Shown piece after piece: positions 1-64,000 of a stretch of 64,000 nt of DNA; position 1 is the first letter of the stretch; each line of letters starts with the position of its first letter. The notes beneath the pieces were generated by a model. It searched no databases. It worked only from the letters and a program-made list of their open reading frames with translations, and was not told the DNA's origin. Made by a program: the position numbers and the translations under genes. The stretch is from Sipunculus nudus (lineage: Eukaryota > Annelida > Sipuncula > Golfingiida > Sipunculidae): positions 37,588,019 to 37,652,018 of the forward strand of contig CM049306.1 in assembly GCA_026874595.1 (NCBI GenBank), written 5' to 3'.

Positions 1-417
1 TTTCCCCATGTTTTTTAGCAGGACACTTTTATTCCTTTTTTGTTTAAATGAAAAAAATTTTATATAGATGCTATTTTGCCCCTGCTATAAAAGTCCAGTT
101 AGAACAAGAATCAGACATTTCACAATTTTTATACATTTGAATACAAATACTCAATACAAATACCCCATGTTACTATGTGTCTAAATATGTGAAAAAATGC
201 CCTTCTATTCATGCAGGGGGATGTGCAACATGTATGTTTCTGACTTTAGGAATGATATATATATATATATACATTTTGTAGTATACAAAGCACATCTTTA
301 TTCAGTCTGTGATAAAAATGGGGAATTGATGCTAATCTAACTTTTTCCCCCTTTTTATTTAAAAAAAAAGAAGTAATTTTATTTCCAGGGGACTTACTTT
401 TTTTTCCAGTCACTTAC
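1..417. other. Intergenic or intronic AT-rich DNA
   Basis: No coding exon is supported here. The stretch is AT-rich, with a short (AT)n run near 254-272 and several homopolymer A/T runs. It lies just downstream (in minus-strand direction) of the candidate exon at 418-512, so it could be intron of that gene. Confidence 0.4.
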
Positions 418-512
418 CTTTGACAGGCCTGCTTAAGCAAATCCTCTCTGTAGGAGCTGTTGAAAATTTGGTAAAGTTTCAACAAAAGCTGGGCAAGATA
501 TTGCCTGTTATC
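418..512 (-). CDS. Candidate internal exon of an unidentified minus-strand gene
   Basis: On the minus strand a pyrimidine/AT-rich stretch ends in TTTAG (or slightly further on in AACAG). An open frame of about 31 codons follows and ends at the strong donor AAAG|GTAAGT (donor GT at 417-416). The readable peptide contains QYLAQLLLKLYQIF and REDLLKQACQ, an amphipathic helical segment. I do not recognise the protein. No neighbouring exon was found within the window on either side, so the gene, if real, runs off the left edge and has its upstream exons too far away or too diverged to see. It would be divergent from UQCC5. The case rests only on splice-site quality and the open frame. Confidence 0.35.
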
Positions 513-1752
513 TAAATATAAGTAGTCTCAGAATTTGTCCAAAATGTAAAATAATTGTAAACAGGAAAGGGTCAGTATTTGAATATACTGAATAATGTAA
601 CCTTGGTTGTTTCTCAGAAAGGACATCTTATAAACAGTTATCAAATAAGCTATTATTTGGTGATTTAACCATACAAATGTGTACATATTACATGTTAACA
701 TAAATCCCCCGGTTTGAACAGGATTATATAATTTGTTCACAAAATTGCTCATGTGTGGGCTTATTCAGACTTATAGACTTGATTATTATATGTCACAAAA
801 CAATTTACTTCTGATTTATTGATAAACATTTCAGTAAAACAAATAAATGTAATCTTTTTAAATGTAAATAAAAATTGAAATGAGCATGCAAAGTCATCAA
901 ATAATAGCAGCTTTGGTATATAATGAATAACTCTTCAAAATGATAGATCAAACATTACATAATGAAGTTTTATAACTGGACAAGTTTTTGTGGAAATTAT
1001 ATATTATTTTTCCTCATTAAGCAGCTGACAGAAGAATTTAATATTGTTGATTTGACAATCAAAACAGTTCTGGGGACAACAATTTGGTTTAAACTACCAT
1101 TTTTTCCATTACATTGGGTGTAAAATCCCACTAGTGCCATCCTAGATGGGTTCATCTGGGTAAAGCAAATGTGGCTGGTCTTAGTTGCAAGTTTAGAAAT
1201 AGCGCCAACTATGACTCATTTCCTACATCGGCTGCATTTATACCAAGACTGACATAGATTATTGTAATATCAGTAAGGTCAACAAATAATAAAGGTATTG
1301 GTCTCAGGCACATTTTTTCAGAAATCAGTGCGGGCGGGTAAAATTGTTTTTAACTTTTTTTGTATGTTTCGATAAAAATGTCATATGATCAGCGGAATGT
1401 ATGAAAATAACAGAATTTTTTTTGCTTAACAGGTAAAAGCTCTACATAAAAAAGGAAATCTTATCAAAATTGTGTTATTTCATCTCCTTGAAAGATGATA
1501 ATCAAAATAAAAATTTTTGTTGGGGGGGGGGGGTTAAAATTGATGCGGGCAGTGCCTGAGAACCATACCTTTTATTTTTTTTGGCCTAAACTAAGTGACC
1601 TAGGGACCAGTTTTCATAACTGTGAGATTTATGGTGTATTTCATGGAACAGTGAGATGTCATGAAATTAGGGGACACAAAAAATACTGCCAAGCCCGTGT
1701 GACCTATCAGTACTTGTGTGTTGAATCCTTTATTAATTATTAACTTTTCCAG
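513..1752. other. Upstream region of UQCC5
   Basis: No coding exon can be supported. A splice-acceptor-like TTTTCCAG ends at 1752, immediately before the UQCC5 start-codon exon, so a non-coding first exon and the promoter probably lie in this stretch, but I cannot place them. A G run sits near 1522-1532. A short open frame after an AG at about 1021-1119 was considered weak. Confidence 0.4.
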
Positions 1753-1763
1753 AAAATGACAGA

Positions 1764-4700
1764 ATGGCCTTACGCAGCAGAACTCTCAGGAGAATACTAG
1801 ATGCCTGGCCAGGGAAGCAGTTTGGAATGTACAGATTCTTACCAATATTCTTTGTGCTTGGAGCTGCAGTGGAATTTTCTATGATCAACTGGCATGCTGG
1901 AGAGGTCAATTTCTGTAAGCCTTAATTTCTTAAGCACTAAACAGAATTTCCACTTGTTTGCCTTCACCAGGAGGGTATGTGATTATCCCACATCATAACT
2001 CACACAATCATGAATGGAATCTTATGAAATTTTCGGGGCATTTTTTGAATCTATTACTTTTTAGTGTTGATCCGGATTCAGGAAAATAATCAAGGAATAT
2101 TCACAAATGCAGTGCTGCCACTCTATACTTTTTTAAATGTAACATTCTTTTTTTTTTTTGGCAAGACTTTTTTTTACTTTTTTTTCAGGGATGGATACTT
2201 TTTTTCTAAAATCTTCATCTTCGGATGGTGATTACAGGCTGTTCACCTGAACATACACAGTGCAGTAGACATGCTCTGTCAATATTGCATAATAGTGGCG
2301 TTTCATTAGTGATGATTAGCTCAGCTGACTAAGTCAACTGAGGTATAGGAATGGCGCTTTGTCCGTCGTCCATCCGGCCGGACGGCTGTCCGGCCGTCCG
2401 TTAGCAGGGCACAAATCGTAACTGCTGGTCCTAGAAATTTCTAAGTTAACATCCAAGGAGGTCAATAAAAAATCTCCTTGGAAACCTGAAATTAGGTCAC
2501 TGTGACCTATATCCTCGGAGCTATGGGGCTTGAAAGTACCCCCCAGAATAATCAAAAATATAATACAAAACCTCCAATATCTTGATAATTAATGCATGGA
2601 TTGTCATGAATCTTGCCTTGAATATTGACCATGACTAGTTTGGTCAATTCCTGAAAAGTGGTGGCGCCACCTGTATTTGTTGTCATTTTAACGAATATTT
2701 TTCTATTTTTTTACTATAAAATGACAACAATCATGTCAGTTTTTCAGCTGCAATTACATCTAGTGTCCCAAAACCTGGTGTGTTTATTGTTCAGAAGTGG
2801 ATGCCCTATACTAATCACCCTGTCTGTCTGTCTGTTTGTCTAGCTGTCTGTCCATCTGTCCATCCACACAAATTTGTTTCCAGATGATAACTCCAGGTTG
2901 GATTGACACATGGATTTCAAACTTGACTTACATATGGCCTACCACTAAAGCAGGAACCTATAGGATTTTGAGGTCAAAGGTCAAGGTCACAGGACTCACT
3001 CATTTAAAAAGATTATGGCTGCGTTTTAATCCAAGCTTTTCATCCCAAACTTTCCATTTTGCACATTTAGCTGACTTGCCAGTATGGGAAGAGCATAAAT
3101 GAATTTAGGTTCACATGGTCAAAGGTCAAGGTCACAGGGGCCATCTGTTCACAAATTAGTTTCCAGATAATAACTCCAGTTTAGTTTGACATATATGACT
3201 AGCCACTAAAGTAAGAACTGTGTCGATTTTGGGGTCCAACAGTCAAAGGTCAAGGTCACAAGACTAATTTCTTTGAAAAGAATGCATATGCATTTGAAGC
3301 CAAACTTTTCATTGCAAACCTTCCATCTTCAAGATGTTGCTAATCTGCCAAAAGGGAATAATTTTGTTCAATTTTTGGGTTATGAGGTCAAAGGTCAAGG
3401 TCACAGTACCCACTTATTTAGAAGATTTATGGATGCATTTTAAGTCAAGCTTTTCATCCCAAACTTTCCATTTTGCACATTTAGCTGACTTGCCAGTATG
3501 GGAAGAGCATAAATGAATTTAGGGTCACATGGTCAAAGGTCAAGGTCACAGGGGCCATCTGTTCACAAATTAGTTTCCAGATAATAACTCCAGTTTAGTT
3601 TGACATATATGACTCGCCACTAAAGTAAGAACTGTGTCCATTTTGGGGTCCAACAGTCAAAGGTCAAGGTCACAAGACTAATTTCTTTGAAAAGAATGCA
3701 TATGCATTTGAAGCCAAACTTTTCATTGCAAACCTTCCATCTTCAAGATGTTGCTAATCTGCCAAAAGGGAAAGATTCTGTTCAATTTTTGGGTCATGAG
3801 GTCAAAGGTCAAGGTCACAGTACCTACGTATTTAGAAGATTTATGGATGCATTTTAAGCCAAACTTTTCATCCCAAACCTTCCATCTTGCACATATAGCT
3901 GAGCTGCCAATAGGGGAAGAACCTGATTGATTTAGGGGTCACAAGGTCAAAGGTCATGGTCACAGGGGCCCATCTGTCCACATATTTGTTTCTGGATGAT
4001 AACTCCAGTTTTGATTGACATATTGGTTTCAATTTTGACTTATATATGACCCACCAATAATGAAAGAACCCTTTTGATTTTGGGGTCAAAGGTCAAGGTC
4101 ACAGGACCAACTTCCTTAAAAAGATTGTTGATGTATTTTTATCCAAACTTTCTGTCCTAAACCTTCTATCTTCCAGATAGATTGCTCACCTGCCAATAGT
4201 GGAAGTAACTTATGGATTTTGGGGTCACAATGTCAAAGGTCAAGGTCATGTGGGCCATCTATCCACATATTAGTTGCCAGATGATAACACCAGTTTGGTT
4301 TGAAATATTGGTTTCAAACTTGACTTATATATGGCCCACCACTAAAGTAAGAATTGTTTTGTTCTGGGGTCAAGAGATCAAAGGTCAAGGTCACAGGACC
4401 CACCACTTTGAAAAGATTGTGGATGCATTATAAGCCAAACTTTTCATCTCAATCCTTCCATCATCAACATGTGTTGCACCTGCCGATAGGGGAAGTTTCC
4501 TTTTGATATTTGGGTCACAAGGTCAAAGGTTAAGGTCACTGGGCCCATCCATTCACAAATTAGTTTATGGATGATAATTCCAGTTTGGCTTCAAACTGAT
4601 CACAGGACCAATATTTTGGAAAACCTTATAAACATTTATCCTTATAGACAAATGCAGCTGAGCGTCGAGACCCATGGGTCCCTAGTTTTTGCCAGGTTTT

Positions 4701-5146
4701 AAGGAATCTGTTTACTAGTATTTATTATGACAGATTGTGTTACATTAGCTGGTTGTTATTTTCAAAGCTTTGCATACTTGGATATTTATCTAGGTAGCAC
4801 TTAAAACAAAGAAAACCTGATAAAAAGGAAGCTTAATGTAATAGAGAAAGAGAATGTTTATACCAGTAGATCAGACAGACATAGCACTTACCAGTAGTCT
4901 TGTCATGAATGATGTGTAAATATACATAGTTCATTATTTCATTCTCTTTTTTCTGCAGCTCATATTTGCCCTTGAAGTGCTAAGAAGTATTTTCTCATAA
5001 AAAATCAATATATAAGACTTGTAATATCTCCATATTTATTTTCTGTTAAGTTCTGTTCTGTTTCAGACAAAACATTCAAGAAGAGAGCAGCACATGAAAA
5101 AGCTGCCCAGTTATTGTATCAGGAGTCTCAGGAGAGTTCTTCATAG
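1764..5146 (+). CDS. UQCC5: UQCC5/SMIM4 homologue, complex III assembly factor (2 coding exons)
   Basis: Coding exons 1764-1914 and 5067-5146 join at phase 1 (TAC codon split T|AC) to give 76 aa. The donor is TTCT|GTAAGC and the acceptor is TGTTTCAG|ACAAAA. The protein starts MALRSRTLRRILDAWPGKQF, followed by a membrane segment at about residues 23-40 (FLPIFFVLGAAVEF), then a short basic and acidic tail. This matches the human SMIM4/UQCC5 layout: RRIL..PGK, YRFLP.FFVLG..E, and FY...RRKA near residue 50. In mammals this inner mitochondrial membrane microprotein helps early assembly of the cytochrome bc1 complex with UQCC6. The ATG at 1764 is chosen because an earlier out-of-frame ATG at 1755 reaches a stop after 14 codons. 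The next gene downstream on the same strand is UQCC6. The intron carries a large repeat array. Confidence 0.9.
2870..4600. repeat. Tandem array, ~145-bp monomer, each with GGTCAAAGGTCAAGGTCAC
   Basis: The core motif occurs at about 2971, 3116, 3240, 3385, 3530, 3654, 3799, 3944, 4083, 4230, 4375 and 4520, giving twelve copies. The spacings are 145, 124, 145, 145, 124, 145, 145, 139, 147, 145 and 145. The best copies (2971, 3385, 3799) read AGGTCAAAGGTCAAGGTCAC. This contains a perfect DR1 (AGGTCA A AGGTCA) and the extended half-site TCAAGGTCA. The short ORFs in this stretch are translations of the repeat, not genes. Confidence 0.9.
3092..3919. repeat. 414-bp higher-order duplication inside the array
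   Basis: Segments starting near 3092 and 3506 are almost identical over about 414 bp (a 145+124+145 trimer), with only scattered single-base changes, for example the GAGCATAAATGAATTT block at both ends. This is a recent segmental duplication within the older array. Confidence 0.85.
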
Positions 5147-5462
5147 ACTTACAGTGTGTTTATTGAAACTGTAATAAACAGAGCTTTAAGAGAAATAAAC
5201 AGTGCTTTTACCAGAGTAACTACAGAAGTCTATATCGGAAAAGAATTATATACAGGCAAATTCTCAGCTATTTTAAAGGATATAAACAGCTTTATCTGGA
5301 AACCATAATTCTGTATCAGAAGAAAAATAAATACTAGCAAATTCTCAGATATTTTAAAGAGAGATAAATAAACACTTGGTCACAGGCACCAGTTACTGAT
5401 AGAAGATACAAGTGTTAAACACGAGGAGACTTTGCTGTATTGGGTATAGAGTAAAGACCACC
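5147..5462 (+). promoter_or_regulatory. UQCC5-UQCC6 intercistronic spacer
   Basis: This is 316 bp between the UQCC5 stop and the UQCC6 start. It contains several AATAAA strings, in related repeats (AATAAACAG near 5175 and 5190, AAATAAATA near 5325, AATAAACAC near 5370). No good splice acceptor is seen immediately before the UQCC6 ATG. The bases in front of that ATG (AGACCACC) are a strong Kozak context. The spacer is compatible with an internal non-coding segment of a bicistronic mRNA, or with a very short gap between two transcripts. Confidence 0.5.
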
Positions 5463-6608
5463 ATGCCTGCCGGAGTGTCATGGCCAATGTATCTAAGACA
5501 CACAGCAGCTGCCCTGTTGACCATGTTTGCTGGTTCTCAGGTGGTCCATATGATCTATAGACCACTCGATGTAAGTATAATCATCACAATACTGTGTTAT
5601 ATTTGTTTAAAAGTAAATTTAGTTTTGATGAAAAATATAATAATTTACGTGAATGACAAGCTCTAACAATAAAACATCCCAGTATGACACTCACTTATAA
5701 TTCAATAACAAATATTTTATTGTGTTTAAGTTGATTTGAAAAATTGCATGGAGTGTATCTTTCACTTTTCATTTGTCTAATGATCAGATCTGGCTAGCTA
5801 AGAAAAGTACCTAATATGATTATCAACATTTGCTTTTGTCTGCCATTTTATCTTAAGCATATCTTTAACACAGTTACACTGGAATTTTATGCAAAATAAG
5901 CACCCATTCTTTTCAATCGCATTAAATTTGCTAAGCCATAAACCCCCCCCCCCCCCACCTGTTATTGAGGGGAGGCTTACAGTTTCAGTTAAGAGTTCAT
6001 TGTTTCTAATCTTGTATCTAATTATTATGCTTAACTTTATTGCAGTTACATTACATTAATGATTTTAACATAATAATAGTTTTTATAACATAAGAACTGA
6101 CTATCCCAAATGAGCATTTTAGTCATGTTCTATGCAGCAGTTTTCACTAACCAAATTCAAAGCTGGTAATACAGTGAAACCTTGAAATCACAGCCAACAC
6201 CAGACCTCCATTAAGTGGTCACATTTTCAAGGTATTCACTTAAGCAAGGTCTGATATAAAGAGAAAAAAGGAATTGGGACCGTAAAAGTGGTCATTATTT
6301 TGAGGTGGTCGCTAAACTGAGATGGTCCCGAGGCGAGGTTTTATTGTACATGCATGCTAAATTATACAGGTATATATGCTCTCTGGTCAAGAGAAATTTT
6401 TGAATTTCTGTGCCAGTCTGGTGTCATCTGTTGTCAACCAGTGACTTGCCTTTTCTGGTCAGATTATTACAGATATCTGCCTGTTCACTTAATCAGCATT
6501 TTATCCTCTTTTTCTTGTCAGGACATGGAAGAACTTGTTACCAAAGAGAAGGAAAGAATCATACAGGAAGCTGAAGAAATAAAAAAGAACACTAAGGACT
6601 CAACTTGA
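5463..6608 (+). CDS. UQCC6: UQCC6/BRAWNIN (C12orf73) homologue (2 coding exons)
   Basis: Coding exons 5463-5570 and 6522-6608 join at phase 0 (GAT|GTAAGT donor, TTGTCAG|GAC acceptor) to give 64 aa. The N-terminus MPAGVSWPMYLRH is the hallmark of human BRAWNIN (MPAGV..STYLK). It is followed by a hydrophobic segment at about residues 13-29 and VVHMIYRPLD, which parallels human VVHRYYRPDL. The second exon encodes a charged helix rich in E and K (residues 37-64). The human protein is an inner-membrane microprotein needed for complex III assembly that works with UQCC5. The C-terminal half shows little residue conservation, which is usual for this family. Candidate poly(A) signals are at 7000-7005, 7565-7570 and 7584-7589. 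Confidence 0.88.
6171..6350. mobile_element. MITE-like inverted-repeat element in the UQCC6 intron
   Basis: It starts ACAGTGAAACCTTG and ends GAGGTTTTATTGTA, so the ends are imperfect inverted copies. The interior has related segments (CATTAAGTGGTCAC, GTGGTCGC). Related ends occur at 17820-17996 and near 21577/22197. Confidence 0.55.
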
Positions 6609-7564
6609 TATTGGAGTCAAAATGTGTGACAGTATAAACAGCACTAAGTGCTCTATTTATTTTAATTATCAATTAGCAGTTAATTGTTCTGTGATTCCAC
6701 TTGTGTTTATGGCCAATGGTTAAAGGTATATCTGAGATTTGGTAACCATTTTGACTTGATAAATGTAATTTAGCCATCAAGCCAATCACAGATGAAATAA
6801 TTTTTATGTACTCTTTATGAATTATATAAATTCAAAGTTAATCATGACAGACAGATACTGTCACTGAATACTATTGCTGTCTGGTGTGTGTACATACTAG
6901 GATATGATGAGGGAAGATCTGGTATGTACACAGGGACTTTATCAGGAACATGTCTTCTAATATGATGAAACTCATATTAATCTTTTATATACTTTCCTGA
7001 ATAAAGTGTTAAAAAGCTACAGCCCCATATTAATGGACAGTAAAGCACAATTATAGTAAAGTGGTACCATTTTTGCCATACAGAGGGCACCAGAAGTGAC
7101 ATGTCTGATCATGCTCCAGTGCAAACTACACACCACACATGACTATGTAGAAAGGCATATATATTCACCATCAGCTGATGAACTATTGAACCAGTGTGTA
7201 TTCAGATTTTATATTCATGCAGGTAATGACCAGACTGATAACTTGCAGTCAAACAGCAAGGCATTTAACAATGACCCATTGTTATCTACATTTTGATGCA
7301 TTATCTATATGTTGCTGTGACACATCACAATGTTTGAGGGGAAAGGTGCACGTTTTTTATAACACCACACTGATGAACAGATGGTTCATGTGATTTGCCT
7401 TCCCATCAAAAATGTAAATATAAAGTGTGTGTGCATCAGTTGTAAGAAAGAGCATTTGAACTTGTGATAAGTGAGATCAGCAGCCATGTCAGTGCTAGGG
7501 AATCAGTCATTTGGAATGATTTGTATTATATTTGAAATAATTGCTATGGATGGATTGATTCTGG

Positions 7565-7589
7565 AATAAAAATTTTATTTCTGAATAAA
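7565..7589. terminator. Convergent poly(A) signals of UQCC6 (+) and XPC (-)
   Basis: On the plus strand AATAAA occurs at 7565-7570 and 7584-7589. On the minus strand AATAAA is read from 7579-7574. The three signals interleave within 25 bp, so the two convergent genes may terminate on top of one another. An earlier plus-strand signal is at 7000-7005. Confidence 0.55.
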
Positions 7590-9053
7590 TGACAAGTGTC
7601 TGTCATTGGTTTTGAAAGACTACTTTCTGTGTTCAGTGTTTGCACAAAATCAAAAGATCGGTTTAAAAATGAGCACACCATTTTCTACTTTCCTGATATA
7701 AAATTAACAAAAATCCCATGTAACTTGGCAAAATTTAAATATAAGAACAATACATATAGTTGTAACAGGAGTATTGCATATCTAATTCATATGCCTCAAT
7801 CAGTTACAGAAGCTCAGTGAAAACTAACCAAAGAACATCCAATCAGTTTTACATGACACATACATTTAACTGAACCCAATTAGACAGATGTACACAGATC
7901 TTTTAAAACAATACCCAAAATGCTGCTGCCTAGTTAGTCCCCTGTATATAATATTAACAGTGTGGGCAGTATCTGACAAAAATGAATGATGAATATTAAA
8001 ATGAATATGCTATAATCCTCTTAAAGTATACATCAAATCTGTATAAGTGCACACTCCTGGCAGTGAAGTTAATATATTATTGTTAACTCTTTTAAAAGCT
8101 AATTCATTTAGCCAGCAAACATCAGCTGCCCTATTAACATTTAAATTACTGGACCCTACATTTAAAGTCATCATTTGGTATAAATGTGGTATACGTATGT
8201 ACATTTATATAATGTGATAGTATACAATCACATCAAACAAGCATGCTTATTACCTCTCATCAGTTTCCGAAACAAGCTTTCAGCTATTAGCATTACACTT
8301 TTATGAGCATTAACACTTGTTTACTTTTTGATGAAGCTGTGAAAAATACACAAATATGCATGAAGTACATGCAGCTACATGGACCGCTGTTGATATTTAA
8401 GCTGGTTATACACAGTAAATGTATACAGGATTTTCCAGAGTTTTGTTTTCACATTATGTAAAATCTGAATGTATTTTTACAATGCTAAATTAAAACAGAC
8501 AAGATAAATATGATGATTTATCATTACATGCTAATTGATATGACTGCACCTTAAATCATAAGATTTTCTTCCCTTCAAATACCGTATTAACTTATGACCA
8601 TTAAATCTTAGTGTGTTTGCTTCAAAGCATGTGAACTTTTGAGAATGGAAACCATTTTTTAATTGTATGAATTTTTTAGGCAAGGACTGTAATTCTAAAG
8701 ATTCTGGTTTACTGGTATGTCAGGTGAAATGGCCAATGAAAAACTGAACATGTAATACGCAGATTAATGAAGGCCCACTTTATATGTGACTGTATTGTTC
8801 AGAATGTAACATATGCTGATTAATAGATATATCAAAACATAGGGTAAAGGCAAAGGCGAGGAGTTTACAGACTGATATCAGTGACAATGTCAGTCTCATC
8901 CCACTTTGCCTTTCTGGTCTGCCGGACCTGTTCATTCTTGTAGTTTATCTCAGCTCCCTGGGAAGCATACAGTCTAAGCCATTATAAGCACTAGAAGGTT
9001 TTTCATTCTATATTCACACTGTGACGGGCCTCATGAGTGTGTTAATGTCCATG
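7590..9053 (-). other. XPC: Putative long 3' UTR of XPC
   Basis: Between the XPC stop codon (9056-9054) and the minus-strand AATAAA at 7579-7574 there is no other gene that I can support. The sequence is AT-rich and without clear repeats. If that signal is the one used, the XPC 3' UTR is about 1.5 kb. A closer non-canonical signal cannot be excluded. Confidence 0.4.
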
Positions 9054-9218
9054 TTACATATGTTCTACATGAAACCAGGTAGCTCTCTCAGCCCTCTCCT
9101 CCTCTTCACGTTTCTTCTGTTGCTGCTCTCGCTCTTCCTGCCTGTTTAGTGGCCATGACAGTTGCAAGTCTGTCGCCTTCTCACTTGGTCCAGCCTGGCT
9201 GGCATCTTGGGATTCATT
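9054..9218 (-). CDS. XPC: XPC exon 21: C-terminus and stop
   Basis: This exon encodes residues 1103-1156: a serine-rich start, [18 protein letters not shown] (human ASWPQNREDEEKQKLK), a glutamate/arginine-rich helix, and WFHVEHM at the very end, stop TAA at 9056-9054. Acceptor GTTGCAG|AATGAA. The intron before it is about 2.2 kb and carries the 5S-like fragment. Confidence 0.9.
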   Translation of the reverse strand, partial: NESQDASQAGPSEKATDLQLSWPLNRQEEREQQQKKREEEERAERATWFHVEHM

Positions 9219-12200
9219 CTGCAACATAATGTAACACTTAATGAACTTACATTTTGCAAATACATAAAGGATCTAATTTGGCCATAGTTACTAGGAGAAA
9301 GTAATGGCTTACATTTACTGTAAGCAGACATTGAGACCATGGGTGATGGTCACATTGTGCTTACTAACGGACATGATGCAGATAATATTGATTAATCTGA
9401 CCAGCTAGATATCAAATTCAATGTAAGTTTGCCCAATATAACTGACTGACTGAAATGTACCAGTGTTCAGCAAAGCAAAACCTAGCCAGCTTTAAGAGAT
9501 ACGAATGAATTGTTATAAAGGATACACTAATATGTGAGTTATATCTCAATTCTTTATTTAACTGCATCCCAATTGGTCACTAAAAGCACCTCCAAAGTTT
9601 TGATTACCGTATTCATTCTCATTTGGCGATCCCTCTTAATTCTCGACCCGAAAAAATATTTTGAAAGCATAATTTCTAAAATGACTCTAATTTCGCAACT
9701 GCCGACGATGTTTTCTGTCCAGATGTTTCGGTGAAATGCCTCCGTCTCTCGCGGGCACCGCAGTTTGTATCTGACTAGATTCTTATTACACTGAGCATCT
9801 ACATCAAACTTGTTAGCAATAAAAATTCTTTGAAGATACAAAGATACGTTTTTCATTATTATATATAAACATGATAAAGCGTTCAAGTTTCAAATGGGTG
9901 TCCGTGACGAAGCAAACTCGTGTACCGCACCTGGCACGCACGTGCCTCGTGTGCAATTCACGTGGGATATTTAGCAAGAATTACAGGACACGCAAGGCAC
10001 ACGTGTTGGAATAACTGGGACACAGTTGGAACTGTCATCTTGGTTAAGCTTAAACGACGGCGGTTAGTTTTTGGATGGGTGACCACGCGTACAAAACAGG
10101 GCCCGATCGAGGGCATGGGAGCAAGGACCATTTCCGCTCGTATGTAATTTAACGCGCCTTTACTTTCCTATCTTTATTATGTATTATAAAAATAAAAGTT
10201 ATCTGATAATAGGTAGTTATTTTTTATAAAGTCTTCTTCCAACTTCTGTGCAGCTGCTTGTCCCTTTTCGGCCCGCTGATATGGCCGCCTGGCGGGTAAA
10301 CTTGAAACAACTAGTAGTTACATGAGTTGCCGTCTAAGTCAAGTGATCGTACCTATACGTGAAGTAGTGATCATTTTGTAAAGTGACTTAGCTCAGTTTT
10401 ATTAATCATTGGCGGACTCTGTATTTTTCATGTGACGGTTGGAAACCGGTTGGTAGGAAATTAACAAAACAAACTTATAAACACCCATATTATTACTCAA
10501 TCCATATGACCGCTCGAGTGTCAGAGCGGCTCAGGTTCTCTAGGGAAGGTTATCCAACCACATGCCTCTAAAATCTCGACCACTGCAAATTTTGCAAGAA
10601 GATAATTTTCAAATATCCTCCATTATCTCGACCTCTGAGAAAATTAATTATTTTAAGTGGTCGCCAAATTAGAATAAATATGGTATGTGGTATTTTCCTG
10701 ACTTCGCAAATATTTAAGGATTTTGTGCGTGGCTAAAAAATGTGTTATTCTGCTGTTCTTTGCCAATCCTCTTCCCCTTGCCACCAAACTCACAGCAGAT
10801 AAGTTCTGGACAATGTCTCAACATTACTCTTTGTGTCTCATCCTCATGCCCTCATTACACCCTGACAGGTTAATTTCTCCCAGTTTCACAAAACTGCTCA
10901 TGGGGGCTGCCATTTCGCATGCACACTAAACCTGGATGTCACAGGTCACATGTGGGAATTATGGGTACACTGCTGGAGGTAAGTCAAGTATATCCCCACT
11001 TTATCTCAAAGTAACAAAGAGATTGCACTTTTGTGCCTTTAAAACATCCTTTGTGACCTGCTTTACATAACTTGGGCTTACCTTTCAGTGAGGAATTCAG
11101 GATTTTTTAAAAGGAGAGGTCTAGTCCAGGAAGACCAATGAAAACACCTTAAAAGTCTTTTAACTCTGGAAATTGATAAGGGTGCATCTTGGCAGCAAAA
11201 CAACTTATAACAAGAGCACGGCAAACATGCATAATATGGCCATCTTAAGCCTTGTGACCTCTGACCTCATTAAATATGCATTAAGTCTGCTGAGGAATTT
11301 AATTGAGGTGAGAAACACTATTGGTAAATATATATATACTGGTAATGAGTTTCATAAAAATCTGTAGGATTCTTGTTAAGTCACCAGGAGGGTCTAAATC
11401 CCACCCCCCTGCACCCCCATCCAATTTGCAACTGCTCCACTCACCTGGCTTGCAGCTGGTTGCAAGTCAAACCTTCGTTTTAACTTCTCTCTGATCAACA
11501 ATCCTTTCACAAGAAGCTTCCAGTTCTTCATTGCTCTCTGCTCTTTTTTCTTTAAAAATATTGTAAAGTTGAGAATTAACAAAGTCTCATTTTATTTCTA
11601 ATAAATATAACTGATATAAAAAAAATGAAAAAAAAAATTTCATTTATGTTGCATTTCAGATGTATATACTTGGAAACAATACTCTAAAAATTTTTATTTA
11701 AATTTACATAATTTTACAACTTGGAAAGGTATACACAGACTTCAGAATATCAATTATGACCACGATCAAACACCTGAGACATAAAATTAGACCAATACTA
11801 ATATGAATCAAAATGTAATATATGTACACTTACTTTAATATTCATTAACAATGTTTGATCCACTATTATTTTCAGAATTGCATAAACAAATGATAATTTC
11901 TAAGTTTGTAACTCTCCAAGCAACATTTCAAATTGTACCTGGGCTTCTTTCTCTTTCTGTATCTCCTGGTCCTCATCATAAGCTGCAAGGAGAATGTCTT
12001 TAAATTCCTCACACACCACATAGCCATCCAATCTGAAAATAAATATGATTCCATGTCGAAGTTTGATTACCGTTAATCAATCAAAATTCAGTCAGGCACT
12101 AAGGACCCTGTTTATTGATGACCTTGAGGAAAAAGCAAGTTTAATGTAGCAAATGGTGAAATAAGGCATGACTTTACAGTGTAAAATAATAGATCCATAT

Positions 12201-15200
12201 CTGTAATATCTTAAACAATTTAACCATCGTCCTAATATCATAATAATAACATGTAGAAAACAACATACTTAAAAATCAGCCTCAGGATATAATGATCAAA
12301 TATTTCTCTGTAAAGAGAATGAGCACCCTTGCACCAGAGGGTATTTGTACTCATATTACTTATTTCCTGAAGTCCTTACAACAACAATACCAATGTTTGG
12401 GTACCGTATTTTGCTTTGCACAATTCTGATCTTTTGTTTTTATATGGCCTGCATTACCCTCTACAACACATTTACACCTACAACACTGGTGCATTTAGAA
12501 CCACCATGCATTTTCGAAATAGAATATCTGCACCTACAATCAATAATCAGTGTAGTACTCCTGTGAGTCTGATTCTGCAGTGGTGTGCCCTGTTGGAAGG
12601 GAGCTGGGAAAAGTTTTTGATAGTCAGATTCTTTGAGTCAGATTCTGTGAGTCAAATTCTGCGAGTCTGATTCTGCAAGTCAGATTTTGTGAGTCAGATT
12701 CTATGAGTCAGATTCTATGAGTCAGATTCTGCTCATCGTGAAGAATTTAGGATCCAAGTAGAATTCAATGATGCTGAGTTTTGACGTTGCTCTTAAGCAA
12801 GCATGACACTTAATATGTATGAGAAACCTACACCCCTTCATGTCCAAAACCCAAAGTTGAAACTCACACAGGATGTGACCAGCCACAGTGGGTGTCAAAA
12901 CCGATCATCGCTGGAACGCAGTCGATGTCCAGCTTCTTGGCTACCCGGTGCAGACCTGGAACTGTATGAAAACAAAGAAATGTAATAAAAGAACACTCTG
13001 CAATCAATATCAAAGTACCTAAAGGGAAGAAACAACCATTTATAGATTATACCTATTTTTAGCATTTATTGTGCAAAAAATAAATACTGCCTTTATTATA
13101 TATACTGTAGAACACATTATTTTTGTGAAACTCAAATTACAAATACTAACATGGACCAGCCCTTCATAGTCAAAGGCTATTTTATATTTTTATATTTCAA
13201 AAGAAATTTTGATGACTGCACTTTATAGATCATAAAAACACGCCTTTTTTTACCCATATTTTTGCATGAGGTTTTCATACTAAATGTAGCAAAAAGTCTA
13301 CTTTATCAAGCATGTATTTTTAGCAAATCAAAACAAAATTCATTAAAATTCCATGTTAGTTTATATTTTTGGTTTTATAGTATACAAACCAAATGCAAAT
13401 ACCAAAATCCTAGGGGGACAATCAACTTTTGGGTCATAACTGAGCATATAGCCTTGTGAAAAATCATAAGATATACAATATGAGAACCATACTAAGTCAT
13501 GATGATTCTGTGTGCATCTTTACATATCATGCCACTTTATACCAAATATACTGAAATAACATCATACACAAAGCATTAACAATAAAGTTCTGACCTAAAA
13601 GCAACAAAAGTGTAGTTCAGTTACAATTACCAGGGATAGAACTTCCTGTTCATTAAGTCCACGAGAAGAACAAACGAAACCAAATTTAGAAGAATACTTA
13701 CTCTGTAAGTGGACTGTACCACCTGGCAGCATACTGGGCTTAAACAACTCCACATTCCCATATTCATTTCTTGGCACCTTACCCTGATAAAGATAAATGA
13801 TAAAACAGTGTGAGCGCAAGCACAATCAGGAGGATACTGAATCTGGTGACATAACCTGTGACCTCTTGAAAGTCAAATTTAAACACCTTTCATGTACATT
13901 TTTTATATCTTCTCACATTAAGAAAAGCAGATTTTTGGAAGAGATTTGGTTTGTCCACAAAGTCCCATGGAAGAATCTGCAGAAAAGTTTAACATATCAG
14001 TGGGAAATTAGAGAGACATATCTAAGAGTTTGGTGAGTGTAATAAAAGTACCACACAGTGATGCCTGTGTGACCTTGGTCACCATGTTTAAAATTGAGCC
14101 TTGTGTGTGGAACAATCCTTACCACAAAAGATAAAATTCATTATGTAAAGGTCAATAAGTATTAGCTAATACTGATACATTTACAGCAACAGTTTAAGTT
14201 TGACAATATAATTTTCTTACACTTCTAAATTTATATATATTTTTTCATCAAAATGAAACCTCTTTTCCCTGTGAATAAAATGTGATTTTAAAATGTTTCT
14301 TTTACACACAAAAAGGGAAATTAAAATGTTTCTGTTACACACATCAACAGCTGGTGGCGGTATGTACTCCTCTGTCTGCCAGCGCCCAAATATCTCGCAT
14401 ACTGGATCCTCTTTACCTGCCATCTTGTCACGCTGCAACATACAAATCATAAATATTCATTACTTTGCTGTGTATCATCCTGCTGTCAAGGTCTGCATTA
14501 TACTTGTACATAAAAATATGGACCCTACACACTGGTCAGGCTACATTCAGTCTTTAACTAATACCATTTAACCACTGCTCCCTATAGCAGCATTTGTTGA
14601 TTACTGCCATCAGGTGAGTTTGCACAAGGGCAAGAATCTTCAGACCAATGTAAGTGGGTAGATGCTGATTTCATATATAGTTATACTTCCAACACCAAGA
14701 TCTCATTGGTCAGAATATCTTGGGCTTGTGTCAACTTCCTGGAACCTGATTCTCAATGCAGTAATGATAACAGTGGTTAAGTGGAAGCAGTTATAGAATA
14801 AATAAGAAAGTGTCTTGTTCTTTGGTCATACTATTTAAAATACTCATAATGTTTCATTATTTATTTTTTTATATATTATGTTACAGTTCTTGTGAATAAC
14901 AGCATGTGAAAGTTAATGCATTGTTTTTGTCCTAACTGATATTATATATAAATATTGATTTTAACATTAATTTCGCTAATCTATTTGAGCAAGCCTACAA
15001 AATTATTTTGATGAAGTTCAAGTAGGCAACTCAGATACCTAGTATTACCTACCCATCTCTGTCTCCCTTTCACAAGTTTATATGGCTCCTCTCCAATCTG
15101 AAATAAAGGAATTACATGATCAAGCTTTTTAAACCTTAACATATTTCTACATTTTGTATACTAACAAGTCCTTGAAGTCTGGTTTTACTTGATTTACATC

Positions 15201-18200
15201 CAAGTATTTAAAGAATCCTTAAACAGTTGTCAATACAGAAGAGTCTGTGTAAAACTTAAAGTGTCCACAATGGTCTGTAAATATAATGATTTTATTATTT
15301 TCATTTCTGTAAATATTATAGAGAAATAGACCACTACCTTTTGTGAATCATTAACACATTTAATTTGACCAAAATTTAATAAACTCTATGTTGTGCTTTG
15401 AAAAGAACACTGTTCAAGATCTGCAATATGGAAGTTAGACAATTTGTTTAAATAAATCATCACTTACTCTTACAACCCTTGCTTCTTTTAACCAAGTTTG
15501 TCTTGTATGAAGCTGAAATAAAAAATAACACATTTGTAATGGCAAATCTGTTACTCTGTTTATTCAGATTTTCCAGCATTCATGCAAGTTAAATTCTTCA
15601 ATTTTCTCTGAAGATTTTTCAAGGTCCAGAATAATTATTTTTCTGTTACCACACACAAAAACCTACCATAGCTAATCATCCTGCAGGAATGATGTTTGGA
15701 CAATAATGGATATGAGACAAAGCATAACTATCTTAAGCTTTTTTGTTTCAGCTGACTATATTCTCAGTCTTTTAACTGAACTGAGGCATTAACTGATCAC
15801 TATGTGGAGAAAAGGGAAACTTATTTTCGTGTTTTCCTGATTTCCAGGATAAGTAAGAACAATGTTATATAATGATTACTGAGGAAAGCTGATCATCACT
15901 CTTTGTGTTGATCATGATAAGAAAAAACCTGTTGCTAAACAATAATAGTGACTTTTTATCACTGAAAAGCTCCCATTTGAAAATATTAAAGCTGATAAAA
16001 GTTACAGCAAACATCCAATATGTTGCATGTATATGATTCCCACATCAGAGCCTCTGATGGGTTTTTATGAGGCATTTTCAGCAACAACACACTGCCTTTT
16101 TCTGGTCCTCATATTTGTGTCACATAACCTATACAATTACTTTGGTTATGTGACAAGAGGCTGTTGTGAAGGGGCTGAACTTCCTTGCCAGAGTCATGTT
16201 TATGTGTGGGGGATCCGTCCCTTAATTTCTATTGAATCATAGATTTCATCCAGGAGTTTTCTTCACTCGCCAAGTTATAAAACACCAGGTTTCTATCAAG
16301 TCCTTTCTACACTTGGATCTGAGTCTCTTACCGTTTGTACACATTCCCTGGCATACACTGGCTCCCCCTTGAAGTAACCAACAGGAACAGCTGTGTTCGG
16401 GTAAATGGCCTCAAACTTCAGCAGGTGTTTCTTCAAGACATATCTGGTAAAGTACCACAAAATAATTGTATAATTTACAGATGATTGACTATATTGTTTC
16501 TCATCACTAATAACATGCTTGAATGAAATCTTCTCAGTATCACAATTCAGTTGGCAGTACCTATTTTGAGTCATAAAGGCTGAAAATGCCAATGAATGAG
16601 CTGCAATAGCTGTTTATACCCTTCCAACAAGAACAGTACAGGAAGAAAGGTCTGAACACTCTACATCATCTTTTATCATTGCTGCTTCATATTTTGCATG
16701 TTTGTGTCACAATAGTTCATCCCTTGTCCTGGATGTCTGGTTGATTATTCTAGATATAAAGGACCTGTACCAAAGTAAGGCATCATGGCAAGGGATGAAA
16801 ATTTAACAATACCATATTTACCTGTTTATCTACTGAACAGATTACAGTGCACTTCAATGTGATTAAAACTTCAATCACTTAGGAATATTCATCAGTTACA
16901 CAGTCTTACATAGACTGAACCATTGGTCATCCATTTTTCAAATATACAGAAACATCCTTTCATTTCCATAAAAAGTCCACAGTATATTCTGACTTAGTCC
17001 ACCTGTGCCAAATCACTTTTTTTTTAATTTCTTGATTTGTCAATAATATAATAATCATAATCAAGAGTTTTTTAAGTGGGATTCTGATGCATAAGTTTAC
17101 TTACAATGGATGATTTTTGTACTCTGCTGCACTTGTTGGTAGAGGTCTGTTCATCATTTGTACTGTAAATACATAAAGCATCACCTATGTAATACATTTA
17201 CTGTTATAACACACTGGTCATCTGATAACTGATAAATTTATAATCAAAAACCACATCCAGGCTCCCTGAGTTACAGTAAATACAAGAATATACTTGAAAA
17301 TTTGCAGGTGAATTGGCAAGATACAGAAATGTCTTACTGTAATGTCATTTCTTTACAAGACTGCTACTGATTTATGGGAATTATTGACCATTTAGTAGAT
17401 TGATAAGTCTGATTAATCCACAAAAAATTGCAAATTAAGACTATAAATTAACAAAATTTTTAATTAAAGCAAGAAATTTTATAACATTACATATAAAAAA
17501 TTTTAAATATGTTTATATCCAAGAAGTAATCTTTCAGTAAATTTAATCATTCGAGTGCAAAACAAGGACATTAACTGAGAAAAGATCCTAAAATTACCCT
17601 GCATTAATGAGTCTTCCCTCTCTTCTAGCTCATGATTGGCTGATTTATACGGGGCCAGTGTCTGATCCCACCAATCAGCCTCTACCCTTAGCTTCCTGGT
17701 CTGTGACTGCCAGTTACTTGAGTACTTCTTTGTTACATCTTTTACATGGTTATCTGCAAAATATAGGAGAATATTATCAAGAAAATGAGATTTAGAAACA
17801 TCTGGGTAATTTTTATCTACAGTGAAACCTGTGTTATGAGGCCACCCATGGGACTAACCAAAAGTGGTCTTAATTCACAGGTGGACTTACCAGACAGGTC
17901 AGTCATAACAAATGTGAAAGCTTTGGGCTCACCCAGGGGTGGTCTTAATAGACATGTTGTCTTTTAAGACAGGTGGTCTTTAAGACAGGTTCTACTGTTG
18001 TTTAAACATTTGTTCTTGGATGAGTGAATAAAATACATACTATCCTCTGCCAGGGAAATATCATATAAAAAAATTATTAGAATTAAAGAAAATATTTTGC
18101 CATGAGGATGACAATACTGTCAGTATTTTTTTAACCAAATCGTCCATAGAATGTAATCAAAGCCTACATCCCTGAAAACACACTTTAATAGTTTAAATTT

Positions 18201-21200
18201 ATCCACCATATGTCAGTACAAGTGGCACTTCCTTCAATACTGCTAGAAGACATGTACAAGTCGCCAAAACATGATTCCTGCATTTACATGCAGATCTAGA
18301 CCATCCCAAAAGTGTAATCATTTCTTACTTCACTCAATGCCTAACAGGGCTCATAATCTGGAAACATTTCTACTGGACAGTGGGGTCTGGCAGGGCTAAT
18401 GAGGGTGTGGTCATCCTCAGAGTGTTCCTCTAACTTCTACTTGGAAGATATGGGTCTTATGGTCACAAACTCTAAATCCAGACAGATTCTGACCTAGAGA
18501 CTGTCCTCTCTCCTATTATATTTCTGGCCTTTAAAAGACCCTGACATTTGCAAATATTTCAAAACCACTCATGTATCCTGCTATTTTTTATAAAGAATAA
18601 AACCTGGATAAAGTTGCATGTCAAAATTAATGGAGAACAATATTTTCAGTATTATATTTGAAATCGTTATGTACTACACCACTTAAATCAATATAATAGA
18701 GTACGATGTTTTCAGTATTATATTTGAAATAGTAATATACTATACCACTTTAATCAAGATTTAACTATTTGAAATATCTATATTACCAAAGGCCACTCAC
18801 ACTGGAACTGACTGGTTGATGTAATCATTTTTTAACAAATAGCAATATTTGCATTTTTACCATGAAAACTTTATCTGAATTAGACATTGTAAAAATAATT
18901 ACAAGCCAAGGAGGGCTGGTGAAAAAGTTTGCCAGACTTCCCACAAACTATACAGGCCAGTTTTTGTGGCCCAGCACTAATTTCAAGCCCTACCCATTCA
19001 TGTAATTTTGAAACAGAGTACACACGGACAAAATCTCTAAAGAGAGTGAAATGGACAGAAGATTACCCTCAGCACAATAAATGGCAGATGCACAAGATAA
19101 CAGATCATACAAGCATGCACTGAATAATAATGCATGAGAATTTACAAATAACTTTTCTTTGATAGCTGCTGTTTATTTTTGTCCACTGCATACTCACTGT
19201 TATCAAAAGCTACAGCATATGACAATTTATTCTTGCAGGATGACTCAATGCTCTCAGGTTTATTAACTTCTCCACTACCACAGTCAACACCTGTAAAGAT
19301 GACAGCATAAATAAGAATGTGAAAGTAAGTAAAAGTTGCAAAATAAAGCAATGAAAGTTATGGAATTCTCAAACAATATATTTTTCTGATAAGCATACAC
19401 AATAAAATTTATTCTATAAAACCAAATACAGCATAAGTGCCATACTGAAGTTGGAATTGATCTTCTGACTTACTCAAGCCTATTGGTAAAGTATAACTTT
19501 CCCTGATTTGATCCAAGCTTAAGTGATAAACATCTGCACAACTTTACAAAGGTCAATTTATATGAATCTTTTTAATACTTGGTTAAGCCAAATATTTTGA
19601 AAAAGTGGACAGCCTGACTGCAATACAGAGGTTTATGAAGGAATTTGTTGTTTATATTTTGTTATTTACTATTATTTAAGAATTCTTTAAGAATTATGTT
19701 GTTATTAAACACTTATTCTGTTTAACTGATATAATCAAGATAACATTTAAAAGTAATCATACCTATTATCAATTACATCAATAATATATTCTTTGTAACT
19801 GTTATGTTATCTTAAGATTTAACAACAACAAAAATCTTATCTGACTTACATATCCATTTTTGTTCTTTTTCAATGTACACCTCAATCCAAAAGTCTGTAC
19901 CTGGAAAACAAACAAAAAATTGTCACTGATGGATCATAACATGACATTTTATTCCTCCTGCATTTTATCACTGGTAACTGTTATAACTTATACTCATACT
20001 TGACAATCATGACACCTTACATTTGGTATTCCCTCATTTTGGCTTAATTTTATAAGGATGGGTATTTATTTCCAGTTCTAACGATTCCAAAAGCCTAAAG
20101 TGAGCCCTCCTTGTAGTAACTATTGAATATTTGGTAATTGTACAATAACAAGGGACCTATGGGTCAAGGCATCCATCTGAATTTTTTAAAATTTTAGCAT
20201 ATGCAAGACACAACTGATTTTTTTTAAATTTTAGCAAATGCAAAATATACTTTTTTTTACTGTTTTTCATATAAATTATCACTTGAAATGCTAAGAGGAA
20301 ATGGCCACGGTGTCAAATACTTAATATGTTTGTCAAACAAATACTATCCACTTTGATGAACTGTATCAAAGATGCATGAGCCTCTCATGTCAAATATCAA
20401 GTATCAAGTATCAGTATTTCAGCTAGATGTGACAGTGATATGTGCTTTAAAAAACCACTCCATTGGGAATATAAGAACCCTCATCAATCATAGAATAAGG
20501 AAGAAAGAGGAGATTAGCTGATATATAATAATACACGTTTAATTTATTCACTTAAATAAAATGCAATCAAATGAGCATAAACTAAATCTGATAAGTACAT
20601 ACTGCACTAAGCTATAAACTTGCCTGTTAAAGTTATTACCTGTAAAGTAAATAAAAAAAATGTCAAAATTTATATGAAACGTTAAATCAATTGAAGCATT
20701 TAAGGGTTAGAATGGTTGTTCCTTTTATAATTTACTGACTTTTCTTGGCTTTGGAGATCTTTGTAATTTCCAAACTCTGCTCTGAATCTGATGATACGAT
20801 CTTCATCTTCTTTTTTGATGTTGATGGAGGGCTGCGGAAGCTGGTCTGTGAGGATTCGAAATCACTGCCAGTGCTGTCAAATTCATACAAATCAAACTAT
20901 ATTCATTTTTTCATAACAGAGTAAACAGACAAAGCCCAATCTCAATAGATTTTCATTGATCCTTTTATTTCTAACCTTTAACTAGTTAGAGAAGCAGTAA
21001 GTTTACCTACAATTCTTGGGATAATATATATTTACAGATAAGTTATATATCATATACATGCAAACAAGATTTGAATGTTTTATTATTATATATACATGTA
21101 CAATCACCCTGTGTGTAGTAAACTTAAGATTTATCATTATGCTCAATAAAAGATGTACCACTCAAAAAAAGAACCGCAGAAAGATTACAGTCCTTCATAC

Positions 21201-24200
21201 CTTATATTCAAAAACTCTAAAAAGACATCTGGCCATATTGTTAATCTATGTGCACTGGAATTTAAGACAGATCTGTTATAACAAATCTTAAATTATAAAT
21301 CTATATTGATATGCACTTGATAATTCGGTTCAGCATTTACATTTAAGGGAAAAAAAGACATTTTAAGATGAAGAGATTCAGATATATTATCTATGGCAAG
21401 GCCATTAGACCTGAATCATCTAGGCAAAAGTCAGCAGAACACTCTGGGGATGACCAAAGACTCATCAACAAGTTATATCAGGACAAATTGTAAAGGAATT
21501 TATGTAAAGTATACATAGCTGGTCAAGACAAATCTTACCTAATGGGAACAGTCTGTTCTTAGAGAACAAAGCATATACAGTGAAACCTTATTTATTATCA
21601 TATATTTATTTTCTTCTCAATTGTTGGCACCTCTCTGCTCTGAATTTCTGGCAGTTATCAAGAAAACAGAGCTGTCGAATCACCTCTGTATTGCGAGTAG
21701 AGCGACCGGCAAGCCTAGGCCAAATGAGGATAACACTGTTCTTTGAACGTAAGCATTCTTTAGCAATCAACCTTTTGAAGTTAGTGCAGTGTGCGTGGCC
21801 ACCAAATGAGGGGTGCTGGGGCAGCCGTTGGGATACAAATTGTGAAAACTATGGGCATATTGGCCCTCTCTGAAATGTTTGTTTTCTTAGATATTAATTA
21901 GCTTCTCTGTGCTGCCTATGACAGGGCTGACAGTTTGCCAAATGGCTCAACTGAAGTTGATTTGCTCAACTTAATCTGACCTCAGATGTGTTTATATGAG
22001 CGGGTCAGGTGAATTAATATTTTAATTAATTTTAACACTGGTGTTATTTTCTTCTGCTGATGCCATTCAGTGTAAGTCCTTAGACTGCAAGTAGGGAGGT
22101 CCTGAAATTCTTATCCTCCATACTATAAGGACACCTCTCTATTGCAGGCAAAATGTCTGGTCCTGTCAGTGCCCCTAATTCAGAGGTTCTACTGTATATC
22201 CAAGTCATAATTACCTGTCACTACTTATTTCCACTACATCAGGGTCTTTTGCTGTGTCATCCTTCACAGAGTCCTCTTCAACTTCCTTATAGTTGACCTT
22301 TGAACTGAATCTTTTGCTTCGCTCATGGTATGGAGGTGCAGCTTTCTTTGTCACTTTTTTACTTTTTGAATCAGTCTTCTTCTTTTTAAGGTCATTGAAA
22401 CAACATGCTTCATTTTCTGTCACCGTTTCCTTCACATCAACTTTTGTTGTTTGTGATTCAGGATTTTGTTCTTTCTTTGTTGGATTCTTTTTCCCCCGGT
22501 TTACCTTTTTAGGTTTTTTATCACCATCACTTGGTTTCTCTTCTTTTGAATTTTTCTTAAGTTCCTTTGAAATTCTCTTGTCCTGAAGTAATTATAAAAC
22601 TCCAAATATAACATATCTTTTTTTCAAAATAAAAGAATCTGCAAAAGTAATTCATATATGGACATCACCAAGAATAATGCATTTACAATTTTCAAGCAAC
22701 TATAGCAAGATAACTCAGATAATGAAATGCTGTTTAATCAAGTGAAACACTTTACATGAAGTGAAACAATCACACAGGTTTGTTTAAAGCACAGTTATCA
22801 AAATATATCACTTCCTGACATAAGAAACAAACATAATATGCAAAATACTTATTACTGTTACTTATTAAGTTTTATACATAAATTTAATAATACTGATATA
22901 GAAATATACATATTTTTCTCAGTGATTTTTGCAAGAATTACATGTTTATATTTGAAATATGAATTTATACTCATTTAACTACTGACTTTTTTTTCACAGA
23001 AAATATAACTGATGTAGTAGAAACAAATTGCATCTTTACCTGGTCAGCTTTAGAAACTTTGAGTGGTACTGGCTGAAGAGACACAACCATCCTGACAAGG
23101 AGTCCAAGGGCTCTCAGGATATTAACAAACATCTGAAGTAAATGAAACAAAATAAATGATATAATGAACAAGTAAAATAAAATGGTGTAACTAAATATAT
23201 TGCACAGGGTTTTGTTACATTTTTTTCCAGCATGCCTTAGTCTGTGTGGAATCTCTTATATTTTGTACTTTATAATACAAATACAAACTTAATTATTCTT
23301 TGCTCTAAGTAAAAGGACTATATTGGATAACCAAATTCATAAAAAAAAGCAAGGTTACAATGTCATAATTCAAAATAGTTGTGAGTTAATGTACATGTTT
23401 CCCTGATATACTACCAGCTATGAACATTTATTTCTTTGTCTTTTTATTAACAGGATACCATTTTTGTGGATGAATAATGAACATATTTGGCTGATTACAG
23501 ATTAAATGTGATCTCTATCTTGATGTTATACTTACATATACATAGAGTTCTAAAGATGGCACTTTCCTTGTTGCAAAACATGCACATATTTGTTCTTCCT
23601 GAAACAGAAATTAAGACATCATCTTCTTACTATTTACTATGTTTAACACTTATCACAGTTCATTTTCACAAATTCAGCAGTATATTTCAACATTTTAAAT
23701 ATGTTTTGCCTGTTCTCCATTAATGATCCATCAAAGTTAGCAGCAATTGTGTCTCATTACCAAAAGCAAAGTAGATTCAACTGAAAATATACATTTTATT
23801 CATCATTTTTTGAGCCAGGTCTCTGGCTTGGTTGAGCTGAGACCTTGATTTAGCAAACCCTACAGTATGCTATTTCATGTATTATTAACAAGGCAATTGA
23901 ACCAATCAGGAGGCTTGCCTATGGCTGGAGTACGCAGTGGGACAGAACTATTTTTAGACCTACTGATGGGCAGAGGGAGACATTAACTAAAATTGGCCAA
24001 TCATTTGAAGGCTTATAAACCTGGTATGTTTCCAGTGCATGTGTTCTTGTTAAAAGGCATTTTTAATTTCTGTGTACCATTAACTAATTGGCCATTGTGA
24101 TTTTTGTCAAATCAAATGTGCACTTGTTTGACCAAGCTGGAGACCTGTCTCTTAGAAAGATGATTTTATTGAACAAATCAAAGTGTATTATCAGTTTAAC

Positions 24201-27200
24201 TTAAACCTGCTTGCCTTATGCCATTCATTTTATTGGACAAGATCAACTTTGCTAATGTTGTTAGATAAGAAGGTAAACCTCTAGAGAGTACTGAACATTA
24301 AACAAATAATAGTACCTCTGTTCCCTGATGCTCTTCAAATTTATCCTTATAGAAGAAGGCTGTCATGAACCACTTCTTGACCTTGATCAGTGTGTCAAGG
24401 TCAAACCTGTTCCTTGTGATTTTAGTGAAGCCGATTGGTACAAGAGAGAAGGCCACGCCCTGCAGGAGCACACTGTTACACACAGCGTTCTGCTGGAAGC
24501 CCAGAGCCAGCAAGCACAGAAGATGAACCTGAAACCAAATTGACATGTATATCCTTAATATGTATTAATTAATCCTCCCCCTCCCCCCCCCACTGCCAGG
24601 AAGGTAAGGTTTATAGGGGTTGATTAGTTTATTTCTATATCAATAAAAATTTGGTTCAAAGTTTTTGTGGTTGAGCTTTCCTAGGTCACCCAGAGTACAA
24701 AACCATCAATTTCAATTCCCCTCACCCCTTCCTCTTTTCTCTTCCTTCTGCCTGTGTTTGTGCTAAATCTCCAATAGGTTTTTTTTTTCTATAGCTTATC
24801 TTTAGGTTTACTTTTAATTAGTCATAGGTGACAGATTTGCACCTGACATTTATTTTTTACCTTGACCTAATTTCCAAGGTTAAACACATTCCATTGCCAA
24901 TTATCCATTATTGTTTAGTTACAAATGTTGGGGTAGTTAGTTACAAGCGTTCCAGTTCGCTTGGTCATCGCAAAGATCTATCAATGACCTGTGCAGCTTA
25001 CCGGTAGCTACAAACAGGTATTTTTTTAATGGTTGAGAAATATCTGAATACAGCTTTATAGAATGTAAGGCATATTTTGCAAATGTTTCATAATTTATTC
25101 CATGTTATATTAACCTGTCAGTGTCATTGTTAATCCTGATTAACCTAAAATGTAAATAATTAAACAATAATGAAATGTCAGTGAGGCCAAATACGAAGAT
25201 AACAAGATACACAGATAAAAGCTAGACCCTGGCAAGCATTATGAATTCAAGGCTTTTAAAATGCAAATATTTTCAACAAGAGGATGTGTTTAGAAAGCTG
25301 GCATTTGACCTTCATGTTCTATCTAACACAGGTCCAAGTGAAGCTGACGGGTTTTTATGCTATATACCTTGTGAACATCACGCTGCGTCTCTCTCTGGTA
25401 TCGCTTCATCTGGCGCTGGAACCATGCCTGCATGTCAAACTCTTTCTTCTTTCTGAAATAAATTATAATGCCGTTATATTTTCATGTTACGTTTATGAGC
25501 ATATTATTTCTCCAGAGCATTGCTTTACCAAGGCTAGGAGTTCTGAAATGTTTCAATATTGCATCTCCACTTTTTTTTCAGGACACAAAACAGAAGGAAA
25601 TGTTTCTGATGCATTTGCTACCAGGAATTTAAGGAATTCCAGTGTTTTTAGGATACATGTATTCTAAAATACAATTAAACTCCAAGGCCTTCTCAGCCTC
25701 TTCAATTTTGGGATACCTGTGCAAACAGATGATTAACATATATAGATGTATACATCTGAAGCAGATTTTGTCATCGGTTTTGTACTGTAAAGGGGATTTA
25801 TTACTTTAGTGAAATGTCACTTTTGTCAATTTCAAAAGATATATCTCAAAATAAGTCAAGGCCCTGCAAAAACATGATGGTGCTGATTCAATGTGTATAA
25901 CGTATTAACATTCAACTTTCAATCTTTCATTTATGCAAAACTGATAGCTTTAATTTAAAACTTTTAATTTAATTTTATTTATATTTTAAAATAATTTTTG
26001 GTTTTATGAACAAGAGAAATTCTTATAAAATGACATGGAAAAAAACTGAAACTAAGTGGACTGGCCTAAATGTTTCACAGAAACTTCATGCAAGCAAGGG
26101 GGCATACACAAGCATTAAAAACTTGAATGCAACAAATATTCACACAATAAAAAATTTAGGTGATTGTGATTTTTAATTTTACAAGCATTTAACTTACCTT
26201 TTCTTTGTCAATAATGTTGGTGCTTCTAAAGTGATCTCCACAGGCTCTGCTGGAATCTGTGATTTTACATCACTGGAACTTTCAGGAATCTCTAAAAATA
26301 ATAAATACTGGAAATTTAAACTGCTATCAGTTGAATTCCATCACAGTAAAACTGTATGAAAAAGAGGCAAACTTGAGAAAAATGTTGTCATTAGCATCAA
26401 ATGGATCAAACAAAAAGGAAAACCCAAACACAACATTTTCATTCGTTACTGAACCTGGACCCCTACAGTTTAAATCCCAGTGGTATCTCCAGTTCAAAGA
26501 AATGAGATAATTATGTTTCTAATTTATATCCATCTTCCACAAATGTCATTTTATAAATTTGTGTAATCACTGCTGGGTTAAATATATATTGTATGGAATA
26601 ATAGATAAAGTGGAAGGATAAATAAAAGGGAAAAAATTTGAGTAATTTAACCAGTATTATTAAATGAGAAAAACAAACAGAAAGCTTGAAATGAATTCTA
26701 CATATCACTTAGTAGTTAAACCTTCAAGGAAAGGAACTTAAATAAGGAACATAGTTTTATTTGTGTGTTGAAACTGATTATATGTTCTCTAGTTTTGAAT
26801 TAAAATATTTCTGAAACAATAAAATTTGCTATAAAACACATAACATCAGTAAATTAAACCTGAATTTACCTTCCACCTCTTCCCAGTCTGATTCACTCTC
26901 ATCACTGTCAGAGTCATCTTCATCCCCATCCTTGGATTTACCAGCCTCCGTAGCAGCAATATGCAAAGCTAAAGCCTTCTTTCTAGCCTGGGCTGTCTTG
27001 GAACCTTTAGGACCAATAGCAGGGCTCTTTCCTTTCTGTGGGTTTGTATGGGAGGACTTTGCTGCAGTGTTCTCAAGCTCAAATTCTTCCTCACTCTCAT
27101 TGCTCGTTAGTGACCTGTTTAATTTTTCTGCTAATGACTGCTCACTTTTCCTCTTAGCAGGTTTTTTTAATCTACTTCTATCTGATGCTTTTTCTTCAGG

Positions 27201-28100
27201 TGAAAAGTATGGCGAGTTTTTGTTATTAACAGGTTTGGACTTAATGGCTTTTTCTGGGCCTTTGTTTTTCTGTTCCCTCCTGGCAGAGGGTCGCGTATTT
27301 GGCCCCTTTGACATCCGTTTAACAAGTTCTTCAACAATTTTATTTGGTGATGTATCAGTTCTTTTCTCAGATGATTTATTTGTAGCTGCATCTTTCTTGT
27401 TTGGGGATAAAATGACCTGAAGGTCTTTGAGAAGTGATTCACGAAAAGCCTTCGAATCTACGAGTCTTTCACCACCTGCAGGTTCTGTCCTCTCTCTTTT
27501 TACCCTTGCTTTTTGGGTAATCTTTTTATTCTGTATTTTACCAATCTGAGTAATTTCAGATTTAACACCTGATGACTCTGGAAGACTCTTTGGGGCAGGC
27601 CGTTTCCTTGCTCCGTTTCCCTTTATAGCACCTGTACCCAAACTGCTCTTTCCAGAACTCTGCATTAGCTTCTCATTCCTACAAATGTCAACAACAGGTT
27701 CACCTGCACCAGACTGCTTTAAACTAATCTTATTATCTCCACATTTTAATACTTTGTCATCTGCCTCTTTTTGTATTCCTGCTTTACTTTTGTTACTATT
27801 TGCTACTTTTCCAGCTGCTGCTTTCACACTTTTTCCATCTATTTGTTCTTTAATATCTTTTGTGTTATTTTTACTCATGTCATCAGATACTTTTTTGTTA
27901 GTTTTCTGCCTCCTGCTGCCTTTCCTTTGGTTTGCAATGTGTGGTTCATCTTCTCCTTTGTCTGGTTCAACTTTCACAATCTGTTCTTTAAAATTACGCA
28001 TTCCATTCCTCCTTGGTCGTTTTGGTTCAGATTTCCTCTCTGTGTCCACTGGTGACTCCTCAGCTTTCTTCCGTTTTCTTCCTCTTGTTTTCTCCATCAT
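9054..28100 (-). CDS. XPC: XPC homologue, DNA damage sensor (21 coding exons, 1156 aa)
   Basis: Exons 5' to 3': 28100-26870, 26291-26198, 25452-25368, 24528-24316, 23598-23536, 23132-23040, 22582-22215, 20873-20740, 19900-19850, 19290-19198, 17753-17598, 17162-17105, 16443-16332, 15512-15468, 15097-15053, 14432-14343, 13783-13702, 12961-12868, 12032-11939, 11549-11445, 9218-9054. The total is 3471 nt and all phases agree. XPC with RAD23 and centrin detects helix-distorting lesions and recruits TFIIH in global-genome nucleotide excision repair. Order of parts: disordered N-terminus (1-410), transglutaminase-like fold in two parts (about 445-593 and 760-860) split by a basic linker, BHD1-3 (about 860-1060), centrin helix (1076-1092), C-terminal tail. 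Human XPC is 940 aa; the extra length is mostly the first exon. One donor (exon 8, AAAA|GTCAGT) is weak. A CAG at 28107-28105 suggests an upstream non-coding exon. Confidence 0.95.
10035..10100 (+). repeat. 5S rRNA-derived fragment (internal promoter half)
   Basis: The stretch contains GGTTAAGC, then CGGCGGTTAGTTTTTGGATG and GGTGACCACGCGTAC. This parallels the 3' half of animal 5S rRNA (GTTAAGCAACGTCGGGC, GGTTAGTACTTGGATGGGTG, ACCGCCTGGGAATAC), including the A-box and C-box of the RNA polymerase III internal promoter. The 5' half is not recognisable, so it is a pseudogene or the head of a 5S-derived SINE, not a functional rRNA gene. It lies in the last XPC intron in antisense orientation. Confidence 0.65.
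11445..11549 (-). CDS. XPC: XPC exon 20: centrin-binding helix
   Basis: Residues 1068-1102 contain [18 protein letters not shown]. The human centrin-2 binding helix is NWKLLAKGLLIRERLKRR, and its three anchor residues (W848, L851, L855) are all conserved (W1077, L1080, L1084). Confidence 0.95.
12623..12734. repeat. 14-bp minisatellite, 8 copies (XPC intron)
   Basis: Consensus GTCAGATTCTRTGA is repeated head to tail with point changes in most copies. A single outlying related copy lies near 12565. It lies in the intron between exons 18 and 19. The repeat is in register over eight units and encodes nothing. Confidence 0.9.
12868..13783 (-). CDS. XPC: XPC exons 17-18: BHD3 lesion-flipping hairpin
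   Basis: Exon 17 (13783-13702) encodes [20 protein letters not shown] and exon 18 (12961-12868) [12 protein letters not shown] and [12 protein letters not shown]. They match human [20 protein letters not shown] and ITGFDFHGGYSHP. Two of the human aromatic positions used to read undamaged bases differ: human F756 is Tyr985 here and human F799 is Thr1028, while the F797 equivalent (Phe1026) and N754 equivalent (Asn983) are kept. The codons are TAT and ACC, so neither is a one-base misread of an obvious kind. Confidence 0.9.
16332..16443 (-). CDS. XPC: XPC exon 13: BHD1 core
   Basis: Residues 880-917 read [20 protein letters not shown] and on to YARECVQT, matching human [20 protein letters not shown]....YSRDCVHT. 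The next exon (15512-15468) gives [15 protein letters not shown]. Its Trp924 corresponds to human W690, the residue changed in a known XP-C patient allele. Confidence 0.93.
17598..17753 (-). CDS. XPC: XPC exon 11: end of transglutaminase domain
   Basis: Residues 809-860 include [20 protein letters not shown], then [14 protein letters not shown]. They align with human WVRDVTQRYDPVW....KCRVDAEWWAETLRPY. Exons 9 and 10 (19900-19850, 19290-19198) carry the preceding [13 protein letters not shown] and CVDCGSG segments, matching human QWLEVFCEQEEKWVCVDC. Confidence 0.92.
17820..17996. mobile_element. MITE-like element in an XPC intron
   Basis: Ends ACAGTGAAACCTGT and ACAGGTTCTACTGT are inverted copies, 177 bp apart. 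The interior is rich in GTGGTCTTAA/TTAAGACAGG motifs. Same family as 6171-6350. Confidence 0.6.
21577..22197. mobile_element. Longer relative of the ACAGTGAAACCT element (XPC intron)
   Basis: Starts ACAGTGAAACCTTA and ends AGAGGTTCTACTGTA with about 600 bp between. The interior has no long ORF and includes AGTAGAGCGACCGGC near 21700. Lies in the intron between exons 7 and 8. Confidence 0.45.
22215..22582 (-). CDS. XPC: XPC exon 7: charged linker inside the transglutaminase fold
   Basis: Residues 594-716 are almost entirely low-complexity basic and acidic sequence (K, E, D, S, T) with a conserved-looking island [15 protein letters not shown]. Human XPC has RERRVASRVSYKE at the same place. The end acceptor/donor pair is phase 0 in and phase 2 out. 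Exon 8 (20873-20740) continues the serine-rich linker. Confidence 0.85.
24316..24528 (-). CDS. XPC: XPC exon 4: transglutaminase-like core, RAD23-facing region
   Basis: This exon encodes residues 471-541, beginning [17 protein letters not shown] and including [11 protein letters not shown]. It aligns with human [11 protein letters not shown]....LVKWFIGTF. Exons 5 (23598-23536) and 6 (23132-23040) continue with [20 protein letters not shown], matching human [20 protein letters not shown]. In XPC/Rad4 this catalytically dead transglutaminase fold binds RAD23. Confidence 0.92.
26870..28100 (-). CDS. XPC: XPC exon 1: long disordered basic N-terminus with TFIIH-binding acidic end
   Basis: This single exon encodes residues 1-410 and starts [15 protein letters not shown]. 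It is lysine/serine-rich with many KRKK/KRPRR-type nuclear localisation patches and no folded domain. It ends in an acidic run and SDWEEVE (W406, V409), donor GAAG|GTAAAT. In human XPC the equivalent DWEEVEE stretch near residue 133 binds the PH domain of TFIIH p62 through its W and V. The mollusc N-terminus before this motif is about 270 residues longer than the human one. Large antisense ORFs across this exon are shadows. Confidence 0.9.
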
Positions 28101-28106
28101 GATTCT

Positions 28107-28270
28107 GCAATATTTAAAAAATTATGGTCAGAATAAAATTAAATAACTGGAGCAGCAAAAATATTACATACAATAATCACAAATTCTAGGTTCATAGATA
28201 AGTACTAGCTAGAGATTCTTAAAAAAATGATGCTTCCCTAACATTTCTTTGTTTTGCCTTTTGAGTGATT
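28107..28270. promoter_or_regulatory. XPC: Upstream flank of the XPC start exon
   Basis: Directly upstream of the XPC start codon the minus strand reads TTTTTTAAATATTGCAG|AATC, a plausible 3' splice site. That implies a 5' non-coding exon further to the right, which I could not locate. No TATA-type or other promoter element is convincing here. Confidence 0.35.
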
Positions 28271-29230
28271 AACAAGGGACCTATGGGTCACGACGCTCAG
28301 CTGATCATGATTGAACTATAAATGTATCACCATTGTGATACTATATTTAGTCGACAAACCTTATGAATATCATGGACCTATTTGGCTATATAGTGGTTTA
28401 TTTTTTATTTATTTGGGAGCTGTTGAAAATAGCAATATATTTGAGCAAATATGAATGCAATGACAGTACACTAAGCAGTGGTAGAATGATGATAAGGCTA
28501 TTTGTTGAAGGATCTATATTGTATAGAAGTCCGCAAGATTTCAATTTGACATATATAATGTTATTATTTACTATGCTGAAGAGTGGATTTATGAATTGTG
28601 ACTGTATGACATGATATCTCTTAGGTCTTGACAAGGTAAATTATATTGATGCCCACCACATCTACATATTACACAATATTGACATAATTTCTGGCACGTA
28701 CATAGGCAACAAACAGTTATACAACATATAAAAATATGAAAATCTGATTTCAACTTGTTCTCATTTACTGAGGCTGACATTGGGATGGGGTTCGGAGAAG
28801 GAAACAGTGTGGGCAGCAAGGAGGGTTGGATGTAGAGAGAAAAGGAGATAGAGAGAGAGGGAGGGAGCATTCAACAGTACTTAAACACCTGGAAGGTTAA
28901 AATCTAAAATATTATGAAATGTAGATAAAGTCTGAGAGAAAGAGGTAATCTAGGCTATGGTTGGTTGATATGATTGAAGAAATTGTGGCAAATAATATTT
29001 TAAGATCTGACCTTGCGCTTTCATTGGATACCTTTTTGACAGGCTGTTGACAGTTCAACTTTTTTCATATTTGTCTAATGAGATCCAATTTTTTTAATTT
29101 AAACTTTAATTAAACTGTTTTTTCTATTTTATGATATGTATACAGTTGCTATAAAATCCCCACTCCACAGACGGAAGGACTTGATGGAGGGGGGGGGGGG
29201 TTACGATGGGTGTTACAACGCCTCTGTCTC

Positions 29231-30424
29231 TCTGTATATATTTTCTTCAAATTATTCAATTTTATGCTATAGCAATAACACTATTGTTGACAGTGCGAAG
29301 GAGCAAGGACTTAGTGGGGTGGGGGAAGGGGATGGTGGGAGTTACAATACCCTTGCATATACGTACAGGATATGAAATTTAATTAATCAGAGCTTACAGG
29401 AAAAAAAAGTTTATTCATAATTATTAAATATTTAAAACAGGCAAGAAAGCTAGAGAAACAAAGCAAATAATTTTAATTCCCATTCTTCTGAGCCAGGAAA
29501 TTATGAACAATTTTTACATAAATTCCCTTTTTTATAACATCATTTTTTTCCAGGTTTGAAAATGTAACTATACATTTTGAGTATAACATATATGTGAATA
29601 TTTCAGTTGATTCACATTTCTTAATTGCATCAACATATATATCTAATAAATTAGGTTTATAGTACCTGTCAACATAATGGGGTGGAGGGAGGAAGGGAGG
29701 CATAGGGGTGAGAGAGAGAGAAAGAGAGAGAGAGAAAGAGAGCTAGAAAGAGAGAAAGGGAAAGAGAGAGGAGAAAGGCTCTTTGGTAATTACTGCCTGA
29801 CCCAGCCTGACCCAGACACTCACAGAATCTCTGTATATATTTTCTTCAAATTATTCAATTTTATGCTATAGCAATAACACTATTGTTGACAGTGCGAAGG
29901 AGCAAGGACTTAGTGGGGTGGGGGAAGGGGATGGTGGGAGTTACAATACCCTTGCATATACGTACAGGATATGAAATTTAATTAATCAGAGCTTACAGGA
30001 AAAAAAAGTTTATTCATAATTATTAAATATTTAAAACAGGCAAGAAAGCTAGAGAAACAAAGCAAATAATTTTAATTCCCATTCTTCTGAGCCAGGAAAT
30101 TATGAACAATTTTTACATAAATTCCCTTTTTTATAACATCATTTTTTTCCAGGTTTGAAAATGTAACTATACATTTTGAGTATAACATATATGTGAATAT
30201 TTCAGTTGATTCACATTTCTTAATTGCATCAACATATATATCTAATAAATTAGGTTTATAGTACCTGTCAACATAATGGGGTGGAGGGAGGAAGGGAGGC
30301 ATAGGGGTGAGAGAGAGAGAAAGAGAGAGAGAGAAAGAGAGCTAGAAAGAGAGAAAGGGAAAGAGAGAGGAGAAAGGCTCTCTGGTAATTACTGCCTGAC
30401 CCAGCCTGACCCAGACACTCACAG
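29231..30424. repeat. Near-perfect 599-bp tandem duplication
   Basis: Positions 29231-29829 and 29830-about 30424 are the same sequence at an offset of 599. I found one mismatch (CTCTTTGG near 29784 versus CTCTCTGG near 30383). Both copies give the same 76-aa minus-strand ORF (29473-29703 and 30072-30302), which I treat as a non-gene reading of the repeat. Confidence 0.95.
29709..29771. repeat. GA-rich (GAGA)n microsatellite
   Basis: Interrupted GAGAGAAAGAGAG run; its second copy lies at 30308-30370 within the 599-bp duplication. Confidence 0.85.
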
Positions 30425-30921
30425 AAGCAGTAGGCAAGGAGTGAAGGTGTTATGTAACAGCCTGGAACACTGTTAACCAATGACTTGATGTAAACATTCA
30501 AGACATGGTGCTATAAATATGGGTCACTGTGCTCAGCTGAAGTTGGCCTTGAAGGTAAAAATCTAAAATAATAATGGAGATCAAGTCTAAGATGAAAAGG
30601 TAATATATGCCATGGCTGGTTGACATGATTAGTTTTTATTGATGAGTGAGAAATTGTTGCAAATAATATTTTGTGACCAAACCATGCATTCTCTAATGTC
30701 AAAATTGAAGCATGTGAGCAGTTTGTGAACATAAGATGTATATTATTACCATGATCATTGGCTGGCTTTTTGATAGTTTGTTGACAGTTCAGTAGTTTAC
30801 ACATTTGCTCAATTGGATCTATTTTACATAATATATATTATTAAATATATGTATTTTTATTTTATAAAATGTATACAGTTGAAATATAACTGATGTCTCC
30901 AGTCCCCAGATGCAAGAACCT

Positions 30922-31762
30922 GGTGGTGGTGGTTGGGGGGGGGGGGAGGGCTGGAATGATGGGAGTTACAACATCTCTGTATTAACATAGTGTATATACA
31001 TATAGGATTTCCATTTAATTCAACAATACTTACAGGATTAAATAGTCCATTCACAATTACATAATATTTAAAAAAGGACGGACAGACTGTTAGACAAACA
31101 AAGCTGATAATATATTTTAATATTTTAAAGTTTTTCATCTGCAATATTACACATCTGAATACATAAGTTGCTTTCAAATTTCAGACTTTAATGGCTTAAA
31201 TCCATACACATACAGCATATGAAAGTTATTTCAACAGTGCTTAAAGGAAAAATTTCATAATTAGTATATATATTTAATGATAATTGAGAGATGATGGACA
31301 GACAAGAGCTGATCACTTTATGTTCCATTCTCCTGGGGCAAGAATATGTTTCAATATTAGATCTTAATTTTTTCTAATCCAATTATCTTTCAAATTGAAA
31401 AAATTGTACACATTTGCAATATTAACTAATGTCCCAGTGCACAGGTGACGATGAGGTGCTAAGGATCAATGACAGCCGGGGGGGGGGGGGGGGGAGGAGA
31501 TGGGATTAACAACACTTTTGCATAAACATTCAGGGCAAACAAAGCCTGATCTCCAATTCTGCTGAGGCTCGAAAATAATGAACATATGTTTGTATTAGAT
31601 CCTCATTTTTTTATTTAAAGTTTAATTTGTATACATTTCCAATATAACATAAATTTGATTCATAATTCTAAATTGCATCATCATAAATCTCAATCTTGTC
31701 ATGTAACACCACATCATGCATACAAATGTATATTTATATATTCACGGGGGGGGGGGGGGGAG
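30922..31762. repeat. Poly-G tracts in diverged repeat units
   Basis: G runs lie near 29190-29201, 30935-30948, 31479-31494 and 31746-31761. They are preceded or followed by related context (ACAGGTGACGATGAGG, GATGGGAGTTACAAC). They mark older copies of the unit duplicated at 29231. Confidence 0.75.
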
Positions 31763-33326
31763 GGGGTGTGATATGAGAACAATTGTACACCTGTCACAGC
31801 AGGGGATCTCCCCCAGTGACTGAAACAAATCAGGAACCCTGGCATAGCTGACTTCCAGTGACCTGGAGTGGCCTACCTGCATCTGGAACAAAGCAAGTGA
31901 CTACAATAGACCCTCAAGATAAAATTCAATAGCTAGCCTAATTTTCAACCTTTTAGTTTCAAATTTCAGATTTAAACACATTAAATACTTATGTTTACAT
32001 TCTGAGAAAATTAAATCAACAGTACTCACAGGGAAAAAATGTGCCATGGTCAAAGTTGGGTAAAATTTCAGGTACTGATTTTATGTTTATGCTAATAACT
32101 TATAAAATTTACAAAATACAGATCTAATTTTGGGTATACAATTGAATCTTAATTAAACAAAGTTATATACTTAAAAAAAATTCTCTAGCTTCAATAATTT
32201 TCATGAAACCTGAGTAAATATTTTTCCTGATTTTTTACAAAGTCAATTTTGTTTGGGCACATAACTTAAAACAATTACGCAATACTGACATCAATTCTGG
32301 CATGTGCATAGCGAATGTATAGAAAATATGTATATTATATATGATCAAAGTCAGATCAGTGGTTTTGATACTAGGCAGTCCTGAAGTGTAACAAAGGGTT
32401 TTTAATGAAAAAAATGAAGTTTTTCATTAATATCTCAAAGGAATTAAGTTCTGGTGACCAAATTCTTGGCATGGTAGGGGATTTTGGAGACATCTTACTG
32501 TATGCCTAATTTAAGGAACTTAGAGCTGAAGCTGGGGAGCTGAGCTCTAGCAAACTGCATAACACTAGGTTGATGTAAACAATATGTGACATGGTGCTTG
32601 AAAACTTGAATAAAATCTACAGTTTTTGATCAACTGGTTTCAAATTTTAAATGTTAACAGTTGAAATGCTAACAAAAACATGCTTTGAAAATTAAATCCA
32701 CAGCAGTTACAGAAAAAAAACGTGCCATGGTCAAAGTTGGGCAAAGTTTAAGGTACCAATTTTTTATTTTTGCTAATATTTCAAAAAATTTAAAAGATTT
32801 TGATCAAATTTTGGGTATACAATTTAATTTTGATTAATAAAAGTTATATTACTGGAAAAAAAGTGCTTAGCTTTAACAAGTTTTGTGTTAAGTGATCAAA
32901 TTTTTTTCCTGATTATTTACAAAATGCATTATGTTTGGGCCCATAACTTTTTTAAATTATATAATACAGACCCAATTTCTGGCATGTACATAGGAACCAT
33001 ATAGAGGATTATTTATGGTAAATATGAGGAAAAACAGATGAGTGGTTTTGATATTAGGCAGTCCTGAAGTGTGAAAATAGGATTTTAATAAAAAATTGAG
33101 GTTTTTCCTTAATTTCTCAAAGGAACGAAGTCGCAAAGACCCAGTTTTCGGCTTGGTAGGAGATCTTGGGGACATCTAACATTATGCTGAAATTTGGATT
33201 CCTAGGTCTTACGGTTTCAAAACGTGCCACATCTACGGACGGACGGACGGACGGACGGACAGACGGACGGACGACGGACAATGGACCACGACTATAGCTC
33301 AGATGACTTATAGTCAGCTGAGCTAA

Positions 33327-34179
33327 AAATGATGGAGGCCAACTGTCGGTTGCTCAGACTGTCCTGTTTATTGGACGTGCTGGAATAATAGCCTCATTAA
33401 TAACAGCCCAGTGTGGACCTCTTGAAAAGACTATAGGTTATAATGTTGGAATATATATATAAATACAAGTTACAAATTTAATTTAAAATATGAAAATCCT
33501 CTTTATTGGAATAAATACTTCATCACTTTCGCATATCCATTCAGAAAGATTCTGCATTAACAACGTATGCTAACAGAAACATACACACAGGCAGACTGAT
33601 ATAACATATGCATTTAGAAACCTGCCTAAAACCGCTGAGTCAGATAACATCTATTTTATCAAGTTTTGGAGAAGAAACCTGAACAATGCACGAGTGATTC
33701 CCGTTTTATCGCTCACTGCCGTTTCATCTCCGATCCTTATGAGTGAAGGGCAAGGTCTGGTTGTATTTGTATCTCATATATATATAGACCAGTTTTAAGC
33801 ATGTTATGCGCACATTAGTAAACTGTGTATGATACACTGATACGATCATACGTACTTCCTTGATCGCTGGAACCGTTCGGTTGTTATGAATGATTATTTT
33901 ACAGCACGCGGTTTTGTTTATGTAATTTTTCTTATTCTTTAAATGGTCACCAGAGGGCACTGTCAGTTATGACAGTCCAGTGTTGTAGGAGATGGTGAAA
34001 CAACCATACAAGCAAAAGGCCAAGTTTTACATGATAAGCTGAATAATTCGGACCCTCTTCATGTAAAACAGGAGTACAGTCTGTAGCCATTACCATCTAT
34101 TAAGCATTTATAATTTCCCTTTAAATATGACCACTTAAAAACTAGGAAGTGGCTAAACAGCCGGCAGAGTGCCGGCTGT
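33327..34179. other. Single-copy-looking spacer
   Basis: No exon is supported. One candidate CTCF-type motif, CACCAGAGGGCACTG, sits at about 33948-33962. Base composition is less AT-rich near 33600-33960. Confidence 0.35.
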
Positions 34180-35314
34180 TTAGCCCACAGACTAAACAAC
34201 CGGCAGGGTAAATTGACAGTCTGGCGCACAGGCTTAACACTGGCAAATGAATGAATTTTCTATTTCAGTGTGATACTCTATATTATAAAGCTGACTTAAA
34301 AAATTAGATATTTTGCTCGTCTATAAGTTATAATTAGGAATTCCTAATAGGTATATTAATTGAGTAGGTATTAAAAGTGCATATTGTGATATTTACAGGG
34401 TAGATTTATATAGATTTTGTGATAAAAACTGTGATATTAACAGGGTGTGTGTGTGTGTGGGGGGGGGGGGGGAAATTGCAAATATAGTAAGCTTACAAAT
34501 TACAACAACAAAGACCACTGTATATATACTAAATATTTATTCCATATCACAATAAAAGAAATATATACACAAGAAATATGAAGTGTTTGCTGGGACACAT
34601 TGACTGTTACTGTAGGATTTGAACTGAAGTTGACTGGCATATCAGCTGCTTATATATGCTTATGAGCAGATAATGGGTAGTGTGTGAAAGCACGAACAAC
34701 TCATTAGATGTCATATCAAAGGATATATGCAAATTCTTTGATTTACGGTATTAAATGAACTTAGCTTAACTCTGAAGCATAACAGCTGTTTATATACTGG
34801 TGTGCATGTGTGCAAACAAACAGACCTACAATGTGTGAAAGCACAAACAACTCATGAGATGTCATATCAAAGGATATGCAGATTGTTTGATTAAATTTAA
34901 TCAAATGTGAAGCATAACGACTGTTTATACAGAAGTGTGCTTATGAGTAAACAAATATTAGTGTATGAGAACAAACAACTCAGGATATGTCAAATACACT
35001 GAATGATCCAAAGATTAGCTTATTACTTGATCAAAGGTAATCAAACAATATTACACCTCACCCAATTATAGTAGTTGAGCCTACTGTGTTGTGGGGTGAT
35101 GCAAGAAATATCCACATCAAATGGTAATTCTTACATATAGACCAGCAAAATATCTAATTTGGTAAGTCAGCTCTATATTTTCAGCTCATTATCAAAATAA
35201 AAATAGAAATTATGGAGTATCACACTGAAATAGAGAATACATTCATTAGCCAGTGTTAAGCCAGACTGCCGGCAAGGACAATTTCCCCTGCCGGCTGTTT
35301 AGCCTGTGGGCTAA
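34180..35314. mobile_element. Non-autonomous TIR element with internal repeats
   Basis: The left arm begins TTAGCCCACAGACTAAACA and ACCGGCAGG, then TTAACACTGGC and TCAGTGTGATACTC. The right arm (to 35314) carries the same string inverted: GAGTATCACACTGA, GCCAGTGTTAA, CCTGCCGGCTGTTTAGCC, TGTGGGCTAA. Arms are about 150-180 bp. The middle has about three diverged direct copies of a unit with GATGTCATATCAAAGGATAT and ACTGTTTATA (34620-35000). No ORF. Confidence 0.8.
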
Positions 35315-35562
35315 AATGTTTAATCTGAAAGATCGAAAATATCTTAAAAACACGTTTTGGCATAAGTAAATTTTTATTTGCCATTTGATTCTCTTTTTTT
35401 ATAACTATAAATTAAACTTATACAACTATTGAACAAACGCTCGTATTGTGTTTCTATTATCATGCTCGAATCTTTAAGTATCTTTTCATGGAAGTGGGGA
35501 CATCGCATATATCAGCAAGGAATTCGGATCAGTAACGTTAGATCGGAGGCATCAACGCACCA

Positions 35563-35583
35563 TGATTCTGATCAAACTTCTGG
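35563..35583 (+). CDS. Candidate first coding exon (7 codons)
   Basis: GCACC|ATGATTCTGATC gives M-I-L-I-K-L-L followed by CTG|GTGAGT, a good donor at phase 0. The hydrophobic start would suit a signal peptide. No matching second exon was found, and the phase (0) does not suit the phase-1 exons at 53275, 58629 and 62104. Could equally be a non-coding first exon or chance. Confidence 0.2.
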
Positions 35584-36845
35584 TGAGTGCTGCGTAACTT
35601 ATATATAAAGAAATATGTGTGTAACTATTCAATCATCAACCTGATTGTTATATTAGCTCTGTCCACAAGAAACAAAATGGGTTCGGGGGGGGGGGACTAA
35701 TTTAAATATCGTGTGTATATATATAGTTTAATATTGATCACAAGATTGGTGGCTCGCTCTAAAATAGGGAACAATCTAACTTTGTATTGGAAATAAGACA
35801 GGCCTTCAGCTTTCTTTGAAATTCTAAATGCACATAATTATAGGTTGGAATTTAGTCAAGGTAAAATTTCTTATTGAAACCCTCTTGTGGCACCTACAAT
35901 CTTAATTTTATGGATTTTTAATTGTTGACTTCTCTGTATACACTTTATATTAACTTTATCGACTTTCATTAAATGTAATATATGTCCCTTTATCTTGAAG
36001 AACTACTATAAAAGACTTATGCTGTCACCTATTTATCAAGTCAAAGGTAAGGGTCATAAGACGGTATGTTGTCCATTTCTGGAGCAACTATGGCACAGTT
36101 GTGTAAGAAATATTTCCTGTTTTGAGGTGGACAGGGAAGTTAGCCAAAATCTCACTCCCTAAAACTAAATGCAATGCAATTCTGTGACCATCAGCAAATA
36201 TCTGAAAAATTAAAGATAACATGTAACTTCTGTTGTAACAACACTGACGGAATGTAGAACGACCATATGCTGATAAATATTTTCACCGCTAGCAGCGATT
36301 TGAATGTGTGCACATTTTACCAACCATTCATTTGTTTATTTAAAGGGGTCCAATAACCCATCTGACCATTATTAACTAAAGATTATCCCTTGGAGCTTTT
36401 ATAAAAAAAAAGGTCAGAAAACATGGATATCATCGCACACAGGCTGCTTTTTTTGTTTATATCAACATGTTCAAAATATGTGTGGGCCCGCGAAAATAAA
36501 ACATGATCAACAAGGGCATTTGGAAGCAAGTAAGATAAGCCACAGCATTCCAAATGGCGTTTTGCAATAAGTGACCTTTCTACATACGCATATTAGCAGC
36601 CTACCACCTTAGGTAACATGTTTTTCCCGTTTGTAAACATTGCTGTGTAAACAAACATGTTGTTGATAAACAAATTCATGTATTCTTCACGAAGGCTTTA
36701 TAAGAACTTTTCACAACCAAAATTACCCTTATATAATTAATATATGCACAGAGGAAAGCCCAAAAATCACATAAATTCTTTTTCAAAAGGTAGGTGAATG
36801 GGCACCTTTAAAGGTTCATATTCAGTTGCCATAACATGTGTGTCA

Positions 36846-37076
36846 ACAGGCGCTCGAATTGCTATTAGTGTTGATTTCGGTTAAATTTGTTACTTTTCTG
36901 GGTCATTTCCTCATAACAAACACTTATCTGACATTTTCCTAGCGTTTTTCACTATATTGACCATCTCTTTATTATTTACTTAATATTCTAATCTATTAAG
37001 TATATAATAAAGAGATGGACCTAGAAAAGTAACAAATTTAACCGAAATCTACACTAAAAGCAATTCAAGCGCTTGT
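36846..37076. mobile_element. MITE with ~55-bp terminal inverted repeats
   Basis: Left end ACAGGCGCTCGAATTGCT and on to AAATTTGTTACTTTTCT; right end AGAAAAGTAACAAATTT to AGCAATTCAAGCGCTTGT. Flanks share TGTGTCA on both sides (within 9-bp windows TGTGTGTCA and GATGTGTCA), suggesting an old 9-bp target duplication. Same family as the outer element at 54936-56679. Confidence 0.85.
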
Positions 37077-37292
37077 GATGTGTCATCCCACGTTATTAGC
37101 TCTTTTTGGTTGAATACAATTAAAGTTTCCCCAGCAAAGTCAGCCAGCACACTGCCTTACATCCCTTCTCCATTTGTTTGTAGATTGTTTTTAGAGGATT
37201 TGGTTTACGATGTATGAGAGCCGGAGTGACTTGTAACTGCTGGGTTGCCCAGGAGCGAAGGTCAATAGGAGACTGCGAATGCGTCCTGGAAG

Positions 37293-38268
37293 CCGGTGTA
37301 GCAGGCCAGAATAGCCCCCCTCGATTGTATACCCGGGTATAATCTGGCCTAGCCAAAACTATACCCGGGGTATAAAATGGGCCAGGCCAGATCATACCCC
37401 GGGGTATATTCTGGCCTAGTCCATTTTATACCCCCTTAGGCTCGATTATACCCCCTGTTGCTTTTAAAAGCTGTGCTTTATACCTTAAACAATTGTATTT
37501 TTTTACGAAATGACTCGCCTTCTGTCAGTGTTTTTATTAATTTAATGTAATAATCGAATGTATAAGTGAATGATATCTAAGGTCGATCGGTATGTAGGTG
37601 TGTATAAACGCGTTATACTACATAACAGTGTTATGTCTTTGGATTTTCCGAAATTATATCATCATCTAATATGAGAGTTCAAGTTAGTTCAAACCGACCA
37701 CACAATATCCACATTTAAAATAACTCTATCTGCAAATAGTAACACGATGTACAAATATTTATAAAAGTATATAAAATGACAGTGCTAATGTAATTTCAAT
37801 TGAATAAATTTTGGCTTAAGGAAGTTACTAAATATGTTATTCTCTATAGTTATTTCGTATCAAAACTAATATTGTAAGTTTTAAAGTGACAGTGTTGAAT
37901 TAAACTTACATTTAAATTCACACATGATTCTGATATCATGGATATTCCAAAGGATGAATGATCCATGGTTTGGAGTAGCCCCTAATTATTTTAATCTGAT
38001 ATTTAATAATGCGTGGTGATAGAAAATAGATATTACAAATAATTTATAAGAATTAAGATTAGGTATGTTTAAATACTGTTGATCAAATGGATATCCGCAT
38101 CTGGCCTGATACAAGTCAGTTTCTGTGATTCGTGTCAGGGGTATAAATTGGCCTGGAGGGGTATAAAACAGCCTAGGCCGGAATATACCCCGGGGTATAA
38201 TCTGGCCTAGGCTAAAATATACCCGGGGATAAACTGGGCAGGGGGTATAATCTGGCCTGTTACACCGG
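37293..38268. mobile_element. TIR transposon with 10-11-bp target duplication, CCCGGGTATA-rich ends
   Basis: Left end CCGGTGTAGCAGGCCAGA, right end TCTGGCCTGTTACACCGG. The direct repeat GTCCTGGAAGC occurs at 37283-37293 and again at 38269-38279, so the element carries an intact target duplication and is probably young. Subterminal zones on both sides are packed with TATACCCGGGTATA-type palindromes and GGCCAG/CTGGCC motifs. The central ~700 bp is AT-rich with no ORF. The target-duplication length suits a Mutator-like element (9-11 bp) but the termini are not ones I recognise. Confidence 0.85.
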
Positions 38269-38949
38269 GTCCTGGAAGCAGCAGGAGGGATTCCGTTCGA
38301 TCTGGTTTAAACATATTTATTTAACCAGGATTACAAAAATAGCCGTTAGGCTAATGCAAATGTTTTCCTGGGAAACATATATACAAACAAAGTTTCAGTA
38401 CAAATACATGGTACCTATGGTGATGACAAGTTAACATAGTAACACTAACATAGTGTAAACAAACATATACGTTAAAAAAAATAAGACAAAAATAAAACAC
38501 ACACACACACATACTCCATATACAAAAGTGCCTATTACATAGTTACATCAGATCCATTAAAGTATCAGACAGTTTAAATGAAATTACTATCAAAATCAAA
38601 ATCGTTTTGTGTTCCTTATGTATCTGTATACGTGACTAAAGAGTTTAAAATTATTTGTAGTAGTCAGGGAGCTGCTGCCACAAAGTAAAATTCTAACTAT
38701 TTCTAACTTAGTTTTCCTAGAATAACTGAGTCGATCGTATGACAGCTCCTGGTAAACTGGGCTCAGTATGAATACAAGTCCTCAACATTATGGTTATGCA
38801 TGCGAGTTAAAAGAAAAACATTCCACTTGTGTCTGACTATAACAAGACTGCGTGACAGAGGTGCGATCATGTGCCCACACGACTATTCCGTAAAACAAGA
38901 AGAAGAAACATGTAAGAAAGAAATACGGAAGAAACAACAGTTCGACGCT

Positions 38950-39507
38950 AGCCCGATTGAATCGGACTCAATATTACTAGGCCCTGTTATATATTGAGTC
39001 CGATAGCCATACAGTGAGAGTTTCTACAATATAAGCATCAAACTACACGCCACCCAATGCAATGCCCTTGTAACCAGTTTCAACAGGGGTTTATTATCCC
39101 GTGCCTGCGGTCATTCTTCAGAGCCGGGCCCGTTGAAACAAAATGTAACAACATTTTAGCTGTCAATCACTCGAGTCTGCGATGCTATCAGTGAGTTCAT
39201 CAGGTGCGCCTGTTCAACCGTTCTTCTCTGTTCCTACTAAACTCGCTGACACGCCTCTGGTTAAAACGTCGGTACATGTTTAAAAATGATGATCCAAGTT
39301 TTATTTTAGTTGCTATCGAAACCATGAAACACATGCTTATTGGTGTTAAAATGGTATAATCCTGTGTCTTGTTGTTTGGCAGTAAACAGGCAGTAAAAGA
39401 AAATGCAACGGATCCGTTGCATCTTCCGTGGCTTGTATTGTAAAAACTCTCACTGTATGGCTATCGGACTCAATATATGGCAGGGCCTAATAATATTGAG
39501 TCCGATT
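38950..39507. mobile_element. MITE with ~70-bp inverted repeats and flanking 12-bp direct repeat
   Basis: Left arm ATCGGACTCAATATTACTAG to AGCCATACAGTGAGAG; right arm carries the same in reverse (CTCTCACTGTATGGCT to TAATATTGAGTCCGAT). CAGTTCGACGCT lies directly on both sides (38938-38949 and 39508-39519). Each arm contains the ATTGAGTCCGAT sequence twice in opposite orientation, so each arm itself can fold. Confidence 0.85.
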
Positions 39508-39642
39508 CAGTTCGACGCTTGAAATATCTAGATCTATGAAGTTGCGCTGTACGACCACAAGGTGGCGTGCGCGCTATGTTAATGGTGTGCGCCACTCAGG
39601 ATCGAGAGTGGTGCAAGCTTTTCTTTACTTGTGAACAGAAAT

Positions 39643-41199
39643 GGTGGCTGATTTAGGACACGGGAAAATATTTATCTCGAGATCTCGAGATAGCATCTCG
39701 AGATCTCGACATAAAATTTCACCAAAACATTTTGCTACAGAAAAAAAATATTTATCTCGAGATCTATAGATGTTTAGATGAGATCTCGAGATATCATCTC
39801 GAGATCTCGAGATAAAAGTTCAATGGAAAAAAATAAGGCCACGTGGGCGTTTTACGAACCATTCGCTGCTTAATTGACGTAAAGCAAAACAAAGTTACAG
39901 GGACCGACTTCTATATCTGATGTTGTCAAATACACATAATCTATCGAACCTTTTCATAAAAAATGAGCAAATCCCACGGGGTAAAGGTGGTGCCTTTTGT
40001 TTATATCCACGTGTTTATAACATGGGTCGTGGCGGGGTGCAAAATGGCCACCGATCATATTTAAAAGACTTCCGGCAAATACATCTGGTTTCAGTTCAGA
40101 GAGTACAGAGTTCTGTAAATGGCAAATATCGCATTGCTTCACATGCTCTAACGAACATCAACTAGGGATCTTTCTATAAATCGGTTACATGTTTTTATAT
40201 GTATGTTAACACTGACTCAAGTACCTTGTGTACAAGTAGATTGTTGATAAAATGTTTATACCTGCAAGTGGCTACGTACGCTCCCGAGGCAGCGGAAATC
40301 TTGCGCTTCTAAAGAAGCAACTGATTTTTACGCTGCCTGCTTTGGCCGTTTATGATACATTTAGACACCAGATGGCGGTTCGTTGTCCGCTGAAAAAAAA
40401 CGTGCGTATGATGTGACAAGCAGCCAACCAGATGCCAATGAACAAACACTCGACAGGCATCCTAGCTCCGCCCATATAGCTGTGCTTCAAGCGCCGCTTG
40501 ATGACAGTTTATGGTCGAATTTTAATTGCTCCCTCTGCATTCTCGCATCATCGACCGATTCGATTACGACATTATGACTGTGTTAGCGTAGCCATGTATC
40601 TGTTGTCTGCAGAACTGAAACCAGCCAGCGAGGTGTGCACGCAGCCTTTGTTGTTACGTTTCGTTTGAATTACAGCTCACCGGCCGGGCAACCTATGTGC
40701 CCAAGGCTTTAAGCAAACCACGTCTGGGGCCATTCTCTCTGAGCCTGTGGCCTGTTCAGACGGTCACCGGGGCGATGAGCTGTCACTCAAAACGAAATGA
40801 ACAACATTGGCTCCGTGTATTCCTCGCTTGGCTGTGTCTTCCAGCACAAGGTTACATCTGATTGGACAAAAATACAGTGCTCCCCTCTGGTGTAGCAATT
40901 CAGGATACGAGGTCATAACAAAAAAGCGCTTACGATATAGGTAGCAGGCCTATACATAGGTAAAGCGCTTTGTAAAGAACGTAGCAAGTGGCGTTATAAG
41001 AACCTTTCCCTAGCAAGGATAACCTTCCCTGTTTTCATTCGTATATGCAGAGGTAGCCGGTTTCAAAATATTCTATAAATACGGCAGGTGAGATTTCGAT
41101 ATGTTATGTCGAGATCTCGAAATGTTATCTGAAGATCTCGAAATGTTACCTGGAGATCTCGAGAAAAATATTTTTTTCTGTGTCCTAAATCAGTCACCG
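39643..41199. mobile_element. Large TIR element with clustered TCTCGAGATC palindromes
   Basis: The outer ends GGTGGCTGATTTAGGACACG and TGTCCTAAATCAGTCACC are inverted. Just inside each end is a cluster of ATCTCGAGATCTCGAGAT-like palindromes (39670-39815 and 41090-41165). The 1.2-kb core is more GC- and CpG-rich than its surroundings, lacks a convincing ORF and contains a further inverted repeat at 40615-40845 with arms near 65 bp. Related CTCF-like strings occur at 39558 (just outside), 40366 and 40877. Confidence 0.7.
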
Positions 41200-41925
41200 T
41201 AAAAACAAACGGTTTTAGAATGAAATATTAATATATAGCGTAATATTTGAAGGAAAATGCACTATCTTTCATGCGTATCTAATAAACCCGGTATGTGAAT
41301 AGGTCCCTTTATCATAGCGTGTAAAGTTCCCGACTTCGGTCACCCCATGCTCTATTTTGACGACATTTAAACCCCAAGCCGCCTCCTGACTGTCCGATTT
41401 CCAGTTCTAACACCATACCATAAGCCTAGCCCCTTCTAAACGTCTATGTTTATTTCTGACTTAACAGCTAAAGAACAGCTGTTAACCCCGATGTCCACCA
41501 TCAGGCTCTTTAATTTTATGGTATACAGATATATTTTCAGGACGGTATGAAATGTAAAGTTTATGAGTTTTTTAGCTAAGCAATATGTAGGTCCCTCCAG
41601 GTACCATTTATTTATCAAGTATATCTCTTTTGGTAATGTCATGAAATCTCAATAAAAAATGTTTCCAGACTGGCAAGCATGTCTGAGTTTCCCGGAAAGT
41701 TTTATGCTATGTTTCAAATTTAATTTCCGGGTTTTATTGAACTATTATATAATGGAACGCAAGGAACATTGACCCAGCTTGAGCCCATGATGATGGACCG
41801 TTGTCATGCCTACATGCGGTAAACTCGAGGAAAGCTATGACGATCAATATTTCTGTACGAGTGATCGAGTGCATCCCAACTGCATGTGGATTGAACCTAT
41901 AGGCATAAACTGAAAGGGATTTATA

Positions 41926-41996
<71 letters not shown>

Positions 41997-43385
41997 GGAG
42001 AGAGAGAGAGAGAGAGAGGGTAATGTTGGCCGTTCAAATATGTTGGACAAAAATTGACAAAGGCAAGTTACATAAACATAAATGTTTTGTCGTAAGTACT
42101 TCACGGTATAAGTAGCATTCTGTATTCATGCACTCGTGAAAGTAAACAAAAAGCTGGTTCCTTTATTGGCTTTAAATGTTAGAAGTTTTGAATTGAAGTT
42201 TGACAGTTGAGAGTAGTAGCGGCCTTTTGCACAATTATAAACTAAAATCATTTTGAGTAAAAACGACATCTAACGGAACTGTGGCGTAAAATATATTCAT
42301 GCATTTATCTATTTATCTCATGAGTGGTATGACGTATCTGCCTAAAATTTTTAACGTCTTGTAGTTATCTCATACACAAGATAGGTGGCCTTTTTGCAAC
42401 CATTTTTGCATACTGTCCATCTATGTGTCTACATTTCGTGAAATCCCACATCTCAGTTGTGCTATGATGTATCAGACTGATTGATCGTTGATACCTTTAT
42501 CTCATTCACATTATTGGTGGTGCCACCTACATTTATAGCGTCTTTCGTTCAAGCTGGAAATTTCAAGTTCTTCCTTCTATTTTTTATTACCTTCCTCAAA
42601 AACGTGGGATGGAAGTTCTATTTTCACCTTTGTCAGTTGGTCGGTGTTTTTGAAGTGACCACGGATGATTCCGAAGGGTGACCTATAGGTGCATGGAGTA
42701 CTATGTTCGGGAGACAGTTTTAAAAAAGGCATTTTTATTTCAGCTTCTGACATGTCAAGAATCAGGGCACAACAGCGTGAAAGGCTTCTCTATAATTATT
42801 AGAGTGAGGTATTCAGATAGATCAACTGCTGGGTACATATGAGCACTGTGCGACTGGTCTTTTAAATCTGCTTAAGTACAACAGTTGTGGAATGTGTGTA
42901 CAAAGCCCCTATAGTGTAAAGCTAGCATACAAGTGTATAAGCTGTGTTGTCACTTACGTATAAGAAATCTCATCATGTTGTAACTGAAAAGTAAGATTTC
43001 TTCTGGAGTTGGCGCCAACTGTCGACCAAAGTAACAAACCCTAACCCTAATACTTTATTATTTTTATTATGGTTAACACCCCCATTACTCATAAAGTAAT
43101 AATACTTTAAAATCTATATTATGGTGAACAAATCCTTAATTATACGGTAATTAAAAGGACATTAATGAGCAGAAGTATTTTCAGAAAGGCCTCTTCGAAG
43201 CATTTCTATTTTTGTATTAAAAATTGTGAGTTTCCCTTGTTCACATGCGTAATATACATATATATATATATATATATATGTATATATTTACATAAATATG
43301 TTTTTGTGTGTGCGTGCGTGTGTGTTTGTGTAGCCAATTATGTATGTTTTTACTACATTTTACAGAAATATTGATCATGTAACTG

Positions 43386-43436
<51 letters not shown>

Positions 43437-44393
43437 ATTGTAGGTTACAAGGCCAACTTAGTTGACTTTTTTTTACAATATAACTGATTTCTTCTCCTTA
43501 TTTCAAGAAGTAAGAACATATTGAACTTATTGATTCCATACTGTTTTTAGAATTCCTATAAGAGAAAGGATCGAGCATTTAATCCGCAAGAAATGAATTT
43601 TTTTTTCAAATTTTGTCTTTTAAGAACATACCTTGCGATTTATGTGTTTACAAATGTGAATATGTCTTTTACAAAATAATTATGGGATAGCTGATCCTGT
43701 AACCAGTAAGAACATGTATGCGATAGACAGCTACAACCTATGTTGGACGGTGAAGGGGGAATGTTACTTTTTAATTTTACAGTTATATTTTTCATTGTTA
43801 CGTATATTACCATGCTAAATAAGGTATATTTTATACATAAATTATACTAATGCGAACAACGAAAAGATATTTTTCATAAAGAAATTAAAATCAATATAAC
43901 ATTAATTTTCACCAAGCAGTGTTGTAAACAATAATATATATTGATATATTTTATATCCTACAGCAATAATAACATTATCTTTGTTTCAGTGTACAGGGAT
44001 ATTTACCACGATGAGTATGGGTGCGTGTCTGTGTGAATATATGTGCTTTAAAGAGTTCAGAGATAGTTAATTTCATAATGTTTTAATATTTTTTTTTTAT
44101 TCGAAAAAAAAATTATGACGTTGTTAAAAAGACTTTTCTAATCACAACACTGAAACATGTTGGTAAAGTACTCGGGTCCTTAATACCGAATTATAAGATA
44201 ATATATTTGTATGTTTATTAACCGGCCTGCTCCGCACAGCCTTCCGTTTTGTCTGTGGGTGATACAACCAACAACGCACAGTCATTCTATTTTAACCCAA
44301 GTAAAAAAAATTCACGGTACCTTCACATATTCAGGGTCTTGCAGTGTTGTCAGTTTCATGCCCAGTCGGTGCGTCACAGAGCAGCATAGTGAC

Positions 44394-44445
<52 letters not shown>

Positions 44446-45043
44446 AGAAGTATATGAGAAGTATATATATGAGAAGTTGGAAAGAAATTTTTGTATCTTT
44501 TTTTTTTTTCCCTATTTGTTTGTCTGGTGACATTTTTCAGAAAATAGTATCAGTAGATCTAGCCGTGATTAACCTACTGAGTAGGCATTAAGACTGATTT
44601 GATCGGGAGTAGGCCTATATATATACTTTGGTCAGATGTGGACGCTCCGATGGCATGCACGTCAGAGGAACCAAACTCTGTTTTATTAGATCCTCATCAG
44701 ATTTGAGGTGAGTGCATGTGAGGAAATTATAAAGTTATTTTAGTATCCCACGACTTCGGAGGAAGGGGAGGAAACTTTCATTTTGTCTTGTCTGTCCGTC
44801 CGTTCGTCCGTCAGAAAAATCTTCAGATTTGGTACAATTATTCGCCTCAGGAATATCTTAGATGGGATCACTTTTATTGACCGACTTTCTTCGAGCTAAT
44901 ATAATTCGCGCATCAACTTTCCTTTCCTTATACAACAACTTTCCTTAAATCTTCGAATTACATTCATATATATATAAACATATATATATATATAATATCA
45001 GGAAAGTCTTAGTTAGGAAATTGTTCCAAATTTGAAAGTTTGA

Positions 45044-45096
<53 letters not shown>

Positions 45097-45126
45097 AAAC
45101 CTTTTTATAAAGGTTGTTATTTGATC

Positions 45127-45164
<38 letters not shown>

Positions 45165-45658
45165 CGGTTAGGCATGACACATGTTATTGATCTTCTTTTC
45201 AGTTGCATTGACCGGGTGAAATCATGAAATAGGCCTACTAATTAAATTTATCGGTGACTTGAACCGCTATGATATGAATCATAGGGCGTGTACCTAAATA
45301 TGTATATCATGAGCATGTTTAAGCATAAAATATATTAGCAGCTGTAACGTGAAAGTATGATGGGCAGAGATGAAATATATAAGCTCTGCGCTTTACAAGT
45401 ATTAAATAATCATGAACATTCATAACGCAGCACCGTTGTCAGATCCTTCGGAGCTCTCGTTTCTCAGAGGTGGAAAAGCATCAGGTAGCTAGGAAACCAG
45501 GCGATTGTAAGGATAACAGAGCTCAGAGGTGAGGTCACGTGGCCCTGTTGTTATTTGCCACCGAGAGCGTGACCCGTCTAACAGACGAGTCACAGGCTTG
45601 GAAGGATCGGGTTGGAGGTTTGTGTTCACGTTCCATTCAACAAGCACAGCTCGGCAAG
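41200..45658. other. Gene-poor spacer with long AT microsatellites
   Basis: (TA)n runs lie at 41931-41994 (followed by (GA)n to 42018), 43258-43279, 43388-43434, 44405-44441, 45047-45085 and 45130-45160. A degenerate copy of the GGTGG-containing repeat lies at about 42290-42690. Short ORFs full of YIYIYI are readings of these runs. The proximal promoter of the gene starting at 45659 should lie in the last few hundred bases, which are less AT-rich and include GGTGAGGTCACGTGGCC (about 45529-45545). Confidence 0.55.
45529..45545 (+). promoter_or_regulatory. E-box/CRE-like site upstream of the zinc-domain gene
   Basis: GGTCACGTGG contains the E-box CACGTG, 114 bp upstream of the start codon at 45659, in a locally GC-richer stretch. 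It is suggestive of a core or proximal promoter but no transcription start can be read from sequence alone. Confidence 0.3.
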
Positions 45659-45707
45659 ATGTGTTTCAAAAAGACTTGCGACAAGTGTCAGAAAATAACA
45701 TGGGCCG
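45659..45707 (+). CDS. Shared first coding exon of a CxxC small zinc-domain gene
   Basis: ATG then 16 codons and one base, MCFKKTCDKCQKITWA, ending GCCG|GTAAGT, phase 1. The pattern MC....C..C.K.TW.G is the N-terminal half of a short uncharacterised cysteine-rich protein family that I recall from fungi, plants and animals (MCxKxxCxxCxKxTWxGCGxHVxxVxxxVPxxxxCxC). Likely metal ligands here are C2, C7 and C10. The second half of the domain is supplied by an exon downstream, of which three are present, all with a phase-1 acceptor. No second copy of this first exon was found before 58629 or 62104. Function of the family is not known to me. Confidence 0.8.
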
Positions 45708-46596
45708 GTAAGTGTACAGATCGAATATAAGCACAGCAGGTCTGACAGTAACATCTATGATCCACTCAAATTAGCAAATATAATAAGTACATCATGTTTG
45801 TGTTATATTGAACTTTTACCTTCTCTTAGCTTCCGTGCACTGCATGCAGTCTATTTAAGCATGGTACACAACGCAATGCTTTGCTTATTGGGCTGATTAG
45901 ATAAGCGGTAAACTAAACCCTGGGTTGGTGGTGAGCATTTATATGGGCTATAATCCTCTATACTGAACTTTGCAGTCTGGTTTGTGTTGCAAGGATACAC
46001 GCATGGCCAGTGTACCATAGCTATGTTTATATTATTTACTCTTCGATTTGGTCATTGAACGTGACGACCTGGCGCTTCCGATATTTAAGTTACTGAGGGG
46101 CTTAGATGTTCAGTTACTGGACCTTTAAATCATCAACGACTCTTGATTAGAGGTCCCAGTACAGTTATCATTGTTTACAACGGTTGGGGCCTGCACGTGG
46201 TTCCTCTTTCTCTTGGGGCGCGCCCTGCAGGGTGTAGTTTTGAACGCGATCCCGTTGGCCGTTTAATTGTAGGCCTATATGTGTACACAGTCACCCGTGT
46301 ATCGACGCACCAGTTCACTGTAACATACGTCCTTGTTAAGAGCGATATACATAACTCATTGTATGAATTACAGCATACCAGGAGACAGACACTGATTGAT
46401 CATTGGTGTGGAATGCTTTATTCTTGGCTAGAATGAGCTTTCTATGATTACTTTATTGTGTGCCTACCTGCATATCAACAGCGTGAAATTTCCTGGCATG
46501 AGCCCTCCCGTTTCGTTTTCATGTTTTAATTTGTATGAATATATATATATATGGATATATATATATATATATATATGGATATATATATATATATAT

Positions 46597-46670
<74 letters not shown>

Positions 46671-47995
46671 GTTAAGTTGGCCTAACAGCTATTCATTATT
46701 GCTGTACTAAATATGGGGGGGGGGGGGGTTGATTTGATTCGATGAAAGAAATTGGTGAGAAAGAACCATGTCGGATGTTTTGAATATGAGTAGAATAGAA
46801 AAAGAATGATGTCGGAGAAAACATTGGCTCTATGAAGAAAGTTAACGTAGGCGTCAATGTATCTTAATAAATGTTTCACCAGGTTCCCAAACTTTTTGAC
46901 ATCCCCGCCCCCGTTCACCTATATAAAGGCCTATAGCCACTAATTAACCAGTTGTTACTTGTATTTCCGGTTCGAATCACCGTGACAATGACGTTTTACT
47001 TCAGAAAGGATGAATTCAGATGCCAGGGTCCTGAATAAGGGGCGGAAGTATTACATTCTGGACCGTGTATATACACTTCTTACGCAGGGGTAAACACGGC
47101 AGTCTTTCCAGATCTCCATGCTTTAACCGTTGCTTTGTATAGCTCGTTCTCCGGGGCTTCCACGCAGGGAGTGCCAAGAATTAGACCAAAGAGATCGGGG
47201 TGTCATCCGTTTACAATTTGGAGTTGGATGCACAATGCCATATCACGCTCTCATTGGTCGGATTACCATTCTTTGTCATTTGCAAGCCCTGCATGGTGGT
47301 GCAACCCGGGGTATCTTGGAATATATAGCAGTGGTTAAAGCGAAGATCTTGAATATCTTCAGTGTACAACCGCTGTGTAATGAGTGTGTACCTTGGAATG
47401 ATTTACTCCTCGTTAAATTGCGTTAACATTATATCGGGGAACATTGTGGGAGCGAAATAAATCCAATAAATTAAAGAAATCTGCATTCTGAGGAAAGCAG
47501 CCCTCCTCCATGCGAGGGTCCATATATTGGGATGATCCGAAAACTGTTTGCATTCACTTATTCGGCCAATAATGCTTCCCGAGTGATGATAAGTAAAACT
47601 AGAAGTCAGCATTCTAAGGAATGTGAGCGTCCACCATGTGTTTGCTTGCATATTCGGCCTATATTCCCAGGTTCATTCGGGCACAAGTTATTCCTGAACC
47701 CTGATCATGTGCCGGATCCACACCAAAATCTAATCGTTCTTTTATTGGCTCATTCCCGAAATGACCCGAAAGTTATATGAGTTTCAGTTCATGACTGCGC
47801 GAGTTATGTTGTAAATAATTAACACATACACTAACGTGGATAAATCTGGAATCGGGAATGGTCTGGAAATCGCACTAAGTGCACTCTCCCAGGGTCACAT
47901 GGCACTGACACGAAATCGGTTCATGTAAGAAAATCAGTGACCCCTAAAATGTATGAAAGGCCGCACCTGCAGGTGTACACCCTTCCCACCGTGGT

Positions 47996-48054
47996 CGCAT
48001 TCCATTCCTGTAATCCATTTAAGGAGAATGAAATGGATTACAGGATGGAATGCG
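47996..48054 (+). other. Strong imperfect hairpin (24-bp stem, 10-nt loop)
   Basis: Left arm CGCATTCCATTCCTGTAATC and CATTT; right arm AAATGGATTACAGGATGGAA and TGCG pair throughout except one bulged base. A partial relative (CGCATTTCATTCCAATAATC) occurs near 51606, so it is probably repeat-derived rather than a microRNA gene. Confidence 0.6.
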
Positions 48055-49203
48055 TCCGCTGGTTGAGGAGTGTAAAAATGGTTCTGCAAAGGCATATGGT
48101 CAAGTCTTGTATTAAAAAGACTTAACTTTCTTTATTTGGAGCTGATTTACAGCAACAGATGTATTGCATTTCATGTAAAAAAATTACAATTGACAATATA
48201 ACTGAAACATAACATGCAAGTCATAGAAACCACACATGACCTCTATTGGTTAACACGACCACCCCATGGCACGATCCTGAAACAGGACCACTGGGTTTGG
48301 CTTGTACCCGCCGACCATTGCGAAGAAGTGATAAATTTCCACAGCTCACGGCATAAGACGATTAACTCCTGCATGGTTGCGTGGAAACCGCCGAGTATAC
48401 AATACTAGTGTTACAACACAGTGCGTGGTCAGGCAAAACAAACCAAATACTTTACTATCGCCTTTGTTATAACTTGGACAAAGTATTGTTCCTGGTTGTC
48501 AAATTTCGCATAATTTGATCCAATAAATTTTGATGAAGGTTAAATGGCCGCTACAGGAAAGGCTTTTTTACCCTTGACAGAGCTTTGCGCTCTCCTGAGC
48601 GCCTCTCCAGTTTTGTCTTACTGGTGGTATTTCTGATCTGCGGACCCTCTGTGTGTGTAGAAGGGGGGGGGGGGGGGGGGTCTGTTCTCTTTGTATATGT
48701 TTAGCAAGGCGTAGCGTCATACCGACCCTCTGGCATTACGACCAGATAACTGGCGTCAGAGTTATTTTGCATCTAAGTCAGAGGAAGGCATTATAAGGCC
48801 TTATGAAGATGCAAATATTTTCGTCATTTCTGACGACGCTTCATGACCTATAGGTACACTGTCAAGCAACATAAACCAGACAAATCGTAGCATTTTTGTG
48901 TACTTTCTAGTAATACCAAATGTGAGCGAGAAAAATTCCTGTTTAACCCAGCACATTAGTAAACCAATCGGATGGTGTTTGAATTTATGACCGCATGAAC
49001 ACAAGCATAGTTCGCACGGGTTACAGGCAGCTAGCCATGCAGGCGATACAGGAAATGACCCGTGTCCATGGAGACGGTGTTTCAGTATCGGTGGTGCACT
49101 CACACCTATACTATCGTGTTTATTCATCATTCTTAGCATAATATTGAGATTTTTGGCCGTTTACCACAATATGAATGCAAACTGATGCAAGACCACTGTG
49201 ATC

Positions 49204-49345
49204 CATTCCTCTGTGATACTTGTATCACGACTCGAGTAGGCTTACCAGCCCAATTATCCGATTGCCTACTGATACATTCCTCTGTGATACTTGTATCACG
49301 ACTCGAGTAGGCTTACCAGCCCAATTATCCGATTGCCTACTGAGT
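49204..49345. repeat. 71-bp perfect tandem duplication
   Basis: CATTCCTCTGTGATACTTGT through to GATTGCCTACTGA is present twice at an offset of 71 with no mismatch seen across the unit. Confidence 0.92.
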
Positions 49346-51999
49346 CGGTTTGTCATGGCTTAGCAAGAAGTGCACTGTTTTCACCCATTGAAAGTCATTC
49401 TGCTACGCACAATTATCCACATGATTTAGGTATAATTTCGTGGGAAGTAAGAGTGTCTATCGGCGTGATTGGATCACAAACAGTAGCTTGCATGTGCTCT
49501 TTAATAGATAATAATCTACCCAGTGCGTTTGGCAGTAACGGCCAGCGAATTTTTCACTTGAGCGTTCTGAATCCGGTACCCTGGACTTTGGTGCTTCGAA
49601 TTTATAAGTTACCATGACGACATCTACATATAAACATTTTAACCCGTATATGCACGATTCCTTGATACAATGCTACTAATGTATCATTAAAACTCCCCAC
49701 GACATATCCCCGATAATAAAGTTTGTTTGTTGGGCCTTATATAGAAATAAAAACAACATTTCCCGCACACTGACATTAAACAATTGACAATAAATGGCAA
49801 TTCTTTAAGAAAACACGGTTTACCACTGTTCTTAGAAGCATGGGCTACACGCGCACTTGTCATGGGACCAGACGTTGAATGTAAGTAGCTTATAGCACTT
49901 CAGTCATGATCGAGACTACACGCCCAAAAGTTACCCTAAAATCATGGAGTTAGAAAAACCTGACCTTTTTGCTCGGTGGGAAAAGCCTATTACAGATGTC
50001 ATTTAAGGCTTAGATTCTTCTGAAATACGGTAATTGGTATAACATTGCGTATTGATATATTGGCAAACGTCAGTCTGTAATTCCTCAATAGAAATTCAAA
50101 ATGTAAAATAAAATTAAAAAAAAAAATATGGTTTTGACGCTCAATTTCTTCCGCTGAATAACCCTTGTATGGTAAAATGGTTTCATATATCGCGGGAATA
50201 ATTCTTTTAAAGCCTTCCAAATTAGTTGCTGTCTAGCTGTTTTATAATGTTGCTCTCCTGTTTAATTTGATATCCATTACCTTGGCGCTTCATGGACCTA
50301 GATTTATTAGCCGTAGAAACGTGACGCTCTCGCTTGCAGAGCGTTTCATCAGACTAATGCATGGTTTAATGCATCCCCCGTTACTCATTAGATGTAAAAG
50401 ATAAAACCTGCATGACGGAGCGAAGGCGTTGTATTGGATTACGTGCTTCACCCGTCTTACCTTATCTAGCGTGGTCTCCTGTTTAACTTTGAACCGACGT
50501 CTGTAAAATAAACAATTATTCGGCAGCATTTTGTAAAATCATGTAAATGCACTGTGTTAACTCTTAGGAAATCAGCAGACAGCTTTGGAACTCTGTATAG
50601 CAAGCGCCATTTTATCACAAGCCAAAAACAAAAGACACCATAACCTTTTGAATCTAGTACAATTGACTAATCGGTCATCGTATGCAATATCCGAGATGAG
50701 AAAGTACTACTCATGGATAATAGCTGCCACATCATGTTTTTTTACTTGCATCTCTTAAATTATAACTGAGACTGTAAGATGAAAGCTAATACGGTGATTA
50801 AATGTAAATGTCAATGGAACACGTTATGAGGGGTATAAATATCGCCGTATGTAATCTATTATGAGGTTCCAAGTAAAATAATCACTTGTCCTAGGAAGAT
50901 CACTATAAAATGTAAAATTATTACATATTAGATGCGTTCAGAGGGCAGAGCTTTTTAGATCAATCTGTAGGCGCAGCCACAATCAATTTTCGAAGTGTTG
51001 ACAGTATAAGCAGGAAACCTCCCTGATCGTTAATCTCATAGACATGGTTATACTGTATTTTTCACAGCTACATGCATACTGTTTGATTAGCTGAAAGTTA
51101 AGCATATTTAATAAACAGTGTATAAATATCACACATATCACACATATCAGGCCAAGCATTACATCTAGAAATCGGTTATTTTGGAAAATTCTGCTGGCCC
51201 GGGTTATATGTTTTCTCGTGTCGCAATGTCCGGAAATATCTTCGAACTATATATGACTTTTATAGATCACCAAAAAAATTATCATTTTATGAGATTTTGG
51301 GACTTCTGGACCATAGCGGTTTGGGGCTATTAACTTACAGTATAGTTTGCTCTCCGAGCTGGCACCGTGCCGTTCCTTATCTTGAAAGTTATATTTCAAA
51401 AGACGCCCTACGAACAAGGCACACAGAACACGCATACTTACCACTAAACAATACGCAAAGAAACATAAACATGGGGGGGGGGGGCTTCATTATGTGTAAC
51501 ATGGAAGTCTTTTAGTACAACGTAGTGCTGTGGGTTTTACGTCGTGCTGTGTGTATTATTCCGTGGTTATATCAGGTCTTTCAACACATTCCTCATGCAC
51601 CGGTCGCATTTCATTCCAATAATCCATTTCATTCAACACACTGCTCAAACGGGGATTGTATGCCGTGGCACGCCACCAGGAGGAGCCATATGTATTCTGT
51701 TTGCGCAGTGTTAAGCAAGATGCTGTGCAACATTCACGATTTCACGCACAATTTAAAACTGTTTAGGCCAATGAGAATTTTGCATTTAAGGTGCCAGTCC
51801 AGTTCTGGCCAAGAAAGCAAGCTGAATGCTATCGCTTACACTTCTGGGAAATTTCTCGATGATATATAACCTATTATTGTATCCGCAAAACGAAGGATAC
51901 TATGTTTTTGACCGGATTCCGCTGCTGCCGCCGCCGCCGCGTTCGTTTCCGGAGAACTCCTCTGAGTTACTGGACAGAATTTTCCGAAACTGACACCAA

Positions 52000-52990
52000 T
52001 TATCGGGTCACATGTGAACTGGTGCCTAGCCAATTTTCGTTGACCTCTGACCTTTCCTCTCTGCCCAGCGTCCATTTGTGCGTCTTATTCCATACATAAA
52101 CCCACATATCTCGGGAACCGTTTGACCGATCAGGAAAAAAAAAAATGTACAAATGTAGCCCTTGGATAGCTTTATAACATACACAAAATATGGTGGCGCC
52201 AACTGCAACCATTTTTGCAGTGTCCATCTGTGCATCTTCCTTGGGTTAAAATCACTCATGACTAATTCACCTTAAATTCAGCATGCGTACACATCCTGGA
52301 TAGCTTTCTTGATTTTATGACAGGTGGCGCCACCTACATTCACGTTCACGCAGCAGACATCCAATCTCATATCTCATTTGACCTATTGGGCCAAATTTTG
52401 CATGTGTATAGATCTCTCATAGCTCTTTATCATACACAAAACTGGTGGCGCCACCTGCAATCATTATTGCACAGCGTCCGTCTGTTTGTCTGCCGTGGGG
52501 TTATATCACTCATATCTCGGCAGTGGTTTGACAAATCTGCCTAAAATTTTGCAGTTTTATACGTCCTGGACAGCTTTTTTGATTTTATGACAGGTGGCAC
52601 CACTTACATACTAGTTTACGCTGCAGACATCCAATCTCATATCTCGAGAACCGTTTGACCGATTGGGCCAAATTTTGCATGTGTATAGATCTCTCATAGC
52701 TCTTTATCATACACAAAACTGGTGGCGCCACCTGCCACCTTTTTTGCACAAGTCCTTCTGTTTGTCTGCTGTGGGATTAAATCACTATTATACATGTAGT
52801 GGTTTGACTTTTCTGCATAAAATGTTGTATATGTATACAACTTGGACAGCTACTGGATATGTGGTAGGTGGCGCAACCTACAAACATATTTCGGCTGCAG
52901 ACATCCATGCTAATATTCAACACACCTCACTCCATTTCCCCTTGCAACTCAATCCTTGCCTCACTTCACCCGTTCCACTCTGATTTTGGC
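52000..52990. repeat. GGTGGCGCCACC tandem array
   Basis: GGTGGCGCCA(A/C)C-type palindromes occur near 52193, 52324, 52444 and 52719, with degenerate copies (GGTGGCACCAC, GGTGGCGCAACC) near 52592 and 52866. A 276-bp dimer is repeated (TGGGCCAAATTTTGCATGTG at about 52387 and 52663). The left edge contains TGACCTCTGACCTTT, the reverse of a DR1 site. A single related palindrome sits in the UQCC5 intron repeat at 2661. Confidence 0.8.
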
Positions 52991-53274
52991 GGATACACGT
53001 AGTCGCTTGTCGACTACCCGTATTCTAGTTAATTAATAGCAATCAGTGTCTTATGAATGAATATGCTATAACACTACTATGTAAAAAAAAATTGATAAAG
53101 AAGTAAAAATTAAAATTATATCAATATGGATGATCTGACTTAATATTTAGTTTTAAAGCGACACAGATCTTTTCCGTAGATCACAGTAATTCTTAATTTA
53201 GTAATCGTGACATAATAAATGTTCTATTAGAGATCTAGCTTGAAAATTCAATTCGGTAACCTTTTGACCCGCAG

Positions 53275-53354
53275 GATGTGGGCGCCATGTTGAAGCGGTA
53301 CTGAAAGATGTCCCGGAAGAAGAGCGCTGTAAGTGTAAACAGGAGAAGAAGTGA
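53275..53354 (+). CDS. Alternative last exon A of the zinc-domain gene (42-aa product)
   Basis: Acceptor TTTTGACCCGCAG|GA, phase 1, completing Gly17. It reads GCGRHVEAVLKDVPEEERCK, then CKQEKK and TGA at 53352-53354. Joined to the exon at 45659 it gives 42 aa, with C2, C7, C10, C18, H21, C35 and C37 as the putative metal grid. This is the compact, typical form of the family: no signal peptide, no membrane segment, presumably cytosolic or nuclear. The first AATAAA on this strand after the stop is at 53965-53970. Exon end and intron phase are the same as in exons B and C. Confidence 0.8.
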
Positions 53355-53438
53355 CCCGATGGCCATTCTTGATCACCAGCAGGCGTGGGACACTTCGCAC
53401 ACAGCATCTCCTACTTGTGATTTTGAATTAAGCACACA

Positions 53439-53887
53439 CTAAAAAAAAAAGAATATAAGCTGATCGAAGATTGTCAACATGGTAATCAACGTGGTCCATC
53501 CAAAGACATTTATTGTTGCTTGGGCACCAAAAGGATCATTGTCCCGGATGTCCTTGGAAAAGAAAAAAAAATTAAGATATTACTGCAGACGTGATGACAA
53601 AATAGTTAAATACCGAACAAATACAAGAAAATGTTACCAGTCATCTCGGTAAAATGATATATTGAGATCAGATGAGAGTTAATGGCTGCTATTAGTTCCC
53701 CTAAGAATATTTCTGACCTGCGGTAAATATATTAAAATTTGTGTACAATTGCTGTTCATACAATTTATCTTTTTACCTGTACTTTGACATACTTAACATC
53801 GGCTTTGACGTTAATATTAAACAGGTTAAAATAACCGTCAACGTGCGTGATGTATTTGTTGCGACCTTTGGTTGAGGAATAGTCCAT
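53439..53887 (-). CDS. Two-exon small C-terminally hydrophobic protein, antisense neighbour
   Basis: Exons 53887-53777 and 53552-53439 join at phase 0 (CAG|GTAAAA donor, TTTTCCAAG|GAC acceptor) to give 74 aa. It starts MDYSSTKGRNKYITHVDGYF, continues with a stretch containing VQDIRDNDPFGAQATINVFG, and ends in a hydrophobic run (about residues 52-74, TTLITMLTIF.. to FFFF) that could anchor in a membrane. I do not recognise it. The terminal FFFF comes from a poly-T run ending in TAG that also looks like a splice acceptor, so the true 3' end may differ. It lies tail-to-tail with exon A, 84 bp away, inside the intron leading to exons B and C. Confidence 0.5.
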
Positions 53888-54402
53888 GATTTCAATTGGA
53901 AACAGTTGTACAGAAATACAATGAGCACATTAACGCTTAGTTTTGAATATTAAAATATTATATTAATAAACACGCATACCAGTTTCCTTTTGTTTTTCTC
54001 ACAGATCTTTGTGTTTGATGTGTTGGTGGTTGCTCGAATGTAGAGAGAGCGAGCCAATTAAAAGAGTTTCATAAATGTATTTTTGCACATGTCAGTTGAA
54101 TGTTTACTTAGTTCGACTACTTTGCGACGCTTTTATCCATCCACGCACGACAGCTGTGTGCGAGTTGAAGTGTTGGAGTTCATATTTGGCCTCTAGATAC
54201 CTTAATACAGGTCCTAAATATCTTTTAACCATTCGATCTAAATGATAAAAGTGCCAGTAACGTGACCACTTCTGGTGCAGGATTTAAATTGGAACCTCTC
54301 AGGCCATCTGTATCAGGGCCTATAAAACTACCTGACTGTTGAGATCACTCCTGAGTTTAAGTATTAAAACTTTTCATGGCTTCTTGTGTCTAGTCACATG
54401 TC

Positions 54403-54459
<57 letters not shown>

Positions 54460-54935
54460 GCTCTATAGCTGGAAAGCGGTACTAACGGACATTGACAATT
54501 TGATATTTGCTACCCTTTGGTATGTTTGATATGAAATTGCTTATTCGGAAGTATTGCTTATCAAAATGCCCATTGCTTTATTAATCAGCCCCTATATTTA
54601 CCTCAACTGTTGTAATACTTATGATATGATATGATATGATATGATATATATATATATATATAAGGTAATTGTATAATGCACATTTATATAATGATTTAAG
54701 TATTTGGGCCTGTGTCATGCGAAATACGTGAGACCACATGGTTACTACTGTTGTGTCACAATTGTGACAGTGGTATTATATATAAGGTCAAGTCCATTTT
54801 GCAATAGGCCTCATATTATTTCTGTCTGTTCACTTTTGCCTTTTCCTTTATCTCACGCCCTGCTTCGCATTGCATGAACGCTTATTAATGCAACCATCTA
54901 GAGCTGGTTATTGGTCCAGATTTTAAAGTCATAGC
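53888..54935. other. Intron segment between exon A and the nested MITE cluster
   Basis: Contains a (TA)n run at 54407-54455 and GATAT repeats near 54622-54660. Nothing coding is supported. The upstream region of the antisense 74-aa gene lies at 53888-54100. Confidence 0.4.
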
Positions 54936-55081
54936 ACAGGCGCTTGAATTGCTGTTAGTGTAGATTTCGGTTAAATTTTTTACTTTTCTGGGTCATTTCC
55001 TTATAACTATTACTTATCTGACATTTTCCTATCGTTCTTCGCACTATATGGTCCATCATTTTATTATTTACTTAATATTTG

Positions 55082-55099
55082 CATAGGCTGAGGAACCGG

Positions 55100-55130
<31 letters not shown>

Positions 55131-56297
55131 ACTTTTGGACCCAGGTTCAAAATACTTGCAATACTGTCACTTAAAAACCTTTATATCAGCCTCCAGTCCA
55201 GGTGTAAGTGTGTGCAGTGCTAATCACCGCAGTTTTTTTTGTATTCAGTCGTAACCCTGTATACTGTGTACTCTGTGCATGTGGTTCTGTGTCCAGTTGA
55301 CCAAGTAGCATTCTTTGTCCTTCCAAGCGGCAACATTGATCCCATGCATTCAGTTAATTAAAGGACCGTATACGGAATGGCACATCAGCAGTTCACAAAC
55401 TACTTCCAAAAAAGGTAGGTGTAACATAGTTGTAGTACCCTTTAACTGAAAGATCCAAAAGCTATTATGATGTTACTTCATTAATTCCTAATGTGAATCC
55501 TGTTCTGTATAATTTATATAACTAAAGTCTGCTCATTTGATTTTTATTCTAGAAAGTTTGAAATGAGAAATTACACTCATTTCTTCTGGTTTTAATTTTC
55601 CACTGGTATAAACTATAAAGCTGAAAAATTGTTTTTATTTTCTGCTATTTATTTAAATATTTAGTGAAGAAAACTAGTATTTGCATAGGAATTCAGACAA
55701 GCAAATGGGTGACAAATATCTTTTATTCCTAGCTTACTTCAGTCTGTTTCATAAATTGCCTGTTTTGCCACGGTTCATTAATGTCATTTTTTTTCAGAGA
55801 AAACTGGTAGTCTTGTGTAAAGTTGCTAAGGAATTGAAACGTGGAGCTTATGAGTAATGAATTTTGAAATGTTCATGGTCTGTTTGAAAAACTCCATGTT
55901 TTAGTTCCTGTTTATTAACATTATTTATCAGAGTAAAACTGTTAGACTTGAGCAAAGACTTGAAAAAACTTGAAAAATTAGTCTTTCAATGAAGTTGCTA
56001 ATAAATAAGGGCAGGCAAATAAGTGAATGAGTGATGGATGTCATATATTCTGTCTTCATTCAGAATGTTTACTTTATAGTCGATTTGAGAAATTGTCTGT
56101 TTTCACTACTGTTTATTAAAATTATTTGAAGTAAAAAGTGCTTCAGTTTACACTCGAATTTTAAAAATTTTCCACACTGTGTGAGGGGGACACCCCTCCA
56201 ACACCCTCCCCCGCCTCTCAAGCGCCATTGCGCTCATTTCGTTCGCATGTGCGCCCCCCCCCCCCCCCCCCCTATTTAAGATGATCCTCAGCCTATG
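55082..56297. mobile_element. Inner element with CATAGGCTGAGGA ends
   Basis: CATAGGCTGAGGA at 55082 and its inverse TCCTCAGCCTATG ending 56297; poly-C runs sit just inside both ends (55100-55116 and about 56253-56272). A short open segment, MAHQQFTNYFQKR|GTAGGT, lies near 55378 and could be a relic first exon of a transposase, but no partner exon is present. Confidence 0.55.
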
Positions 56298-56298
56298 A

Positions 56299-56538
56299 AT
56301 TTGAGATAGGCAGCCAAGAAGCCCCCGTTGTTAGGCCTGACAACCATGGAACATAGGTTTCAGACTAAATTTGAAGTACATGCGTGATTGGCTGAACCAC
56401 TGTTACGTCAGCGGTGTCACCATCTGAAGACTCCAGTAGTAGACATATTAACCATGCAATCAGAAAACGCGGCCTCGGTTGCTATGCCATGGCTGTCGGA
56501 CCTAACGATGGGGGCCTTTTTGCCTGCCTATCTCAAAT
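56299..56538. mobile_element. 240-bp MITE with ~37-bp inverted repeats
   Basis: ATTTGAGATAGGCAGCCAAG with CCCCCGTTGTTAGG on the left is matched inverted by CCTAACGATGGGGGCC with TGCCTGCCTATCTCAAAT on the right. It abuts the inner element directly. Confidence 0.85.
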
Positions 56539-56679
56539 AAAAAAAGAGATGGGCCATATAGTGTGAAAAACGCTAGGAAAATGTCAGATGAATAATAGTT
56601 ATAAGGAAATGACCCAGAAAAGTAACAAAAAGTAACAAATTTAACCGAAATCTACACTAATAGCAATTCAAGCGCCTAT

Positions 56680-58628
56680 GGTCATAGGAGTTACGTATTA
56701 TACTGTACATTGTACAATGATACGTTATATTCTGTTTTGTTTCTTTATTTTACACAACAAAGACCACATATTCTTCTCAAGAATAACTTCAACTCTCGTT
56801 ATGTCTTGTGATTTAGACGTGGATGGATCAATGTTGCACATTTGTCATGATTGCATTTTAAGTTTATTTTCTGGACTGACGCAAAGACGTCGTATATCCA
56901 CCATCCCCCGCGGCTTGTTGCCAGATATCTAAGGTATTACCACGACATTTTGGAGACGTATTGGTCATGTGATCCATGTACGTAAATAAGCGATTTATGG
57001 AGCCACTTATATTTTTACCTTTCTCCAGGAGAAAATTTATCTTTTTCTAAAATATTAACATTTCAGTTTCACATCATCCATTCCTTTGAGCAAGGAGAAT
57101 TAAATGAGTATGCATGGATTGAGTTAAATTATTGTCAAAATGACAGCTTTACGGATCTTCAAATTTCATGTATCGGTTTGATGATTTCATGTGTTTGCAT
57201 ATACATGGTGGTGACCAAGCTGTTATGTCCGTATCACTTGAACGGCTCGTATTTACAACACTAAATTTTTATTTATCTTTTTTTTTAATGTTTCGTCGCC
57301 CATATATTCTGAGAGACCAAGTAGTCTGTTCAGCTTTTCCAGTGTTAATAAGTGAATATGTCATATAAAAATGACATATTTTGGTAAACAATCGCTTAGG
57401 GTAAGGTGAATCCAGTGGGTGTAAATTGAATTAAAAATTTCAAAGTAGTATTTTCAATTTAAATCAGAACATTTAAAAATTTCATGGGTTAGAAAACATG
57501 ACGAAATGTCTAATACAATATATCTCAAGAACGACTGAAGCTGTCAGCATCACATTTAACGGAAATAATTATCTGAATAATTGTAATGTGACTGATTGCT
57601 ACCTTTGATGACCTACTTTCTCCGAAACCATATACATGCTTTCAAGCAATCCCACTTTTCTATTTTCCTTCGTTTTTACCCAGTCCCACTTGTCCTACTA
57701 TTTCTTCAAATGCCTCCCTTTACCTATTTTTTCTTGCTTTTTAATATTCAACTCTAAAACGCTGAAAATTGCTATAAAATTGTTCTTGTCTTCTCAGAAG
57801 TGAACAGTTATGGACACGTGGAGTAGTGTGTAATAACAAAACTGCAGGTACAAACAAACTGAGCGCCGTATAAAATAGTATAAATATGTTTTCAATAATA
57901 TATTTTTTACTTCAAGCAATGGTCGAGAAGGGCCATAAATGATATTGATACATGTGTGGTTTCTGTCTTACCTTTGTCCAACTGGTTTTTTTTCTTCAGC
58001 TTTCCTGCTTTTGCCCTACTTTTTCTTAAGCTTATGATTGACTGCATGGAAATATAAGATTTCCCCAGAGATATATAAGAAAAAAATATCACATAAGCTT
58101 AATGATTGTAAGCAATTCCTTTGAGCAAGAAAACTTCAATGAGTAGTCGAGTGGTATATTTTCAAAACTTTTTCGTCATATTACGTGTCCCCTGTTTGCT
58201 TATACCAAACAATGTCTCTTACCAAATATCACAGGAATGGCTTCAAGAAATGGTCATGTAACTAGTAAGCAGAAATGCACTGTAAGACAGTATAGTCTTT
58301 AGTGGCGCTACCAATGCTGATAAAATAGTTGAAATAGTATTTTATTGTTTTATTTCTTTTCAGTTCATTGTATCTAAGCATGACCCACACAGAGTGAACG
58401 TTAAAGCACTATAGGTGCCATTGCTTTTATTTTAACAATATTTTAAGTATTTGTTTTTCACAATATCACGTTTGTTAGCTTTCTGGTTCCGCACTAACAT
58501 GTTGAGTATACGATAAGAAATTTATTAGAATCGTGTAAGAAATCCATGATATGCAAGTTAAAGAAACGTTTATAAGATGGTTCATTTTTCATTAATGATT
58601 TTTTAATGTTTTTGTCAACTGTACACAG
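56680..58628. other. Intron segment upstream of exon B
   Basis: AT-rich, no clear repeat or exon. I looked for a second copy of the MCFKK exon here and did not see one. Confidence 0.4.
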
Positions 58629-58735
58629 GATGCGGAATGCACGTAGAGAGCGTAATGCGGGACGTCCCAAAAAGCGAACAATGTACCTGCGACAACGGCA
58701 AGCCGAAAGGCACCAGGACTTGTACCATAGTGTGA
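58629..58735 (+). CDS. Alternative last exon B of the zinc-domain gene (51-aa product)
   Basis: Acceptor GTCAACTGTACACAG|GA, phase 1. It reads GCGMHVESVMRDVPKSEQCT, then CDNGKPKGTRTCTIV and TGA at 58733-58735. It aligns residue for residue with exon A over the domain (C18, G19, H21, V29, P30, C35, C37 all in place) and then has its own 14-residue tail with an extra cysteine. Joined to 45659-45707 it gives 51 aa. It could alternatively belong to a separate paralogue whose first exon is missing from this window, but none was found in the 5 kb upstream. Nearest AATAAA downstream is near 60195. Confidence 0.75.
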
Positions 58736-61700
58736 TGGCCAGACTCGATGTTTGTATATGGTACTGAGGATTATTCATTATGGATTTTATATTACGGAGA
58801 CCAGGAAAAGTGCTCGAGATGGAAAAATATATATCTTAGGAGATGGAGCTCGTGATATCATTAAACTATAACACGTGTATTAAGAAAGGGGAAACATATG
58901 ATCCTATACGAAATCAAATGCTGCCGACTCTGTAAAGGAAAAAGATATGCTAGTCATCAGAAAAAAACGGTGTAAGTTTCCTTCTCTGAGTAAATTGGTT
59001 ATTTAATCGATGTTTTTTTAGCAAATTTACTAAGTTTTAAAGTACTTGCTGGAAACGCATCTTCAGGTAAATGGTCATGGGGTCTCCCTTATTCGGAGGT
59101 GAATATTCATTCCCGTGACGTGAACCGTGACTGCAGGATCTGCACGATCCGTTCACACTGCGCATAGTCTGGTCCAAGGCGAGGATGTCACTCTTTGTAT
59201 ATTTTAAAATTATTTTAAAGTCGACGTTTCTCTGGGATCTATTTGTGTGTATTGCGTATACCAACAAATACTTTGTTGTATTGATGAAAACTTGTATAGC
59301 CACGGAGTAAAATCATGAACTAGCACAGGAAGATTATCCGAATTATGACTGGGGATTGACATTTGAGGCCAATTTAACCACAATAAGACCAAAGCGAGCC
59401 CTTTATTCATCTGTGATTGCGAACATTGTAATTATGAATGACGGATCATCATATATTCAGTCTGTAAAAGAAGAAGTGAGGAATGCTCGCTGAATACTCG
59501 AGTACGGTCATACGAAGATAAAGGTAAAATACAAGTAAATGGATATGCATGCGGACCGAGCATTAACGCAGAGAGACCTTGGAAAACAACGCAACTTATC
59601 GGGAGAAGTAGTTCGATGGTTCTTCATGATCGATGGTTCTTCAAAGTCGGGGAAATATCAAACTGCTGTGGCTTTTGCGACCAATGAAAGCTACAGATTA
59701 TGACGCACAAAAGGTACCCGTTCATTTCTTACGAAGCGGGAAATCTCAATTTTTGCTGGCGTTTTAGACACAACATAATTCAAGAAACCGTAAATTTTCA
59801 CACATTGCACCAACTCATACTTGACCTTAGACAAACCAAAACAGCACGTTCATCTGAAGAGTGCCGTTTTGTTTCTGCACGAAACCTTCGTGAACATGAA
59901 AGAATTCATGAACATATAGCAGCTATATACTGTTAAGTATCAAGCACTTTGATCCTAAATATTCTACATATATATCGTGGGCTCCACCCATTATACACGC
60001 AAAAAAAAAAATATATTTGGTTAAAGGTAAACATGAATGTATCAGCTCCTAGAGCCAAGTATATGTTATTTAAAGTAATGGCAGTTTCAAGTGAAAATTC
60101 TTTTTGCGTGATTTTCTCGTGCCAAATTATATGTTAGTAAAGAAATAAGATAGGTTTCTGACAATGAATCTGCGAAGCATTAGAATTCTCTATAATAAAA
60201 TGATCAGGTAGTTTTCTTATTTAAAATGTGTGAAGCAGTAGTTTTCTACTAATGTACACATTTTTTGTGAAGAATAATAATTTTCTTTGTCAACGTTTTG
60301 TATATGTCTTGGTATGCTCTTGTATTAAATGGAATTACGATGATCAATTTTGAGTGTTTCGAAGACTGCGTCTTGTTTCGGCACCTGGTTACAATAGACG
60401 GTGGTGGGTAAGTGAGACTTAAAATATCGTCACTGTCAAGCAAATTTATTCTCAATATTTGTTATACAACATAGGTAGCAATACATTTTAATCAGTCTTA
60501 TTTATTTTTTTTACTCATGTCTCCTTTTGTTGTTGGAAGAATTTTTTTTCTGTCTATATTAATTTGGCTATATTCCAAAACATGCAGGTTTTTTTTTATC
60601 AGCTGGATATTCTCCATATTAATATCTCCAATTAGCGCATGTGACAACAGAATAAAAACACAAAATTCTGAATCTTTGTTTGAATGATTTTATTTGCCTG
60701 CTGAACAGCTAATCAGATCTTAATTTTGAAGTACCAGAAACAAGAATACACTCAAGAGAACGGCTATATATGCTTGTTAGGTTTATGGGCATTGAAACTC
60801 AAACCCATAATGCACTGGGGGTTCTAAATTTATACACCAGCGAGGTAGGTATAAATGTAGTGGGAGAGGGGAGTGTGGTCTGTTCAAATACGTTCGATAA
60901 GCATAATATCATGGCAAATCATATAATCAGTTTTCGTGTGGTAAGGATTTCACGAAATAAGTAATTTTGTAAGTACATGAAATGTAAACAGGCGTTTAAT
61001 AAACCGTCCCACAATGCGTAACTGGAAGAGGTACGTTTTGAGTAGAAAGGAGGGGCCATCCATTAAAAAAAAAGCTGTCTGTTTACGTTGTTTGACCCTT
61101 GTAAGCTACGAACGCTATAATTTTATTAAAGTCTGGTACACGAGGTGGTGTCCATTGAAATTTGGCGATTATTCTCATAACCTTAAATATAAGATGTTAA
61201 ACAACATAACAAAACCAACATTTATATTTTACAACCTTCTGTTTCTTTTAATCTTTTGGCGAAGTCACATGGCCTCGGTCGTTACTTAGCAGTTTACTAT
61301 TTGTTGTTGGTATATTTATGGCACTAACAACCAACCAATGGCTTTAAAATGTAGGTATTTTAGCACGTGACCAGTAACCTTGGCCTTCATCCGTTTGTTG
61401 AGATATTGTTAAAAATACCGTTTTCAGACATTTTTTTTTATTGAATTAACAGAATATTTTACCAGGTATGGTTTTGGGTTCATTCTAGTTGATCATACGT
61501 TTGTCTCAGTCAACCATTGCAGCTTGATTTCTGAATCTGCTCTTTGAGTTTAAGAAAATATTAACAAATATCAATGAGGGCGCAACAATGTGGAACACTG
61601 ATAAGGACGTTGACAAATGGTATGTACCATTGACATATTACTAACCAATATGTAACGCCTACGGCAAGACTATTTAAGAGCTGTTACCCTGTTGAATGTT

Positions 61701-62103
61701 AAAAATACCAACTTTTTTATATATCATGGGATCTTTAAAAATTTTACTTCATCAAAGTGGAATATTTATATGTTCCAAACATTTAAAATACTGTAAAATT
61801 AATGTATGTTTAAATGGCCTGTTGCTTTAGAAAGCAAGTTAAGTATTTAAACACTAAAACAGACTCTTTAGGACTAAATTAACATTTGATACTAAATAAA
61901 CATTCAATTAATTGCGTTGATTTAACTTTTATTATGTAATATTTTAAGAATAATCAAACGTATATTGATACTGGATTTTTAACATTTACATTTATGCAAA
62001 GGTTGGAACAAAGACAAAAATTTTGGTACCTAATGAACTTTTTTTCAATTCATAACAACATTAATAATGATTATATTGATACTGGTGTCCTTTTTTTACC
62101 CAG
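58736..62103. other. Intron segment upstream of exon C
   Basis: No coding exon is supported. Short ORFs up to 91 codons show no recognisable features. One open segment ending at GGTGGTGG|GTAAGT near 60408 faintly resembles the shared first exon but lacks the second CxxC cysteine. An AATAAA near 60195 could serve exon B. Confidence 0.45.
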
Positions 62104-62753
62104 GCTGCGGGATGCACGCCGCAGAGATACTGAAAGACGTCCCAACCGACGCGCTGTGCTTCTGCAACCCGATCCCCGGGTTCGAACCAGGCGCAGACGC
62201 TCCCATATTTACTGAAACCGAAAACTCAATCGCAACTTTAACCGTCCAGAACCAAGAAATTACGAAATATGGAGTCAGTCTTCAAAGTCCAGAACCTGCC
62301 CAAAATACACTACCGGTGGTAGAAAAAAGAGCTGTGGTTACTATAGACGTTCCCGCCTATCCCAGCGATATACGAGATCACGTGATAGCAATGGAGGAGA
62401 CAGTGATGACGACGCATGGATACGTCACGCGAATACAGCACTCATATGTAAAGCAGTCGCCGACAGTCCGCTTCACCGACGGTCAAAGCACCGCGACCAA
62501 ATTATCGAATGCCGTTTATACGGCGTCACATGTGACTCACAATAATAATTACATGCAGCGAGCGACAGATTCTGGAGATCTTGAACATATTTCTGTTGAT
62601 GCCAATGATATCCAAAACGTAGCTCCCAAAACCAAATCTCTCAAAGGTATTATGAAGGACCCCCGTCATGCGAAATACAGGAAGCACCGAAACCCCAAAG
62701 ACTGCAATCCGAAGAGCAAGCACAAGCATATGAACAGATGCAGAATCGTGTGA
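62104..62753 (+). CDS. Alternative last exon C: zinc domain plus 190-residue tail (232-aa product)
   Basis: Acceptor TCCTTTTTTTACCCAG|GC, phase 1, with a long pyrimidine tract. It reads GCGMHAAEILKDVPTDALCF, then C37, and stays open for 215 codons to TGA at 62751-62753. The domain grid (C18, H21, V29, P30, C35, C37) is kept. The tail is hydrophilic and low in structure: serine/threonine-rich, with IDVPAYPSDIRDHVIAMEE near the middle and a basic end KSLKGIMKDPRHAKYRKHRN to CRIV that looks like a nuclear localisation or nucleic-acid-contact segment. The tail resembles nothing I know. Poly(A) signals AATAAA at 62755-62760 (directly after the stop) and 62790-62795 support a real 3' terminal exon. 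Confidence 0.8.
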
Positions 62754-62754
62754 T

Positions 62755-62795
62755 AATAAAGGATGCAGAGTCATCCCCTTACTGCAGTAAATAAA
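62755..62795 (+). terminator. Poly(A) signals of exon C
   Basis: Two AATAAA hexamers, 62755-62760 and 62790-62795, lie within 45 bp of the exon C stop codon. Confidence 0.7.
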
Positions 62796-64000
62796 TATAT
62801 TCTTGTATATATATATAAAATAATGCCACACATAAAATTGTTCTACGGACACACCGCTCCCTTGTTTTGGTAGATCTTTTTCTTGTGTTAATCATATACA
62901 CCATTTCAAGAATTAAAGGAAATATTTGTATTTTCTTGGGAGCTGGCAAAATTCCAAGTGTTGTGTCTCCAATTGCAAAGAAAATAAGGGAATTCGTTCG
63001 CTCAAACCATACTTTTATTCCTAGAGTGGCCTTACTTAATTTATTCATTATTTTACTTCATTGTTTATTAGTTCATCAACTGAATTTATTCAGGCGTTTA
63101 TCATTACTTGTTCCTTTTCCTAATTCATGTTCCACATTTTTGTTTAATTATTTGTGTTATAATATTCTGTCATCCTAGTTTGTAACTTTGTTATAATTGA
63201 ATGATTATATTCCTGGCTCATCGGTTCATTAAAACCATAGTCATAACGTTACTACCAAGTCTGAAGCAAAGTGGCTCGCTGAGTGGCTCGCTGAGCCAAG
63301 ATGTGTAAAGAGCGTGACTTAGACCTTAGGTGCCTTAGACTTGATAGTACGAACATGATTCACACTCGGCTCCGGTGCAGTATTTCATTCTTTCTACATA
63401 TATCTTTGTGTTGAAATTAATAATACATGCGTGTGAATCTGTTTGTCAGTTTAAATTTCGAGAACTTTACTGTTACTTCTCTTTCAAAATTAACCAAATG
63501 TAAACCGCGTGGCTTTTATAATTTTTTTCTGACTGTACATTCTAGTAAAGGTACACTAGCTCTGCGCATAATTTTTTCCATGTTACAACATTAAGTATGA
63601 TAGACTTTCTGTGATACATTACAGATGTGTTCATTTAATCATCTGCAGTCTAAATAATTTTTCGGTTTCCAGTCAGATACATGTATATCATAATAATATG
63701 TTGCTTTTTTATTTTCATTTTATCGTGGACGAATGATCTTGGTGTCAGGCCGGTGAAAGGGAACTTGTATTATTTGAATTTGCCTGTGGCATAGGGTCTG
63801 TCAGCTTTGGTCGAATATCGTAAATGTGTTTCCAGTTTAAGACAGATATTTGCAGAGCTGGAACAGTTATGTCACTGCACGAGGAATGTAAAGGATATTC
63901 TGTTGACCCTGCATGCAGTGCCGTGGTCTAGTGTGCAGAGCAGTGATAACGGCCCCATTGTGAACACTCGCCAAAAACTGCGAGATCCATTGGAATAACA
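62796..64000. other. 3' flank of exon C
   Basis: AT-rich sequence with short ORFs only (for example 62867-63178 and 63807-63998), none recognisable. The direct repeat GTGGCTCGCTGA occurs twice at about 63270-63295. Further alternative exons of the zinc-domain gene could lie beyond the window. Confidence 0.35.

Follow-up and report, generated by a model that had tools for sequence, protein, structure and literature searches.

In the genome of the sipunculid Sipunculus nudus, one first exon seems to be common to three alternative last exons, each of which would complete one and the same small Cys-rich domain. Reading the locus from its DNA, we put at slightly below 60% the probability that it holds one gene, in which the first exon E1a is joined to one of the mutually exclusive, tandem-duplicated last exons A, B and C, followed by a complete paralogue made of E1d and D, with the choice of last exon setting the C-terminus.

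Locus and exon structure

The window, a stretch of 64,000 nucleotides, and the sequence beyond its end contain the following features:

45659..45707, + strand: E1a, first coding exon, encoding MCFKKTCDKCQKITWA plus the first base of Gly17; carries C2, C7, C10 and W15
53275..53354, + strand: last exon A, with C18-G-x-H21...P30...C35-x-C37; tail KQEKK, no CaaX box; predicted product of 42 residues
58629..58735, + strand: last exon B, same half-domain as A; 14-residue tail ending in CTIV; predicted product of 51 residues
58721..58732, + strand: codons of CTIV, the CaaX-type end of exon B in translation
62104..62753, + strand: last exon C, same half-domain as A; tail of 195 residues that includes a basic stretch and closes with CRIV; predicted product of 232 residues
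62739..62750, + strand: codons of CRIV, the CaaX-type end of exon C in translation
62790..62795, + strand: poly(A)-type AATAAA hexamer, 37 bases past the stop of exon C
70620-70668, window-equivalent, outside the window: E1d, first exon of a fourth copy
73039-73148, window-equivalent, outside the window: D, last exon of the fourth copy, ending in CTIF

E1a runs from its ATG at 45659 to base 45707, the G of a G/GTAAGT donor; each of the exons A, B and C is directly preceded by an AG, is entered in phase 1 and closes with the last base of a stop codon. Splice consensus, frames and stops, when re-read from the sequence, gave the same exon coordinates and phase-1 acceptors as the initial annotation, and the spliced translations bore out its claim that the Cys/His grid recurs in the three exons at identical spacing (C18-G-x-H21, P30, C35-x-C37). 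The tail lengths of 5, 14 and 195 residues stand as well, whereas the complete divergence ascribed to these tails does not, since B ends in CTIV and C in CRIV. A second AATAAA after exon C lies at 62755.

The locus has a complete fourth copy, 8 kb downstream of exon C and past the window end, that includes its own first exon, showing that separate first exons do occur at this locus. E1d is identical to E1a at 29 of 49 bases, the last exons A to D agree in phase and in the codon at which the acceptor falls, and all four spliced products fit the grid MC-x4-C-x2-C...TW-x-G-C-G-x-H...P...C-x-C. A single first exon with three last exons, as originally proposed, is still the most economical arrangement, but the proposal has to be amended for this two-exon tandem copy and for the CaaX-like end common to B and C.

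If E1a is joined to B and C, the introns span 12.9 and 16.4 kb. An intron block common to C and D (60939-60987; 71977) was considered as a trace of duplication and rejected, a diverged copy at 42014-42124 marking it as a dispersed repeat; other intron and 5'-flank homology offered nothing convincing on the history of the gene. Docking/selector pairing of E1a with the acceptors of A, B and C reached 12, 9 and 9 bases, compared to 8-12 in 12 shuffles each, and thus gave no signal. In the 1 kb examined upstream of each first exon we found one CACGTG and no consistent metal-response element.

Profile scans and genome searches

A profile built solely from 42 bacterial relatives was run over 103,882 bp that contain zero N. 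The last exons scored 49.9 (B), 48.4 (A), 48.2 (D, outside the window) and 37.1 bits (C), and nothing else among the 61,848 windows exceeded 5.5 bits. With the first-exon profile, E1a came out on top of 76,924 windows at 33.6 bits and E1d scored 30.3 bits, whereas no first exon was recognised between A and B (best -0.9 bits) or between B and C (best -1.2 bits), in agreement with the earlier statement that these gaps lack a second one. Recovery of the diverged E1d by the same scans serves as a positive control for the empty gaps, and the tally over the scanned stretch is two first exons versus four last exons. Fixed-pattern scans, whose patterns were drafted with E1a in view, likewise picked up E1d and yielded no first exon belonging to B or C.

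Genome-wide, strong protein matches to A, exon D, E1d + D, a bacterial-like sequence and exon C were confined to the locus, the exon C protein matching only exon C itself; one of these searches also returned five weak matches elsewhere (E 0.26-4.2). E1d was missing from the matches of one such search, so diverged first exons can escape it, which makes the local profile scan the sensitive test.

Coding constraint and C-terminal ends

Coding constraint has been kept on exons B and C. In pairwise comparisons of the four last exons, over 20 codons each, pN lies at 0.24-0.44 versus a pS of 0.67-1.08, with synonymous sites near saturation; of the six pairs, C and D show the largest pN. The 195-codon tail of exon C stayed open in just 2 of 20,000 shuffles.

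Three of the four last exons end, in translation, in C-x-I-[VF], that is CTIV (B), CRIV (C) and CTIF (D), each with Cys at -4 and an aliphatic a2 at the very C-terminus; the exon A product, ending in KQEKK, has no such box. As a background, C-x-[ILVM]-x ends occur in 21 of 1461 open stretches. The ends of B and C are candidate prenylation sites. CRIV has Arg at a1, unlike the textbook CaaX box, and searching PMC11152559 for the terms CTIV, CTIF, CVIF, valine and phenylalanine turned up none of them.

Bacterial relatives and their gene neighbours

The small Cys-rich family, which we take to be the one labelled PTHR34724 in PANTHER, is uncharacterised and occurs in actinobacteria and others. We found no Pfam match for A, B, C or D, no NCBIfam match for A, C or D, no convincing relative among solved structures and no match for a predicted structure (model pLDDT 73, pTM 0.36). 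Bacterial relatives share the Cys/His grid of the four animal products and are 46-63% identical to the animal protein over 35-42 residues. The 44 bacterial loci listed here (L013-L056), from at least 80 candidates and many of them from few genera (Arthrobacter, Cryobacterium, Mycobacterium), were fetched with patterns containing part of the motif, so that the conservation of KITWAG is biased. C2, C10, W15, C18, H21 and C35 are present in all 44; C7 is one residue closer to C10 in two. C37 is found in 30, while the remaining 14 have a His one or two residues further on, an exchange that fits a metal ligand and suggests metal binding. Most of the listed relatives (31/44) measure 37-45 residues and none of the 44, read by eye, has a C-x-aliphatic-x end, unlike S. 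nudus B, C and D; L013 additionally carries a YgaP-like membrane segment as a fusion.

Within flanks of at most 1.5 kb, a thioredoxin, rhodanese or related thiol/sulfur gene lies near 24 of the 44 listed loci, a raw, uncontrolled count in which five loci, the sources of phmmer queries chosen after viewing the ORFs, count by construction, and in which the calls at L024, L033, L041 and L049 are weaker or more distant matches. L032 was counted via its thioredoxin, an overlapping rhodanese-like ORF having been discarded. In 12 of the 44 such a gene is directly upstream on the same strand, and in 20 the short flanks contain no thiol/sulfur relative. Among 124 ORFs, a hand-picked subset of 162 neighbour ORFs with a few replaced or added, the domains found included Rhodanese (10), Thioredoxin (7) and Pyr_redox_2 (7). 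Plasmid records with a match numbered 78; of the six examined, two share one island. On pRHL3 of R. jostii RHA1 the order is MBL hydrolase, trxA, the relative, rhodanese, a metal-sensitive regulator and DUF2892, with CMD and MMPL genes interspersed. Together with the exchange of the last Cys for His, the thiol/sulfur neighbours point to a putative metal site with a link to sulfane-sulfur or thiol stress, and, judging by these neighbours, the role of the domain most likely concerns sulfane-sulfur (persulfide) or thiophilic-metal stress.

Alternative explanations

The same exons could belong to separate tandem genes, B and C having first exons of their own, or alternative starts, that are non-homologous to E1a or too diverged, an arrangement we regard as rather unlikely. 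E1d with D is just such a complete copy downstream, and since a whole gene has been duplicated at this locus, B and C may each represent a gene with a first exon that is gone or has changed too far to be recognised; the constraint on B and C demands merely some first exon, and upstream of its acceptor exon C continues as an open frame, which includes an ATG some 37 bases from the acceptor. Yet the profile that detects both E1a and E1d stays below zero throughout the two gaps, and the position of acceptor and phase at one codon in all four last exons fits joining to an exon that carries C2, C7 and C10. Less probable still is that exons B and C survive as remnants, copies of a last exon that have been left without first exons and today are rarely, if ever, spliced: frames, acceptors, ligands and CaaX-type ends are intact despite near-saturated synonymous sites, and the long tail of C is still open, even if neither exon has a recognisable first exon of its own and C is the most diverged by both profile score and pN. 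Chance ORFs with splice-like ends have a negligible probability, given the distance between the last exons, at 37-50 bits, and the next window. A first exon shared by A, B and C is, from the sequence, the best reading.

Independently of splicing, the domain might be that of a redox or persulfide-carrying thiol protein instead of a structural metal site, its alternative ends merely changing partners. This is a tentative possibility, to which the thiol and sulfane-sulfur type enzymes in the bacterial neighbourhoods lend weight, although the replacement of C37 by a His at position 38 or 39 is more readily explained for a metal ligand than for a redox thiol.

Discussion

Alternative last exons reportedly alter the C-terminal lipid modification of an otherwise common protein in KRAS4A/4B. 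For CDC42, the available part of PMC6411841 describes a choice between exon 6 and exon 7 that alters the final 10 residues, both forms being prenylated. The S. nudus locus resembles this in that alternative last exons would modify the C-terminal lipid of an otherwise common protein, here by a candidate anchor; it differs in that the last exon carries half the domain and that isoform A is boxless. Drosophila pip and PGRP-LC have tandem, mutually exclusive terminal exons, which the accessible text of PMC9013439 describes as terminal exons and 3' UTRs. The likeness lies in a common 5' part followed by homologous tandem terminal exons or 3' variable regions, one per transcript, and E1a with A, B and C presents, as sequence, the same layout of homologous terminal exons downstream of one upstream exon. 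Unlike what is described for pip and PGRP-LC, each last exon at the S. nudus locus would complete half a Cys/His site, and a candidate lipid anchor sets the ends apart.

In the shared-exon reading, E1a would supply the first half of the Cys/His domain (C, C, C) and each last exon the second (C, H, C, C), so that the domain would be intact whichever is chosen. Exon A would yield a short, boxless form of bacterial length; B and C would provide a candidate prenylated CaaX-type end, to which C would add the long tail with its basic stretch, and the choice of last exon would leave the metal/thiol domain free or tether it to membranes. It is conceivable, if doubtful, that the animal thus carries a bacterial-type metal domain for persulfide or thiol stress, built across a splice junction and distributed between cytosol and membranes as three forms: free, short and prenylated, or long, basic-tailed and prenylated.

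Should the junctions be in use, the locus would be a compact case of a splice junction that cuts through a metal/thiol site, with the choice of last exon setting membrane attachment, for a domain whose gene in bacteria is often found next to genes for persulfide and thiol handling. An uncharacterised family that extends from bacteria to animals would thereby gain a first testable role, in the handling of sulfane sulfur or thiophilic metals.

Exon arrangement and profile scan

The first exon (E1a) and the three candidate last exons (A, B, C) lie at the positions given in the initial annotation. A complete two-exon paralogue (E1d and D) was found farther downstream; its coordinates continue the window's numbering past 64000 ("window-equivalent").

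Exons encoding the small Cys/His domain
45659-45707: first exon E1a; donor GTAAGT
start 53275: last exon A, after AG, phase 1; 42-residue product with E1a
start 58629: last exon B, after AG, phase 1; 51-residue product with E1a
start 62104: last exon C, after AG, phase 1; 232-residue product with E1a
window-equivalent 70620-70668: first exon E1d, MCYRTDCKSCGKYTWG plus the first base of Gly17; donor GTATGC
window-equivalent 73039-73148: last exon D, phase 1, 2,370 bases past E1d; ends in CTIF

The last-exon halves align without gaps over C18-G-x-H21, P30 and C35-x-C37, in keeping with the identical spacing first described. A profile built from 42 bacterial relatives, omitting L052 and L055 for their one-residue deletion, was scanned in six frames over the window and the 39,882 bp that follow it (103,882 bp in all, with 0 N). 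Its first-exon part scored 33.6 bits for E1a, 30.3 for E1d at 70620 and 12.1 for the next hit in this DNA, and its last-exon part 49.9 for B, 48.4 for A, 48.2 for D, 37.1 for C and 5.5 for the next. Chance occurrence of these exons is very unlikely.

The profile scan detected no recognisable first exon for B or C, the best scores being -0.9 in the A-B gap and -1.2 in the B-C gap; the initial annotation had likewise seen none. E1d, which matches E1a at 29 of 49 bases, was found by the scan, indicating that a diverged first exon is detectable in this way. The window itself contains one first exon and three last exons; with E1d and D, about 8 kb downstream of exon C, the locus comprises two first exons and four last ones. 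D most likely belongs to a separate gene, with an end of the same kind as that of B.

Between the last exons, pS is 0.67-1.08 vs a pN of 0.24-0.44 (20 codons, hence small numbers, with pS >1 an artefact of few sites); synonymous sites are near saturation, amino-acid sites are not. When the bases of exon C's 195-codon tail were shuffled 20,000 times, the frame stayed open in 2 cases; a genome search with the exon C protein gave one match. Since B and C are constrained and have no recognisable first exon of their own, they are best explained as being spliced to E1a. Poly(A)-like signals lie 3' of each last exon, the clearest 37 bases past the exon C stop, and do not separate one gene from several.

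C-terminal ends

The products end in KQEKK (A), CTIV (B), CRIV (C) and CTIF (D). The tails had been described as diverging completely, which does not hold, as B and C share an end type resembling a CaaX box, a C-terminal lipid-anchor signal. Ends of the form C-x-[ILVM]-x occur in 21 of 1461 stop-ended open stretches of at least 35 aa in the same DNA. The B and D tails can be aligned, so their ends are not independent; exon C runs through 191 further residues before the same end type, which is preceded by a basic stretch.

According to PMC11152559, the classical CaaX box consists of Cys followed by two aliphatic residues and X, full processing is common when a2 is aliphatic, and FTase accepts CaaX in general, GGTase-I the CaaL/I/M subset. 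A term search of that paper returned no occurrence of CTIV, CTIF, CVIF, valine or phenylalanine, and prenylation of the B, C and D ends is therefore a prediction.

Bacterial relatives and the putative metal site

With spliced A, B and D aligned as the query, bacterial and archaeal genomes yielded at least 44 relatives (from 80 candidate stretches listed), nearly all from Actinobacteria; those listed are 46-63% identical over 35-42 residues, with E-values relative to the candidate stretches only. C2, C10, W15, C18, H21 and C35 are present in 44/44 relatives listed. A Cys at position 7 is found in 42, the remaining two having it one residue nearer C10. C37 is kept in 30 of the 44, and the other 14 all carry a His one or two positions later, a Cys/His exchange which suggests that position 37 is a metal ligand. 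Conservation of KITWAG is biased, as it formed part of the motif in the search pattern. No Pfam model matched A, B, C or D, no NCBIfam model matched A, C or D, and papers searched for a putative family label, a rice gene name and motif strings produced no hit.

An Archangium assembly (L013:1501-1857) encodes the domain as a fusion with a YgaP-like transmembrane segment (PF11127, 7.4e-18), apparently a bacterial way to place the domain on a membrane.

Among 124 neighbour ORFs, Pfam (E up to 1e-6) assigned Rhodanese 10 times, Thioredoxin and Pyr_redox_2 7 times each, MFS_1 6, CMD 4 and AhpC-TSA 3 times. By phmmer, 24/44 loci have a thiol/sulfur-type relative near by and 20/44 have none within their short flanks; at 12/44, a thioredoxin or rhodanese ORF ends 14-75 bases upstream of the start on the same strand. 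Metallo-beta-lactamase plus rhodanese proteins adjoin two relatives, L036 and L040 (single scans). Six of 78 plasmid records with a match were opened: five contain a metal-sensitive regulator, and another set of five at least one of rhodanese, MBL hydrolase, TauE and YgaP-like/DUF2892. On pRHL3 (R. jostii RHA1) the order is MBL hydrolase, trxA, CMD, the relative, rhodanese, MMPL, regulator, DUF2892. One record instead has a multicopper oxidase near by, making copper an alternative theme. Streptomyces coelicolor has reportedly been found to carry a sulfane-sulfur gene cluster. Some neighbours we take, on our own reading and from no annotation, to be persulfide dioxygenase, sulfide:quinone oxidoreductase and CstR.

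Other features of the region

16296-16613 and 17503-17853, minus: exons of a Rad4/XPC-type DNA repair gene (Pfam BHD_1 1.9e-12, Rad4 8.8e-11)
26832-28121, minus: large ORF that may belong to this gene; no Pfam match
29473-29742 and 30072-30341: two identical 89-aa ORFs, 599 bases apart
42014-42124, 60864-60987, window-equivalent 70997 and 71977: dispersed repeat around TGGTAAGGATTTCACG, four places
window-equivalent 82633-87075 (L007/L008, DNA downstream of the window), minus: 1481-codon open stretch; no Pfam match for its 1064-aa L008 part

The identical ORFs suggest that some 600 bases were duplicated in tandem very recently; two tandem repeats, at 29710 and 30309, are offset by the same distance. 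The kilobase upstream of each first exon holds one CACGTG box, at 45536 (-123 from the exon 1 ATG) and at -179 from the E1d ATG.

Discussion

One transcript start with three competing last exons is, judged from sequence, the most likely reading of E1a, A, B and C. Each last exon would be joined to the E1a donor, completing the same Cys/His site (C2, C7 and C10 from the first exon; C18, H21, C35 and C37 from the last), and the choice among them would leave the product free (A) or give it a CaaX-type end (B, C). No intron pairing that might steer this choice was seen.

KRAS splice forms are said to differ in their last coding exon. Drosophila pip and PGRP-LC resemble the proposed arrangement in that each transcript takes one of several terminal exons lying in tandem (PMC9013439), and CDC42 in that its last exons change the C-terminal lipid modification (PMC6411841), which is here predicted. 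No such case was among the papers listed when alternative last exons were combined with the terms mollusc, prenylation or CaaX.

Product A is close to bacterial length, as 31 of the 44 bacterial relatives listed have 37-45 residues; the domain would seem to have gained its CaaX-type ends later.
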